A stretch of 64,000 nucleotides of DNA from Blepharisma japonicum (taxonomy: Eukaryota; Ciliophora; Heterotrichea; Heterotrichida; Blepharismidae): NCBI GenBank assembly GCA_949751835.1, contig CATKHK010000037.1, positions 186,001 through 250,000 on the forward strand, in the 5' to 3' direction. Shown here piece by piece: positions 1 to 64,000 of this stretch. The translations under genes and the position numbers were made by a program. Positions within the stretch are counted from its first letter, which is position 1. Each line of letters begins with the position of its first letter. Below the pieces are notes generated by a model, which had not been told where the DNA came from, searched no databases, and was given only the letters and a program-made list of their open reading frames with translations.

Positions 1-815
1 ATCAAGCTCCTAGCTTGTTCCGATATTCTTACTGAATCCGGAAAGGAGTAAGCATTCATTTTGATCAAATTATAAGTCTTTTTTACATCATTTGTCTCAA
101 AAGGGGGTTTTCCTATCAGCAGTGTATACAGGATGACCCCAAACGATCAGATATCTACCTCATAGCTGTGACCTTCTTTGCCGTCCAAAATTTCAGGTGC
201 AATATAATTTGGAGTCCCACATATAGTTTTCCTCATCTGGCCATCATATTCTAGTTTACTTGCCAATCCAAAATCGCCTAACTTGATTTCCATTTTTTCA
301 CTGATAAACAGATTTCCAATTTTTAAGTCTCTGTGAATTACTTTTTTGGCATGCAAATACTTCAGCGCTGAAATTATTTGAATTGAGTAGCATTGGACTT
401 CAAGCTCTGTCAGTCTTTTGCGACGCCTGAGAAGCTCGCTCATAGTTTGATTTGGACAAAGCTCAAGCAAAATGTAAACGTTTTCATTGTCTTCGAAAAA
501 ATGTTCAAAACTGACTATATTTTGATGCCGCAAAGATCGGTGGATTTTTATTTCTGACATCAATTTTTGTTTGGCTCGGGATTTTGTGAGTGAAGCCTTT
601 ACAACGACTTTTCCAGCGTAGACTTTACGAGTTTCTAAACTTGTGAGTTCGTACACTCTAGCAAACCCTCCTTTACCTAGGAATTTTCCTTTGGAATATC
701 TTCGAATGGTCACTTCTCCGCTTGGCTTCACTATTTGCTCTTCAATTAGTCCTTCGTTGCTGGTAGAATCCTTAGATGATGATTTTCGTACTGATGATCT
801 TGAGCTTAAAGCCAT
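1..815 (-). CDS. PLK: Polo-like serine/threonine kinase, C-terminus outside window
   Basis: Polo-family mitotic kinase; only the kinase domain is inside the window and the polo boxes would lie beyond base 1. From the ATG at 815 there is a basic Ser-rich N-terminus of about 40 residues, then a Gly-rich loop (GKGGFARVY), HRDLKIGNLF, DFGLAS and the activation loop KTICGTPNYIAPE, which is the usual PLK form with a phosphorylatable Thr. The frame appears to stop at 147-149, but TGA there reads as Trp of the invariant DIW motif. The protein then continues SFGVILYTLLIGKPPFET, again typical of PLK. This one codon is strong evidence for UGA=Trp. Family known to act at centrosomes/basal bodies and spindles; the role here is inferred. 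Confidence 0.9.
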
Positions 816-1057
816 CTATTATGATAAAAATATACAAACTATTAGAGGAACGATAATTTAAAATCGTCAAACTATTTTAAGTTTTTTAAATGACAGCAAT
901 AATTTTCACATTAGGTTTTTGGATTTATTCTAAATGGAAGATTTTTGCAATTAAATATTTTTAAGCAAAACTTCATGTAGACTTATAAGTTTGAATAATT
1001 TGGATGACATCTTGGAAAAAACTAGCTATTAGTAGGTTTTTACGGATATATTTAAAT

Positions 1058-1523
1058 ATGGGCTGTGGAGCAAGTCATGCAAAAAGGAGCAACTCAATAA
1101 GGCAGATGGTAATCAACAGCTTAGGGTATCCCAAAATTTCACTTAAAAATAATGAATCCTAAAAATAACCAGCTTGCAGAGTTCGATCTTCCTACAAATT
1201 ACGAAGTTATGCCTCTGCCAACAGTTATGAATTTGCTTAGTTTTGATAAAAATCAAGGCGATTACGTGAAAGCAAACTTCATTTCAATTTACAATGAAAA
1301 GGAAGACCGATACGAGTATTTTGTTCAGCAATTACTGGGTGTAGAAATTGAAAAAGAGAAGCCAAAAATCTGGGTTGTCTATATCAACGGAAAAAGATAC
1401 AGCTGGGACGAAATATGTGAATCAGAGCAAACAGTCAATGCTACAGATGAGATCTTTTGAAGGCTTCAAAACTCCGATGAAAATTTACCATTAGTTACTT
1501 CTACAGCATCAGAAGCTAGCTAA
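1058..1523 (+). CDS. Small protein with N-terminal dual-acylation signal
   Basis: Unidentified 149-residue protein. It starts MGCGASHAK: Gly2 followed by Cys3 fits N-myristoylation plus palmitoylation, so it is probably attached to a membrane. A 16-nt intron (1109-1124, GTAATC...TTAG) joins the 17-codon first exon to the main reading frame; without it the start frame stops within 40 codons. The second exon reads through one TGA (Trp) at 1458-1460 and ends at TAA 1521-1523. The body is acidic and mixed, with no domain I recognise. Divergent from the Polo kinase gene with about 240 bp between the starts. Confidence 0.7.
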
Positions 1524-1600
1524 TCTTTAAATAAACTAGTATGAAAATAAAGCAATTGAAGATAAGCTTGATTTTTTAATAATAATTTTTTTAATTTTAT

Positions 1601-2146
1601 TTATAGTGCATCAACCACTTTAGATGCTCTTTGGCCTGCATTAAAGCACCCCGTGCCGCATAAAATAAGCATAATTGTATACATGAAAAAACTTAATATG
1701 AAATGAACTTCTAGCAAAGTGGCTAGATCACTAATCTCGCTCTCTATTCTTTGGTAGCTTATATCATATGAGTACAATTCACTAACATTTTCAAGGTCCA
1801 ACAAACAGATAATTACAAATATCATTAAAAGCATCAGGCCTACCCCTTTCGTTAGAAATATAAAGGACTGATTCACACAGTAATTGGAAAAGGGAGAATT
1901 TTCCATACTCAAAGCTAAAGGTGACTTACGCTTTAAATAAGTCCGCAGAGCTAAGGCAAATAAAATACAATCAGCTATCACTACAAGGATTTGGATTGGG
2001 ATTAATGGGGATGAGTTGCTATGCTTGAGGTCATAAAAGGCTCTAGGAGAAGAATCTAAATCTAGTGAGTTTATATCTACTTTTGCAGCAATTATCATAC
2101 CTAAGGTTGTAAATGATAGAAGTACTGATAGTGCCTCTCCGAACAT
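1601..2146 (-). CDS. Four-TM membrane protein, unknown
   Basis: Unidentified 181-residue protein with about four hydrophobic segments (near residues 3-20, 50-68, 100-117 and 145-165) and a long polar loop between the first and second. No TGA codons and no introns are needed; the stop is TAA. The topology is similar to the four-TM family at 44.8-53.4 kb but I see no convincing sequence match. Function not inferable. Confidence 0.65.
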   Translation of the reverse strand: MFGEALSVLLSFTTLGMIIAAKVDINSLDLDSSPRAFYDLKHSNSSPLIPIQILVVIADCILFALALRTYLKRKSPLALSMENSPFSNYCVNQSFIFLTKGVGLMLLMIFVIICLLDLENVSELYSYDISYQRIESEISDLATLLEVHFILSFFMYTIMLILCGTGCFNAGQRASKVVDAL

Positions 2147-2577
2147 GCTTTGTTAAAAATGGAAAGGAATTTCCATCAATTATAAAATTAAAAAAACAGC
2201 AGGAGTTTTAGGATTTATGCATGGTTTTAAATTTTATAACAAATAGATGATAGAATTATTAAGTTAATCAGGTAAAAAGTGTAAAGCCAACTTTAATCTT
2301 AGTCATTATAAGCCCAGGAATTTATTAAAATAAATTGGTTGGCTATAGCAATAATAAGAAACTGTTTTGGGTTTTCCCAAAATTTTAAAGCTATGAGAAG
2401 CACTATTTTGTATTCTCGTACTCTACTAAAGAGTATAAGATTTATAATTTTAAATAGAAAAAGATAATCTTAATATTTAGAATTCTGAATAGCTATTTTC
2501 TCTTATATTCATGAAATTAGACATAAGCTTAAATTATCAATAGCATTTACTTAATTTATAGTGATCCTCATATATAA
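2147..2577. other. Intergenic, no gene seen
   Basis: AT-rich spacer upstream of the four-TM gene and downstream of the RING gene. Stops are dense in all frames even with TGA as sense. I see no RNA gene or repeat. Confidence 0.5.
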
Positions 2578-4143
2578 TTATGCATCAAGAATTTTTGCAG
2601 CACCTAGCATATTGTCCCTCAGTTTCGCAATATCCTGAATCTGCTTACAAACAGCATTATCAAGTTGATTATTACAAACCATACAAAGCACGTTATTTTT
2701 TTCCTGACTTTGGCACATCAGACAAATATTTGAATCACAGCAAGGTTTTTTTACAAATTTCTCTTTTTCAAAACATTGATGGCAATTTTCGCATTGTCTT
2801 TGAATAACCTTCATCAATTTTTCATATGAAGCTCCATTGAGCTGCTTTTGGCAAATTTTGCATGACATATTAGTTTCATAAACTTCCTTCATGCATTTTT
2901 TACAGTGCTTATGCCCATCACAAAGAGTGGTCAAGTAATCATAAACGTAACTAAGCTCTTGTTTGCACCCATCACAGGTACCGAGCTCTTGTTTAGCAAT
3001 TTGAGTAAAAGCAAAATTCTTTAAACAAGTACACCTTGTTTTTCCTTCTGAAATTGACTCAAGGATACATTCTTTGCACATATGTTTGCAGGTATCTCTA
3101 TGATAGAAAAGTGATATGTCTTTGTTGATATTGCATTTTTGGCATAGCCTAGAGCTTTCAAGCCTGCTTTTTTGTTCAATTTGCCTTTGGTCGCGGGCTT
3201 TTTCTCAGTCTTGCCAGACATCTATGCTTATAATGTTCTTTATGTCGTCTTCTTCGATACTTTTATTGCATACTCTGCAGAAAACACCTCTGTTATTCTT
3301 TTCATAAGTTGTTAAAAAATATAATCCGTCAGTTCTTCAATGAAGGAGATCATAAATGCATCCTTGGCAATAGCTGTGAGTGCAAGAAAGAATCACTTCA
3401 CTTAGGTTTTTAGCACAATATGAGCACATAACTGCTTTTTCAGTATTCTCGCTAATTATTTGCAATCTTTTATCATTTTTGATGGATTGGCTCAATGCTT
3501 GTGCTTCTCTTAAAATTCAATGAGCATTTTCGCTTTGGATTAAAGCTTTTGTATCCAAATAAGAAGAAAAATTCAAAGTAAGATTGAGAATGGATTCGAA
3601 ATCTTGTTTCAACTGTTTATATTCTTGTTTTTTCTGGTCAATTTCTGCATTTAATTTTTTTATTACATTTTCTTGTTCCTTTTTCTTTATTTCTAATTTC
3701 TCTATTATAGCTTCCTTTTGTCGTATTTCACTATTTGGAGGCTCAAGGTTTGGTAGATTTTCGTAATCTTCGTCTTCGATAACTGGATTTATTTGTGGCT
3801 GAATATTTACAGGCTCTATATTAGAAAAATCATCTTTTAGAGGATCCTTGACATTAAAAATTTGATCACGATGCACTATTTTTTTAATAGGTAATATTGG
3901 AACTTGGGGTATAATTTTCTGAGGAGAATTATTATTGGCAAGATTATTCGGAATAACTTGGGAATCATTGGAAATGCTGATGATTTTTAAGTCTTTCATT
4001 ATAAACTGCTCATAGATTTCTTCATCAGATTCTATATTTTCTTGCTGCACATTTTCAAAGATTTTTGCCTCATCAACCTTTTGTTTTTTCTTTGGTGCCT
4101 TTACTGTATTTTTGTTGGGTCCCTTCAAATTTGTTACTTTCAT
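2578..4143 (-). CDS. RING finger / Cys-rich protein (paralogue 1)
   Basis: 521-residue protein in a single exon read through several TGA codons (for example 3517-3519). The N-terminal 200 residues are polar and end in a coiled coil (EAIIEKLEIKKKEQENVIKK). Then comes a RING-type zinc finger: CSYC, about 10 residues, CTHSYCQGC, a longer loop, CRVC. It is followed by a long series of CxxC pairs (CQKC, CKHMCKEC, CDGC, HKHCKKC, CKIC, CENC, CLMC, CMVC). The layout suggests an E3 ubiquitin ligase of RING or RING-like type, but substrate and E2 are unknown. It is paralogous to the gene at 16489-17868: same RING, same Cys-pair order and similar C-terminal CLxCxxxL. The stop is TAA. Confidence 0.75.
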
Positions 4144-5105
4144 TTGTGCTCGCTTAAGAATTATTGTAGAATTATAAAATGTTTAAGAAAATTAACTAGT
4201 TCTAGATTATATGTTAAAGAGCCTGCCTTCAAATTATCCAAATCAAAATGATAGCTGCAATACAAGCATGCATACGTATTTTCATATATTCAATTTGCAA
4301 AGGTCAATAATTTCTTCATGTTTGGCAAGAATAAATTTATAAAATCTACAAAATTAAAACATGCTTGGCTATTTTAACTATGAAATGGCAAGAAAAGTTA
4401 ACTTCAGATGGATTCTAAAATAAAATACTTATTAATTCTTCTTTAAGCACTTCATTATTTTTCCACTGATAATTTTTCTTAAACAAGTCAGATAGTTTTT
4501 TTGGCGATTGGTTGTTTCAGAAGGTTGCTCTAATGTGAAGTCTGAAACTACATCTTGATTAGTGCTGATTTTTGATAAGATCTGCGATTTGATTAAGAAA
4601 AGAAATTACTACGCTTAGTTAAGTTTGTTAGAGTGCATTAAAATCAGCATGCTGTTGCAACACCCAAAAGCAAGCATTTGTTGATATCTCTGCATTGTAG
4701 AATTTTGATCTAACTAGGACAAAAATATATGAAAATTTTAAATAGGGCAAAATCGTGAATTTGTTTAATCAGACCGATTTTCTCAAGACAGATTTGCACA
4801 AACATCACATTTTATAAATTTCTGTGTCTCTCATAATAGGAGTCAGTTCCTGCCGGAAATTGAATTTCCATTTAAGTTTAGCTAGTTAAAAAATTTTCAC
4901 ATTAAACAATGTCTCGTCCGAACAAAATTTTGCAATGCAAGAGGTAACCAAATTATGTGGATTAGGCAAATTTTTACTTTCCAATAATAAAAAAATAAAA
5001 TAAACAAGAAACGGATAGCAAAGTACATCTGATACAATATGAACAAATTCATACTTTTACAATTCGGAAAACTAGTCAAATCGCTTAGGGATTTTCTTAA
5101 TAAAT
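4144..5105. other. Intergenic, possible short gene relic
   Basis: Nearly 1 kb without a convincing gene. On the minus strand, roughly 4432-4600 reads as about 55 sense codons with gene-like composition (Q/S/T/K mix) ending in TAA, but it has no ATG and no 15-16 nt intron that would supply one. A second short open run with an ATG lies at about 4616-4695. They may be remnants of a lost gene; I cannot assign a family. Confidence 0.3.
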
Positions 5106-6488
5106 ATGGGTGCAATCCTAAACAAGAAAAAACTGAAAAAACTAAAAGCAGAATTAGACACCCAAAGAATGATAAGCCAAGATTTAGAACAAAAATTAAA
5201 GCGCCGACAAGAAGAGTACGAAATTTCAGAAATTGATCCAAACGAAAACTTCAAATTTATTATTCATCAAGAACAATTACGAGCTCTCAGCTCAATTCAG
5301 TGTCTTAATCAGTTCATAGGAGTAGAAGGGGTTGATATCGAAAATTTAGTTGCAAATATTAAAGCCCTCGAAGATATTCCTGAGCCACAAATCAATTATA
5401 TTGCCTTAAGGTTTGAGGAATCCAAAATAGAATCTAGAGTTTGCCTTAATCTCGCAAGACTAATTGAAAAAGTCCAAGAAATGAACCTAACAAAATCCGA
5501 TACTATTTCTGCTGAAATTGACAAAATTGAAAACTTTGTCGAAGGATACCATAGTTTAAAAGCTAATTTAAGTAGGATAAGAGAAAAAGAAAGGTCAATT
5601 GAAGAAGGGGAAGATGAAACAGTCAGAAGTGTCTCAATGGGATTAAAAAATAGATGTGACTTAGAGAAAGAAATAGAGATCATTCAAAGGCGATTAAAAT
5701 ACCAGCACTTTAAAAAGGAGTATTCAGTCAAAATTGAAAATATAAAGCACGCGCAGGCAAAATTAGACAAAACTATAGCAGAAAAAGAAGATCTGCAAGC
5801 CAAATGGGACAAGATGAAGTCTGAAGACGGGAAAATTATATCTGACCAAATGGCAGCAATAAAGTCCCAAATTGATGATAAAGATAATTTAATTGAAATA
5901 ATGAAGCTACAAATCGAAGAGGATGAAAATTTCATTCAAAAACATACCAAGTTAGACGAAGAAAAAGAATATGCTCAGCTTCTCTACCAAAAAAGCGTTG
6001 ATGAAATCCAAGAAAAGTCTTCTCATGGAAAACAGTTCATTTTTAGAAACGTGCTTTTACAGTCACAAATAAAACCTTATGAAGTCCTTAAAACTCAGCT
6101 CCAAGCTGAGCTGAGAAATGAAAGCAATTTGAAAAATCTTGTCAAATATCTAAGGCATCTTATTGGGAAAAGCTCAACAGAGCTAGAAGAAAATTTTAAG
6201 CAAATGGAAGAAGTTGTAGAAGAAATGGAAAGAAAATGTGTAGAGATGCAGGAAAATTATGATGAAATAACTGAGAAACTTGAGAAATTGATACGAGCAA
6301 AGGATAATAAATTCAGAAGGTGGATTGTCAGTAGGCTTTGCTTGGTGCAGAGGATGGGCACTGAAAACTTCTTTAGGCGCTGGAAGTGGGAAGCTTCAGA
6401 TAAAAGTGATCAGCAGCTGCAGGAAGAAGCACTTAAAATTGAAAATGAGCTTAAAAAGCTAAAAACTATATATAACATTGAAACTTAA
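5106..6488 (+). CDS. Long coiled-coil protein, unknown
   Basis: 460-residue, highly charged protein (Glu/Lys/Gln rich) predicted to form coiled coils through most of its length: roughly residues 5-45, 150-310 and 340-455. There is a less charged part at about 50-150. Near the C-terminus is a short aromatic/basic stretch (FRRWIVSRLCLVQRM and FFRRWKWEA). No TGA codons interrupt it; the stop is TAA at 6486-6488. Such proteins in ciliates are often cytoskeletal or basal-body parts, but that is only an analogy. Confidence 0.75.
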   Translation: MGAILNKKKLKKLKAELDTQRMISQDLEQKLKRRQEEYEISEIDPNENFKFIIHQEQLRALSSIQCLNQFIGVEGVDIENLVANIKALEDIPEPQINYIALRFEESKIESRVCLNLARLIEKVQEMNLTKSDTISAEIDKIENFVEGYHSLKANLSRIREKERSIEEGEDETVRSVSMGLKNRCDLEKEIEIIQRRLKYQHFKKEYSVKIENIKHAQAKLDKTIAEKEDLQAKWDKMKSEDGKIISDQMAAIKSQIDDKDNLIEIMKLQIEEDENFIQKHTKLDEEKEYAQLLYQKSVDEIQEKSSHGKQFIFRNVLLQSQIKPYEVLKTQLQAELRNESNLKNLVKYLRHLIGKSSTELEENFKQMEEVVEEMERKCVEMQENYDEITEKLEKLIRAKDNKFRRWIVSRLCLVQRMGTENFFRRWKWEASDKSDQQLQEEALKIENELKKLKTIYNIET

Positions 6489-6611
6489 ATTATTTATTAG
6501 CTTAAAGACTTGTCCTCTCAGCCTATTTTAATTATAAATTGCCTACAGCTTAAGTACTGGTAATATATAAAATAATTTAATAAAAACAGATACTAAAATT
6601 CCATTTATACA

Positions 6612-7775
6612 ATGAGTGAAAGAGATGAAGATGAAGAAAACCCTTTAAACAACGGAGAAATGAGAGACGAAGACGAAGAAGAAGTTGTCCCACGCACCAA
6701 ATGACAGCGCTTCAAAGATGCTATGAGCTTTTTAAAAGACTACCACACTTCAAAAGATGTATCAATTAAAGATCGCCGATTAGGCTACATTTATAAAATC
6801 AGTTTTGTCGTGATTTTGCTATATTTGATTATAGTTGTATTCTTAATAAACAAGCAATACCTAGACATAGAAAAAGTCAACGGAGACATTTTCGTGACCT
6901 TAATTGGCAGTGCAAGATCTACAGGCGATAACGAATATGTCTGAGATGTCGCAGAAGAAAACCCTTGGGGCCACGAAACAGTCTCAGCATTTGTCCCAAG
7001 TAAAGTTATAATAACAAAAAAACAAACTTATGGCCTATGTGTGGATCCTCTTTTATATTGTGAAACAGATGATGATTGTGACCCTATCGATCTTCCCAAT
7101 GTAATTGAAGGAAACCATTGTCAAGACTCCTCAGAAGGTACCAAAGGCTGTGGTTCTTGGAAATGGTGTCCTCCTGAAAACAATGACACCTCAACTGTGT
7201 ATTATTTAGAAGGAGCATCTCACCAAATTCTATGGGCCAGGTGAAAGGTAGAATTTGGTATGGTCGGTTCAACTACAAAAGATGCGTACAACACAGATGA
7301 TATTGAGTTGTATCCAGGACCGAATTCGAATGCATGGGAAGTTAATGATATAACACTCTTGACGGGCAGCAATTTTTCTGATATCACTGATAAAGGCGCT
7401 GTTATTCAAGTCTCAGTTGTAGTTCTCTGTGTAGCGAATCCATTTGAAGAATGCAAAACACATATGCAAGCGAGAAGACTGGATGAAGTAGATGGAGGCG
7501 GGTATAGCATTCAATATGCACACTATTATAGAGAAGGAGATACACTTTATAGAGATTTATACCATATGAAAGGTGTAAGATTTTTATTTGACTCAATTGG
7601 GATTTATATTGGTATTTCGCTTTATAAGATTGTGCTACAAATTTCTTCAGCTTTGGGTCTATTGATAGCAGCCAGCGCTATCACAGATGGAGTCATGCTT
7701 TCACTGCTCAAAGAGAAATCTCACTTCAGAATGCTCAAAGTCAAAGAATCACAAGATTTTAATGAAGACGATTAA
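6612..7775 (+). CDS. P2RX: P2X-type ATP-gated cation channel
   Basis: 387-residue P2X receptor homologue. After an acidic N-terminus comes KDRRLGYIYK and TM1 (FVVILLYLIIVVFLI). The extracellular domain has the P2X landmarks in order: the WDVA motif just after TM1 (its Trp coded by TGA at 6942-6944), GLCVDPLLYC, a Cys ladder ending in WKWCPPEN (compare WCPVE in animals), and ARRLDE, YAHYYRE and GVRFLFD before TM2. TM2 is IVLQISSALGLLIAASAITDG. Length and two-TM topology match the family. P2X proteins of protists act in contractile-vacuole or surface calcium signalling; which applies here is unknown. Several TGA codons are needed. Its stop codon overlaps the stop of the gene on the other strand by two bases (7773-7774). 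Confidence 0.88.
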
Positions 7776-9280
7776 TTTATTATATTTTTAACAGTCAGTG
7801 CATTCATATTTGAACGTTTAATGCCACTTGATAAAACTCTTGGGTCAGGAATTTTTAGTCTTAAATAATCTGTTTGTTCTGAATATACAGGACTAATCAT
7901 ATTATTCATTGGCTTTGTGGAGGTTATGTGCTCTGATTCTAGGTCTGATACAATTATTGGGGAATCTTGTATACGATTTTGAGACCTGCTTGTATCGTGA
8001 GTTCCTGGAAGAGGCTTTTGGTCTTGAAGCAGAGAAGATATGCTGCTTCTGTCCTCTCTGCTACGTTTTACAAAAATTTCTTTATTTTCTTTATTGTGGT
8101 TTACATTTATCATTGTTTCTTCAACAGATGCATTAACAGAAATATCGTTTTTATTTGAATTTTGGATTTCTTCTATTTTAGCGTCATGGATCATAATTTT
8201 TGATGGTATTGGCCATATAAAATCACTAATAAATCTAAGTAATGTAATGAGAATTCCTGACCAACAAATTCATGAGGATACATTGTTCAGAATAAGCTCT
8301 GAGCCATAATCTTTATCATATAAAATGACAAGTATTAAAAGTGCAGCCTCATAAATATGATATACGATTGTAAAAATTGAATTTCTTAATACATTAAAAG
8401 GTAAGCATACAAGCAAATATAATACTACATAAATATTACTTAAAAAGCACTCGATTGAAAGCATAATGATACATTGGACATAAGGATGATTATATGCAAA
8501 AGTAAGAAGTAGGCTGAACGAAACTCTTGAAATGATAAAAAATGGATAATAAAGATGCAGAACTGCTCATCCCATTCTAAATTCTTTTACAAAATATGAT
8601 ATAAAAGAATGCTCAGTTTTTTCCTTGGCAATTGAAAAAGTAATAAAAATGCTTGTTAAAAAAATCCATACAATTCCCATTAGGGCAAGAACAACACTTA
8701 TTACTATAACAGCTCCAGAATCAGAAATCTACATAAAATTTACTTGATTTAGCTGAATAAAGCCATAAAAAGTCAAATCTAGACTTGAAACTAAAAATAC
8801 CCAAGCCAGAATAGAAAATTGAGGTCTTGTGCGTCTATAATCAACTCGAATATTAGGAATAAAAATAAAGAGAAGCACACAAATAATTAGCAGAAAAAAG
8901 TATTGCTCAGCATTCTCCAAAAATAAAGTTGTCTCAATTCTATTTTTTTCAAAATTTGGCTGTTTAGGCCTATATGTTGTTCATGTATATCCATATCCTT
9001 GAAAAAAATAATTGATAGATAATCAGAATTCTTTATAATACGAGCTTGTTGAAAAATTCATCAGAGGTACCCATCTTGCAAACTGTAAAAAAGTTATTGA
9101 CTGGGTAAAGCTTCCATATAAGCCGATATGGTTTTGTTTTATTGTAATCAAAAACAGCATGGCTCCTCAAAGAGCAATATATGTATAAAGCGTGTAAAAT
9201 CCATATGATTTTCCATCATCTTCTGACTGCATTTCATATGCCAAGCTTTGCTTCACCAAAATCATCAATAATGCTATCAT
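7772..9280 (-). CDS. Polytopic membrane protein, unknown
   Basis: 497-residue protein with one 15-nt intron at 8729-8743 (GTAAATTTTATGTAG on the coding strand). It starts at 9280 with a signal-like hydrophobic stretch and then has about eight further hydrophobic segments up to residue 360. A polar Ser/Asn-rich tail of about 140 residues follows. The segment FLQFARWVPLMNF resembles the membrane part of large ciliate Cys-rich surface proteins, but that is only an impression and no extracellular Cys-rich domain is present. Several TGA codons read as Trp. It converges on the P2X gene with overlapping stops. Confidence 0.7.
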
Positions 9281-9318
9281 GAAAATGTTTAAATTTATTA
9301 ATAGAATTTATTACAATT

Positions 9319-10617
9319 TTATCTAATTTTAGATCTAATCACATTCACTGTTTTAGATCTTGGCTTTTTTCTTATTTCAAACTCTCGTTTGCTAAATGAT
9401 TGCAAGTCTTTTAAAATTTCTTTTGTCAGTGAATCTGTCGAACTATTTCGGCTTTCATCAAGCTGGGGTATCTCTAAAAGAATGCTTGATTGAGAATTAT
9501 TTAATTTCATAGAAGACATTGTTAGTAATTTAGCAGAAGAGGTATTTGGAGAAAGAAAATTTGAATTGCGCTTCTTATCTGCTGAAAGAGGTCTCGCGTT
9601 TGTGATACTAATTGCAGGTTCGTGCTTATTATTGGGAGATGGACAAATAATAGTCTTATCTGCTAAGCTGATTTTGTGTTTCCCGTAAGATGATTTCGCA
9701 GTTCTTCTTGAAATGCGATCCATAATAAGCCCAAATGACGCTGGATTCAGCTTCTTTTGGATAGAAAATTCAGTTTTATAGTGCACCAAATTTAGGAAGT
9801 ACCATTTTTCATCAGTATCTTGTGCAAAATCTGCTTGAAGCTCTAGGCAATTAGTTCTTCCGTTAATAAAATTGCCTTTTTCAATTATTCGTTTCAAAGT
9901 CTCCATTTGTGACCTCAAAGAATCATTTATACTAAATTCGCTTTCAGTATAAGACGACTCTTGACTTTTTCTGACCAAGAACTTTTCTTCTGCAGTAAAA
10001 ACTTTTTTAGGCTCATGGGAGTAAAATTTTCTAAATTTTTTCCAGCCACTTTTACCATCTATAGGATTGGTTGATTCTCCTTGAATATCAATCCTATTCT
10101 TTATCAATTTACAGTAAAAAGATCCTTTGGGAGGAATATATGTAATTCTTATCTTAAATATTTCTTTTTTTGGGCAAATTATAAATCTTTGCACAAGGAT
10201 TGGATTTCCTGACTTAATATGCTGCTTTCAAAGTCCATAGCATTCTTTTGTACTCATTAAGCATTTACAAGAGTCCAAAAAATTCCCTCTATTTGATTTT
10301 ATTATGTTGACAGGAAACTGCTCTCTTTTAAAATAATAGCAGCGCTTAAAAAATTGATGCACACTGATTAATATTTACCTGCTTGAAGTTATTTCTTCAT
10401 GTCATGATAATTGGCCGTTGTCTTTTGTGTATATCATGTGAGGCTCACTACAGCCAAATAGATTGACAATTGTTTCTGGTATATTTAAATAAAAATTTTG
10501 AATATTTCTTTTTAAAGCTGATAAAATTAGCTCAATGAATTCAAGCCCTACCTTTGGATGGTTTGTTTGGTCGCTTGTTCGTCTGAGTAGAAATTTATGA
10601 ACCTTGAGATTTTCCAT
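9319..10617 (-). CDS. Unknown polar protein
   Basis: 427-residue protein. Exon 1 starts at 10617 (MENLKVHKFLLRR); a 15-nt intron at 10364-10378 (GTAAATATTAATCAG) joins it to the rest. TGA codons at 10402-10404 and one further upstream of 10194 read as Trp. The N-terminal half is ordered-looking with several Cys residues; the C-terminal half is basic and Ser/Asn-rich, probably disordered, with many RS/KS sites that kinases could use. I do not recognise a domain. The stop is TAA, 38 bp from the start of the membrane-protein gene downstream of it. Confidence 0.65.
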
Positions 10618-10827
10618 TGATTTATTTATTAAAAAGTTTATTTCTTATTACGTCGGGATTTTTGTAAAAATACCAATTTTTATGCACGGGAAACAGCTAT
10701 TTGATATTATAAATTATGGAAAAAAATTTTGAGAATTAGATGTGTAATAATATTATGCATTGGGTATATTATTTTGACTAACTACTTATACAAACATTTT
10801 GCCACGCTAAATTATTATTTAACTCTT

Positions 10828-11616
10828 TTAGCAGCAACTGTAATATTGATTATCAAGGAAACTGAAGGAAATTTGTCTGGTAGATTGAGCTGGCTTTGGG
10901 AGCATCCACTGTCGGGGACGCTTATCAAATATTGCATACTTTCAGTTTTTTATGATCCCTTTGCTGAAAGGGTTAAAACTCCTTGGGTAAATACTTAAAT
11001 ATGTGATTTTATTTCATTTTTGGCTTTCCCATGTGGTAGATGCCATTGATACCAAGTAAATATGATAAATCCCCATCCCTAACGTCATAACTCCCATTAA
11101 TCCAGAAATTGCAAAGACTACTATAAAAGCCCCATATGCTTGCTTATCTTTGGTCATCCCGCTTACACAATTATTTGCAAAAAGGATCAAGCATAATGAC
11201 TCACTCAACAAATACAAGCAAAATCTAAAGTGATTTAGCTCTCCAACACATGAGCCTATTCAATAGCAGTGGTGATCGAATGAGGCTACACACAAATCAC
11301 AGTCTTTGCAATGCTTAGATCTATATGGAAGGGTAATTTTGCAAGTATTGCAGGTGAATTGAGGAGGAGGCTGCCAGTCATCTTCAATTTGTTGATAATT
11401 GATGGTATCATAGTCTTTTAAATAGCCTGGATTAATTCCACAAGTAAAATATTGGATAGAAGCTGCAATTTTTAGCAAAATAAATGTGAAGAACGGATAT
11501 GACATGTTAGAGGTGAAGTCACTTGGATAGTAAAAGAGAACTGTAAAAGCCAATGCGTGTGCAAGGATATAAAATATTCTTGTGCATAGAGTAGTTGCTT
11601 GTGCGTTTAATCTCAT
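10828..11616 (-). CDS. DHHC palmitoyltransferase
   Basis: 262-residue protein S-acyltransferase. Two TM helices at the N-terminus are followed by the zinc-binding Cys-rich domain: [13 protein letters not shown] and the catalytic FDHHCYW. The Trp is coded by TGA at 11260-11262 and followed by [13 protein letters not shown]. Two more TM helices follow, then the TTxE motif (TTWE) and a PaCCT-like [11 protein letters not shown] second TGA (11014-11016) is sense; the true stop is TAA at 10828-10830, so the C-terminal tail is about 60 residues longer than a standard-code reading gives. The family palmitoylates membrane proteins at the Golgi or plasma membrane. Confidence 0.9.
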
Positions 11617-12080
11617 ATTAATCTAACATATTTTAACAAGAATTCAATAGATTTAGAGTTGAATTTTAGGATAAATAGCTTATAAATTGAAGATATGTTT
11701 TATATGTTGCTATAGAAATTTTCTTACTTTTACGAAATAAAATGATTTATTAATTAATGAAGGTAATGATAGACAATAATAGCCAAAAATACTGCATCGA
11801 TCGCTCAATGCTAATTCGACCTCTCAATAGAGCTAATTCTTTTATTTACAAGTTATTGAAATGAATTAAAAATGCTTCAAAAGCAAGGTAGCAAAGGCCT
11901 TGGTATTTAATTTCTTAATTTCACAATTTAACTAGTTGATGGATAAGTTCTTGAAATTGCTAAACTAAACTGTCATTTATACTTATGATAATTATTTCTA
12001 AGACATAATGATTTATTTATTCATAAAATATCCCTTGTTTCTTGAGAAATATATTGATTTACTAATTATAAAAGACAAAA
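11617..12080. other. Spacer holding a decayed copy of the next gene's 5' end
   Basis: Most of this 460 bp spacer between the palmitoyltransferase and the F-box gene is AT-rich and non-coding. The middle part is a degenerate copy of the F-box gene start, listed separately. Confidence 0.5.
11750..11985 (+). pseudogene. Decayed duplicate of the 5' end of the F-box gene
   Basis: This stretch aligns by eye with the first 60 or so codons at 12081 onward: the word around CGCTCAATGC.TATTCGA.CTCTCA is shared, as is GGCAGCAAAGRCT versus GGTAGCAAAGGCC further on. At protein level DRSMLIRPLNRAN matches YRSMPIRSLSRIN. The copy acquires a TAG stop at about codon 42 and similarity fades through the F-box. 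It looks like the start of a tandem duplicate that has otherwise been lost. Confidence 0.55.
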
Positions 12081-13064
12081 ATGGACTTTAATTACCGCTC
12101 AATGCCTATTCGATCTCTCAGCAGAATTAATCCTTTAATAAACCAGCCAAGACAACAAATTAAAGATGTTCAGAAAACAGGGCAGCAAAGACTATGAATT
12201 TTAGTTTCTCATTTCCTGTCTATTCCCGAAATTTTCAATCTCATGAAGACCTGCAAAATGCTATACATTGTTTCTTATGAGCCTGAATTGTGACATGATA
12301 TCCTTATTAGTCAATTTCATTCGAAATTTGTTTTATCAATTATAGATGGATCATACAAAGAAGTGAATATAGTTACTGGGATTGATTATAAATTAGAAGC
12401 AGCTATAATAGATGAATATATCCCAATTTATTGTGATGAAGTCACAAAAGAGGATGAAAATGATTTATTTGAGCTTTTTCAAACGACTGGATTTATTAAT
12501 GATGAAGCTCCTCAGTTGACTAGTGCTGACTTAAAGAAAGTAAACCCAAATGAGTTTCGAAATATTGCACTTATTTTATATCAATTGAGCTGCATTGAGT
12601 GCCATAATATAAAAATTGACTGCTTTTACTGTAAAGTTCTGAATAAGACCATATGCTTAAATTGCTTGAAATTGGACAAATATAAAATGCTAAGTATAGG
12701 AAGCTGTAAGAGTAAATTTAAAATTACTCAAGAAGAGCTTGATTCCCTTAATTTAAACTATGCTGAAGCAACTAATCCTATAAATTATGGTTTTTCAAGC
12801 ATGAAGCTTTATTATGAGTTTCAGGTCAAAAAGGCATTGGAAAAACATAAAATTCCATCATATATGAGATTTAAAGAAATCGAAAATAAATTAGAAAAAG
12901 AAGGATATGCAGGCGCAATAAGTTTAGCTTATGGCAAAATAGTTGAGAAATTCTTAAAAGGGAAAGATGATAATTTAGACAGATGTGTGGTTTCGATAAT
13001 TAAAAGATATGAGAGAAGTAAAAATGCAGCGAAAAGTGTTAAGAAAAAGAAATTGAAAAATTAA
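12081..13064 (+). CDS. F-box-like protein
   Basis: 327-residue protein starting MDFNYRSMPIRSLS. Residues about 43-95 resemble an F-box: ILVSHFLSIPEIFNLMKTC, then KMLYIVSYEPELWHDI, with the usual Leu/Ile spacing and the closing Trp. F-box proteins recruit substrates to SCF ubiquitin ligases through Skp1. Two TGA codons read as Trp in this part. A Cys/His cluster follows (CIECHNIKIDCFYC, CLNC) that may bind zinc. The tail is basic (KKKKLKN). No substrate-binding repeats are evident, so the target is unknown. Confidence 0.6.
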
Positions 13065-13412
13065 GATAACATTTTTTAAATTAAACTAACTGGAAACCAC
13101 AACTATAGTATATTAATGTTAAAAAATAGTTAGCATTTATTTAAGAATATTAATTGCATTTATATATTGCTTATGAGATGATTACTGAACCTTCTTAATA
13201 TTTAATTTTAAATCTTTTATGGCATGTTATATTTTATTTTTAAGGCTATAAAACACTTAATTATTAATACCCTAATAAATGGAAATATTTTACAAAGTGC
13301 TGAAAATATTTTATTTTTTCTTTATTTTACATATAAATTTGTTTTAGAACTATTTCTAGAAATATAGTTAAAATAATGCGGGGATTCTTTTCGCCTCAAT
13401 TTTCTCTTATAA
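13065..13412. other. Intergenic, nothing seen
   Basis: AT-rich spacer between two plus-strand genes. I see no gene or repeat. Confidence 0.5.
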
Positions 13413-15245
13413 ATGGTTGCTGCTAAACATTGTGGGTATGAACTTGAAAGCCTCCTTGTAAGTTTTATATAGACTTTATTAAATCCCAAGCCGATTAATG
13501 AATTTAAAGTTGAGACCAAGCTCAACCTCTCGGAGCAGTGGGTTATTCACTCTGATGTTGACAGAACTCGCTCAAAAGTTCTTAGCGATAATGAAAGATT
13601 TCAATTGGAAACCATGCTAACGTTTTATTGCAAAGAACTAAAAATCGCATACAAGCAAGGTATGAATGAGCTCATGGCACCATTTCTTCTGATGACTAGA
13701 AAAGGAATTACCTTACATGAAGCTTATGCTTCATTCAAGAAATTCATACAAATAACTCTCCCTACTATGTTTATTGATAATGTAATTTTTATATAGGCCT
13801 TTCGACCATTACATGGATTATTTTTAATATTTAATCTACTTTTCAGATATCATGAGCCAGATCTTAGCTCTTTTTTTCAAGCCAACTCAGTATATCCAGA
13901 ATGTTACGCGACATCATGGTTTGTGACAGTTTTTGCAAGCAAAATTAAAAGTATAGAGACATTATCTTTTCTTTGGGAAAGTCTAGTACAAGAATCAGAT
14001 GTATTATTTATATGCTACATTTCAATTGCGTTACTTCAGCGTTACAAAAGTAAACTATTGGAAGAACAAGGACCTTCAATAATCCAAGTCATATCCAAAA
14101 TCAAGCTCGAAAGCATTGAAGAAATCGCTTATCTTATCGAAAAAGCGCAAGAACTGAAGAGAAAAATGCCTTTTTCTCTTCGCATGAAGCTTCAAAATTA
14201 TAACATTTATAATTTAGACACCATTGACTCAGTAATTGCAGCACTCAATAAAGAGTATTGCTTGAGTGTCCTTCCAAGAGAAGTCATGCAAAATTGCTAC
14301 CCAGGCCAAAAATTTTGCACTTGCATTGACGAGAAATGTTCATGGTGCATTTCACAAATATCAGAGATTCCTATGGTTTTACTCGACTGCCGTCCAGATA
14401 CAGAGCAGAGGCATGGAAGATTCCCTAACTCAATTTTGCTCGACAAGCGAGCATATAATGATGAAAACATTATGATTAACATCCCAGATTCTTTTAATGA
14501 ATTAAAAGGAGTATTTCATATCTGTCTTCTGGGAAATAAAGAATTCCGAGCTTCAGATTTCAGTTTAAGGAAAAATTCTGATGAAGAAGATCCTGTTCAA
14601 AACATGTTGGAAAATTTATTGCAGCTTTTCATTATGAAAGGGTTTCCTTATGTGAGCTTGGTAGAAGGAGGCTTCCAAAAGTGCCATGAATTCGCGATGC
14701 ATTATAAATTAAATATCGAAAACCATCAAAACTCTTCATGCGATGTTTGCAATCCAAATGTCTCCTGTTCGTCAATTGAGTCAAAGCTGAGGAAGCTTAA
14801 AGATGTAATCCATTGTAAGGTCAGAGCATTTACCACTGTGGTAAAAGATATTGGTAAATCGATCAGCCCAACTGAGCCAGCTAGAAAACTAGCAGACTCA
14901 GAAAAATATTTGAGCGACCCAAGTGCGAAATTTTATTTATGCAAAAAATATGATGAAGAAAGCAATTGTGTCATAGAAAGCTCGATGTCATTAATAATTA
15001 CAGAAACTGAAATTGCCTTAGGGCAAATCAGAAATAACCGCAAAAAATCTATAACTCAGGTTGTGGATTCCAAAAAAATAAGCAGCTTGCTGAAATTTAC
15101 TCAAAAACTTAACCCTAATACAATGCTGAACTTTTACTTTGGAAAATCATCAAAACCAATATGTATCATGTTAAAAAATACTCGAGAAGTGCATGAGTGC
15201 TCATCATTGATATCAAAATATTATAAAAATAATAAGGAGTGATAA
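13413..15245 (+). CDS. TBC1D23: TBC-rhodanese protein, TBC1D23-like
   Basis: 600-residue protein with two 15-nt introns (13458-13472 and 13782-13796). The ATG at 13413 follows an in-frame TAA. The TBC (Rab-GAP) domain covers about residues 20-235: IHSDVDRTRS at 41-50 carries the arginine finger and YKQGMNEL at 75-82 the glutamine finger. A rhodanese-like domain follows (about 300-410; VLLDCRPDTEQRHGRFPNS), without an obvious active-site Cys loop. After a CDVC/CNPNVSC spacer, a C-terminal domain of about 120 residues resembles the PH-like end of TBC1D23. That protein links endosome-derived vesicles to Golgi golgins. Animal TBC1D23 is thought to lack the catalytic fingers; here both are present, so GAP activity is possible. 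The terminal codons are GAG TGA TAA. Confidence 0.8.
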
Positions 15246-15323
15246 ATCACTTTGATATTAACATTTTTTAGAAAAAATGTGTTAATAATCATTTTAATAA
15301 ACAATATTTTCTAATTAATACAA

Positions 15324-16376
15324 TTATTCTTTCTTTTCTTCTTCCATTATTCCTAATGCTGTTTTTTTAGCAGTAGCTTTTGCTAGCTTTTTTAGTCCCA
15401 TTTTTTTGACTTGGTTATATGCACTTCCTACGTTCCCAAGAACGCTAAGGCTTTCAGAAGTGGCAGATGCTGCTTGATCTCCATATCTGTGCTCGACTAC
15501 ACTTACGGTGGTACTAGCACTTGATTTTGCAAGAATTATTACTGCCTCTTCCAGCCCATCATATATGGTTACTACTGCGTTAATCCCAGCCATTCCAAGT
15601 TCTTTTGCGGATTGATAAGTTTTGGACCTTTCCAGGCGGTTTCCAGTTTTTGAACTCTTGAAGTGTGAGGATATTGATGATGCTATCTGTGTAGTCATTT
15701 CGACAGCTCCACTTACAAGAGCTTTAGAAAGAGCTAGAACCATTTGGCTGGCCATTTTCATTTTCCGGATTCTTGCTTTGCTTTTTTCAGAAATTTCTGT
15801 AGGCTTTGGTTTTTTCTTTATTTTTTTCTTGAGGTATTCTCCTCCTTTAACAATTCCTTTTGAGGTAAAAGTTGCTCCTCTTATAAGCCCTTTCTTGATT
15901 TTTGTTCCTCCTAATTCTATATAATGGCTTATTTTGCCCACTTTTCCGTCTTTTTTTTCTTTTTCAGCTACTTCTTGGCTTTCTTCTATGTAAATTTTGA
16001 CTTCAGTGTCGCTGGTGCTTTCTTCAGGCATTGGGCTTCTTCTATCTTTGATTTTGGTAAATTCAGTGCTATCCTGAAGGATTATTTCGAAAACGTCTAA
16101 TTCTTCTATATCAACTTCAATTGGAAATACAATTCCATAGAAGCCTTCTGTGCTTGGGAACACATAGCTTCTCTTGTCGCCTTTCATGACTGGAATTTCT
16201 TTTGATAGAGAGTAACGAAAATCACCCACTGTTAATAAATATAGATTTTGATCTGATAAACGATACACACATAGCTCACCAGCAGCAAAAAGCCATTTTT
16301 GGTCTCCAATTATGCTGTAGATTTCGGTGTTTTGGACAGAGAGAAGCAACTCTGCTTGAACATTTTGCTCTTCCAT
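15324..16376 (-). CDS. Spartin-like senescence-domain protein
   Basis: 350-residue protein in one exon. Residues 1-125 form an N-terminal beta-rich part. An acidic linker follows, then the senescence/spartin domain: ISHYIELGGTKIKKGLIRGA, a very basic Lys run, and Ala/Ser-rich amphipathic helices (MVLALSKALVSGAVEM, GMAGINAVVTIYDGLEEA). The end is GNVGSAYNQVKKMGLKKLAK. Spartin-family proteins associate with lipid droplets and endosomal membranes; plants have the same domain in senescence proteins. No MIT domain is visible. It converges on the TBC gene with about 80 bp between the stops. Confidence 0.75.
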   Translation of the reverse strand: MEEQNVQAELLLSVQNTEIYSIIGDQKWLFAAGELCVYRLSDQNLYLLTVGDFRYSLSKEIPVMKGDKRSYVFPSTEGFYGIVFPIEVDIEELDVFEIILQDSTEFTKIKDRRSPMPEESTSDTEVKIYIEESQEVAEKEKKDGKVGKISHYIELGGTKIKKGLIRGATFTSKGIVKGGEYLKKKIKKKPKPTEISEKSKARIRKMKMASQMVLALSKALVSGAVEMTTQIASSISSHFKSSKTGNRLERSKTYQSAKELGMAGINAVVTIYDGLEEAVIILAKSSASTTVSVVEHRYGDQAASATSESLSVLGNVGSAYNQVKKMGLKKLAKATAKKTALGIMEEEKKE

Positions 16377-16488
16377 TATATGAATTATTATCCAAGATGA
16401 CCAAAAAACACAGCATATTTTTTTACTATTGGATTATCAAATCTATTAAGATTAAAAACAAATGACAATAAAATATTATTTTGAATAA

Positions 16489-17868
16489 TTAAGCTGATTC
16501 AAGAGCTTCGCCACATGCTAAGCAAGCATAACTCTGACTTTGACACTTAATGCAAGTTTGTTTTACGCAGCAGCTTTTAGGATTTATATAATCTCTTGAC
16601 AGAAAATCTTTGCAGCTGAAGCATCTAAAATTTAAAGTATCTTTTATTTCTGTAATTTGACTAGTTTTAAGCTTTTTCTTGCACTTTTTGCATTTTTTCT
16701 TTTCACAGGCTTCCTTTAAGCATTCTAAACAGTGACTATGTGAGTTGCAGATTGATTTAAGTTGGTTTCCAACAATATAAACATTACTTTTACATCCATC
16801 ACAAGTTGCCTCCATATAGCAAGGTTTGTCAGTATAGACTTCTTTGCAAAAGCAGCAGCTCCTCATCCCTCCCAAAATTAGTATAGAAAAGCACTCTTTG
16901 CATGTGCAATCACAAGGATCATTGAAAAAATGAGTAAACTCTTTTGGTTTCAAACACCTTTTGCATTGGGTTAGCCTATTTGGATCATTTCCCTTTTTTT
17001 CTTTTGTTTCGAGATTCATTGCTTTATAAATTTCTCGTTGGCTCTCAAAGTGTTCTCTTCTTTTCTCTTGATCGGCTTCTCGAATGGCATTAAAATCTTT
17101 AGCTTGCTCGAACTTTTCTTTTAATAAATTTTTATAGTCTTCAAGGCTGTAAGGAGAACTGCAGTTTTGGCATTTTAGCTTGCACTTCAGCCTTTCTTGC
17201 TCTTCTTCTGTTAGAAGTAGAAATCCTTTAGTTTGCTCATATATATTGGATTTTAAGCATTTTGAGCAGAAGGTGTGGCCACAAGATAGCTGGATTTCTT
17301 CTTTAGGCTTCCTACATGTTTCACAATAAGAAAAACTTAGCAGCTTGCTTAATCTTTCAGAAACTTCAGCATTTTCCGAGTTTTTGAGGGATTCAATTAT
17401 GTTTTTTATTTTTTCGTCTTTGCCAATCTTCTTTACTCCAATATGCTCATTCAATATTTCGATAGCACTTAAGAAATCTTCAAGCTTTTCTTTATTTTTG
17501 TTAAGTTTGAAATTGAACCCATTGACCTCATTTTTTACAACTATTAGGCTTGGACGGTCAAGGTGTACTAATTTGCCTAGGTTTCTTGAACTTTGCTTAT
17601 AAAGTCCAAAAGGAGTATCTTTTATGTTAGCCTCTATATGTTGTAAGGGCTCTTCAACTACAGCAGGCTCATAATTTACTATTGGCTCCTCGATTTCTTC
17701 AACCTCTTCTTCAATGCTTGAATCTGAACTATTATCTGATTCCTCATCACTATCTGGATTAGAAGAATCAGAGCTTTCAACTTTTCTGTACTCTTGCGTA
17801 TCTTTATCGAGCTCGTACTCTTTGTCACTCGAGCTATAGCTGCTACCACCACTTTCAGAATCAGTCAT
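16489..17868 (-). CDS. RING finger / Cys-rich protein (paralogue 2)
   Basis: 459-residue relative of the gene at 2578-4143. The N-terminus is acidic and Ser-rich (likely phosphorylated), with a run of Glu. The RING finger starts at about residue 178: CETCRKPKEEIQLSCGHTFC, then SKC and CQNC. A charged helix follows, and then repeated Cys pairs: CKRC, CDCTCKEC, CCFC, CDGC, HSHCLEC, CKKC, CFSC, CCVKQTCIKC, CLAC. The order and spacing match the first paralogue. Probable E3 ubiquitin ligase; target unknown. No TGA codons; the stop is TAA. Confidence 0.75.
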   Translation of the reverse strand: MTDSESGGSSYSSSDKEYELDKDTQEYRKVESSDSSNPDSDEESDNSSDSSIEEEVEEIEEPIVNYEPAVVEEPLQHIEANIKDTPFGLYKQSSRNLGKLVHLDRPSLIVVKNEVNGFNFKLNKNKEKLEDFLSAIEILNEHIGVKKIGKDEKIKNIIESLKNSENAEVSERLSKLLSFSYCETCRKPKEEIQLSCGHTFCSKCLKSNIYEQTKGFLLLTEEEQERLKCKLKCQNCSSPYSLEDYKNLLKEKFEQAKDFNAIREADQEKRREHFESQREIYKAMNLETKEKKGNDPNRLTQCKRCLKPKEFTHFFNDPCDCTCKECFSILILGGMRSCCFCKEVYTDKPCYMEATCDGCKSNVYIVGNQLKSICNSHSHCLECLKEACEKKKCKKCKKKLKTSQITEIKDTLNFRCFSCKDFLSRDYINPKSCCVKQTCIKCQSQSYACLACGEALESA

Positions 17869-18286
17869 ATTATTGATTATTATGGATTCTACATTATTAT
17901 CTATTACTTATAAAACATAAATGACTAGGATGATTAACAAACTGTGAATATCTGATTTTTGGGATTAAATTAAGCAATAATTTATTCTGTTGTGATTGTT
18001 AAGCAAATGAATTTTATTCTTAAAGGGTTTATCTTAATTTTTTTAAATCTTAATAGATCATCAAAATCATTCGTTTCACTAAAATTAATCCATAAAGCAA
18101 ACATAATATGAATATAACGAATTTGAAGGCAAGCGTATTTAAATAATTTTATAATAAAGTATGGTGCAAAATTTAATTTTATTTTGTTATTATTTGCCTA
18201 ATTAATTTTTGCTCAAGCAAAAATATATCTAATTGATAAATAAGAAATAGATATGGATGGCTCTAATATTAGTGGTTATAAATAAA
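17869..18286. other. Divergent intergenic region
   Basis: AT-rich region between the start of the RING gene (minus) and the GST (plus); it should hold both promoters. No motif that I can name. Confidence 0.45.
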
Positions 18287-18925
18287 ATGCAAAAGCCAAC
18301 AATCGCCTACTGGTGTGTTAGAAGCTTGGCGGAACCAATTCGAATGCTGCTTCACCACCTTGAAGTGGACTTTGAAGATAAGCATTACGTGTTTGGAGAA
18401 GAAGAATGGCCTCAAGACAAAGAACGTCTTGGTCTTGATTTCCCTAATCTTCCTTATTTTATTGACGATCAAGTCAAATTGACAGAAAGCTATGCAATCT
18501 TTTTATACATAGCCTTAAAATACAATCCAGACTACCTTGGACGTACAACAATCGAGCAAGCCCATGTGAATATGGTTTATGGCGTCTTAAAAGATATTTT
18601 TATGCCATTTGCGCTAGCTGGTTATGAGCCAGATGCATCAACCAGAATGCCAATGACTCTTGATAGCAAGAGAGCAGCTTTAGAAAAAGTTGCCAGTTAC
18701 CTTGAAGGAAAAAGGTTCTTCAATGGAGATCAGCCTACTTATGTAGATTTTTACGCTCACGAGCTCATTGAAAGAATTGAAGCGTATAACCCAGACTATT
18801 TGGCAGCTATATCTCCTAATTTCGCAGCTTTTAAAGCTCATTTCAGAGAATTAGCTCATATGGATGAATTTCTTTCAAGACCGAGATTGAAATTTAATCT
18901 TAGTAGAGCTCATTGGGGAAATTAA
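18287..18925 (+). CDS. GST: Glutathione S-transferase, Mu-like
   Basis: 212-residue soluble GST. The N-terminal thioredoxin-like domain starts MQKPTIAYWCVRSLAEPIRM, with the catalytic Tyr (AYW) where Mu/Sigma enzymes have it. It continues to FPNLPYFID and the glutathione-binding TESYAIFLYIA. The helical C-terminal domain contains FNGDQPTYVDFYAHE, the usual N-cap/hydrophobic staple region. An upstream in-frame ATG at 18257 would add ten hydrophobic residues; I prefer 18287 because it puts the Tyr at the normal distance from the start. Role: conjugation of glutathione to electrophiles, probably cytosolic. Confidence 0.88.
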   Translation: MQKPTIAYWCVRSLAEPIRMLLHHLEVDFEDKHYVFGEEEWPQDKERLGLDFPNLPYFIDDQVKLTESYAIFLYIALKYNPDYLGRTTIEQAHVNMVYGVLKDIFMPFALAGYEPDASTRMPMTLDSKRAALEKVASYLEGKRFFNGDQPTYVDFYAHELIERIEAYNPDYLAAISPNFAAFKAHFRELAHMDEFLSRPRLKFNLSRAHWGN

Positions 18926-19111
18926 TCCTTAATTATTATTTAGCTTTCTCTAATAGAAGTAATTGCTAGAAATAGCTGTTAATGAATTTATAACTTTATA
19001 TGAAATTAATTAATATAAGTAGTATGAAAAATACTTTATTTGTTAAATTCAAAGATTATATTAATCGATCCATTAATGATAAATTGTTGAGTTCTATCAA
19101 AAATATTATGT

Positions 19112-20485
19112 CTATTTCAATGCATACCCTATAGCAAGGCTGATTAGCAGCACAGTAACAATAACCCCAAAAAGTCTTCTATCCATAAATCTATCACCAT
19201 CTCTTCCAAATTTTTCTATCTTTTTGGCTAAATTTCTTGTACACTCCAATGCAAAAATCAATAATATTTGTCCAGTAATACAAAATCCAACTATAAAATC
19301 CAGCCCAGCAGACGCAGAAGTACTGATAACTTCGCAGCATTCTTCATTCAAGCATCCATATTTTTCAGTATTTTTATCTAAAATTTTTACAATTTGGTCT
19401 TCAGGGCATTGCAAATCTTCTGCAGTGGCTTGTATATCTGTAAATTTACTCGAGCAGCCAATATAATTCAAATGCTTATCCTGCATTATGTTTAATAAAG
19501 AGTAACAATTTGTGCTGAACGATTCTAGAAAATCTTGGGTTGAAAAAATAACAAGCATGCAATAAAGACCAAGGAAAATAAACATAATCACGCATACAAT
19601 TTGCGAAATAATAATAAAAGAAATATGTTCTTTAAACGCTGCAAAAAAGGAAAATAGAGAGTAAGCTAATAAGCAACACCCAGCCACAACCCCAGCTTGG
19701 ATTATTACTGGGGATAATTCTTCAGAAATATCAAATGAGCTCCAATACCACCAATAAACTCCTGGGCATAAAATTAGTCCTATAGCTGCAATTAGAACGC
19801 TAATTTGAACTACTTGTACATAATTATGAATGCTCTGATAATCAATGCTTAATTTGCAGGCCAAGTAAAATATGTATATATAGCCAACTATATATTTCAA
19901 GGATGCTCCACTAATTATAAATAACATTCATTTGACTTTTTGACTTACGTTAGGGTCATCAATTGGGCCTAATAAAATTTCGTGAGATATAAAAGAAATA
20001 ATTCCTATGAAAAAATAGCACGATGATGTCAAATGAAGGATATATAAAGAATTTGTTAGGAAATCTTGACTGCCAAGGCTATTTCATTTTATAGCAATTG
20101 TCTCATTCTTGACTAGGGACTCCTTGGTGTATTTGGCACCGAAATATGCACAGAGAGTTGAGCAAAAAGCTATTAGTGATACAAATGGAGGAAAAACCAA
20201 AAAGTGCTTGTTTGTTTTTCAAAATGCAATTGCTCCACATACAAAGATGACAACAGGAGGTAAAATCATACCTAAAGCAATTTTTTCAAGTCTGCTAAGA
20301 GCTGTTTCCTCTTCTTTGATGGTCATTCGATTTACATGCCTTTCTGAAGCATTAGCTCTGGAAAATTCACTCATAGCTTTTTCTCCTTTAGAAGGCTCAT
20401 TATTTTCTTTTAGTTGCTTTTTCCTTCTTTCGTCCTCATCTGAAAAATTTGAGTACGTTTTCACACCTTTTGGCTTTAAATCCAT
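19112..20485 (-). CDS. Polytopic membrane protein with Cys-rich loop
   Basis: 457-residue protein in one exon read through TGA codons at 20219-20221, near 20075 and at about 19928. A polar N-terminus of 65 residues is followed by about nine hydrophobic segments. Between the last two or three is an 80-residue loop with Cys residues (CPEDQ, YGCLNEECCEV), reminiscent of a tetraspanin large loop. The TM count is too high for a tetraspanin, so I leave it unnamed. The stop is TAG. Confidence 0.65.
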
Positions 20486-20757
20486 ATTAAAATACTAAAA
20501 TATTTGCAAAATTTCAAAAAATTAAATAAAAATTTAAACAAAAAGAATATTTCATTTGAAATCAAGTATCTAGTCGAAACACCAGTCTATTTGATTCTAA
20601 TAAAAATCGTTTTTATTTAAAATTTATAAAATTACTTATCATTTTCATACTGTTAAATTTCTATATTACCAATGCATCTACAAGTTATTCCCACCCCCAT
20701 TTAATTTTTCCAACAATTTTTCTGCATTAAAATTTTAAATAAGAGAAAATTTAAGAG

Positions 20758-22164
20758 ATGTCAGCGTCTAACACCAAAGAACGTAAGCCTGTTCGTACAA
20801 ATACTTCACCTCCGGACGCAGGCCAGCCTGAATTCCGAGATTACAAGGCTGCAAAAGCAGCTTTATTGTCTTCTCTTTCAATTTCATCTAAAACTCAGCC
20901 AGAAATCAATGTCATTTCTGACATAGAAGCCCAAGATAATAAAAGTTTGTCTGCCAATGAAAATAAAGAGCAAGAAAGACCTCCAAGAAAGCTTTCTCCA
21001 GCTTTTAAACAAGAAGAAATCGATAAAACCAACGAAGAAACCAAAATCCCAGCAAATGGGAAAAATCACTTCAAAAGCTATTTATCTACTATTGAAGAGG
21101 ATTTTACTTCATGCGAATACACACCAATGGGGGCTGGGTCTACTTTTTCCCAGCTTTCTGTTGCAAAAGCAAAAATAAAATATAGTGAAGATGATATAAG
21201 AAAAGCAGGGGATGAGGATTTATCTTGGGTCTTGCCTATTAATATTGTAAAAATAAAGAGACGAAATGAGCCAAAACCAGAAAGGCCAGTTTTAGGTAGT
21301 GCTAGTTACAAATCTAATTGGCGCGCAGAAGAAGACGAGACACAGAAAAAGATCAGGCAGGGTGCACTTGAAAACACAAAGAAAATCAACACAGAAAAAT
21401 CAACAAAAGAGAAAAAGCTTTGTGACATTAAAATAATTTTGAATAAACTGACTATGAGAAATTTTGATAAGCTGAAAACCGAGCTATTTGAAATTTCTAA
21501 ATTAGATGAAGAATATTTAGAGTCATTAGCAGACGCGATTTTCCAAAAAGCTTGTTTTGAGAAAAAATATGTTGGAATGTATGCAGATTTGTGCAAATAT
21601 TTAACTGATGCATACTTGGATTTTCAGATAGGAGGAGGAAAAGCAGAAGCTTTAAAGAGAACACAAGATAGTTTGTTTAGAAAAATGCTGCTGAATGTCT
21701 GCCAAGAATCATTTGAAGCAATGTGGATGAGTGAAGAGGATCATAAAGGTGATTCAGCTTATAAAGTAAAAAGGCTTGGGATGGTAAGGTTTATTGGAGA
21801 GTTGTTTAAGGCTGGGTTTATACCTCCCAAAATTATTTTTACTTGCCTTATGGAATTGATAAGCTCAAATTTCAAAGAGACCTATAAAAATCCAGATTTT
21901 AATTCTTTGGTCCTTAATGATGATAAATTAGAAGGAGCAGTTTTGATGTTAACAGCTGGTGGTGCTGCTTATGACAACGAAAAGTATGTATCCAAAACAA
22001 ATGCGGTGGTGAATACTCTTAAAGAAATAATGGATCGTGATTTGACAAAAAATTCAAGAGTGAAGTTCTTAATTTTGGTAAAAATTATTTAGGACATGCT
22101 TGAATTGAGAGCCTCTGGCTGGCAGGATAAATTAATTGAATCACCTACTATAATTACTAATTAA
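20758..22164 (+). CDS. eIF4G-type MIF4G-domain protein
   Basis: 463-residue protein. The N-terminal 220 residues are polar and disordered-looking. From about residue 222 it is an eIF4G middle domain: LNKLTMRNFDKLKTEL, FQKACFEKKYVGMYADLCKYL and MVRFIGELFKAGF. A 15-nt intron at 22078-22092 (GTAAAAATTATTTAG) removes a false stop; the domain then ends DMLELRASGW, as in eIF4G. This domain is the eIF4A-binding scaffold of translation initiation. I see no YxxxxL-phi eIF4E-binding motif and no MA3 domain, so it may be a short eIF4G/p97-like factor. Its last eight bases overlap the end of the convergent GDPD gene. Confidence 0.85.
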
Positions 22165-23167
22165 CCTTAAGCTTATTATAAAATCTCATCAATGTTGACG
22201 GAGCATCTGTTATACAGCCATCACAATTTCTCTAAGTGACAATTACACCTAGTGCATAAATAGCATCTTCATTTGAGTTTATCACCCAGTAAAAAACTTT
22301 TACTCCTCTTTTCTTTAAGTGATTATTAAGTCCTCTTCCGAAAAATACAAAGGCTCTTGCCATCATTTCACTGCATAGAATTTACTAAGGAAATGCAATA
22401 TACCAAGGTGAATTTGCATATTTTAGAGCATTAAAAGGCTTTGTCATAATTGGTGCTCCTAATATACGCTCTTCAACAGGTATAAATGCAACAAATCCAA
22501 GAAAATATGCAAAAAATAATTGCAATGCTTTTTCTGCTGAAATAAAGCTCATTTCTTTCGAAATAATTTCTTGAATCTTTTCATTGTCCTTTTGTCTGCT
22601 ATTTCCAACAAACTGTATAGTAATTACTGTCAAGTGTTGACGATCATATTTATCAATCAAGCGTTTAACTTCCTTAATTGTCTCTTCATTTGGCTCTTTT
22701 ATTTCAATTGCCATATAAATATCTGGGAATTCTTTAAAAACAGACTCCAGGTCAGTAAACTTGTAAACTTTATTGTCAAACGTCACCTTTTCAAATGCAA
22801 AATGAGTGAAAAAAGTGGGCATGTAAGGAGGAAGATCATTGAAATTAGTTTCGCTAATCAATTTATCAACCCCACATAATCTTTTTAAGCTGCTTTCATG
22901 AGAAACAACGATAACCCCGTCTTTGCTTCTGACAACATCCATCTCAAGTATATCTGCATTGATATTATACGCATGCCTAAAGCTATCTAAAGTGTTTTCT
23001 GGCCTTTCCAAAGATCCACCTCTATGAGCAACAATCCACTTATCATAATTCTTATTCGCTTTTTCAAGCTCAGCTCTCGGCTTTCATATTAACTGAGGAT
23101 ATAAAGTAGTCACACAGCCTACACCTGCATATATGGATAAAGCTCCAAATAAATACTTTTTCAGCAT
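22157..23167 (-). CDS. Membrane-anchored glycerophosphodiester phosphodiesterase
   Basis: 326-residue GDPD with two 15-nt introns (22371-22385 and 22232-22246). Start at 23167; residues 1-22 are a hydrophobic anchor. Catalytic landmarks: AHRGG (His48), ENTLDSF, EMDVV and the second His in VVSHESSLKRL. Further on come YMAIEIKEP and, after both introns, KVFYWVIN, NEDAIYALG and CDGCITDAP, the usual end of the TIM barrel. It resembles GDPD1/4/7, which hydrolyse lysophospholipids or glycerophosphodiesters at ER or other membranes. The 3' end overlaps the eIF4G-type gene by 8 bp (22157-22164). Confidence 0.9.
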
Positions 23168-23491
23168 TTATATCCTATTTAGATTTCTTTAATAATTATT
23201 AATTGGCCAGCATAATTTCTCGAAAAGTCAATCCAAAAACCAGGAAAATTTTTAGTCTTATAAAAGTTTGTTAATTTAATATCATTTTTATTATCCATAA
23301 GCCATTCAACCTTCTATGGCATCACCAATAAGTCACCATATACAATTAGCTTTCCCTGATCATAGGAAAAGCAGACCTCATATTACTGAGCCCGAATAGG
23401 AAATTTTAAAAGTTAGAAGAGAGAATTCGGAAAACTGTTACAGCCTGATACTGGCTTAATTAAATTTAACTTACTGTATAAAAATTATAAA
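23168..23491. other. Divergent promoter region
   Basis: Spacer between the starts of the GDPD gene (minus) and the AAA gene (plus). No gene seen. Confidence 0.45.
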
Positions 23492-24856
23492 ATGAGAAGC
23501 TTGACCAAAAATCCCAACCACCTCTCTGCAATCTCAGTGGCTGGAAAAGAAAGAGGTTCGCTACTGGGCACAAGAATCCCACAAGTCCCGAAATTCAATA
23601 AGAAAATTGAAAAAGGTTTGAAAAATCTTTTTACAGAACACCAAAGTGGCTTTGGAGCTCTTCTTAGATATGACAACAACAAGTTCATAGATAGGTTGAT
23701 GTTCGAGAGCCAAGAAGGATGGAGCAGTGGGAGCTCTTGTATCAGTGCGTGCAGTAGCGGGTCATGCAGCTTCCTTCAGCCGAGAAATTTGGACGATTCT
23801 TTAACAAAGTACAATTCAGAACTCAAAGATCAGCTGAAAAGTAAGGTTAATTTAGACTGTCTATTAACTCAAAAACCTGACATAACATTTGACGACATTG
23901 CTGGGAATGAATATGTCAAAGATCTCATCAGGGAGACTGTTTTGCTTCCTGCTTTGGTCCCATCTCTTTTCTCCAAGTCCAGAGGCCGTCCACGATCATG
24001 GAACAAAATTTTGCTATACGGGCCTCCAGGAGTGGGAAAAACGATGATTGCCCAAGCCATCTGCAATGAAATTGACTCTACCTGTTTTTGGGTCTCTTAC
24101 TCTGACATCACTTCTAAGTTTATTGGAGAAAGCGAAAAGCTTCTCACGATGCTTTTTCAAATGGCTGGAGAAAGCAGTCCTTCTGTGATTGTTTTTGACG
24201 GCATTGACTCATTAGTACGGAAAAGAAGTGGTGCCGAAAGCGAAACGGAAAGAAGGATAAAGACAGAGTTCCTCACAGCAATGGACGTCTTACAAAATGA
24301 ACGGAAAAATGTAATGGTTATTGGAACCACAAGCATGCCTTGGGAACTCGATGTGGCTGCTTTAAGAAGATTCGACAGAAAAATCATGGTTTCAATACCT
24401 GACAAAGACACCAGGAGCCACACTTTTGAACTTCTTGCAGGGCAAAATCACGATTTGACTGAAGAAGATTTTAATTATCTGGCAGAAATAACGGATGGGT
24501 ACTCAGGGTCTGATATCAGCATTGTTTGTAATGAGGCCTTACTAAAACCGGTAAAAATGCTTCAGTACACTTCTCATTTTAAGAAAGTGAGAAAGGACGA
24601 TGTTGATTATTGGACACCTTGCAAAGCATCAGATCCCGAAGCGATTGAGAGATCTTTAACCAGCATCGAGCCTTCACAGCTTCTGCTGAGAAAAGTGAAT
24701 TTGGATGATTTCAAGTCAAGCATCAACAATTGTAAGCCAACAGTCCAGCCTAATTTGATAGAGCTTTACCTTAAGTTCTTAAACAAATATGGGCACAGCG
24801 AACAAAAGCGAATGATGCTTAGTGAGGATAGTCGGCACTTAAGTTATTTTTGCTAA
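23492..24856 (+). CDS. VPS4-family AAA ATPase with altered Walker B
   Basis: 454-residue meiotic-clade AAA ATPase closest to VPS4. The N-terminal 125 residues are Ser/Gly-rich with no MIT domain that I can see. The AAA core has ITFDDIAGNE, Walker A GPPGVGKT (177-184), FIGESEKLL, sensor region GTTSMPWELD, RRFDRKI, EITDGYSGSDI and the VPS4-type C-terminal end (TPCKASDPEAIE, TVQPNLIELYLKF). Walker B reads VIVFDGIDSL: the catalytic Glu after Asp236 is Gly, and the sensor-1 Asn is Ser. It should bind ATP but hydrolyse it poorly. Part of a duplicated AAA+kinase segment; the second AAA copy is a pseudogene at 26706-27327. Confidence 0.85.
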   Translation: MRSLTKNPNHLSAISVAGKERGSLLGTRIPQVPKFNKKIEKGLKNLFTEHQSGFGALLRYDNNKFIDRLMFESQEGWSSGSSCISACSSGSCSFLQPRNLDDSLTKYNSELKDQLKSKVNLDCLLTQKPDITFDDIAGNEYVKDLIRETVLLPALVPSLFSKSRGRPRSWNKILLYGPPGVGKTMIAQAICNEIDSTCFWVSYSDITSKFIGESEKLLTMLFQMAGESSPSVIVFDGIDSLVRKRSGAESETERRIKTEFLTAMDVLQNERKNVMVIGTTSMPWELDVAALRRFDRKIMVSIPDKDTRSHTFELLAGQNHDLTEEDFNYLAEITDGYSGSDISIVCNEALLKPVKMLQYTSHFKKVRKDDVDYWTPCKASDPEAIERSLTSIEPSQLLLRKVNLDDFKSSINNCKPTVQPNLIELYLKFLNKYGHSEQKRMMLSEDSRHLSYFC

Positions 24857-24998
24857 TTTTTATTTTCATGTAATCTTCATTCTAGCAATTGCAAAGAAAA
24901 TTAGTTTATATAATGTTAAGTGGGAAATATCCGAATTTTTATTTTAGATTTGCTATCCAAATTCTCTAATCAAATTTATAGATTACAAGCTTCTTAAA

Positions 24999-26582
24999 AT
25001 GGTAAAAAAAGTGGGAAACTATTGCCTTTTAAAGAAGATTGGCAAAGGAAGCTATTGGGATATATTTGTTGGGGTTCACTCTAAATCAAAACAAGTAATT
25101 GCAGCCAAGTGTATTCTATTGGAAAGTCTGAACTCTAAACTAATAAAGCAGTTGGAAGCTGAAATACAAGTGCTTAAGGAGTCAGATTGCCCAAGTATTA
25201 TTAAGCTTTACGACGTTCTTAAGACTCAAAACAATATTTATCTCATCATGGAATTTTGTGCAGGAGGAGATCTCGAGTATTATGTCAAAATCCATGGAAG
25301 AGTTGCTGAGCCGATTGCCAAAAAATGGCTGAGTCAACTTGTTGAGGCTTTTATTTATTTACAAGAAAAGAGAATCATGCACAGAGACTTGAAGCCTGCC
25401 AGCATTTTACTGACCAGTGAAAACGAAAATGATGCTGAAATTAGAGTGGCAGATTTTGGCTTCGCCAGGATTTTAAATGAGAATTCTCTTGCGACTACTC
25501 AAGTGGGCACTCCAATGTTTATGGCTCCTGAGATATTTAACAGTGATGCCTACAGCTTTAAAGTTGACGTATGGAGCCTAGGAGTTCTGTCCTATGAAAT
25601 TCTACTAGGAGTGCCAGCATTTTTTTTTTGCAGAACTTTGAATCAATTAAGAAAACTCCAAAGAGAAGAAATAAAATTCCCAGAAAACTCGCCATTGTCA
25701 AACGAAGCTAAAAGCTTTATTAGATCAATGCTTACTTACGACCCCAATGATAGGCCAAGCTTTCACGAGTTAAGGTCACATCCATTTTTTCATGAAATTT
25801 ACAATATCCCTCAGCCGATTCAATCTCATGAAATTTCTGCAAGTCCTGAAATATATACGGATGACCCTCCAAAAGAGAAGACAAAAGAAGGAAAAAAAAG
25901 TCTACTAGCAAATGCCACCATTAACGAGGAAGATTTTGAAACTTTGGAAAAATGCAAGGCTAAAAACTTAAGTCCAAAGATTGTTGAAACTAAAATTCAG
26001 CCTCAAAAAGTGGAAGAAGTAAAGATTGAGCCTCCAAAACCTGCTAATGTCATTGAAAAACCTGCCCCTATTGAAAGGTCTCCTCCAAAGCAAGAAAGTA
26101 CATCAGCATTAGTTAGCAAAACTACTGATCTTGATTACCAGGCAAATCTCCTCGATAATCTCATTGAAAATGCCAACAATTACTCACAGCAAAATCGAAA
26201 TATATTAGCCTTTGCTGTAGTCAGATATTGTAAAATAAAGTATGAAGAGCTTTTCAACAATTCAGAAAAAATTGCTAAGGACCTTTTTTTAACCAGAAGC
26301 AGAGATGAAATGTTTAACGAACTTTACGACAACATCCAAATGCAGCTGATCATTGTAAGTGAGCTCGCTGAAAGTTTGGAGGCTAAAATTAAGCCTTATT
26401 CGCTTCCAAGCTTAGTTTCAGAGCTAATTGAAGAAGGATTAGCTCTTCTTAACACCAATGAGCAAGCCAAAATCAAACTTTCTATCAACTTGTTTACAAT
26501 TGTGGCAGAAATTGATCCAAATAATGCAGTATTGGGTGATCTCATGAAAAATGCTTTTAAAAAAATCCAAAAAGCATCATAG
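24999..26582 (+). CDS. ULK/ATG1-like kinase, copy 1 (probable pseudokinase)
   Basis: 527 residues. Kinase domain at about 7-262, with ULK/ATG1-like features (YLIMEFCAGGDLEYY, VADFGFARIL, GTPMFMAPEI). An acidic Pro/Lys linker follows, then a helical C-terminal domain of about 150 residues (ILAFAVVRYCKIKYEELF) like the MIT/tMIT end of ULK kinases. Compared with copy 2, the Gly-rich loop reads GKGSYWDIF (third Gly is Trp20) and the catalytic loop HRDLKPAS (Mg-binding Asn is Ser135). The Lys of IAAK and the DFG are kept. It probably phosphorylates weakly or not at all. A T10 run codes Phe-Phe-Phe at 25620-25629. Confidence 0.82.
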   Translation: MVKKVGNYCLLKKIGKGSYWDIFVGVHSKSKQVIAAKCILLESLNSKLIKQLEAEIQVLKESDCPSIIKLYDVLKTQNNIYLIMEFCAGGDLEYYVKIHGRVAEPIAKKWLSQLVEAFIYLQEKRIMHRDLKPASILLTSENENDAEIRVADFGFARILNENSLATTQVGTPMFMAPEIFNSDAYSFKVDVWSLGVLSYEILLGVPAFFFCRTLNQLRKLQREEIKFPENSPLSNEAKSFIRSMLTYDPNDRPSFHELRSHPFFHEIYNIPQPIQSHEISASPEIYTDDPPKEKTKEGKKSLLANATINEEDFETLEKCKAKNLSPKIVETKIQPQKVEEVKIEPPKPANVIEKPAPIERSPPKQESTSALVSKTTDLDYQANLLDNLIENANNYSQQNRNILAFAVVRYCKIKYEELFNNSEKIAKDLFLTRSRDEMFNELYDNIQMQLIIVSELAESLEAKIKPYSLPSLVSELIEEGLALLNTNEQAKIKLSINLFTIVAEIDPNNAVLGDLMKNAFKKIQKAS

Positions 26583-26705
26583 ACCAAAATTAAAAATAAT
26601 GTGAATCTTTTATATAATTTATCATTAGATATATTATTTTAACCATGGCTTAAGAGACTAACGGTAAAACAAAGGGGGCTATGAGATACTCCCTGTACTC
26701 GACCG

Positions 26706-27327
26706 TAAGGGCCTCCAGGAGTGGGAAAAACGATAATTACCCAAGCCATCTGCAATGAAATGACTCTACTTGTTTTTGGGTCTCTTACTCTGACATCACT
26801 TCTAAGTTTATTGAAAAGCTTCTCACCATGCTTTTCCAAATGGCTGGAGAAAGCAATCCTTCTATGATTGTTTTCAACGGCATAGACTCATTAATACGCT
26901 GAAAGCGAAACGGGCAAAATCACGATTTGACTGAAAAAGATTTTAATTATCTGGCAGAAATAACGGATGGGTACTCAGGGTCTGATATTAGCATTGTTTG
27001 TAATGAGGCTTTACTAAAATCGGTAAAATGCTTCAGTACACTTCTTATTTTAAGAAAGTGAGAAAGGAAGATGTTGATTATTGGACGCCTTGCAAAGCGT
27101 CAGATCCAGAAGCGATTGAGAGATCTTTAACCAGCATTGAGCCTTCACAGCTTCTACTGAGAAAAGTGAATTTGGATGATTTCAAATCAAGCATCAACAA
27201 TTGTAAGCCAACAGTCCAGCCTAATTTGATAGAGCTTTACCTTAAGTTCTTAAACAAATATGGGCACAGCGAACAAAAGCGAATGATGCTTAGTGAGGAT
27301 AGTCGGCACTTAAGTTATTTTTGCTAA
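26706..27327 (+). pseudogene. Truncated second copy of the AAA ATPase gene
   Basis: Starts abruptly inside the Walker A region (GGGCCTCCAGGAGTGGG) and matches 24019-24853 closely, including the last 100 codons and the downstream flank. The 5' half of the gene is missing. There are small deletions around codons for the Ile-Asp-Ser and Gly-Glu-Ser parts, and a deletion of about 200 bp joins the region after Walker B to GQNHDL. Walker B also has Gly in place of Glu here, so that change predates the duplication. The last 99 codons remain open (27028-27327) but have no promoter or AAA core. Confidence 0.85.
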
Positions 27328-27471
27328 TTTTTATTTTCATGTAATCTCCACTTGAGCAGTTGTAGAGGAAATTAGTTTATTTTAACGTTAAGCAAGAAAT
27401 ATCGGGATTTTTATTTTAAATTGGAATTCCTAGATTATCAAATCAAATTTATAGATTACAAGGTTCTTATA

Positions 27472-29085
27472 ATGGTAAAAAAGGTCGGAAGCTATCAGCT
27501 TGATAGGAAGATCGGCGAAGGAAATTATGGAACTGTATTTATTGGAGTACACTCTGAATCAAAACAAGTAATTGCAGCCAAGTCTGTTCTATTAGGGAAG
27601 CTGAATCCTAAACTAATAAAGCAGATGGAGGCTGAGATACACGTACTTAAGGAGTCAGATTGCCCAAGTATTATTAAGCTTTACGACGTTCTTAAGACTC
27701 AAAACAATATTTATCTCATCATGGAATTTTGTGCAGGAGGAGATCTCGAGCATTATGTCAAAATCCATGGAAGAGTTGCTGAGCCGATTGCCAAAAAATG
27801 GTTGAGTCAACTTGTTGAGGCTTTTATTTATTTACAAGAAAAGAGAATCATGCACAGAGACTTGAAGCTTGCCAACATTTTACTGACCAGTGAAAACGAA
27901 AATGATGCTGAAATTAGAGTGGCAGATTTTGGCTTCGCCAGGATTTTAAATGAGAATTCTCTTGCAATTACTCAACTGGGCACTCCAATGTTTATGGCTC
28001 CTGAGATATTTAACAGTGATGCCTACAGCTTTAAAGCTGATGTATGGAGCCTAGGAGTTCTGTCTTATGAAATTCTACTAGGAGCTCCAGCATTTTTGTG
28101 CAGAACTTTGAATCAATTAAGAAAACTCCAAAGAGAAGAAATAAAATTCCCAGAAAACTCGCCATTGTCAAACGAAGCTAAGGGCTTTATTAGATCAATG
28201 CTTACTTACGACCACAATGCTAGGCCAAGCTTTCAAGAATTAAGGTCACATCCATTTTTCCAAGAAATTTACAATATCCCTCAACCGATTCAATCCCATG
28301 AAATAGCTGCAAGTCCTGAAATACATATGGAAGACCCTCCAAAAGAAGAGATAAAAGAAGAGCCAAAAAGCCCAGAAGCAGATACCACTATCAAAGAAGA
28401 AGATTATGAAATTTTGGAAAAATACGAGGTTGAAGACTCCAGCCCAGAAAGTATTGAAGCTAAAAATCAGCCTCAAAAGGTGGAAGAAGTTAAAATTGAG
28501 CCTCCAAAACCTGCTAATGTCATTGAAAAATATGCTAATGTTATTGAAAAGCCTGCTCCTATTGAAAGACCTCCTCCAAAGCAAGAAAGTGCATCAACAT
28601 TAGTTAGCAAAACCACTGATCTTGACTACCAGGCAAATATCCTCAACAACCTCGTTGAAAATGCCAACAATTACTCACATCAAAATCGGAATATATTAGC
28701 CTTTGCTATAGTCAGATATTGCAAGATAAAATATGAAGAGCTTTTCAACAATTCAGAAAAAATTGCACAGGACTTTTCTTTAACCAGAAGCAGAGATGAA
28801 ATGTTTAGCGAACTTTACGACAACATCCAAATGCAGCTGATCATTGTAAGCGAACAAGCTGAAAATTTTGAGGCTAGAATTAAGCCTTATTCGCTTCCAA
28901 GCTTAATCCCAGAGTTAATTGAAGAAGGATTGATGCTTCTTAACACCAATGAGCAGGCCAAAATCAAACTTTCTATCAGTTTGTTTACAATTGCAGCAGA
29001 AATTGAACCAAATAATACATCCTTGAGTGATTTTGTGAAAAATGCTTATGAAAAGTTCCAAAAAAGCGTCAGAGATCAATATTAA
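27472..29085 (+). CDS. ULK/ATG1-like kinase, copy 2 (catalytic residues kept)
   Basis: 537-residue sister of the gene at 24999-26582, with the same architecture: kinase domain, charged linker, helical C-terminal domain. All catalytic motifs are normal: GEGNYGTVF, IAAK, HRDLKLAN, DFGFARIL and APEIF. The linker has a short extra repeat (ANVIEKYANVIEKPAP). I start it at the ATG at 27472 because that matches MVKKVG of copy 1; the frame is open upstream but without an ATG. ULK kinases start autophagy or act in ciliary/hedgehog pathways; which applies is unknown. Confidence 0.85.
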   Translation: MVKKVGSYQLDRKIGEGNYGTVFIGVHSESKQVIAAKSVLLGKLNPKLIKQMEAEIHVLKESDCPSIIKLYDVLKTQNNIYLIMEFCAGGDLEHYVKIHGRVAEPIAKKWLSQLVEAFIYLQEKRIMHRDLKLANILLTSENENDAEIRVADFGFARILNENSLAITQLGTPMFMAPEIFNSDAYSFKADVWSLGVLSYEILLGAPAFLCRTLNQLRKLQREEIKFPENSPLSNEAKGFIRSMLTYDHNARPSFQELRSHPFFQEIYNIPQPIQSHEIAASPEIHMEDPPKEEIKEEPKSPEADTTIKEEDYEILEKYEVEDSSPESIEAKNQPQKVEEVKIEPPKPANVIEKYANVIEKPAPIERPPPKQESASTLVSKTTDLDYQANILNNLVENANNYSHQNRNILAFAIVRYCKIKYEELFNNSEKIAQDFSLTRSRDEMFSELYDNIQMQLIIVSEQAENFEARIKPYSLPSLIPELIEEGLMLLNTNEQAKIKLSISLFTIAAEIEPNNTSLSDFVKNAYEKFQKSVRDQY

Positions 29086-29430
29086 AAATATCGTAAATCT
29101 TTTATATAATTTATTATTAGATATATTTGTTTTATCATAGCTGAGTAGACTGAATATATTGTTATAAATGATACATTAGATAATATTTTTATGCCTTACA
29201 AAAAATATATTGCATATATTTGTTTAAACTGAAAAATTATACAAATCTAAGATAGATAGTAGACTAATAAGAGGCCATAAAGCCTAGGCCACAGGATGCT
29301 GAATCTAAACACAAAGGTAAAGGTTTAACTGAGAATATTATACGTATTTCAGTTCAATATTTTATATATCTCTAGCCTATTATAGCAGCATTTAATAAAA
29401 TGCTTAAAAATTACATATGACACACATAAA
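29086..29430. other. Intergenic, nothing seen
   Basis: Spacer between two plus-strand genes, AT-rich. The first part is shared with the 3' flank of kinase copy 1; the rest carries no gene I can detect. Confidence 0.45.
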
Positions 29431-30861
29431 ATGGCCTCAAAGGTTAATTTAGCAGATCTCATTGATGAAATTGACAAACAAGATCAGGTATCTGGAGTAT
29501 CCAAATCAACCTTAAAAAAGCGACTAGATTCTATTCATAGAGGCTCAGTACGATTTATTTAGCGAGGGCAACCTTTAAATTCCATAGCTCAAAACAAACT
29601 TGAGAGAAAAGCAGCTTACAATTTAGCTACCAAAGAAATCTCTAAATGGCAAGAAACAGTAACAGCAAATAAAAACGCCCCCCAGCTAGACCTCACAAAT
29701 GAGCCACTTCCGCGTCCCAGCATTGACACAATTGTAAAGAACGGAGAAAGGAATTCCATGCAAAAAGAAATTGACCAAGCCCTTGGGATCACCTACCATG
29801 ATTCCGGATCTGAAGAAGAAACCAAAATCACAGGTCAAAGAGCCAAATTAAGGAGCCAAATGTTCCACCAATATCTCAAGCAAAAAAGGATCGCCAAGAT
29901 TAAAAGCAAACTTTACCACAAAATCAAAAATAAACACAAAGAAAAAGAAAAAGCTGAAGTAGACGAAGATGAAGCCCAAGAGCAAGAAGAAATGCTGAGA
30001 ATTCAAGAGAGAATTTCATTAAAGCACTCCAAAGCAAACAAGTACAAAAAATCTTTACTGAAGTACTCAAAAAGAGAGCACGAGTCAGCAAGTAAAGGAC
30101 TAAATGAAACTGAAGAGTTAAGGAAAAGAATTATGAACCCGTCTAGGATGAATAGTGAAGGGAAATTAGCTTATGAAAGCAGCTCTGATGAGGATGAAGA
30201 GTTCTTAGCTGAACAACTTAAGCTGGAACTTGAAGAAGAGAAAGACACAAAAGGAGTTTTAGGAATGAAATTCATGCAGGAAGCTATTAAGCGGCAAAGG
30301 GAAAAAGAAAAATATAATGAAGAAACTTTGCTGGAGGATTTGCAGAAGGAGGAAAATCAGACATCAAAATTTAAATTTGATGGAGAAGAAGGAAAACCAA
30401 AGAAAAAGAAAAAAACTGAAGAAAAAGTTGAAAAAGTCAAAGAACAGCAAGATTTGATTGATGAAGCCTTTGGGGTGGATGAAATGGATCAGATAGCTGC
30501 AGAAGAGTGGGCCAAAGATGAAGAAGCAAAACAAGAAAAGCAACCCAAGTTCAAAAAGGGATGGGGAAGATGGACTGGATCTGATATAAAAGAGGTGGAG
30601 GAGCCACAAAAGCTTCAAGTTTATAAAACAGACAAAGTTTTAATTGATGGAGAAAGAGACAAAAGAGCTGCTAAATATTTAGTCAAACAGCTTCCATTTC
30701 CTTTCAAGACTTCAAGACAATTTGATGCAGTCCACAAAATCCCACTAGGAAAAGATTGGAACTCAAAGAAAACATACCAGCAGCTGACAGCGCCAGAAAT
30801 TTTGACTCGTCCTGGTGAAATAATTTCTCCGATTTCTGCTAGCCAAATAATAAAAAATTAA
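29431..30861 (+). CDS. UTP14: U3 snoRNP protein UTP14
   Basis: 471-residue UTP14 homologue, part of the small-subunit processome in the nucleolus. A 15-nt intron at 29548-29562 (GTACGATTTATTTAG) removes an in-frame TAG and joins exon 1 (MASKVNLADLIDEIDKQD) to the rest. Family motifs in order: KIKSKLYHKI, ERISLKHSKANKYKKSLLKY, FMQEAIKRQREK, GWGRWTG and the C-terminal RDKRAAKYLVKQLPFPF, followed by PLGKDWNS and PEILTRPGEIISPI. The middle is acidic and Lys-rich. It is shorter than yeast UTP14 (about 900 residues), mainly through shorter linkers. Confidence 0.9.
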
Positions 30862-30926
30862 TCCACAAAATTTTAGAATTACAAAGATTTTTCTGCAAAA
30901 CAAATATTATTTCAATATAAATCTGG

Positions 30927-31469
30927 CTAATTCATAGTTTGATAGAAACTAACTGAGCATGGCCTTTTATATTTCAATTTATCAGTTGAATTTGAACGAC
31001 TAATGCTTTTTTGTCTGCTCAATCTAAGCACTGCTTTATCTATAATTTTTTTAGTTTTTCGCATGCTTTGTCTGGATTGCTTACTTTGATAATTAAAAGT
31101 TGCTTTCATGAAGGAATCTGAATCAAGATTTCTTACTCTAGGATGTTTTCGCAATGACCCTGCAAATAAATTTGTATAAGATCCAGGCATATAGGCAGCT
31201 TGCAAGCCTCCACTGTTATGTGCAATATAAATATCTCTTCCAGAACCATCCGAGTGATACTTGGTAATAGGTGCAGGCAATTTTGGCACAGGACTGTAAA
31301 ACCGTCGATTTTTCCCTAAGCCAGTACCTTTGAAACTTAATGATTGTGTTGGAGATGAGCTGATGAAGCCTCCATTATTTGCAGAAATATAATTATCTCT
31401 TCCTCCACCATCGTTGCTGTAATGGGTATATTTTGGCATAAAAGTACGGTATAATGCCATGGACTCCAT
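30927..31469 (-). CDS. Small basic protein with DGxGRDxYI repeats
   Basis: 180-residue protein. Two copies of a motif, YSNDGGGRDNYISANNGG (about residues 17-34) and YHSDGSGRDIYIAHNSGG (about 71-88), each followed by a Pro/Phe-rich stretch. The C-terminus is very basic with Arg-Ser sites. I recall DGxGRDxYI motifs in ciliary or cytoskeletal proteins of protists, but cannot check this here, so the role is left open. No TGA or intron; the stop is TAG. Confidence 0.65.
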   Translation of the reverse strand: MESMALYRTFMPKYTHYSNDGGGRDNYISANNGGFISSSPTQSLSFKGTGLGKNRRFYSPVPKLPAPITKYHSDGSGRDIYIAHNSGGLQAAYMPGSYTNLFAGSLRKHPRVRNLDSDSFMKATFNYQSKQSRQSMRKTKKIIDKAVLRLSRQKSISRSNSTDKLKYKRPCSVSFYQTMN

Positions 31470-31650
31470 TTATTGCTAGATATTTTCTCTTATTATTAAA
31501 ATGAGCAATGCTAGCAAAAATATGAAATAGTTGGAAGTAGGCTTCAAAATTAATAACTTTCCTTTGCTGTTTTCACTAAACCCTTGCCTATTATTGAGAA
31601 ATAATCTGATATTTTAAATAAACAGAGATTTTGGGTTATTTTATTTGCTA

Positions 31651-32823
31651 CTATCCTAATTTAAGTAGTTCAGGACCTATTTCATCTCCATGATGTCGCT
31701 TTTGTGGAGCTAGAGTAGTTGAAAGATCAACTCCCTCACTTTCTTCAGATAAATAGCTATTTTTAATTCTTTCCAATCTTTCAATCTGTTCAGCTGATAA
31801 GTGATGAACTTTTTCAACAACTTCTTCTTCAGGAGAAGGAGATCTTCCTCGTTTTTGTGCTATAGGCTCGGTAAGCCTAAAAGTGGCATTCTTTTTAATA
31901 TAATCATATTTCCCAGCCGCAATTGCTGATTTTGCTTCCATCTCCTTAATTTTTTCATCCAAATCCTCATTTAACGAAGAATAAGTCAAGCTTTGTTCAA
32001 TGTCTCCTAAATTTACATGCAAATTTTTACCCTCGACAAGAACATGAGCCTTCCTGGCTTCTTTATGCTTAAATATTCCTTCTTTAACAGCTCCATCGTC
32101 CATATGAATATATATTCGTGAATTTTTCTCAAATTCAATTTGTGTGTTCAGAAGAAACCTTTCCCTTCGCTGTTTTAATAGTAAACATCGCTTGCTTATT
32201 TCTCTTTGCAGGGGGACAGGAATTCTAGGCAGTTGTATAGAATAAAAAGATTGATCTGTGAGAAGTTTTTCTACAAATTCCCCTATTGTAGTCTCTTCAC
32301 CATGAGAAGGTGAAAATTTTTGGTTATCAACTGTATAGTGCTGAAGCCTATCCCACAGTTCTTGTGGATTTCCAACAAATCTTAAATATAAGAATCCCGC
32401 ACATCTAATATAAGGGTTTTGATTTTCCATCAAAAAACTGAGCTGACCTTCGGTCAGCTTCATCATAAATAATTTTACTAAGCAGCAGAAAAAGCTACTT
32501 GGAGTGTTATTAGTGCCAGGGATTCATGGAACCACATAAGTGATATTTATTTCTATTTGTTCCAAGACTTCATTCAGATTTTTCATACTAAACAATTCAT
32601 TGAAATAAGGTGCCGATAAAACATTTTTCCTCATCAAAGAGCTTAAGTTCCAAGTATGTGGATCTCCATACATTGGCATGGGTCCATGCTGCTTCTTTTC
32701 AGGTTTAATAAATTCTATATGAGATGTTTGTATTAAAGTCTCTGGTACGTTTCCAATAGATTTGCAGATTCGGCAATTTTTTGAAGGCTTATTCGGGTGG
32801 TATTTGCATGGATTTTGACTCAT
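31651..32823 (-). CDS. PRPF38B: Pre-mRNA splicing factor PRP38 (38B type)
   Basis: 390-residue PRP38 homologue of the U4/U6.U5 tri-snRNP. An N-terminal Cys/His knuckle (CKYHPNKPSKNCRIC) precedes the PRP38 domain: VLSAPYFNELF, VVPWIPG (Trp by TGA at 32524-32526), FCCLVKLFMMKLTEGQ, NPYIRCAGFLYLRF and IGEFVEKLLTDQ. The C-terminal 150 residues are charged, with an RSPSP site and a predicted coiled coil. Reading the TGA as Trp joins two pieces that a standard code would split. The start is 9 bp from the stop of the dynactin gene. Confidence 0.88.
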
Positions 32824-32832
32824 AATAAAATT

Positions 32833-33987
32833 TTAAGCTAATTTAATATGTATTTTTATTTCAAATTCTTTGACATCTTGACCTCTCATAAACTTCCAAA
32901 ATGCAGTGATCCAAATGTCATTTGAGGGTTTTCCAACTTCAATAGAAATGGTATTTTTCTCTCTTTCTATGATTAAAGATTCATCTAAGCTTGACCCTTC
33001 GCTAGTAACTAAATCCATAACGGGATCGTATGAATCCAGATGAAGCTCAGAAGGAGGCACTTTGTCACCTTCTAATCTTATATATGCTACGGCTGCAGTA
33101 GGGTTTATCAAAAGCAAAATTAAAGAATTGCTTTTTATTTCTCTGATATAAATTCGCGGAAAAAAATACACAAGTAAATTTTCCATTTTAAAGGGGTTTG
33201 AGAATGACTGGTTTGTTTCAGGTTTTACTACGTATTTTTTGCAATATTTGCATCTTTTTGACCGCCTAGTCAAAAGTGGGATAGGCTGAGCTGAGGCTTT
33301 ATTTAACTCTCTGGGCTGGGCTCCTGTGTTTGATAACCTTTGCTGCATTGAAGTAATTTCATTATAATTAATATCCTCATTTAGTAATTCATCCAGACTT
33401 GGACTTTGGTTTTCAATTCTCTGTACAGGATTAATAATAGGTCTCGGCTGTACTGAGTTTTCTAAATCTTCAAAAGTCCAAGTTTCCTTTTGTAAATATT
33501 TCACTCCTATTTTTCTTCGATTTCTGCATGCTTCTTTATAAGTATCAATTAATATTTTTAACTGATCTTGAAGTGGGTTATCTTTCATAAAATAATCTTG
33601 GTTTGACATAAGAAGCTCATTTAACGAATTTCCAAATAATCCTAAGCTCATTGAATCTCAATAGCAGCTTTGGCATCCAAAATGGTAAAGTTTTTGCTGC
33701 CTTGATGGGTTTAACAATATTTGTAAAGTGCTAAAACAAGCTGGGCATTGAAAACATCGTGCACACTTGTTTTTAAATGCAAAGGCTTCTGTGTTAGGCA
33801 TGTTTTCCATACAATTTCTGCAATAAAAAGAATCAATTTCTTCAGTAACACAATAAGGGCATAAAGCTTTAGAGCAACTGTATAAAGATTACGGAAAACA
33901 AAAAAACATGTCTTCAAGGCCCCATTCTTTTCCACAACCACATTGCAAGTGTATATAAGGAGCATTTCAGCTTGTTGCTCTCCACAT
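32833..33987 (-). CDS. DCTN4: Dynactin subunit p62 (DCTN4)
   Basis: 379-residue DCTN4 homologue, part of the dynactin pointed end. A 15-nt intron at 33878-33892 (GTAATCTTTATACAG) joins the first 32 codons. The N-terminus has the family's Cys pairs: CGCG, CSKALCPYC, YCRNCMENMP, CARCFQCPAC and GCQSC. In the middle is a second zinc motif (RRSKRCKYCKKYVVKPE). Then come beta-rich repeats (VYFFPRIYIREI, LILLLINPTA). It links dynein to cargo. Shorter than the animal protein (460 residues). Confidence 0.85.
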
Positions 33988-34001
33988 AATAATATTTATT
34001 A

Positions 34002-34802
34002 TTAAAACCTTAGTTGGGTGTTTAAATTATGTATTTGTTTCCATGATTGGTTTATTCCTATTAAGGCAGAAAAGGAGCCTAAAATACCCACAAGAGTTGA
34101 GTATCCTCTTGCTTGGTCTAAATAGTAAATTGGGATTGGGATTTCTAAGATTGATTTAAGAAAATTTCAAACCAAAAGATTGTTTTGTATTAACAATTGT
34201 CTGTAATCCTCTTTAGCTTGCTTATAAATAATCTCAGAATTTTCATTTCGGTGGGCTAGCTTAACCACTTGATGTATTTTTAACTGTAATTTATGTATTT
34301 TAATAGAGTCACTTACTATAGTTACAATGCTTTTTAGCAATCAGGCAAGATTCCTTATAATTTCAACAATCATCGTTCAATTAGAATCTATAGGAATTCC
34401 AATAACTTTAATTTGTTGAAAGTAAAGAAGATGGTCAGCAAATAAAAAAATCAGAGAAATTATGTCACTTGCTCACTCTATTTTACTAAAATTCTTCAAT
34501 CTGTACCTTTTTCTAAGTATTATCATGATTCCTAAAGGAAGTCCAAATCTGAGAACTTTACGGGCAATTGAAATATTCATTGATAATATATCTGCCTTTA
34601 GTGCAATTTCGCTATAATTTGTAAATCCTAGCCTATCGTGCAGTATCTTTGAAATATATTGAATAAGTTTTAAGCAATTTTCTCTAAAATCTGTTTTTCC
34701 AAGCGCAATTAGGATTTTGCTTGACAATTCCATTTTAATAAAGAATATCATCTTTATCACCTGGGCTGTTTCTCCAGAAAAATTGCTTCATAATTCTTCC
34801 AT
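34002..34802 (-). CDS. PEX11: Peroxisomal membrane protein PEX11
   Basis: 266-residue PEX11. Start at 34802 (MEELWSNFSGE), read through TGA codons. Family signatures: GKTDFRENCLKLIQYISKIL near the N-terminus, ARKVLRFGLPLGI, a hydrophobic centre WASDIISLIFLFADHLLYF, and the C-terminal hydrophobic stretch ARGYSTLVGILGSFSALIGI. PEX11 elongates and divides peroxisomes, so the organism should have this organelle. It sits 14 bp from the dynactin gene and 28 bp from VID27. Confidence 0.88.
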
Positions 34803-34830
34803 TTAAAACATCATAATTTATTTTAATTAA

Positions 34831-36888
34831 TTACTCAAATCCAAAATTGTTGCGTTGAAATCGCAATGCCCTTAAATGTGTGGTCCAAGAATTTTTCTCA
34901 TTAAACTTGAACTCATTTTTAATAGGTTCTTCTGGAATTTCTTTAACCTTATAATTGTCAAGTTTTCCTTTTTTAATACTAATGAAATTCCATATTATAA
35001 GAAATTTGCCTCTAGATGTGATAATCACACTCTCTTCATTTCTTTCACCGACATCAAATCTAGCAGCTGTGAATTTATGGTTTGTAAGCTGATACTTATA
35101 TATATCTTCTGGCTTTAAGACAAGTTTTCTGGGTTTTTGCTTCTTTTTGCCAAGTTTTTTCAGAAATCCAGACTCACCTTCATCGCTTTTTGTGGGGGCT
35201 GCAATTAGAAATTTATCAGTTGTAGCAAGAATTCAAGAGCCATCCTTTGTAACATCAATGCTTGTGATTCCTTCCCCAAATCCTGGCAAGTTGTTTCTGG
35301 AATTTTCACCAATTTGTTTGTACATTCTAATTTCACCTGTTTTGCTTCCAACAGTTATATTACCGTCATTTGTAGACGATAAGCATGTAAAATGTGTATT
35401 TGTTGCGTATAATTTACTTTGGCAAACTTGTTTTTTGCCTGACATCCTTGTGTCGATTGTAAATAAAGAATTTTCTCCCATTGCTAAAAATAAAGGATCA
35501 ATTGTAAGCTGAGATAATTTCTCATGAGAGCATATTGATACAATCTCAGTTTTGCTTGGAGAATATTTTTGTACTATTTCACCATTTCTATTCAAATCCA
35601 TTTCAAAAATGCCAGTTTTTTCTTTATTATTTAGCAGGAGAAGCTTAGATCCTTGCTGATGGAATAAAAGCTGGCCAGGCTGGACGACTTTTCTATTATA
35701 TTTGGTTGGTATATCATTTACTTGGTTTAAAGATTCATAGCCTAGCTGATAAACTCCTATACTTTTCTCTTTTGCTGTCATCATATAAGGGCTTCCATAG
35801 TAAGTTGCGCTGTCTAGAATACAATCAGTCTCTTCTTCAGACTTTAGCTCATTTCGATACTCAATTTCCATTTTATCATCATCTGAGCTTTCTTCTTGAT
35901 CAGAATCTTCCTTTTTAAGTCATTCTTTATCCTCAGCAGATAAGTCAATTTCCACACTGAGATGCCTTGAGCTTTCAAATTGAGCAACAAGAAACAAAGT
36001 TTGTAGATGAAAAATATTTTCTAACAAATATCCAGTCCAATATCGTAGTGTATTATTAGCTTGCTCAATTCAAGAAATGGTATGACCATAGGCATCAATT
36101 TCATAAACAAAATCTTTATCCATAACATTTCTCATAATTATTTCGGATTCTCTTACCAAATCAAGCGTATACGAAAATTGTTCATGCTTTATCACTAAAA
36201 ATCCTATTCCTTCTTCATATTGTTCTTTGGAATTTCCTAAATTTAAATATAAGTTTCCAGGGGAACAAAAAACTATCTGGTCAGGGGTATAAAGTGTTTG
36301 CGATTGAAAAATCACCTTTTCCTTAAAATTAAAATCTCTTTGTATCTTATCTTCCTCTTCTTTTTGCAGTGGTCGAGGTGCTATTTGAGCCTTTTCTTTA
36401 TTAAGACTTGGTGGCAATTGTGTAGAGACATTAAGTTTATTCTGAGTGGGCTTAAGATTTTTCGGCCTGTCTTCAAATCGTTTTAAGCCTTCTTCTTTTA
36501 TATTAACCATTTCTTGAATTAAATTCAGAAATTTTTGACATTCTCTTGGAGAGCTGAATTCAAAGCCAATTATTGATGCTGTCTCTACAATAGAGGTATT
36601 CAGATTTTCCCACTTCACAGAGTCAATTTGAGTATGTTCATAATCAAAAACTGTGAAATGAGCCATTTCCATTTCATCATCAATCTCAAATGAGTAAAAT
36701 TCAGATTGTTCTTGGTCTGGGTCGTAATCATCATTTTTTATATGAATTGTTCAATTTTTTATTGTGATTTTGGCATTCATAAAGAGAGTAGATTTTGCGT
36801 AATAATCGTTGCTGTCTACAAGTTTTATCAGTGACCCAGAAGCAACAAATTGAGAGCTCTTGAATAAGCCTCTTATCCTTTCTACCAT
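34831..36888 (-). CDS. VID27: VID27-family protein
   Basis: 685-residue VID27 homologue in one exon; TGA codons at about 36747 and at 36070-36072 and 35233-35235 read as Trp. The N-terminal part has a PH-like/VID27 domain (ITIKNWTIHIKND). The C-terminal half is a WD40-like propeller: GQLLFHQQGSKLLLLN, PLFLAMGENSLFTIDTRMSG, NITVGSKTGEIRMYKQ, NNLPGFGEGITSIDVTKDGS, then WILATTDKFLI. VID27 is linked to vacuolar import and degradation in yeast. The end is TAA at 34831-34833. Confidence 0.88.
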
Positions 36889-37027
36889 TTATTTAATATC
36901 TATAATAAAAGTCTATAAATGTTTTTATTGTTCAAAAATTAATTTGCAGTTTATTAAGCTTTTTTCCATCTTTTAAAGAGTATGTTTTATTAATCTCATT
37001 GTTTTACTAATTTTAGGGTAAATTTTA

Positions 37028-37837
37028 CTAGAATTTCACAGAGTAATAAATATATGCCAGCAAGCTTAAAATCAAAAAATCTAGAACTCTTATCTGAATA
37101 TTCATATTTCGGCAAAATTTCTCCACCTCGCTTTTATTAGGCATATTTTTATATTTTTCCTTCAGGTCAGGAGCAGGAGCTGCTTCTTCCTTATTCTCTT
37201 CTTTTTCACCAGCATTTTCTTCAGCTTTTTCTTCTTTTTTCTCCTCCTCCTTCACCTCCTCTTTTAATTTCTTAATATTTTCTTCATTTCCTTTATTTTC
37301 TTCAAATTTTCTTTCTTCGCCTTTATTTTCTTCTTTATTTTCTTCAGGAGGTTCTAATCTCTCTTTATGCCTATTCCAGATTTCACCTAGTTTCCCACAT
37401 TGATCACACTTAAAATTCCAAGAGCTTTTAGCGAAGCTTTTCCTTACTTCATCTGATGCGCGTAAAGCACCAATAGCGTCATCAGTTTCTTCTGGAAAGA
37501 AAGAAACAAGGCCTTCAAGCATTGTGCGAATTGTCCAAGCAGGCTGCCATTCATCAGGATGATAGCTGGTATTGCTCATGCATATTTCTCGGCCTACTTC
37601 AAAGCGTCCGTTGTTGTTCAGCATCAAAAACTTAGGAGGTTTGAGGGGATAATTCAGAGGAAGAATCAATCTTCCATGATAAAGCCCTTCTTCATATGGA
37701 GTTTGGCTTGGACCTTTCAGAGTGAAATGCCAGTCAAATAAATCAGTCCCTACAGGCTCAGCACAGAAATTTGGGGATATATGCTTTTGTAATTCAGATA
37801 ATTCTTGAGTTATGCGCTTCACTGCAAAGTGCTCCAT
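37028..37837 (-). CDS. UBE2J1: UBE2J-type (Ubc6) ubiquitin-conjugating enzyme
   Basis: 269-residue E2. UBC fold at residues 1-150: DLFDWHFTLKGPSQTPYEEG, YHGRLILPLNYPLKPP and the catalytic site REICMSNTSYHPDEWQPAW, with the active Cys in ICMS at the place used by the Ubc6 group. Then a CxxC (CDQCG), a long Glu/Lys-rich linker and a C-terminal TM helix (VLDFLILSLLAYIYYSV). This is the layout of the tail-anchored ER enzyme used in ER-associated degradation. No TGA or intron; the stop is TAG. Confidence 0.9.
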   Translation of the reverse strand: MEHFAVKRITQELSELQKHISPNFCAEPVGTDLFDWHFTLKGPSQTPYEEGLYHGRLILPLNYPLKPPKFLMLNNNGRFEVGREICMSNTSYHPDEWQPAWTIRTMLEGLVSFFPEETDDAIGALRASDEVRKSFAKSSWNFKCDQCGKLGEIWNRHKERLEPPEENKEENKGEERKFEENKGNEENIKKLKEEVKEEEKKEEKAEENAGEKEENKEEAAPAPDLKEKYKNMPNKSEVEKFCRNMNIQIRVLDFLILSLLAYIYYSVKF

Positions 37838-38262
37838 TACGTGTTTTTATTTAATTATTCCAAATATTAATTGCATTTATTTATATGAGAAAAAAATTCT
37901 TAAATTAAATTTATTATAGGTATTGGATTTTATTCAAAAAATAACTTTTCTATTAATCAAAATAAAATAGATTTTATGATTACTCTTTAAAAGCGAGCAT
38001 AAGCTGCTAATAAATTTCTCTCAATAATTAAGATCATGATATAAAGTTCTTATTATTAAATTCTTTTATTTAAGTTGAAATAATTTTATTACTTCAATAT
38101 GTCTTCTAAATATTTTATCAGCCAGTTTTTAACTATATCCATATAAATAAACTTAACTAAATTTGGAATTAATTCGCAGCAACTGCAAAGAATAAAAAAG
38201 ATAGTCATAACTTCATTAATGGTACCGTGCATAATGAGTAAAACTCCAGCAATTATTAAAAT
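37838..38262. other. Divergent region with one small candidate ORF
   Basis: Between the E2 (minus) and the AGC kinase (plus). Very AT-rich. It includes a small minus-strand ORF reported separately. Confidence 0.45.
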
Positions 38263-38283
38263 ATGGGACAGCCTCAATCGCAC
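38089..38283 (-). CDS. Candidate small membrane protein
   Basis: 64 codons from an ATG at 38281-38283 (or 47 from 38232) to TAA. It has one or two hydrophobic stretches (SHILIIAGVLLIM, VMTIFFILCSCC) and a polar C-terminus. The long start overlaps the AGC kinase's first 7 codons on the other strand; the short one does not. Composition is gene-like but I recognise no family, and in AT-rich DNA an ORF of this size may be chance. Confidence 0.3.
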   Translation of the reverse strand: MRLRLSHILIIAGVLLIMHGTINEVMTIFFILCSCCELIPNLVKFIYMDIVKNWLIKYLEDILK

Positions 38284-40221
38284 CTAACTCTGCAGCACCA
38301 AAATGCTTCAAAGCATAAGCATAGCCATAGGCTATCAGATGGAGCTCGTCCTCTTGGGTCTTCCAAAACATTCAGCATCCTTTTCGATTCTGGACAAGTT
38401 CAAATTAAAGTACTTGACGACCACTTAACTTGTGGTTGGCTACTATCTGAAGTAATTCGGCTGTATAAAGGAGATAAACAAATAATTGGCCTCCAAACTA
38501 TAAATAATATAGATATCCTCGATCACTGACTAAATGACTTCGAAAGGCCGCTCCAGCCTTTCAAAGACAACGAAACTTTTCTGCCCGTCTACGAAAAGCA
38601 GATTTTAAAAGAAATATCATCAGCTCATTTTTTACCGATTAGAACAATTGGCAAAGGAGGGTTCTCAAAAGTCATAGAAGCCAGAAAACTGGACTCAGGG
38701 ATTATTTACGCAATTAAAATTATGAATAAAAGCTTTATAATTAATGAAGAGAAGGTAATGCAAATAATAACCGAAAGAAACATCATGGAAAAAGTCAAGC
38801 ATCCTTTTATAGTTAATTTACATTGGGCCTTCCAAACTGTAACTTCTAAATAGGGTAAAGAACTTTTTCTTGTAATGGATTTTTGCCCAGGCGGAGAGTT
38901 ATTTTTTCATCTACATAATTTGGGGAGGTTTACAGAAAAACAAGCTAAATTTTACTTTGCGGAAATTTTGCTTGGATTAGAGTATTTGCACGATATGAAT
39001 GTTGTATATAGAGATTTGAAACCTGAAAATATTTTATTAGATATGGATGGACATGTGAAATTGACAGATTTTGGACTATCCAAAGAAGGAGTCACTAATA
39101 GGTCTAGAAGTTATTCTTTTTGTGGCTCACCGGAATATATGAGTCCTGAAATGTTGAGAGGTATCGGACATGGCAAAGAGGTTGATTTTTATAGCTTAGG
39201 AGCATTATTATTTGAGATGCTGACAGGACTTCCTCCTTTTTATGATTTAAATAGGTCAAAAATGTATATGAGGATACTTCAAGAAGAGCTGGCCTTACCC
39301 AATTTTATTAGTGCAGACGCAAGAGACTTAATTTCAAGGCTCCTTGAAAAGGATCCTGAAATGAGGATAGGATCAAAAATTGGGGCTGATGCCATCAAAG
39401 CACATGCATGGTGCTCAAAAATCAATTGGAAAAAGCTTGAAAAAAAGCAGATTTTGCCACCATTCAGACCAAATTTGAGATATTCAAATTTTGATCCTGA
39501 GTATATGGCAATGCCAATCGATTTAAATGATTTTTTTGAAGATTCTGAGATTCTTCCTAATGACCCTTTTGAAGAGTTTAATTTTTGTGGGAATAATAAA
39601 GAGAGAGCTTCTTGCTTTCATAAAATAGGAATCACAGACATTTCTGCTTTGTCGACTCAAACAAGTAAAAATATTGGGATTTTAAGCAGAAATGCGTCGA
39701 TGAGCAAAATTTCAATTATTGCTGAGGAGGATGATGCGACTGACGTTAACACAACTCATATAAAAGAGTTTGAGCCTGCAAGTTCGCCTAAAGCACTACT
39801 AGACCAAGCCAAGCAAAGAAGAGATACAGAAATTTCAGATAAAAAATTCACTTTTTCCTTGAAAGATTTGAAAAACGCTCCTAAACGAAAGACTCTGAAT
39901 TTGGCTATATTTCCGATAAATTCAAAGCCAGCCCGAATAATAAATGATAGACAAAACACAGAAATTCCTCATATGATTGCGAGTCCAAAACCTTTTATGA
40001 CTTTTGATCAAGGAATAAATGAATTAATCGATTCCACTTCACCATCAATTAGACCACTAAAAAAGCAGAAAAAGCAGATTTACAAGCCAGGAACAGCGAA
40101 AAAGCAGTCAAGAAATGAAGAAATCTTTAAGGTCAATAAAGTTCCAGAGTTTTTCAATGAAGTTAATAAGAAGCCTGGAACAAATAAAGCTAGGCCAATA
40201 AAAAGTAAAGGTAATGTATAA
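38263..40221 (+). CDS. AGC-family protein kinase
   Basis: 647 residues, with a 15-nt intron at 38839-38853 (GTAACTTCTAAATAG) that removes an in-frame TAG, and TGA codons (38527-38529) as Trp. The start MGQPQS could be N-myristoylated. Kinase domain at about 125-385: IGKGGFSKV, YAIKIMNK, LFLVMDFCPGGELFFHL, YRDLKPENILLD, DFGLSKEG and the activation segment SFCGSPEYMSPE (Ser instead of the common Thr). The AGC C-tail follows (FRPNLRYSNFDPEY), ending in a hydrophobic-motif-like FEEFNF without the usual Ser/Thr. The last 230 residues are basic and disordered. S6K/AKT-like by overall match; subgroup uncertain. Confidence 0.87.
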
Positions 40222-40703
40222 TTTAATTTAATTTATTTTAAATTAAGTATGGGATAGCAAGCAATGTAAAAGATAATTGCATTAATTATATGAATTTTTA
40301 GCTTCAATAAACATTATTCTTATATGCTATAAGTTCGTAGAATTGTGATTAATAAAGGTTTGAAGCTCGAATTAGAAGATATAAAGTTCTATGAGAGAGA
40401 AATAGATATGAAAATCATCGTAATTTAAAAATTAACCCCTAATATGGAAAGACATAGTTATAAATTTATTCAACTGCTAGAAATATTTATTAAGAATTAG
40501 ATATCTTACATAACCATAAGCATTGATTTATAAGTCTAACTATAAGCTTTCACCAAAAACTCAATATTTCCATCTTTATTTGAAATTTTCACCTACCCAA
40601 TTATTCAATTATGGCTTTTCTTCAATGCTTTATAAATTTCTATTCTCATTAAATTGTTATTTATCAAAATCTGATGCGAGCCTTTTATTTTCTTCTATAA
40701 AAT
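40222..40703. other. Intergenic, short open run
   Basis: Between the AGC kinase and the next plus-strand gene. About 40353-40428 reads as 25 gene-like codons (KLELEDIKFYERE) ending in TAA but has no ATG and no intron to supply one. Otherwise nothing seen. Confidence 0.35.
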
Positions 40704-41573
40704 ATGGAATCTGATATATCCGAAAAGCAGGACTCTCCTTTTGAAAAGTTCACTCAAATAGAAATTGAACTACGTTTTGGCAGCAATTCTAGTGTGGAGA
40801 CTGAGTTAATTCTCAACATAACAGAACCCCACCTCTCATATAACTTTTCAGGAGAAGTTCTTCTATCGCCCCTTGTATCTTATTTGATTTCCTTAGGCTA
40901 TCCTTTGGAAAATGCAATTATCTGGTACTTTTCCCCCACAGCAAGGCTCAATGTATATTGTGGCAGCCATCCAATTCCTTTTTCAATTGCAATTCCACTA
41001 TTTGAACTCAGAGATGGCTCTTTATTGTTAATTTGCAGAGGAATAGCGAAAAATGAATTTGGACCCACTCTGAATGTGGTCAGCCATACAGAGCCAAGAA
41101 TAAAGCAAGAACATGATAATTTTAATAATCACTCTGCATCAAGAAGGACAAAAGAGAGGAAAATAGGATATATTATTGATAAAGTCAGCAAATGAAGAAG
41201 ACTTTATAATGGCATTACCGATGAGAATGGCGATTTTGTCAAAATGACGCTTGAAAATGCTGCGAATAAAGTGAAAATTTCAAAAAAATCGCTTGATGAC
41301 TATTTATTACAGCTGAGAATAGCAAAGAGGTTTGGGTTTAATTTTCAAGAACATAGAGATGATAAAGTAGGCATTTTGAGGGCTTATGTGAAAAAGTTTA
41401 AGAACTTGCAAGCATATGTAGCGATGATTGATAAAGGTGAAAAGATTCCCGATGAAATCATTTCAGCTTTAAGAGAGCCTGGGACATCTGCATGCAAGAG
41501 CAGCCGATGCTGTGCACCTGGATTTGCACTGGCGTTTAAACAGGAGAATAATCTTCAGCAAGTCAAGTTTTAA
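40704..41573 (+). CDS. Unknown protein with possible helix-turn-helix region
   Basis: 289 residues, read through a TGA (Trp) at 41193-41195. The N-terminal half is beta-like and hydrophobic. From about residue 155 it becomes basic: KERKIGYIIDKVSKWRRLYN, then MTLENAANKVKISKKSLDDY and LLQLRIAKRFGFNF. The part AANKVKISKKSLDDYLLQ has the shape of a helix-turn-helix, so nucleic-acid binding is possible but not shown. The last 40 residues contain Cys pairs (CKSSRCC). Family unknown to me. Confidence 0.65.
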
Positions 41574-41716
41574 ATATGAAAAACTAATTAATTGTTATAT
41601 TAGATAATATTTATCTCGAGTCCTTATTCATTTACTTTAATAATTATCAATATAATAGATAATTTAAATGCCTGATCGATAAATTAGTCCAAAATTTAAT
41701 ATTAACTGTATATATT

Positions 41717-44662
41717 TTATATTGGGTTATCTCCTGTTGGTTTTATATAACCCACCGAGGTTTGCCGCATAGATTTTTTGAGAGGTGTTTTTGGTAATAC
41801 TTCTTTAAAGCTTCCTTCCACCAGAACTGCCTGCTTTGTAGCTTCAACTAAAAAGCTCAGATCATCTTTTAATTTCTTTGGCAGCAGTTTTTCAGGCGAA
41901 CTTATACACTCTTGAAGAGTCATAAACTTATCAATCCACTCTCCTAATACCTGATGTAATTTTATTACTTCTGTCTGCTTCCTAATAAGCTCTTTTTCAC
42001 AATTTTCCTTTAAATCTGAGAAAAACTTGCTCCACCTGTCTTTTTCAACCCTTTGAACTTTAAAAATATCCTGCTCCAAAGTCTGCAAGATATTTTTATA
42101 GTTGTCAACTTGCTGCTTTTGAAACTCATTTGATTTTTTTAGCTCAAGATTGTACAGTTTTTGAAGCTCCAGGCTGGTTTCCATAGCTTTAAATCTGATA
42201 TTTAACTGAGGATGGTCATGAGGCGCGGTAAAAACTTCGAGACTTAATGTACCTTGTATTGAATTGTCTGCACTATGGTCTTGGATTGGCTTAGGAGTCC
42301 TTGAACTTTTAAATCTGCCTTGTTTTTGTGAAAAAGGCTTTAGGATCAGAGACCGCGGAATGTTAAATTCGACTTTGGGTGCGATTTTTTCAAGGTCTAT
42401 TTGATTTAGAAGCTTTATCATGTGCATGTGGGAAATATGCAGATGGTCAATCATTTTTTCGAGTCCTCTTATTTGTTCTTCTTGACGTCTACAAAGTACT
42501 TTTTTCATCTGATACTTGTGCTCCTGTAGCTCTATTTTCCAATTCAACGCATGGATTGTTTTCATCAGGTTTGCGTTGATTATTCCTGCTTGAATAATTT
42601 GGCTTTTCAAATGGAAAATCGAAATTTCTCTATTAAGCTCTGCGTTCCCTTCTAGAGCTCTTTTGATTTCTGATGAATACATATTTGATAAATTCAGCTG
42701 TTCTGCATCAGTTGTAAGCTCAACTTTTACAGTTTCTAAATTAAAAGCAGTAGTCTGCTCTGAAATAATTTCATTTTCTTCTGTAATGATGGGGACATAA
42801 TCTTTAGGAATGCTAGCATCTGTAAGTTCTTCGAATTCTACAAAGGTTGTGTGAAGCTTATTTTCCTTCATCCTTTTCTGTCTGTCGTCAATATCTTGGA
42901 TTACTTTTGTAATCTTTTTAATTTGGATATGCAAGCTGTCGTTTTGTTCTTTCAGCGCTTTTACTTCACTTGACTCTTTATTTGCTGTGAGAGCTGTTTT
43001 TGCATAAATTTCGTAGTACTCGTGAGAAAGCTGCTCAGCTTTCAGCAGCTTTGTTCTTGATGAAATTAGCTCGGTTTCTAATTTTTTGGTCTTTTCAACG
43101 AGTTCTTGGTTTTCTCTTGACAAGTGTTTGACTTTTTTGTTTAAGCCTGTAGTATCCCTTTCGAATTTTTCGATGATTTTTTGAAAAGTTTCGCCTTCTG
43201 TGGATGGGGAGAGGGAAAACTCTGAATTTGGCTTATCAAATGAGAAAACGAGAGAGTCTGAGTCATAAATGGAATCTGGGGATTTTTTGTCAAATCTTGA
43301 CGAATCAGTTGTTTTGTTGCTTCTTAAGTCTTCTATTGATACAGCCAATCTCATTTCTCCATATTTGTTCATTTGAGAATGAGAATATTTATCAGCTTTT
43401 TTGTTAGCGGGAGTAGAACAAATGGATTTTGAGTCAACTGTAGAATTTAGTTCCCTTTCTCCTCTTAGCAATTGTATTTCTAATTTTGCAGAGTCTAGCT
43501 CTAGCTTCATTTGTTCTATGATCTGCAAATAGCTGTCAATTGAGTTTTTAATGTTGACTTTTACTTTATTTTTTATTGCCTTGGCTCTAACTGCAAAAGA
43601 AAGAGTATTGTAAGTTTCTTCTAAGAATCTAATTGAAGGTGAGCAAGCTACCAGCAAAGTCGTCTTGTAGTTTCCTCCTAAAGACTCTTGTAAAAGCCTT
43701 GTTAGCTTTGAATCCCTATAAGGGATATGATCTGCTTTTGATGACAGAGCATGGATGACATTCCCTAAAGCAGACAATGACAAGTTAATCTTTTTGGTTT
43801 CCTCCAGCTTTGTGCCTGTTACCCCTGACAGGCTAACTTTTTCACTCCCAGCCAAATCCACCAAATTCAATTTTCCTCGTTTTTCACTGTCATTTGGGAG
43901 TTTCTGGCAAACTTCTATAATAAAAATTAAGTGGGACCTAGAAGACGTTTTGTTCATTCTTGTGCTCGCAACTGTTCTAATTTGTTCCCCAAGAGATAGC
44001 AGTTCTAGCATGTCATCTTCTGAGGTAATTGACACTTCTGTAAGCCCCTGGACATAAATTCCTTTGCTTGGGCATTGTTTTATCTTCAAATTCAAAGGCT
44101 GCGGATCCAGTAAGTCTTTTAACGTTTCTTTATAAATTTCAAGCATAGAGCATTTAATAGTGTACTCTATGTCGCCGCCGTCTGACTCTACAGCTTCAAA
44201 AATTTGACTTACCGATCGTGGGATCACTCCACGGGTATCTGTGTCATAAATATTAAGCCCCATCATGGTGTGTGTTTTCCCTGAGCCAGTTTGGCCATAG
44301 GCGAATATTGTACCGTTGTAGCCATTAAGAACATCTTCAATTGTTGGCTTTCCCACGAATTCATAGACTTCTTCTTGAGAAGAATCTGGATCAAAAATGC
44401 GATCCAAAGTGTAGTAATCGATTTCTTTGCCTTTTACGATGCCTACTTGGTTATCGCCTTGAAAAGTGATTGATTCTCGACTTTCTGAAAGTCGCTAAAT
44501 TAAGCTTACATATTCAAAGTCTAAAAGTGGCCGGAACCTGGCAATAACTTTTATGTTACTAGGCTTTGACAAAGCTGAGGCAATACAGGCTTTTTCTCTT
44601 TCTGGAGATGAGCCTAGAGATTTTCGGCTCTGAGAAGGATGAACTTTCAAAGTTTTAGACAT
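41717..44662 (-). CDS. Kinesin, N-terminal motor, kinesin-1-like
   Basis: 976-residue kinesin. A 51-codon first exon (MSKTLKVHPSQSRKS) is joined by a 15-nt intron at 44495-44509 (GTAAGCTTAATTTAG). The motor starts at about residue 36: IKVIARFRPL, P-loop GQTGSGKT, switch I MNKTSSRSH, switch II LVDLAGSEKVS, and YRDSKLTRLLQESLGG. The neck is AKAIKNKVKVN. After about residue 390 comes a long coiled-coil stalk and a short basic tail with TP/SV sites. The motor resembles kinesin-1, but no conventional tail is visible, so the subfamily is uncertain. Its 5' end is copied three times in the array that follows. Confidence 0.9.
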
Positions 44663-44839
44663 TATGTGATAATTAGAATTATCTTATAATTTACGGGTTA
44701 ATTGGGATAACAGTTAATTATCACACAAAGCAAAACCAATTAAAAGGATTTTTAATTAGAAAATTGTGGCTATTCTTTGATTAAAAATATTGATAATTAG
44801 AATATTTATGCTATTACCAATTTACATATTGAAATATTA

Positions 44840-45931
44840 TTAAAATGAAAAATTGTTGGGGTTGATTGAACTTAGATCATTTTCAGGATAGGCAAAAAAT
44901 ACCGTTTGGTTAGGTAAATGTTGCTCTTCAGCTGGCTGAGTGTATTTAAAAGATGGATCTTTTTGCTTAGCATGACTAATTTCTCCTTTTTTAGGGTTGG
45001 AAACTTTTTTATGCTTAACTACTTTTTTCCGCTTTTTTGTATGTGCTTTATTTTCTAAACTAATATTATTTTGCTTACGAGGTATTAGATCTTCATTTTC
45101 AACAGATGGTTCTTTTCTTTCCTCTTCTCCTAAAGGATCATCGAAATTCCCTTTATAAACTGTATCGAATATATTAGGTAGAAAAGATGTTTTGGTTTCG
45201 TCTTTATTTTTATTATCAGTATTTTCAAGAGTAGGTGTTTTATCATCATCTCCTTGTGAACTCATAAATTGAGAAGCAATATTATAAGTTTGCTTCAATG
45301 ATGTTTCATTATATGTATTTATTTCATTTGCTCCGTTTTCATCTTTTTTAGATTTATCATTACTTTTTACAGCTGCATTCAGCAACCATAAAATAATAAA
45401 AGAAAGTATTTCAATCATTGCTCTGACCAAAATGAAGCAGTAGACTGCAAAACAGGTAACTGATAAAGAAGTATTATCTTTGCTAGTGATTTCACTATCG
45501 TCAAGCACTGTAAAAGTGAGGCTTCCTATAATAATCAGGCTAAAATACCCCAAAAACAAAATAATTGGCATTATTTTTGGAATTTTTTTATTTCTCGATG
45601 AATTTTCAGAAGGCTGAATATCATTATTCTTATTTGAAAATTTATTGATAGCGCTTTTAATTATCATCATAAGCAAATCCAGCCCCATAATTGCTGCAGC
45701 TGCTACAAGATAAGATGGATTCAAGCTGTCTTCAAAATCTTGCTCACTTAAAAAAGCTACGACAAGACATGTGATAATCAGAATTAATGTAAAGGTTGGA
45801 ATTATAAACGAGCTGTAATAATTCATCTCTTCAGTATCAATATTATGAATTTTTCCATTGAAATCTTGAGATAGAGGGATTGTCTCACAAGATTTTAATT
45901 CTCTGCCAGAGGTTGGAACTTCATCTTCCAT
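44840..45931 (-). CDS. Four-TM protein, array copy A
   Basis: 363 residues. About 40 polar residues (with IHNIDTEEMNYYSSF) are followed by four TM segments: FTLILIITCLVVAFL, YLVAAAAIMGLDLLMMI, IILFLGYFSLIIIGSLTF and VYCFILVRAMIEILSF. A polar, probably cytosolic tail of about 170 residues is Lys/Asn/Glu-rich and ends NPNNFSF. One member of a family of four here. Function unknown. It lies 177 bp from the kinesin start, on the same strand. The stop is TAA. Confidence 0.75.
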   Translation of the reverse strand: MEDEVPTSGRELKSCETIPLSQDFNGKIHNIDTEEMNYYSSFIIPTFTLILIITCLVVAFLSEQDFEDSLNPSYLVAAAAIMGLDLLMMIIKSAINKFSNKNNDIQPSENSSRNKKIPKIMPIILFLGYFSLIIIGSLTFTVLDDSEITSKDNTSLSVTCFAVYCFILVRAMIEILSFIILWLLNAAVKSNDKSKKDENGANEINTYNETSLKQTYNIASQFMSSQGDDDKTPTLENTDNKNKDETKTSFLPNIFDTVYKGNFDDPLGEEERKEPSVENEDLIPRKQNNISLENKAHTKKRKKVVKHKKVSNPKKGEISHAKQKDPSFKYTQPAEEQHLPNQTVFFAYPENDLSSINPNNFSF

Positions 45932-47184
45932 ATTTATTCTATAATAAATGAATTTTTGTTGATATTAGGAAAAGCTTTGGGATTAAAATATCGGTTTCAG
46001 GTAAAATTTATTAAATTCCATTCTATTCATTCAAAAAAATGATGGAAAATATTAGCATATAAAATAAATAGCTGCAGCCAAGGCAAATTTACATTATATT
46101 ATTAAAAAGTTTAAATAGGATGATTAATTAATTAAGGTTGATTGCTATTTAACGCCAGGCCTGACAAATGTTACTCCAAAAATTCTATATTAAACTAAAT
46201 AAAAATAATATATAAATTGTGCAGAAGAAAGGTTTTAAAATGGAAATGAAGCTGGCATGATTGGAAAAGAAGCAGAAGAAGTGCCCATCTCCTCTTCTAA
46301 TGCTACTTACTCGAGAAAATAAGATGAAAAATACAAAAGAGTGAAGAAAATATTTCACAGACGAAATTTATAAAAGAATAACTTGAAATTACAGAATTCA
46401 GTAGAATAATATTCCTGGATGGATCCTCATCCAAATTTGACTCAGTCAAATAATAAAACTCCAATAGATATATTCAATGAAATCGAATTGTTCCTCTTTA
46501 TGAAGCAGAAACATTGTTTAAACTATATGCATGGCCCAAATGCATTTTATGGAACCAGATAACATTATTCACTAAGATTTTTATATTCATCTAAACCTTT
46601 TGGCTCGTGATAATCACTTTGAAGAGTCAAATAAGTTTGGCATCTTCGAAAAAAATTTGCGAAAGTCATCATCTGTAGAAAAATGATATAAAAATGGATT
46701 ATCAGCATTATCAGACATTCACAAATCATATCTGTAAATATTTAACTTTTTTAGTCTGCTTCAGTCATCTTCTATGTGATCAGTTATATTTCTTCCAATT
46801 CCAAAATATTGATTATGAAAAACAATTGAATGGTGATATTCTGATATTGGGAGCTATTTGTAAGCTACTCATCCATTTGCATAAATTTTCTAAGCCAAAT
46901 ACTTATTTTATAAGAATATCATGAGGGGTTTTCCTGGAAAAAAAACTATTGTTAAATCAAGTATTATTTAAATGATATTTGATTTCTCGATTCGTTTCTG
47001 TTTGATTATAAGAGTTTAGAATTTAGTAAGTAATTAGTCTTTATATTCCAATTTATACAGCTTTATATTTTTCTATAATGGCATGGCTTCAATAATGGAC
47101 TTTCCATGTGATGAGAATATTCCAGGAATCAATTTTTTCAGCTTTTTTCATAACTATAAAACAGTAGGGATTTTTCATGTTAAC
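45932..47184. other. Array spacer A with gene relics
   Basis: Region upstream of copy A up to the next kinesin fragment. Two parts stand out. About 46230-46560 has gene-like codon runs in shifting frames (LEKKQKKCPSPLLMLL, DPHPNLTQSNNKTPIDIF), as if a gene had decayed. About 46725-47184 is nearly repeated at 49370-49819. Part of the first is recognisable again near 53770-53900 (ATTATTCACYAARWTTTTTATATTCAT). No intact gene. Confidence 0.5.
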
Positions 47185-47345
47185 CCTTACATATTCAAGT
47201 CTAAAGCTGCCCACGCCTGGCAATAACTTTTGCTGCTTGTTTTTGGCCAGCATAAGGTACTGCTGGCTTTTCTCATCCTGCAGATGAGCCTAGTGATTTT
47301 CGGCTCTAAGATTGATGAGCTTTTAAAATTTTAACATTATGTGAT
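47185..47345 (-). pseudogene. Decayed copy of kinesin exon 1 (unit B)
   Basis: Matches kinesin 44504-44670 by eye: TTACATATTCAA, GCCTGGCAATAACTTTT, GATGAGCCTAGTGATTTTCGGCTCT and ATTATGTGAT are kept. The rest has substitutions and small indels, and no motor domain follows. The flank toward the next gene also matches the kinesin promoter region. Confidence 0.85.
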
Positions 47346-47516
47346 GGTTAGAATTATCTTATAATTTACAGGTATTTCGGATAGCAGTTAATTATTCAAA
47401 CAAAGCAAAACCAATTAAAAAGATTTTTAATTTGAAGATTTGTGGCTATTTTTTGATAAAAAAATTTGATAATTGAATATTTATGTTTGTTATCAATTTA
47501 TATTTTTGAAATATTA

Positions 47517-48101
47517 TTAAATGGATTGATTGTTGGAGTTGAATGAACTTAAATCACTTTTAGGATTTGCATCAAAAACAGATTTGTTCAATATATAGTC
47601 CTCATCAGCTCTTTTAAAGTATTTAAAAGATAGAGATTCTTGTTCAGCATGATTAATTTCTCCTTTTTCAGCCTTCAAATACTGGCCATTAAGAGGAGAT
47701 TCAGTTTCTACAGCAGTGTATCCTCCAGAATGAATTTGATTTGATTTGAATTTTTCAACAGCTTTTTCAAACTTTCCTACCTTTTTTGACTTCTTTCTAT
47801 GCATTTTGTTTCCTAAGCTAATATTTATTTTCTTGTGTGTTACTAGAACTTCTGTTTGAAAATATGGTTGTTTGCTTTCCTCTATTTCTGAAATATCAAC
47901 TGGTTTGAAATTTCCTTTATTGCGAATATTAGTCAACTCAGGCAGTGTAGATTGTTTAACTTCGTCTTTATTTTGATTATCAGTCCTATCAAGAGTAGGC
48001 GTTTTATATTATTTTGCTTGCGAGGCATTAGATCTTCATGTTCAAAAAATGGCACTTTTCTTTCCTCTGCTCCTATAGGATCATCGTTTGCTTGCGAGGC
48101 A
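47517..48101 (-). pseudogene. Untranslated 3' part of array copy B
   Basis: Continues the copy B gene beyond its early stop. It is open from about 47936 in a frame that matches the C-terminal 140 residues of copy C (TNIRNKGNFKPVDISEIEES, KSVFDANPKSDLSSF). Between lies a join of A-like and C-like sequence. The two are not in one frame with the 5' part. Confidence 0.75.
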
Positions 48102-48235
48102 TTAGACTTCATGTTCAAAAAATGGCACTTTTCTTTCCTCTGCTCCTATAGGATCATCATTTTGCTTGCAAGGCATTAGATCTTCATATTCAAAAAATGG
48201 CACTTTTCTTTCCTCTGCTCCTATAATATCAACGA
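48011..48235 (-). repeat. Three tandem copies of a 75-bp coding repeat
   Basis: Each copy codes about 25 residues (DDPIGAEERKVPFFEHEDL and so on). The middle copy lacks one base (AGACTTC against AGATCTTC), which shifts the frame and ends the protein at 48102. Copy A has one version of this unit only. Confidence 0.85.
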
Positions 48236-49127
48236 AATCCTCTTTATAATCTGTATCGAATATATTAGGTTGAAAAGATTCTTTGGTTTCGCCTTTATTT
48301 TTATTATCAGTATTATCAAAAGTAAGTGCTTTACCATTATCTCCTTGTGAACTCATAAATTGAGAAGTAATATTATAAGTGTCCATCAATGATGCTTCAC
48401 TATTTGGATTTATTTCATTTCTATTTATTTCATATGTATTTATTTCATTTGTATTTATTTCATTTGCATTTATTTCATTTGTAATTATTTCATTTGTAAT
48501 TATTTCATTTGTAATTATTTCATTTGCTCCTTTTTTATCTTTTTTAGATTTATCATTACTTTTTACAGCTGCATTCAGCAACCATAAAATAATAAAAGAA
48601 AGTATTTCAATCATTGCTCTGACTAAAACGAAGCAGTAGACTGCAAAACAAGTAACTGATAAAGAAGAATTATTTTTGCTAGTGATTTCACTATTGTCGA
48701 GCACTGTAAAAGTGAGGCTTCCTATAATAATCAGGCTAAAATACCCCAAAAACAAAATAATTGGCATTATTTTTGGAATTTTTTTATTTCTCGATGAATT
48801 TTCAGAAGGCTGAATATCATTATTCCTATTGGAAAATTTATTGATTACGCTTTTAATTATCATCATAAGCAAATCCAGCCCCATAATTGCTGCAGCTGCT
48901 ATAAGATAAGATGGATTCAAGCTGTCTTCAAAATCTTGCGCACTTAAAAAAGCTACGACAAGACATGTGATAATCAGAATTAATGTAAAGGTTGGAATTA
49001 TAAACGAGCTGTAATAATTCATCTCTTCAGTATCAATATTATGAATTTTTCCATTGAAATCTTGAGATAGAGGGATTGTCTCACAAGATTTTAATTGTCT
49101 ACAAGAGTTAGGAATTTCTTCTTCCAT
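48102..49127 (-). CDS. Four-TM protein, array copy B (mosaic, shortened tail)
   Basis: 341 residues. The first 200 are nearly identical to copy A, including all four TM segments. After that comes the expanded pentapeptide repeat, then the 75-bp repeats, where a one-base loss ends the frame (TAA at 48102). The DNA downstream is C-like, so this gene is a mosaic of A-type and C-type sequence. The membrane part is intact and a shorter protein may still be made. Confidence 0.65.
   Translation of the reverse strand: MEEEIPNSCRQLKSCETIPLSQDFNGKIHNIDTEEMNYYSSFIIPTFTLILIITCLVVAFLSAQDFEDSLNPSYLIAAAAIMGLDLLMMIIKSVINKFSNRNNDIQPSENSSRNKKIPKIMPIILFLGYFSLIIIGSLTFTVLDNSEITSKNNSSLSVTCFAVYCFVLVRAMIEILSFIILWLLNAAVKSNDKSKKDKKGANEIITNEIITNEIITNEINANEINTNEINTYEINRNEINPNSEASLMDTYNITSQFMSSQGDNGKALTFDNTDNKNKGETKESFQPNIFDTDYKEDFVDIIGAEERKVPFFEYEDLMPCKQNDDPIGAEERKVPFFEHEV
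48406..48525 (-). repeat. Eight 15-nt units coding a NEI-pentapeptide repeat
   Basis: Coding strand units give NEIIT, NEIIT, NEIIT, NEINA, NEINT, NEINT, YEINR, NEINP. The other array copies have at most one or two units here, so the expansion is recent and private to copy B. Confidence 0.9.
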
Positions 49128-49819
49128 ATTTATTCTATAATAAATGAATTTTTGTTGATATTAGGAAAAGCTTTGGGATTAAAATATCGGTTTTAGGTAA
49201 AATTTATTAAATTCCAATTTATTCATTCAAAAATGATGGAAAGTATCAGCATAAAATAAAAAAATAGTTGAAGCAAAGCAAATTACATTATATGATTAAA
49301 AAAGTTTACATATAAAAATACACTTATTAAAAAGTAATTAAAGATGTTTTAATGTTTTGTAAGAAAACTATATCTGTAAATATTTAACTTTTTTAGTCTG
49401 CTCCAGTCATCTTCTATGTGATTAGTTATATTCCTTCCAATTCCAAAATGTTGATTATAGAAAGTAATTGAATGGTGATATTCTGATGTTGGGAGTATTT
49501 GCAAGCTACTCATCCATTTGCATAATTTTTCTAAGCCAAATACTAATTTTATAAGTATATCATGAGGGTCTTTCCTGGAAAAAAACTATTGTTAAATCAA
49601 GTATTTTTTAATGATATTTGATTTCTCGATTCATTTTGTTTGATTATAAGAGTTTAGAATTTAGTAAGTAATTAGTCTTTATATTCGAATTTATGCAGCT
49701 CTTTATTTTTCATAATGGCATAACTTCAATAATGGACTTTCCATGTGATGAGAATATTCCAGGAATCAATTTTTTTAGCTTTTTCATAGGTAAAATCAGT
49801 AGGGACTTTTCATGTTAAC
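49128..49819. other. Array spacer B
   Basis: No gene. About 49370-49819 repeats 46725-47184 closely (shared words CAGTCATCTTCTATGTGAT, GAATATTCCAGGAATCAA). It ends GTTAACCCC directly before the kinesin fragment. Confidence 0.6.
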
Positions 49820-49990
49820 CCCTAAATAAGCTTACATTTTCAAAGTCTAAAGTTTCCCAAGCCTGGCAATAACTTTTGCTACTTTTCCTTGGCAGGCATA
49901 AGGCACTGCTGGCTTTTCTCATCCTGCAGATGAGCCTAGTGATTTGCGGGTCTAAGATTGATAAGCTTTTAAAATTTTAACATTATGCGA
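49820..49990 (-). pseudogene. Decayed copy of kinesin exon 1 and intron (unit C)
   Basis: Starts with a version of the kinesin intron (CTAAATAAGCTTAC on the plus strand against CTAAATTAAGCTTAC) and continues through the exon 1 match to ATTATGCGAT. It is broken by changes and followed by no motor. Confidence 0.85.
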
Positions 49991-50161
49991 TGGTTAGAAT
50001 TATCTTATAATTTACAGGTTATTTATTATAGCAGTTATTTATTCAAACAAAGCAAAAACAATTAAAAGGATTTTTAATTCGAAATTGTGGCTATTTTTTG
50101 ATAAAAAAATTTTATAATTGAGTATTTATGTTTATTATCAATTTATATTTTTGAAATATTA

Positions 50162-51340
50162 TTAAATGGATTGATTGTTGGGGTTGAATGAGCTTAAATC
50201 ACTTTTAGGATTTGCATCAAAAACAGATTTGTTCAATATATAGTCCTCATCAGCTCTTTTAAAGTATTTAAAAGATAGAGATTCTTGTCCAGCATGATTA
50301 ATTTCTTCTTCAGCCTTATACTGGCCATTAAGAGGAGATTCAGTTTCTACAGCAGTGTATCCTCCAGAATGAATTTTATTTAATTTGAATTTTTCAACAG
50401 CTTTTTCAAAATTTCCTACCTTTTTTGACTTCTTTCTATGCATTTTGTTTCCTAAGCTGATATTTTTTTGCTTGTGTGACACTAGGACTTCTGTTTTAAA
50501 ATATAGTTCTTTGCTTTCCTCTATTTCTGAAATATCAACTGGTTTGAAATTTCCTTTATTGCGAATATTAGTCAACTCAGGCAGTGTAGATGTTTTAACT
50601 TCGTCTCTATTTTGATTATCAGTATTATCAAAAGTAGGCGTTTTATCTTCATCTCCTTGAGAGCTAAAAAATTGGCAAGAACCATTATAAGCATTTGCAG
50701 GCGATGCTTCAGCATTTGTATTTATTTCAATTGTTCTACTTGTTTCATATTTTCTACTGCTCAAATTACTTTCTACGTTTCTAGTTGCATTAAGCAGCCA
50801 TAAAATGATAAAAGAAAGTATCTCCATCATTGCTCTTACCACAATAAAACAATAGACTGCAAAAAAAGTAACTGATAAAGAAGCGTTGTCTTTGCTAGTA
50901 ATTTCACTATCATTAAACACTGTAAAAGTTAGACTTCCTACAATAATCAGGCTAAAATACCCCAAAAACAAAATAATTAGAATTATTTTTGGAATTGTTT
51001 TGCTTCTCAATGAATTTCCTGAAGGCTCATCATCATTGTTCTGATTGGAAATTTTATTGATAACGCTTTGAAATATCATCATAAGTAAATCCAGCCCCAT
51101 AATTACTGCAGCTGCTACAAGATAAGGTGGAATTAAGCTATCTTCAAAATCTTGCGCACTATAAAGTGCTACGACAAGGCACGAAATAATCAGAATTAAT
51201 GTAAAGGTTGGAATTATAAACGAGCTGTAATAATTCATCTCTTTATCATCAATGTTATGAATTTGTCGATTGAAATCTTGAGATAGAGGGATCTCACGAG
51301 AATTTAATTCTCTGCCAGAGGTTGGAACTTCACTTTCCAT
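50162..51340 (-). CDS. Four-TM protein, array copy C
   Basis: 392 residues, complete. Four TM segments as in copy A, with replacements (ALYSAQDFEDSLIPPYLVAAA, MIFQSVINKISNQNNDDEPS). The tail has TRNVESNLSSRKYE, then KMHRKKSKKVGNFEKAVEKF, and ends NPNNQSI. No TGA in frame; the stop is TAA at 50162. Shares the sequence CATATTTATTCTATAATAAA just upstream of its start with the other copies. Confidence 0.75.
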   Translation of the reverse strand: MESEVPTSGRELNSREIPLSQDFNRQIHNIDDKEMNYYSSFIIPTFTLILIISCLVVALYSAQDFEDSLIPPYLVAAAVIMGLDLLMMIFQSVINKISNQNNDDEPSGNSLRSKTIPKIILIILFLGYFSLIIVGSLTFTVFNDSEITSKDNASLSVTFFAVYCFIVVRAMMEILSFIILWLLNATRNVESNLSSRKYETSRTIEINTNAEASPANAYNGSCQFFSSQGDEDKTPTFDNTDNQNRDEVKTSTLPELTNIRNKGNFKPVDISEIEESKELYFKTEVLVSHKQKNISLGNKMHRKKSKKVGNFEKAVEKFKLNKIHSGGYTAVETESPLNGQYKAEEEINHAGQESLSFKYFKRADEDYILNKSVFDANPKSDLSSFNPNNQSI

Positions 51341-51938
51341 ATTTATTCTATAATAAAAGAATTTTTGTTGATTACCGAAGTATCTCTTGATATTGAAAAG
51401 ATTAAAAATATAAGATTTTTTAGATAAATTTTAATTATTCCACTTTATTTATTCATAAAAATGATGGAATTATCAGCATAATATAAAAATTTAGTCTTAG
51501 GCCAATGCTAAATTATATTATGTGCTTGAAAATTTAGATTATTAATTAAGATTGGTTTGCTATTTAAAATGGAACGCAAAAGGAGGCTCAGCAATTAAAT
51601 TTCATGGAGGCTTTCCTCGAATAATAAAACTGTATTAGTTTAGATAATATTTGTTTACTTGATTCGTTTCTAATTAATTATAATAGTTTAGAATTAAGAA
51701 ATAATTAGTCTTTATATGTGAATTTATTCATCTTTATCTCTTTTTATAATGTCATGGCATGGCGATAATAATAATAATAATCTTTTCAAGTGATTTGTTT
51801 TTCTGGACAAAACCAGGAAAACAGGCATTTTTTTTTCCATGAAGAATTTTTCAAAATCACTGTTCAGGTTTTCTAAAAAATTTATTTCCAGCTTTTTATT
51901 GGTGAAATAAAAAATTAAAAAAACCCCTGGGTTTTAAC
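51341..51938. other. Array spacer C
   Basis: No gene. Shorter than spacers A and B; partly matches them at its start (TTTATTTATTCATAAAAATGATGGAA), then diverges. Has a run of ATA/ATAATA near 51768-51780. Confidence 0.5.
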
Positions 51939-52104
51939 CCTAATTTAGTTTACATATTCAAAGCCTAAAAATGGCCAGAAGCTTCTATGTCTCTAGGCTT
52001 TGACAGCGCTTAGGCTACTCAGGCTTTTTCTTTTTTAGAAATGAGCCTAGCGATTTTCGACTCTGAGGTTGATAAGCTTTCGAAGCTTTTAGACAATCTG
52101 TCAT
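51939..52104 (-). pseudogene. Decayed copy of kinesin exon 1 and intron (unit D)
   Basis: Begins CTAATTTAGTTTAC, a variant of the kinesin intron, then exon 1 matches (CATATTCAAAGCCTAAAAATGGCC, CTAGGCTTTGACA, GATTTTCGACTCTGAG). The position of the kinesin ATG is changed. No motor follows. Confidence 0.85.
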
Positions 52105-52271
52105 AATTAGAATTATCTTATAATTTATAGGTTATTTGGGATAATAGTTAATTTATCTAACAAAGCCAAACCAATTAAAAGGATGATTAGAAAATTGTGG
52201 CTATTCTTTTATTGAAAAAAGTTGATAATTAGAATATTTATCTTATTAATATTTTATTTTTTGAAATATTA

Positions 52272-53423
52272 TTAAATGGATAGATTGTTGGGGTTGATTG
52301 AACTTATATCACTTTCAGAATCCGCATCGAAAACTGTTTTGTTCAATAAATACTCCTCGTCAGCTCTCTTAAAGTATTTAAAAGGCAGAGATTCTTGTTC
52401 AACATGATTAATTTCTTCTTTTTCAAGCTCTTGTTGCAGGCCATTGAGGGGAGTTTCATTTTCAACAACGCTGTATCCTCCAGAAGAAATTTGATATCAT
52501 TTGAGTTTTTCGGTATTTTCTTGCATTTCGTTTTTTAAGCTAATATTATTTTGCTCGGGTTCCACAAGCTCTTCATTTTCAAAATATGACTCTTTGCATT
52601 CCTCTCTTTCTAAAGGATCATCGAAATGCCCTTTATTATCAATATTAAATAGACTAGGTAGAAAAGATTGTTTAGTTTCGTCTTTATTTTGATTATCATC
52701 AGTCTTCTCAAGAATAGGCGTTTTATCTTCATCTCCTTGAGAGCTAAAATTTTGACTAGAACCATCATGAGCATTTTTTGGTGATTCAACAGCATTTGTA
52801 TTTATTTCAATTGTTCCTCTTGTTTCATATTTTCTACTGCTCAAATTACTTTCTACGTTTCTAGTTGCATTTAGTAGCCATAAAATGATAAAAGAAAGCA
52901 TCTCAATCATTGCTCTGACCACAATAAAACAATAGACTGCAAAAAAAGTAACTGATAAAGTGGCATTGTCTTTGCTAGTTATTTCACTGTTGTTAAACAC
53001 TGTAAAAGCTAGACTTCCTACAATAATCAGGCTAGAATATCCCAAAAACAAAATAATTGACATTATTTTTGGAATTTTTTTACTTCTCAATGAATTTCCT
53101 GAAGGCTCATCATCTTTGTTCTGATTGGAAATTTTATTGATAACGCTTTGAAATATCATCATAAACAAATCTAGCCCCATAATTACTGCAGCTGCTATAA
53201 GATAAGGTGGAATTAAGCTATCTTCAAAATCTTGCGCACTATAAAGTGCTACGGCAAGACATGCGATAATCAGGATTAATGTAAAGGTTGGAATTATAAA
53301 CGAACCGTAATAATTCATCTCTTCAGTATCAATATTATGAATTGGTTTATTGAATTCTTGAGATAGAAAATTTGTTTCACGGGTTTTTAATTGTCTACAA
53401 GAGGTGGGAATTTCGTCTTCCAT
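52272..53423 (-). CDS. Four-TM protein, array copy D
   Basis: 383 residues, read through a TGA (Trp) at 52497-52499. Same four-TM core, closest to copy C (DSLIPPYLIAAAVIMGLDLF). The tail combines an A-like part (FDDPLEREECKESYFENEEL) with a C-like end (FKYFKRADEEYLLNKTVFDA, ending NPNNLSI). The outermost and probably oldest unit, as its kinesin fragment and spacer are most diverged. Confidence 0.75.
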
Positions 53424-55053
53424 ATTTATTCTATAATAAATGAAATTTTGTAATTAAAGGAAAGACCCCTAGGATTTTAAAGATCAAAAGAATTAAGGTT
53501 TCTAAATAAATTTAATTAAATTCCATTTTACTCATCCATTTGAACGATGAAACTGCTGAATACTCAGAATAAATCAAAAAAATAGCCTTAGGCCAAGGAA
53601 AATTTAGATTATATTATTGAAAAGTTTAGATAGGGTAAATTTATTAATTAAGATTGGTTTACTCTTAAAATGGAACTAAAAAGGAGATTCAGAAAATAAA
53701 ATTTCTTAACTTTCAATATTTTAAGCCAAAACAAATTGAGTATGCATTAATGCATAGCTTCATTTCTGGAGAATCATTGTATAGTTGTTCACATGTAACC
53801 AATAATATTATTCACCAAATTTTTTATATTCATCAAGAATCTTTTAGCTCATGAAAATTGTTTTGATACCCAATGAATTAACATTTGCGATAAAATTTTG
53901 CAAAACCTATCACCTGCAGAAAAATCCTGATAAAATGGATTATCAGATTTAATGAAAAATACACAAATTGTGGGAAATATAAAGTTCTCCACAGTGGAAC
54001 TGCAATAATAATTCTCAGTGCCTTATGAGAAATTATATCCTAAAGCCATCAAAACCGCTTTATTTCTGTTCATGTCGTCTAGAGCTTGTTTAACTGAAAA
54101 ATCTTTTGGCTAATTAAGAAGATGCATGAATTTATCCTGAAATTACAAATTTATTCCAAAGGGATTACTACCAGTAATCTAGCCAATCTAAAATATTACT
54201 TCTCTTATTTTTCTAAAAAAGCTTATCTTATAGGAAAATTTAGCATCAAGTCAGCTATTTTGACAATTCAATTGTAATGCAACCTTTTGACGTTGAAAAT
54301 AAATTAATTTACACTAACTATCATCATAATTTTTTACAAAATGCTATATTGTTGTATTAGCACAGATAAAGTTAATTTTTACATTATATGCTTGAAAAAT
54401 TGTAAAAATGGTCTTCGTAAATAAGTGTTTTGAAAGACTACCATTTTAAAGGCTTATAATTATAAAAATGCAATGTCAAAGTTTATAATATATGGAAATG
54501 ATGAGCGACACTTGAACTCTTCAATTTGAGACTTTTATAATCTGATACATCTTCTTAATATACTTATTTGTGGTTAAAATAAAATTTGTCAGGATAAATT
54601 AAAACTTGAGCCATTTTAAGAAAAGCTCAAATGCTCCATAAAATGCATGAGCAGAAATTAATTGAGTGCTGAGACAGGCATAATTGCTTTATTCGCTGAA
54701 TCTCAAAAGTGCTCTAGATTTTTTAAAATGTTAGATTTGTAAGAAACTTTCTTAGAACGAATAAAGTATGTAGTAATAAAATAATATTTGGTATATAAGA
54801 TCTCAAAAAGCACAAATAATAAATGAGGAGATTTATTAGATTCCATAAAAGCTAAATTTTAATAAAGTAAAAAATAACTAGGATATGATATTGGTAATTA
54901 AAAATCTTAAAGATTTTCTATAAAATCATGAAGCAAACCCTCAGAAGCCGCCTAATTTAATATTTGAACATTTCTAGTCCCAATTTTTTCAAATAAAACC
55001 GGTCTGGATCTGACATGAAAAAATATTAAATCCAGCATAACTTTGATTTGAAT
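53424..55053. other. 1.6 kb gene-poor region
   Basis: The first 500 bp is the spacer of array unit D (matches near 46000-46180 and 46540-46720). From about 54000 the DNA is AT-rich with stops in all frames; I see no gene, RNA or repeat. Confidence 0.5.
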
Positions 55054-56742
55054 ATGCTACCTCGGCCACTCATATTTGAAATTATCACATATCTAGACAT
55101 CCCAGATCTTCTATCCATTTCTCTTGTTTCTCGAAATTTGAATAAAGCTGCAAACTCACCATGTCTTTGAAAAAGAGAATTTTTTAGATATTGAATTCCA
55201 GGTTTATGTGATAAAATCCCTCTCTTGCTTTGTCAAGATTTCAATACCATTGACTATATCAGTGCAGACTGGAAATCCCTTTGCATTAAAGGTTTACAAC
55301 TTCGTAAAAATTGGTTGAAACTTTCTGGGTTTGCCCTTTCTTCCCATGAAGCACTTTTTCTCTACAATGAGTTTACAAGCAACTTAAAGACCCCGATTAT
55401 ACCTTTTCCAGCATTAAGAAGAGATATACAAAGTTTCCCTACTATTTTGCAAGATTTACTAGGAAATCCAGAAGACCAATTTGAAGGCGATTTTGATTAT
55501 GAAGAATATACCATAGCTTTTGCGAACTGCTTACGAGAAAAACAAGAAGAGCTCTATGCTGAAATTGGAAGTATTTCTGATCTTGATTTATTAACAAGCT
55601 ACAGATGAAATATTGCTAATATTGATTTCCCTGAAGAGCGGTTAAGTATAGAATCTATATCTACCGAATCTTCAGACAATTTGTCTGAGTTTTGCCCTAA
55701 AAAAACGACAGAAAGCATGATTTTGAATTTTTTTGAAACCATTCAAAACACCCTAAAATTTTTTTGTGATGGGACTGCAGGAATTATAGCTGAAAGTGAA
55801 GATCCTGCTTATGAGTATTGTAACAGATGGACTGATTATTGTGCTTCAATGAAGACTATTAATGGACTATTTCTTCCTTTGACAGAAATGATGAATGAAA
55901 TTTATGAATCAAAGTTCCCTGGCAGTCCGAACTTCCCTAGAGTGAACTTAATGAGAATTATGGCGGCTGTTTGAAGAAGACATGTTTTTGAAAAAACAAA
56001 AGAAAAAATCGTGGCTAGCCTAATAACAAATGTGAATAATCAGAGAAAAAAGGTGTATGAAGAACAAAATGCCGATTCAGAAGCTTGTGATCTGATAAAA
56101 AGTCTGATTGAAGCAGTGATGGACATTAGCTTAAATGAGCTTAATGTCTATTTCAAAAACCATTCCCAAGTCAGCTTGGATGGTCCCTATTCCTTTCTTC
56201 ATTCAGAGCTTATTATAGAGTCAAGAGAATATTACAATTCATTAACTTTGCCAGTCAACACCCTTATGATTTATTTTGAAAACGAGCATAATTTCTGTGC
56301 CGCTATATTACCTCAATCTACAGTTTCTCAGCTAAAATTTCTGAAATACAAAAAAATCCAGACAGAAATTTTGAAAGTCTTAACTATTGAGATCATTAAT
56401 TATGCTCCTCAATCAAATCCAATCGAAATAAATAAATTTCCTATCTCTTTATCATCTGGAATAGGAAAATTCCTTTTGCAGCTTGATAACCCATACAAAG
56501 TTGCAGATTTTTTATTAAACTGTGAATCTTCTTATGAAATTCTACAGAAATTTGACGAAATCCAGCAGCTTATAGAAGATAAATCTAAAAGTGAAGAAGA
56601 CGAAATTATTGAAAGGAGAGCAAATATGTTAGGAGTCAGATTTGACGCATCACCCGAGGAAATCATGCTATATTCTTTTTCGAAAGATATTAATTTTACT
56701 CAGATGTCGGGTGTATTAAAAGCTTTTTCAATTATTAATTAG
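55054..56742 (+). CDS. F-box protein with unknown C-terminal domain
   Basis: 562 residues, in one exon read through TGA codons (for example at 55168-55170, 55606-55608 and 55972-55974). N-terminal F-box at residues 1-47: LPRPLIFEIITYLDIPDLL, then SISLVSRNLNKAA and the closing LW. The next 500 residues are mostly helical with no repeats I recognise. An SCF substrate adaptor by analogy; target unknown. It ends at TAG, and the same frame is open from there into the coiled-coil gene 45 bp on. Confidence 0.7.
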
Positions 56743-56787
56743 GTAGTTAACTATTTAAATATTTATGAGCACAATTGGAAAATAAAA

Positions 56788-57327
56788 ATGCAAGAATTCG
56801 AGCAAAGAGAAATTGACTGTGAAAAACGCCTGATAAAAGAATTAAAGCTGCTGACTGAAAAAATAAAAATTTTGCACACAAGTGAAGCTGCTGATAGGAG
56901 GAGGGAAGAAGAAAAAGAGTTTGCGAAGAGGATCCAAAAGGAAAATCTCGAGTTAAATCTGCAGATTCAGCAAATGAAAAAAGAAATTATTCAGAGAGAC
57001 CAAGTGATACAAGAGTATGAAAACGCGTTGGCTCAGTATGAGCATGCTTATAAAAAGGAGCAAGAAAAGCATAGAGATGAGCTTGAAAATATGAAAATTT
57101 TGACCAAAACCTATCAGGATCATATTGCGCTGCTGAAAAAGCCACCAAGAGAGACACCTGAGCCTAAACTAATTGCAAAAGATATCAATTTGCCGACTTA
57201 TGATGATCACAGATTTAATGACACTTTAGGAAACAATTCACAATTTTTCGAAAATGAAATTTCTGATTACAAGCGAAATATAATGACTCAAGATCCAAAA
57301 GGCAAATTTCAGATTAATGAACTATAA
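56788..57327 (+). CDS. Short coiled-coil protein
   Basis: 179 residues. Residues 1-115 form a single strong coiled coil (EKEFAKRIQKENLELNLQIQ); the last 60 are polar with Pro. It is in the same frame as the preceding F-box gene, separated by one TAG and 15 sense codons, so a joint product cannot be ruled out, though an own ATG and a normal-looking spacer favour a separate gene. Confidence 0.65.
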   Translation: MQEFEQREIDCEKRLIKELKLLTEKIKILHTSEAADRRREEEKEFAKRIQKENLELNLQIQQMKKEIIQRDQVIQEYENALAQYEHAYKKEQEKHRDELENMKILTKTYQDHIALLKKPPRETPEPKLIAKDINLPTYDDHRFNDTLGNNSQFFENEISDYKRNIMTQDPKGKFQINEL

Positions 57328-57531
57328 AATAATTAATTTAACATTAAAATTTGTTTTAACAAAATATGCCTATTTACCCGATTTTCTCTCATATTTTATT
57401 TCCTCTATTTTTTTAATACGAAATTGCAACGAAAATGACTGGAATTATATAAAATATCGATCAATAGAATTAAAAACTAATATTTTTGAAGATAAATCTA
57501 TAAAAATTATCATCAAATTAATTTATTTTGA

Positions 57532-58011
57532 TTACTTCAAATTATCACTTTTCCAAGCAATGAACTTGGCTTCATATCTGCTAGTATCAGCATCGCTTAA
57601 TTTCATCGATTTTATTGCTTCTAATGACTCATTATGAATGCAACTATGCACGTTTGATATTCTTTTTGAATGTAACTCTTCTGAATATTTTCCGCACTTG
57701 CATCGAGATAAAGAAGCAATCCTAAAGTACAAATAAGCTTTTTCTGGGTCTGACTTCACGTATTTCCCTTTAAACAATATTTTGGCCACTCTGAAAGCTG
57801 CCTCATGGTTAGTTCGAGCAGCCTTTCGCAGTCAATAGATTGCATGAGGTGCGTCTGGTGGCCTTCTTTTATTTCCCTTAAATAATAGTTTTGCGTATCA
57901 TATCATCCCATCTATATCGCCTTGTTCTGCTTGTAATTTAAATTCTTTCAGCCATTCTCTTGAATGTTTATTGATCCTTTCCCCAAGTGTCTCTCGAAAT
58001 TCAAGTTGCAT
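57532..58011 (-). CDS. Sel1-like repeat protein
   Basis: 159 residues. About three Sel1/TPR-like units: AEQGDIDGMIWYAKLLFKGN, then PHAIYWLRKAARTNHEAAF and RVAKILFKGKYVKSDPEKAY. The two Trp of WYAK and YWLR are TGA. After the repeats comes a CKCGKYSEEL part. Sel1 repeats are protein-binding scaffolds; partner unknown. Confidence 0.7.
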
Positions 58012-58314
58012 ACTTTATTATATTGGTTTTTATTAATTATTTATAATATTCTTATTTTTCAGCTGTTAAAGCATGGAAAATCTAATAACTTTAGCAGTAA
58101 GCTATTCTGACATCTTAGAAGGATTCGTTTTTTAATAAAATGGAAAAATAAATAAATAAATATCAAAGCGGCCATTTTAAATAAATTAATAGAAAATCTC
58201 ATAAAATTTTTATAGCGTCTATCAATTATTCTTTATAATTTTCACATGTCTGCTAAAAATTATTTTTCAGTTGTTAAAGACAATAATGGAATCTATTTCG
58301 CAATGTAATAAACA
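58012..58314. other. Promoter region, partly duplicated
   Basis: Between the Sel1-like gene (minus) and cyclophilin 1 (plus). The last 130 bp (CATTTTAAATAAATTAATAG, TCTATCAATTATTCTTTATA) recur before cyclophilin 2. Confidence 0.55.
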
Positions 58315-58824
58315 ATGGCAATAAGAGTTTTCTTTGAAATCGAAATTGATAATGAACCATGCGGAAGAATTGTATTTGAACTCTTTAGCAACACTCCACT
58401 TACTTCTGAGAATTTCCGAGCTTTGTGTACTGGAGAAAGAGGCTTAGGTTTAAAAGAGAAGCCGCTACATTATAAAGGCTGCATTTTTCACAAAATAATT
58501 CCTGGGTTTATAATCCAAGGAGGCGATTTTACAGCTGCAATTGGAACTGGAGGCGAAAGTATTTATGGCCCAAAATTCAGTGATGAGAATTTTATCAACC
58601 TTCATAGTGTTCCAGGGATTTTATCTATGGCTAATTTCGGACCAAATACCAACGGATCTCAATTTTTCATCACTACCGTTCCTTGTGAATGGCTAGATGG
58701 AAAATATGTTGTTTTTGGCAGAGTTGTAGAAGGTATGAATGTTGTCAGAGCTATAGAAGAGCAAGGAACACAAAATGGGGATCCTCTATTTAGAGTTGTT
58801 ATCTCTGACTGTGGTCAGCTATAA
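58315..58824 (+). CDS. Cyclophilin, tandem copy 1 (altered active site)
   Basis: 169-residue single-domain cyclophilin (family length about 165). The fold landmarks are intact ([27 protein letters not shown]). Against human CypA, catalytic Arg55 is Lys60, Met61 is Ile66, Ala103 is Phe108 and His126 is Tyr131; Phe60, Gln63, Phe113, Trp121 and Leu122 are kept. Peptidyl-prolyl isomerase activity should be reduced. Copy 2 keeps the standard residues. Confidence 0.9.
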
Positions 58825-59123
58825 ATGCACATTAATATCTAAACCAGCATTTATCAAAGTTCCAATTGCATATTTCCTTACTTAAATCTATAATTTTGTT
58901 CTTGAAAATTCTCGCTTACATACCTGGGCGTTATATTTTATTATAATTATAGATATCAAATATGCCATTTTAAATAAATTAATAGTAGATCTCAATATCT
59001 TAACTTTCACATAAAATTTTATTGCATCTATCAATTATTCTTTATAATTTTCAAATGTCATGCTAAAATTTATTTTTCAATTTTTAAAAACAATAGTGAA
59101 ATCTATCCACAATATAATAAACG

Positions 59124-59633
59124 ATGGCAATAAGAGTTTTCTTTGATATCGCAATTGATAATGAACCATGCGGAAGAATTGTCTTTGAACTCTTTAGCAA
59201 CACTCCACTTACTTCTGAAAATTTCCGAGCTTTATGCACTGGAGAAAGAGGCTTAGGTTTAAAAGAGAAGTCGCTACATTATAAAGGCTGCATTTTTCAC
59301 AGAATAATTCCTGGGTTTATGATTCAAGGAGGCGATTTTACAGCTGCAAATGGAACTGGAGGCGAAAGTATTTATGGCCCAAAATTCAGTGATGAGAATT
59401 TTATCAACCTTCATAGTGCTCCAGGGATTTTATCTATGGCTAATGCCGGACCAAATACCAACGGATCTCAATTTTTCATTACTACAGTTCCTTGTGAATG
59501 GTTAAATGGGAAACATGTTGTTTTTGGCAGAGTTGTAGAAGGTATGAATGTTGTCAGAGCTATAGAAGAGCAAGGAACCCAAAGTGGGCGACCTCAATTT
59601 AGAGTTGTTATCTCTGACTGTGGTCAGCTATAA
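59124..59633 (+). CDS. Cyclophilin, tandem copy 2 (standard active site)
   Basis: 169 residues, about 90% identical to copy 1. Active-site residues match Cyp[33 protein letters not shown] (Asp to Asn next to Leu is the only change). Expected to be an active, cytosolic peptidyl-prolyl isomerase. No signal peptide. Confidence 0.92.
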
Positions 59634-59778
59634 ATGCACATTAATATCTAAACCAGCATTTATCAAAGTTCCAATTGCATATTTCCTTACTTAAATCTAT
59701 AATTTGCCTCTTGAAAATTCTCGCTTACATACCTGGGCGTGATATTTTATTAAACTATATTTAATCTCAACCTTATAA

Positions 59779-61017
59779 ATGGACCCACACGCGAAATCAT
59801 TCCAAAAGAAAAAGCTCTTTTACGTTCTCACAAGTGCAGGAAAACCCGTCTGAACTCGATATGGCGAATGCGCAGACCTTGCAGTTTTTATTGGTGCATT
59901 GGCTGCAATTATCTTCAAATTTCAGAGCTACTATAATGGTGTTAAAGACTCCTTGCGGTATCTTCGCACATCTGATACATATATAGTAATATTGTGCACT
60001 GAAGCTTTATATTATGTGTGCATTTCCAGAGGAAAAGACAGCATTGAATCTCTGTACCATCAATTAGAAATGCTGCACGCCAAAGTTTTATCAACTTTAA
60101 CAAGCAGTATTACACAGACATTACTAAGCCGCCCTGGCTTTGACGTAGGAAACCTTATGGGAGGGACCCATGATGCTCTAGATACTCTAATCAGGACAAG
60201 TGCTATAAGTCCTTGCTTTCTTGAAGGATTCATGCCAGTGAGGATGCCAATATCTCAGAGGTCTCAAATAAGCCAAGCATTTAGAAGCAACATGCATGAG
60301 GATATTTTGTATGGATTTCTAATGACTCCTGAGTTCATGATTTACAAGTACTGCAGAAGAGGGGAACAAATCCACCCAATTGATATATTTTTACTGACTA
60401 ATTTGCTTACTTCTTATGCTTCGTTGAGGTCGACTATGTCTTGGACTCCGATTTGTCTTCCTAATTATAATAATGAAGGATTTGTATATGCTTATATTAC
60501 TTTTATTCAGGACACAAAAATAGGAATTATATTGATTTCGGATAATGCAAGTGCTTTTAAAGATCTTAAATTTTGTGCAGATGGGATTGAAAAAGAAATT
60601 GTGAGCCTTATCCCTGTCCTGATGGACGCGATAAGAATGATGCCATACTCAATCACTACTTGTGATGCAGCTGATTTTAAGCACTTTTTGTATATGCCAA
60701 AAGGGGATCAATATTCCATGCCAAGTTTTTATCCATCCACAAGGACGATTTTAGCAGAAATTCCTATTGAATGCTATAAGAAAACTCTTAGAAGATATTA
60801 TTCAGCTTTTAAACTGTCTAAATGTGCGGAATACTTCAAAGGATATTATGTCCGAATTGATATTTATAGAAATGAACAAATCGTATGCATAAGGCAGCCA
60901 GAATACACCTTACTTGGCTCTATATCTCCCCTCATCTCCAGTGCAAATGTCGTGCAAAGCGTATCCCAGCTGCTGAGATGGCTTAAATCAGAAGAACAAA
61001 ATCTATTTATTAAGTAG
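59779..61017 (+). CDS. MON1: MON1, Rab7 exchange-factor subunit
   Basis: 412-residue MON1 homologue. The start at 59779 gives FYVLTSAGKPVWTRYGE, the usual first longin domain (Trp by TGA at 59852-59854). Further on come LLSRPGFDVGNLMGG, HPIDIFLLTNLLTS, SWTPICLPNYNNEGFVYAYI, DFKHFLYMPKG and the end SQLLRWLKSEEQNLFI, all typical. MON1 with CCZ1 activates Rab7 on endosomes and vacuoles. It lacks the long N-terminal extension of animal MON1. Converges on UBFD1 with 19 bp between stops. Confidence 0.9.
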
Positions 61018-61036
61018 CTAATGTTCAATTAATCTA

Positions 61037-61748
61037 TTAATCATAACTCTCCCCAAAAAATGCACAAATGGAGTCCTTAAAGCTTCGGAAATATTGTGCT
61101 GGGAAAAAATACAGATTTGCTCTATTCGTTTTCCCAAAATGCAAAGTCACAATTAAATATCCAGGATACTGCAGGATTGGCTGAGAAGTAATATCTGATA
61201 TAGACGCAAACGGAATTTTTTGTGTTTTTGTGGTCGAAGCTACCCAAAGTTGATCAAGGTCTCTTTTTATTGTGACACGAACTGGATGACCGACATGATT
61301 GTAGAGTCCTGGAATTGTGTCAGGAGAGCGGGTGTTCAGAGTGGCGGCAGGGATAGCGTCGGATGGGGGACCTTTTTCTATTACACGCCTTTGCTCTGCT
61401 GAAATATCGTCAGTCGGAATCATATATTTTTCTAGATAATCATTACGTTCTTCTGTAAATGCTATTGGCCTTGCTGAGGAGGTAGCAGAGATCTCTGAAG
61501 CAGTTGAGCCTATTAGCATTAGTTTTGCGTTTGCTTTTAAGTTTAAAGAACCAATTGGCTGCGTATCATCTTTAATTGGTCCTGATTGGAAACTTACCTT
61601 TAAAAAATAATTTCTGCATGGGGACTGGAACTCCTGTTTTGGACTCCAAAAATTGTTTCAAATTGGTAATAGGCTCCTCAGGGTTGATTTCTATATCTAT
61701 CATCTGTTTTGCGTAGGATACTTTAAAATGAAGAATTTGTTCTGACAT
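61037..61748 (-). CDS. UBFD1: UBFD1-like ubiquitin-domain protein
   Basis: 231 residues, with a 16-nt intron at 61582-61597 (GTAAGTTTCCAATCAG). The N-terminal ubiquitin-like domain spans the intron: LKQFLESKTGVPVPMQKLFF, then KGPIKDDTQPIGSL and KLMLIGS. The C-terminal domain is as in UBFD1 (GLYNHVGHPVRVTIKRDLDQ, then LWVASTTKTQKIPFASI and YFFPAQYFRSFKDSI). The animal protein binds polyubiquitin and affects NF-kB; the general role here is ubiquitin-linked. Confidence 0.85.
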
Positions 61749-62048
61749 TTACAATTATCTTAATAGAAGACAAATTAATTTTTAATATTTATTTTAATTT
61801 TTCTAATTTTAATTATTTATTCTGTTTTAAAATCTTTGGCTTATTAAATTATTAGTCAAAGTAAGTCTTAAAGAACTAAAATATAATTTTTGCAAAATTA
61901 AGCACAAATTTACCATATCCAGCTACCAAGGTTGCTTTACACTATTTAATTAATTTGAATGAAATTCTAGTATCTTAGAAAGAAGCATTGCAATTTTCAT
62001 ATTTAATTCCTTTATTAAAAGCACTTTATATTTAGACACAAGTAAATA
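61749..62048. other. Divergent promoter region
   Basis: 300 bp between the starts of UBFD1 (minus) and the LC8-like gene (plus); no gene seen. Confidence 0.45.
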
Positions 62049-62849
62049 ATGAATGTCAGAGTAATCAATAGCACTTTTTCTAAAGAAACTAAAGAAAAAA
62101 TCATACAAGTCCTCAAACAAACAAACGACACTCTTGAGATCAGAGATATTCTAAAGCGACTAATCCCAGATCTATGGGTTGTGGTTGCAGGAAAATCATT
62201 TGCATATTCCATCAGCCGCGCTACAAAGAGTTCTGGGCTATTCGGCGTCACAAAGCCAGGCGAAAAAGAAGTAAAATTTCTGATTTACACACCCCCACAC
62301 AGCGATTTCAGTTCTTTTATTCCTCCTCCCTTTAAAAATGAAGAAGCAGCCTCATCAAAAATCACAACTGTGAAGTCATCAATCAAGGACAAAGAAATGC
62401 TTGACGATATAATAAATTTTCTCAGCAAAGCCGATTACCAAGACACAACAGAAGTATGCGAATTAATTAAAGCAAAACTAATTACATATGAAGACCATTT
62501 TTGGCATGTCTTTGTAGGAAAAGATTTTGTATGTACTCTCCCACAGGCTGAGCCTGAATATTTGCTATATGTAAAAGCAAAAAAAGATATTGAGCTAGAT
62601 ATAGTGATATTTAGGCAGCAAGGAGTTAAGCGTGAAGTCAAATGGACAGGAATTCTTACATGGATATTATATGTCTGTTTTTCATTTGTTTTATTTTTAG
62701 GGCTGATGGGTTTAATTAAATGCCATGAAGGATCTACATCATGGGTTTGTGAGCATCATAAATCGCTGCTTTATATCGCATTAAGTATGATTATGAGCAA
62801 AGGAGTCAAAACAATTGTAGCGAAATTTTATAAAGTAAAACAAAGTTAA
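62049..62849 (+). CDS. Membrane protein with two dynein-light-chain-like domains
   Basis: 266 residues. Two stretches resemble the LC8/DYNLL fold, each ending in the WxxxVGxxF-type strand: residues about 5-85 (IRDILKRLIPDLWVVVAGKSFAY) and about 115-195 (VCELIKAKLI, then HFWHVFVGKDFVC). Two hydrophobic segments follow (GILTWILYVCFSFVLFLGLM and SLLYIALSMIM) with a short basic tail. A tail-anchored pair of LC8-like domains is not a layout I know. The resemblance is by eye. Confidence 0.6.
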   Translation: MNVRVINSTFSKETKEKIIQVLKQTNDTLEIRDILKRLIPDLWVVVAGKSFAYSISRATKSSGLFGVTKPGEKEVKFLIYTPPHSDFSSFIPPPFKNEEAASSKITTVKSSIKDKEMLDDIINFLSKADYQDTTEVCELIKAKLITYEDHFWHVFVGKDFVCTLPQAEPEYLLYVKAKKDIELDIVIFRQQGVKREVKWTGILTWILYVCFSFVLFLGLMGLIKCHEGSTSWVCEHHKSLLYIALSMIMSKGVKTIVAKFYKVKQS

Positions 62850-62872
62850 CCTGAAGATTTAATATAATAATT

Positions 62873-64000
62873 TTACTTAGGTATTAATAGAGGGTTTGAT
62901 ACAAATGATGCTTGAGATGTTGGGTTTAAGGGCGAAAAAAGTGAATCTTTAAATTGGTAGCTGCTAGAAAATGGGCTGGGAGCATCTTGATGTGGGGTGA
63001 ATGCAAAGTTTATTTTGAAGTCTCCTAGTTTAGAGTCTTGTGGATAAGAGTTGAAAGGAGTAATAGGAAGTGAAGAGCTTACCAATGCTGCAGGTTTCTC
63101 AGTGGAATTATCAGAGGATTTTGCTGATGAGTCAAAAGTCTTTGAAATTTTAGTTGTTTCTTGCTCGGAGTTCGTAGTAGTTTTGGCTTCTTTTATATGC
63201 TCATCAGTATTACACACCTCTTCAACATTCATTGGATTTTTACGATTAAAAGTTGGAGTTGATGGAGCCCAACTTGCTGCTTTATTTTCTGTATTTTTAT
63301 GCCCAATTTTTATAACAAGCTTATTGCCTTCGTCTATCTTTCTAATATCTTTTCCAGAAATTGAGTTTTTTGTCACAATTTCTTTAATATTGCTATTTCT
63401 CTTATAGTTATTATAATTTGCTTTGCTTCATACATCTTCATTTTTATCATATAAAGCTGACAAAAGTGCTGGAGAGCTTATATCACTTATGCCACCTCTA
63501 AATTTATTTTTGCTCGATTTTTCTTCTGGAATTATTGCTGGCTTCTCAAACTCAAGCTCATTTTTCATTTCTCCCTTTCGTTTTAGCTTCCAATTTTTAA
63601 AGCAATTGAAATCTATATTCTTTTTCACTGAAAAATCAATTTCCTCAGAATATCTGACAAATGATTGACTATAAACATAATTTTTTTCATTTTTTTCTTT
63701 TTGGCTTTGACATTGGTAATATTCTTCAAATGGGTATAGTGAATAATCTTTGAAATTAGAGTGTATGTATAGCTGTCGGCCGTTGGGTCTTGCTAAGCTC
63801 TCGTTAAGTTTTTGGATCTGAGTCGGCATGTCGTCTTTCAGCTGCCTATAAAATTCAGCTTTCTTGTTAAAAGAAGAGGTCAAGTCATATTCCCTCTTCT
63901 TTGGCAGCTCGACTTGGGTATCTTGACAAATTTCTTCAACGAATCCTTCTATACTGGTGTCGTTTCGTGAATTTATCACTTGCAGGCTTCTTTCGTCTGA
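62873..64000 (-). CDS. Unknown polar protein, 5' end outside window
   Basis: At least 375 residues, open to the window edge at 64000, with TGA (63428-63430) as Trp. The first part is charged and mixed (FKDYSLYPFEEYYQCQSQ); the last 170 residues are Ser/Pro/Asn-rich with repeated SPF/SPL motifs and probably disordered. No domain recognised. The stop is TAA, 23 bp from the end of the convergent LC8-like gene. Confidence 0.6.

Follow-up and report, generated by a model that had tools for sequence, protein, structure and literature searches.

Four four-TM genes beside an intact kinesin gene make up an array of units, A to D, in direct orientation and head to tail, in which a tandemly copied four-TM gene has carried along the broken front end of the kinesin gene as decaying baggage; it is an unusually legible but ordinary record of duplication. 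Tandem duplications can carry a truncated neighbour as a passenger pseudogene, and the array is another case of this known kind. The history proposed below as a whole, comprising a founding duplication at the edge of the kinesin intron, passive copying of its junction, a later chimeric unit B and decaying kinesin stubs, is considered highly probable. The window, that is, the whole stretch of 64,000 nucleotides that was analysed, corresponds to C37:186001-250000 in a genome of 45.2 Mb and 224 contigs, and the features of the array within it are as follows.

41717..44494, minus strand: intact parent kinesin gene from exon 2 on, with the motor and coiled-coil region (Pfam Kinesin, E 2.7e-107)
44495..44509, minus strand: predicted kinesin intron, 15 nt, whose 3′ splice site is the edge of the copies (reading frames; paralog on contig C91)
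44510..44662, minus strand: kinesin exon 1, source of the stubs (reading frame, alignment)
44840..45931, minus strand: four-TM gene A
45063..48017, no strand: left copy of the later tandem duplication that would have made unit B
46149..46476, plus strand: fragment of a small unrelated gene family in the A spacer (relatives on contigs C112, C5 and C9)
46728..47185, no strand: spacer X, left of stub B (alignment)
47186..47337, minus strand: exon-1 stub B, 5 nt of intron kept, frame broken
48018..50652, no strand: right copy of the later tandem duplication, joined to the left copy at about 48017/48018
48102..49127, minus strand: four-TM gene B, with an A-like TM core and a truncated chimeric tail
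49370..49821, no strand: spacer X, left of stub C (alignment)
49822..49983, minus strand: exon-1 stub C, with a 14-nt intron remnant at 49822-49835
50162..51340, minus strand: four-TM gene C
51602..51939, no strand: spacer X (diverged), left of stub D (alignment)
51940..52096, minus strand: exon-1 stub D, with a 14-nt intron remnant at 51940-51953, start codon lost and a 10-nt deletion
52272..53423, minus strand: four-TM gene D, which needs TGA as a sense codon
53424..53703, no strand: 5′ flank of gene D; unit homology stops at about 53703, with no X beyond

The intact kinesin gene begins at 44662 on the minus strand, has its motor domain in frame from 44494 and finds its best PDB sequence match in kinesin heavy chain. 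Its 15-nt intron is predicted from the reading frames, and the frame of a kinesin paralog on contig C91 is interrupted at the identical position by 15 nt of the form GT..AG (GTAATCCCCAAATAG), so that the intron probably predates the array. Degraded copies of exon 1 stand at the start of the extra units, as the first-pass annotation had claimed: the local alignment scores of 156 (B), 163 (C) and 172 (D) lie above every shuffle (maxima of 42, 44 and 37, with none of 200 shuffles reaching the score in any case). BLAST matches that run from exon 1 through its upstream flank into the end of the four-TM gene had 79.4% identity for B (E 4e-110) and 78.3% for C (E 1e-104), and a single 76.5% match spans nearly the whole of unit D. 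That annotation had counted four units, each led by a kinesin copy, which holds for B, C and D but not for A, where the kinesin sequence is the intact gene itself; there are thus three copies and their source rather than four copies. Beyond the last unit, two exon-1 queries for a fifth stub to the right of D scored at chance (equalled by 69 and 160 of 200 shuffles).

The left edges of the units coincide with the kinesin intron, as had been noted. Homology in C and D ends at the same base, exactly at the 3′ splice site, and that in B ends within about 10 nt of it, stub B having lost about 10 further nucleotides relative to C and D so that GTAAG alone remains before the spacer. Two of the copies were said to include the 15-nt intron; C and D do carry an intron remnant, although it is 14 nt long. 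Exon 2 was undetectable to the left of all three junctions, where its scores of 29, 26 and 33 were reached by 69, 143 and 22 of 200 shuffles, yet exon 1 is 75-80% preserved in the stubs. In stubs B and C the frame stops after four codons, and the broken frames of all three mark them as passenger copies without coding constraint; the kinesin stubs are non-coding passengers in decay, and the four-TM genes are retained. An increase in decay from A to D, which had also been proposed, is contradicted by exon-1 identities to A of 77.0% for B, 74.7% for C and 80.3% for D, the D stub being the best kept and the C stub the worst. Branch lengths over the intron and exon 1 (0.039 for A, 0.273 for C and 0.194 for D; the C and D stubs were trimmed by 4 nt at the intron end for the branch and identity comparisons) are those expected of one constrained gene and free-running copies. 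The array is unlikely to be an assembly artefact, judging from segments that differ by 3.6% to 34% between units and carry private indels.

On the other, non-kinesin side of each junction lies a spacer, X. The copies of X between A and B and between B and C are 93.8% identical over 451 columns. That between C and D is more diverged (68.4% over 253 columns, rising to 82.8% in one block of 128 columns) and is nevertheless recognizable, with a local score of 175 against the A|B copy where the shuffle maximum was 65. Both sides of the join are therefore common to all three junctions, which indicates that one join was copied, and repeated breakage, one of two explanations first offered, is unneeded; the other, a single junction carried along, agrees with the homology of X at all three. 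Outside the array no match to X was found in the genome by a search that skips simple repeats and very common words. The gene-family fragment at 46149-46476 is missing from the B spacer. A separate stretch of the A spacer, 46549-46726, resembles 53793-53968 as well as places on contigs C77 and C33.

Unit B is chimeric: it combines parts of A and C, and changes from C-like to A-like sequence at about 48,020. The part at 46728-48024 (X, stub and tail) is 91.7% identical to the C side, and that at 48503-49312 (TM core and 5′ flank) is 94.5% identical to unit A. Quartet sites divide accordingly: the first five comparison windows, from stub to tail, gave 45 sites for AD|BC, 4 for AB|CD and 0 for AC|BD, and the nine that run on from there through the remaining tail as far as the 5′ flank gave 85 for AB|CD and 8 each for AC|BD and AD|BC (pairs with fewer than 25 aligned columns in a comparison window were given no identity). 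Segments 45063-48017 and 48018-50652 align in three large collinear blocks of 92.0, 94.5 and 86.8% identity, and a tandem duplication of 45063-48017 produces the C-like and A-like pattern seen in unit B. A and B are also the youngest pair, with a dS of 0.058 compared with 0.222 for C-D, 0.268 for A-C and 0.309 for A-D. The join left gene B with a truncated tail, a block of about 73 bp present three times and a remnant of C-type tail in another frame segment; the tail holds, at 48006-48234 and 48402-48536, that block and a run of 15-nt repeats (NEINT-like).

The way in which unit B was joined bears on the possibility that homologous unequal crossing over made every copy after the first, B included. 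The units are long, similar and in the same orientation, and such exchange is possible for C and D. At the B join, however, position 50652 of C is linked to 45063 of A with a 2-bp overlap (AT), as read from the alignments, although A 45063 itself aligns with C 50460, and C 50652 with A 45249. The join is thus out of register by 186-192 bp, which with so short an overlap does not correspond to homologous crossing over, and the sequence of unit B fits better with a tandem duplication of the microhomology or end-joining type. Crossing over as the source of all later copies is accordingly judged very unlikely, and of the unequal exchange first suggested as the vehicle of the junction, the carriage of one junction stands but homologous crossing over fails for B.

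The TM cores are open in all four genes, with dN/dS of 0.33-0.55 over the six pairs, below 1. Constraint is not clear in the tails (dN/dS 0.59-2.19, the values for B being raised by the frameshift at the end of its tail). At least one four-TM paralog was found on contig C70 and at least two in tandem on contig C90. None of six four-TM proteins (A-D, that on C70 and one of those on C90) matched Pfam above the curated cut-off, the gene C protein had no PDB sequence relatives at E up to 1, and an AlphaFold model built on an alignment of four rows was of low quality (mean pLDDT 37.8).

Retention of the kinesin flanks for a function of their own, as putative promoters of the downstream four-TM gene or 3′ processing signals of the upstream one, would offer another reason for their presence in each unit. 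Flank branches of 0.165 (C) and 0.095 (D) are shorter than the 0.273 and 0.194 of the exon, and 21 nt beside the kinesin start (within 44663-44707) are invariant in all four units, a result obtained in 15 of 2000 shuffles. The part of the flank by the start is, however, no better kept than the remaining flank (Fisher p 0.84 for C-D and 0.28 for B-D; against exon 1 the values are 0.09 and 0.013, respectively), and the four-TM genes also come with 5′ flanks of their own, which are homologous across the four units. As signs of a retained promoter these features are faint and unspecific, and this reading is regarded as very unlikely. Since each stub lies upstream of the next four-TM gene on the same strand, its putative promoter might drive that gene; the stub flanks might then be transplanted promoters by which A, B and C were rewired to kinesin-like expression while D kept the ancestral upstream region, a proposal to which very little credence is given.

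Passenger-type duplication, to which the array is assigned above, recurs, with a second case in the window and another on contig C90. Self-comparison of the window at E up to 1e-10, with the array added, gave three tandem duplications, two of which carry a truncated neighbour (the array and that at 24-29 kb). In the latter, 24017-26659 and 26706-29151 form an 89% tandem duplication, the copies separated by a 46-bp stretch, of a protein-kinase gene (Pkinase E 1.7e-67; second copy 3.2e-68) and part of an upstream AAA-ATPase gene (Pfam AAA E 1.1e-36), inside which the unit starts. The AAA-ATPase passenger copy is missing about 207 bp (parent 24220-24439) and has frameshifts. The third, a cyclophilin pair at 58156-58951 and 58949-59759, is 91% identical and head to tail, with no filler and no passenger. 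Within C90:69500-78000, internal positions 1743-3450 and 3783-5486 form a tandem duplication of 1.7 kb, 93% identical, in which a four-TM paralog was copied together with the 3′ part of a 3-hydroxyacyl-CoA dehydrogenase gene; being found through the gene family, it is not an unbiased sample. Between its copies lies a 332-bp stretch that is not repeated beyond the second one and matches nothing else in the genome. Approximately 68% of the window lies in frames of at least 200 aa, an upper estimate because antisense frames were counted, so that a random break will often fall in a gene.

These duplications also bear on the idea of a fragile site, in which the edge of the kinesin intron would break again and again, every unit start being a separate break at that point. 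Unit starts at the same base in C and D, and within about 10 nt in B, are what such a site would give, but X on the far side of the break is common to all three, the newest duplication broke elsewhere, inside the four-TM tails, and the breaks of the 24-29 kb and C90 duplications fall in uninterrupted frames rather than introns; a fragile site is accordingly held to be highly improbable. Least probable of all is a healed chromosome end, whereby the intron edge gained a telomere that afterwards fused with X: the GG after the intron remnant gives TTAGGGTTAA, which the D junction shows exactly and the B junction with one mismatch, and internal telomere addition is described for Blepharisma (PMC9942806), but the telomere unit in this genome is CCCTAACA rather than a six-base one, no two-repeat match occurs in the window at up to 2 mismatches, and the short motif is found 7 times where 6.1 are expected. 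As a candidate telomere scar the junction motif was rejected, its frequency being at chance despite the exact match at D.

The preferred history, passive copying of a single founding junction, would begin with a tandem duplication in a Blepharisma-like ancestor, with one break at the 3′ edge of the kinesin intron and the other past the four-TM gene; the first-pass view that the array was founded by a segment starting at the kinesin intron, with exon 1, the upstream flank and the neighbouring four-TM gene, is supported. The truncated kinesin 5′ end (upstream flank, exon 1 and intron) would have become the edge of the new copy, with X between the copies, and as units C and D were added this one junction would have been multiplied passively. 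The chimeric unit B would have come later, from a separate tandem duplication of some 2.9 kb whose breakpoints lie in the tails of genes A and C and whose join has a 2-bp overlap; the junction would thereby have been copied once more. These events would have taken place in the germline, and the order given for A, C and D is provisional; units C and D, too diverged for their history to be read, show no readable mosaic join. All units share the splice-site edge because it arose a single time; that it falls exactly on the intron edge, for which chance is roughly 6 in 2,950 positions (our own post hoc estimate, counting ±1 base of either intron edge), looks like a one-off.

A plain tandem duplication would be expected to place X again after the last unit, and it was not found there: in 53650-55050 none of the four X queries did better than chance (their scores were reached by 75 to 142 of 200 shuffles). 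Its absence has to be put down to loss, divergence or captured filler. X may be extra DNA captured at the founding join; such capture fits all three passenger-type joins examined, with later loss after the last copy as the alternative.

As in passenger-pseudogene duplications generally, a partial gene at the unit edge decays near its intact parent and a complete gene is kept. The array differs in that the stub is present three times and ends exactly at a 3′ splice site, and in that X is missing after the last unit. Segmental duplications in yeast attributed to microhomology-type template switching are direct tandem copies whose joins show little homology and create chimeric frames (PMC2518615), and the array resembles them in these respects. 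The yeast joins described there have 5 to 10 bp of microhomology or microsatellites, compared with 2 bp at the B join, and the array has an extra stretch at its founding join that those duplications do not (PMC2518615); a shared mechanism would be a possibility. A literature search pairing Blepharisma with tandem duplication found nothing. The array offers a clear worked example of how a tandem family grows in a gene-dense ciliate genome: one illegitimate join fixes the stub of a neighbour, and later joins broken elsewhere copy it along, leaving a mark of shared origin and a neutral yardstick next to a constrained parent. On this view, a partial neighbour looks like something that duplication is expected to leave behind rather than a sign of targeted breakage.

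The genomic setting has the traits of a Blepharisma-like heterotrich somatic genome: a TGA sense codon, CCCTAACA telomeres and 15-nt introns. One TGA must be read through for gene D to be open, and four TGA codons fall within the frame of the F-box gene at 55030-56742. A 24-mer of three CCCTAACA units had 77 forward and 91 reverse matches in the genome, its reversed control having 0; among the matches listed, those that could be placed sit at contig ends (e.g., C4 and C5), and those on C36, C47, C69, C78, C80 and C89 start in the first bases. The somatic genome of Blepharisma stoltei reads UGA as tryptophan, has CCCTAACA telomere repeats and introns mostly of 15 and 16 bp, and is gene-dense, 66% AT and 41 Mb in size (PMC9942806); the assignment of TGA to tryptophan rests on that source. 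The code, telomeres, 15-nt introns and AT-richness (32.6% GC in the window) are shared and fit that published genome, the difference being 45.2 Mb and 224 contigs here compared with 41 Mb (PMC9942806). No RNA families or tRNAs were found in the window. To the right of the array, the frame at 55057-56739 matches both the Pfam F-box (E 1.8e-9) and cullin (E 6.6e-11) families. To our knowledge, an F-box and a cullin in one frame is an unusual pairing. The 5′ end of this frame has a short DNA relative on contig C2.
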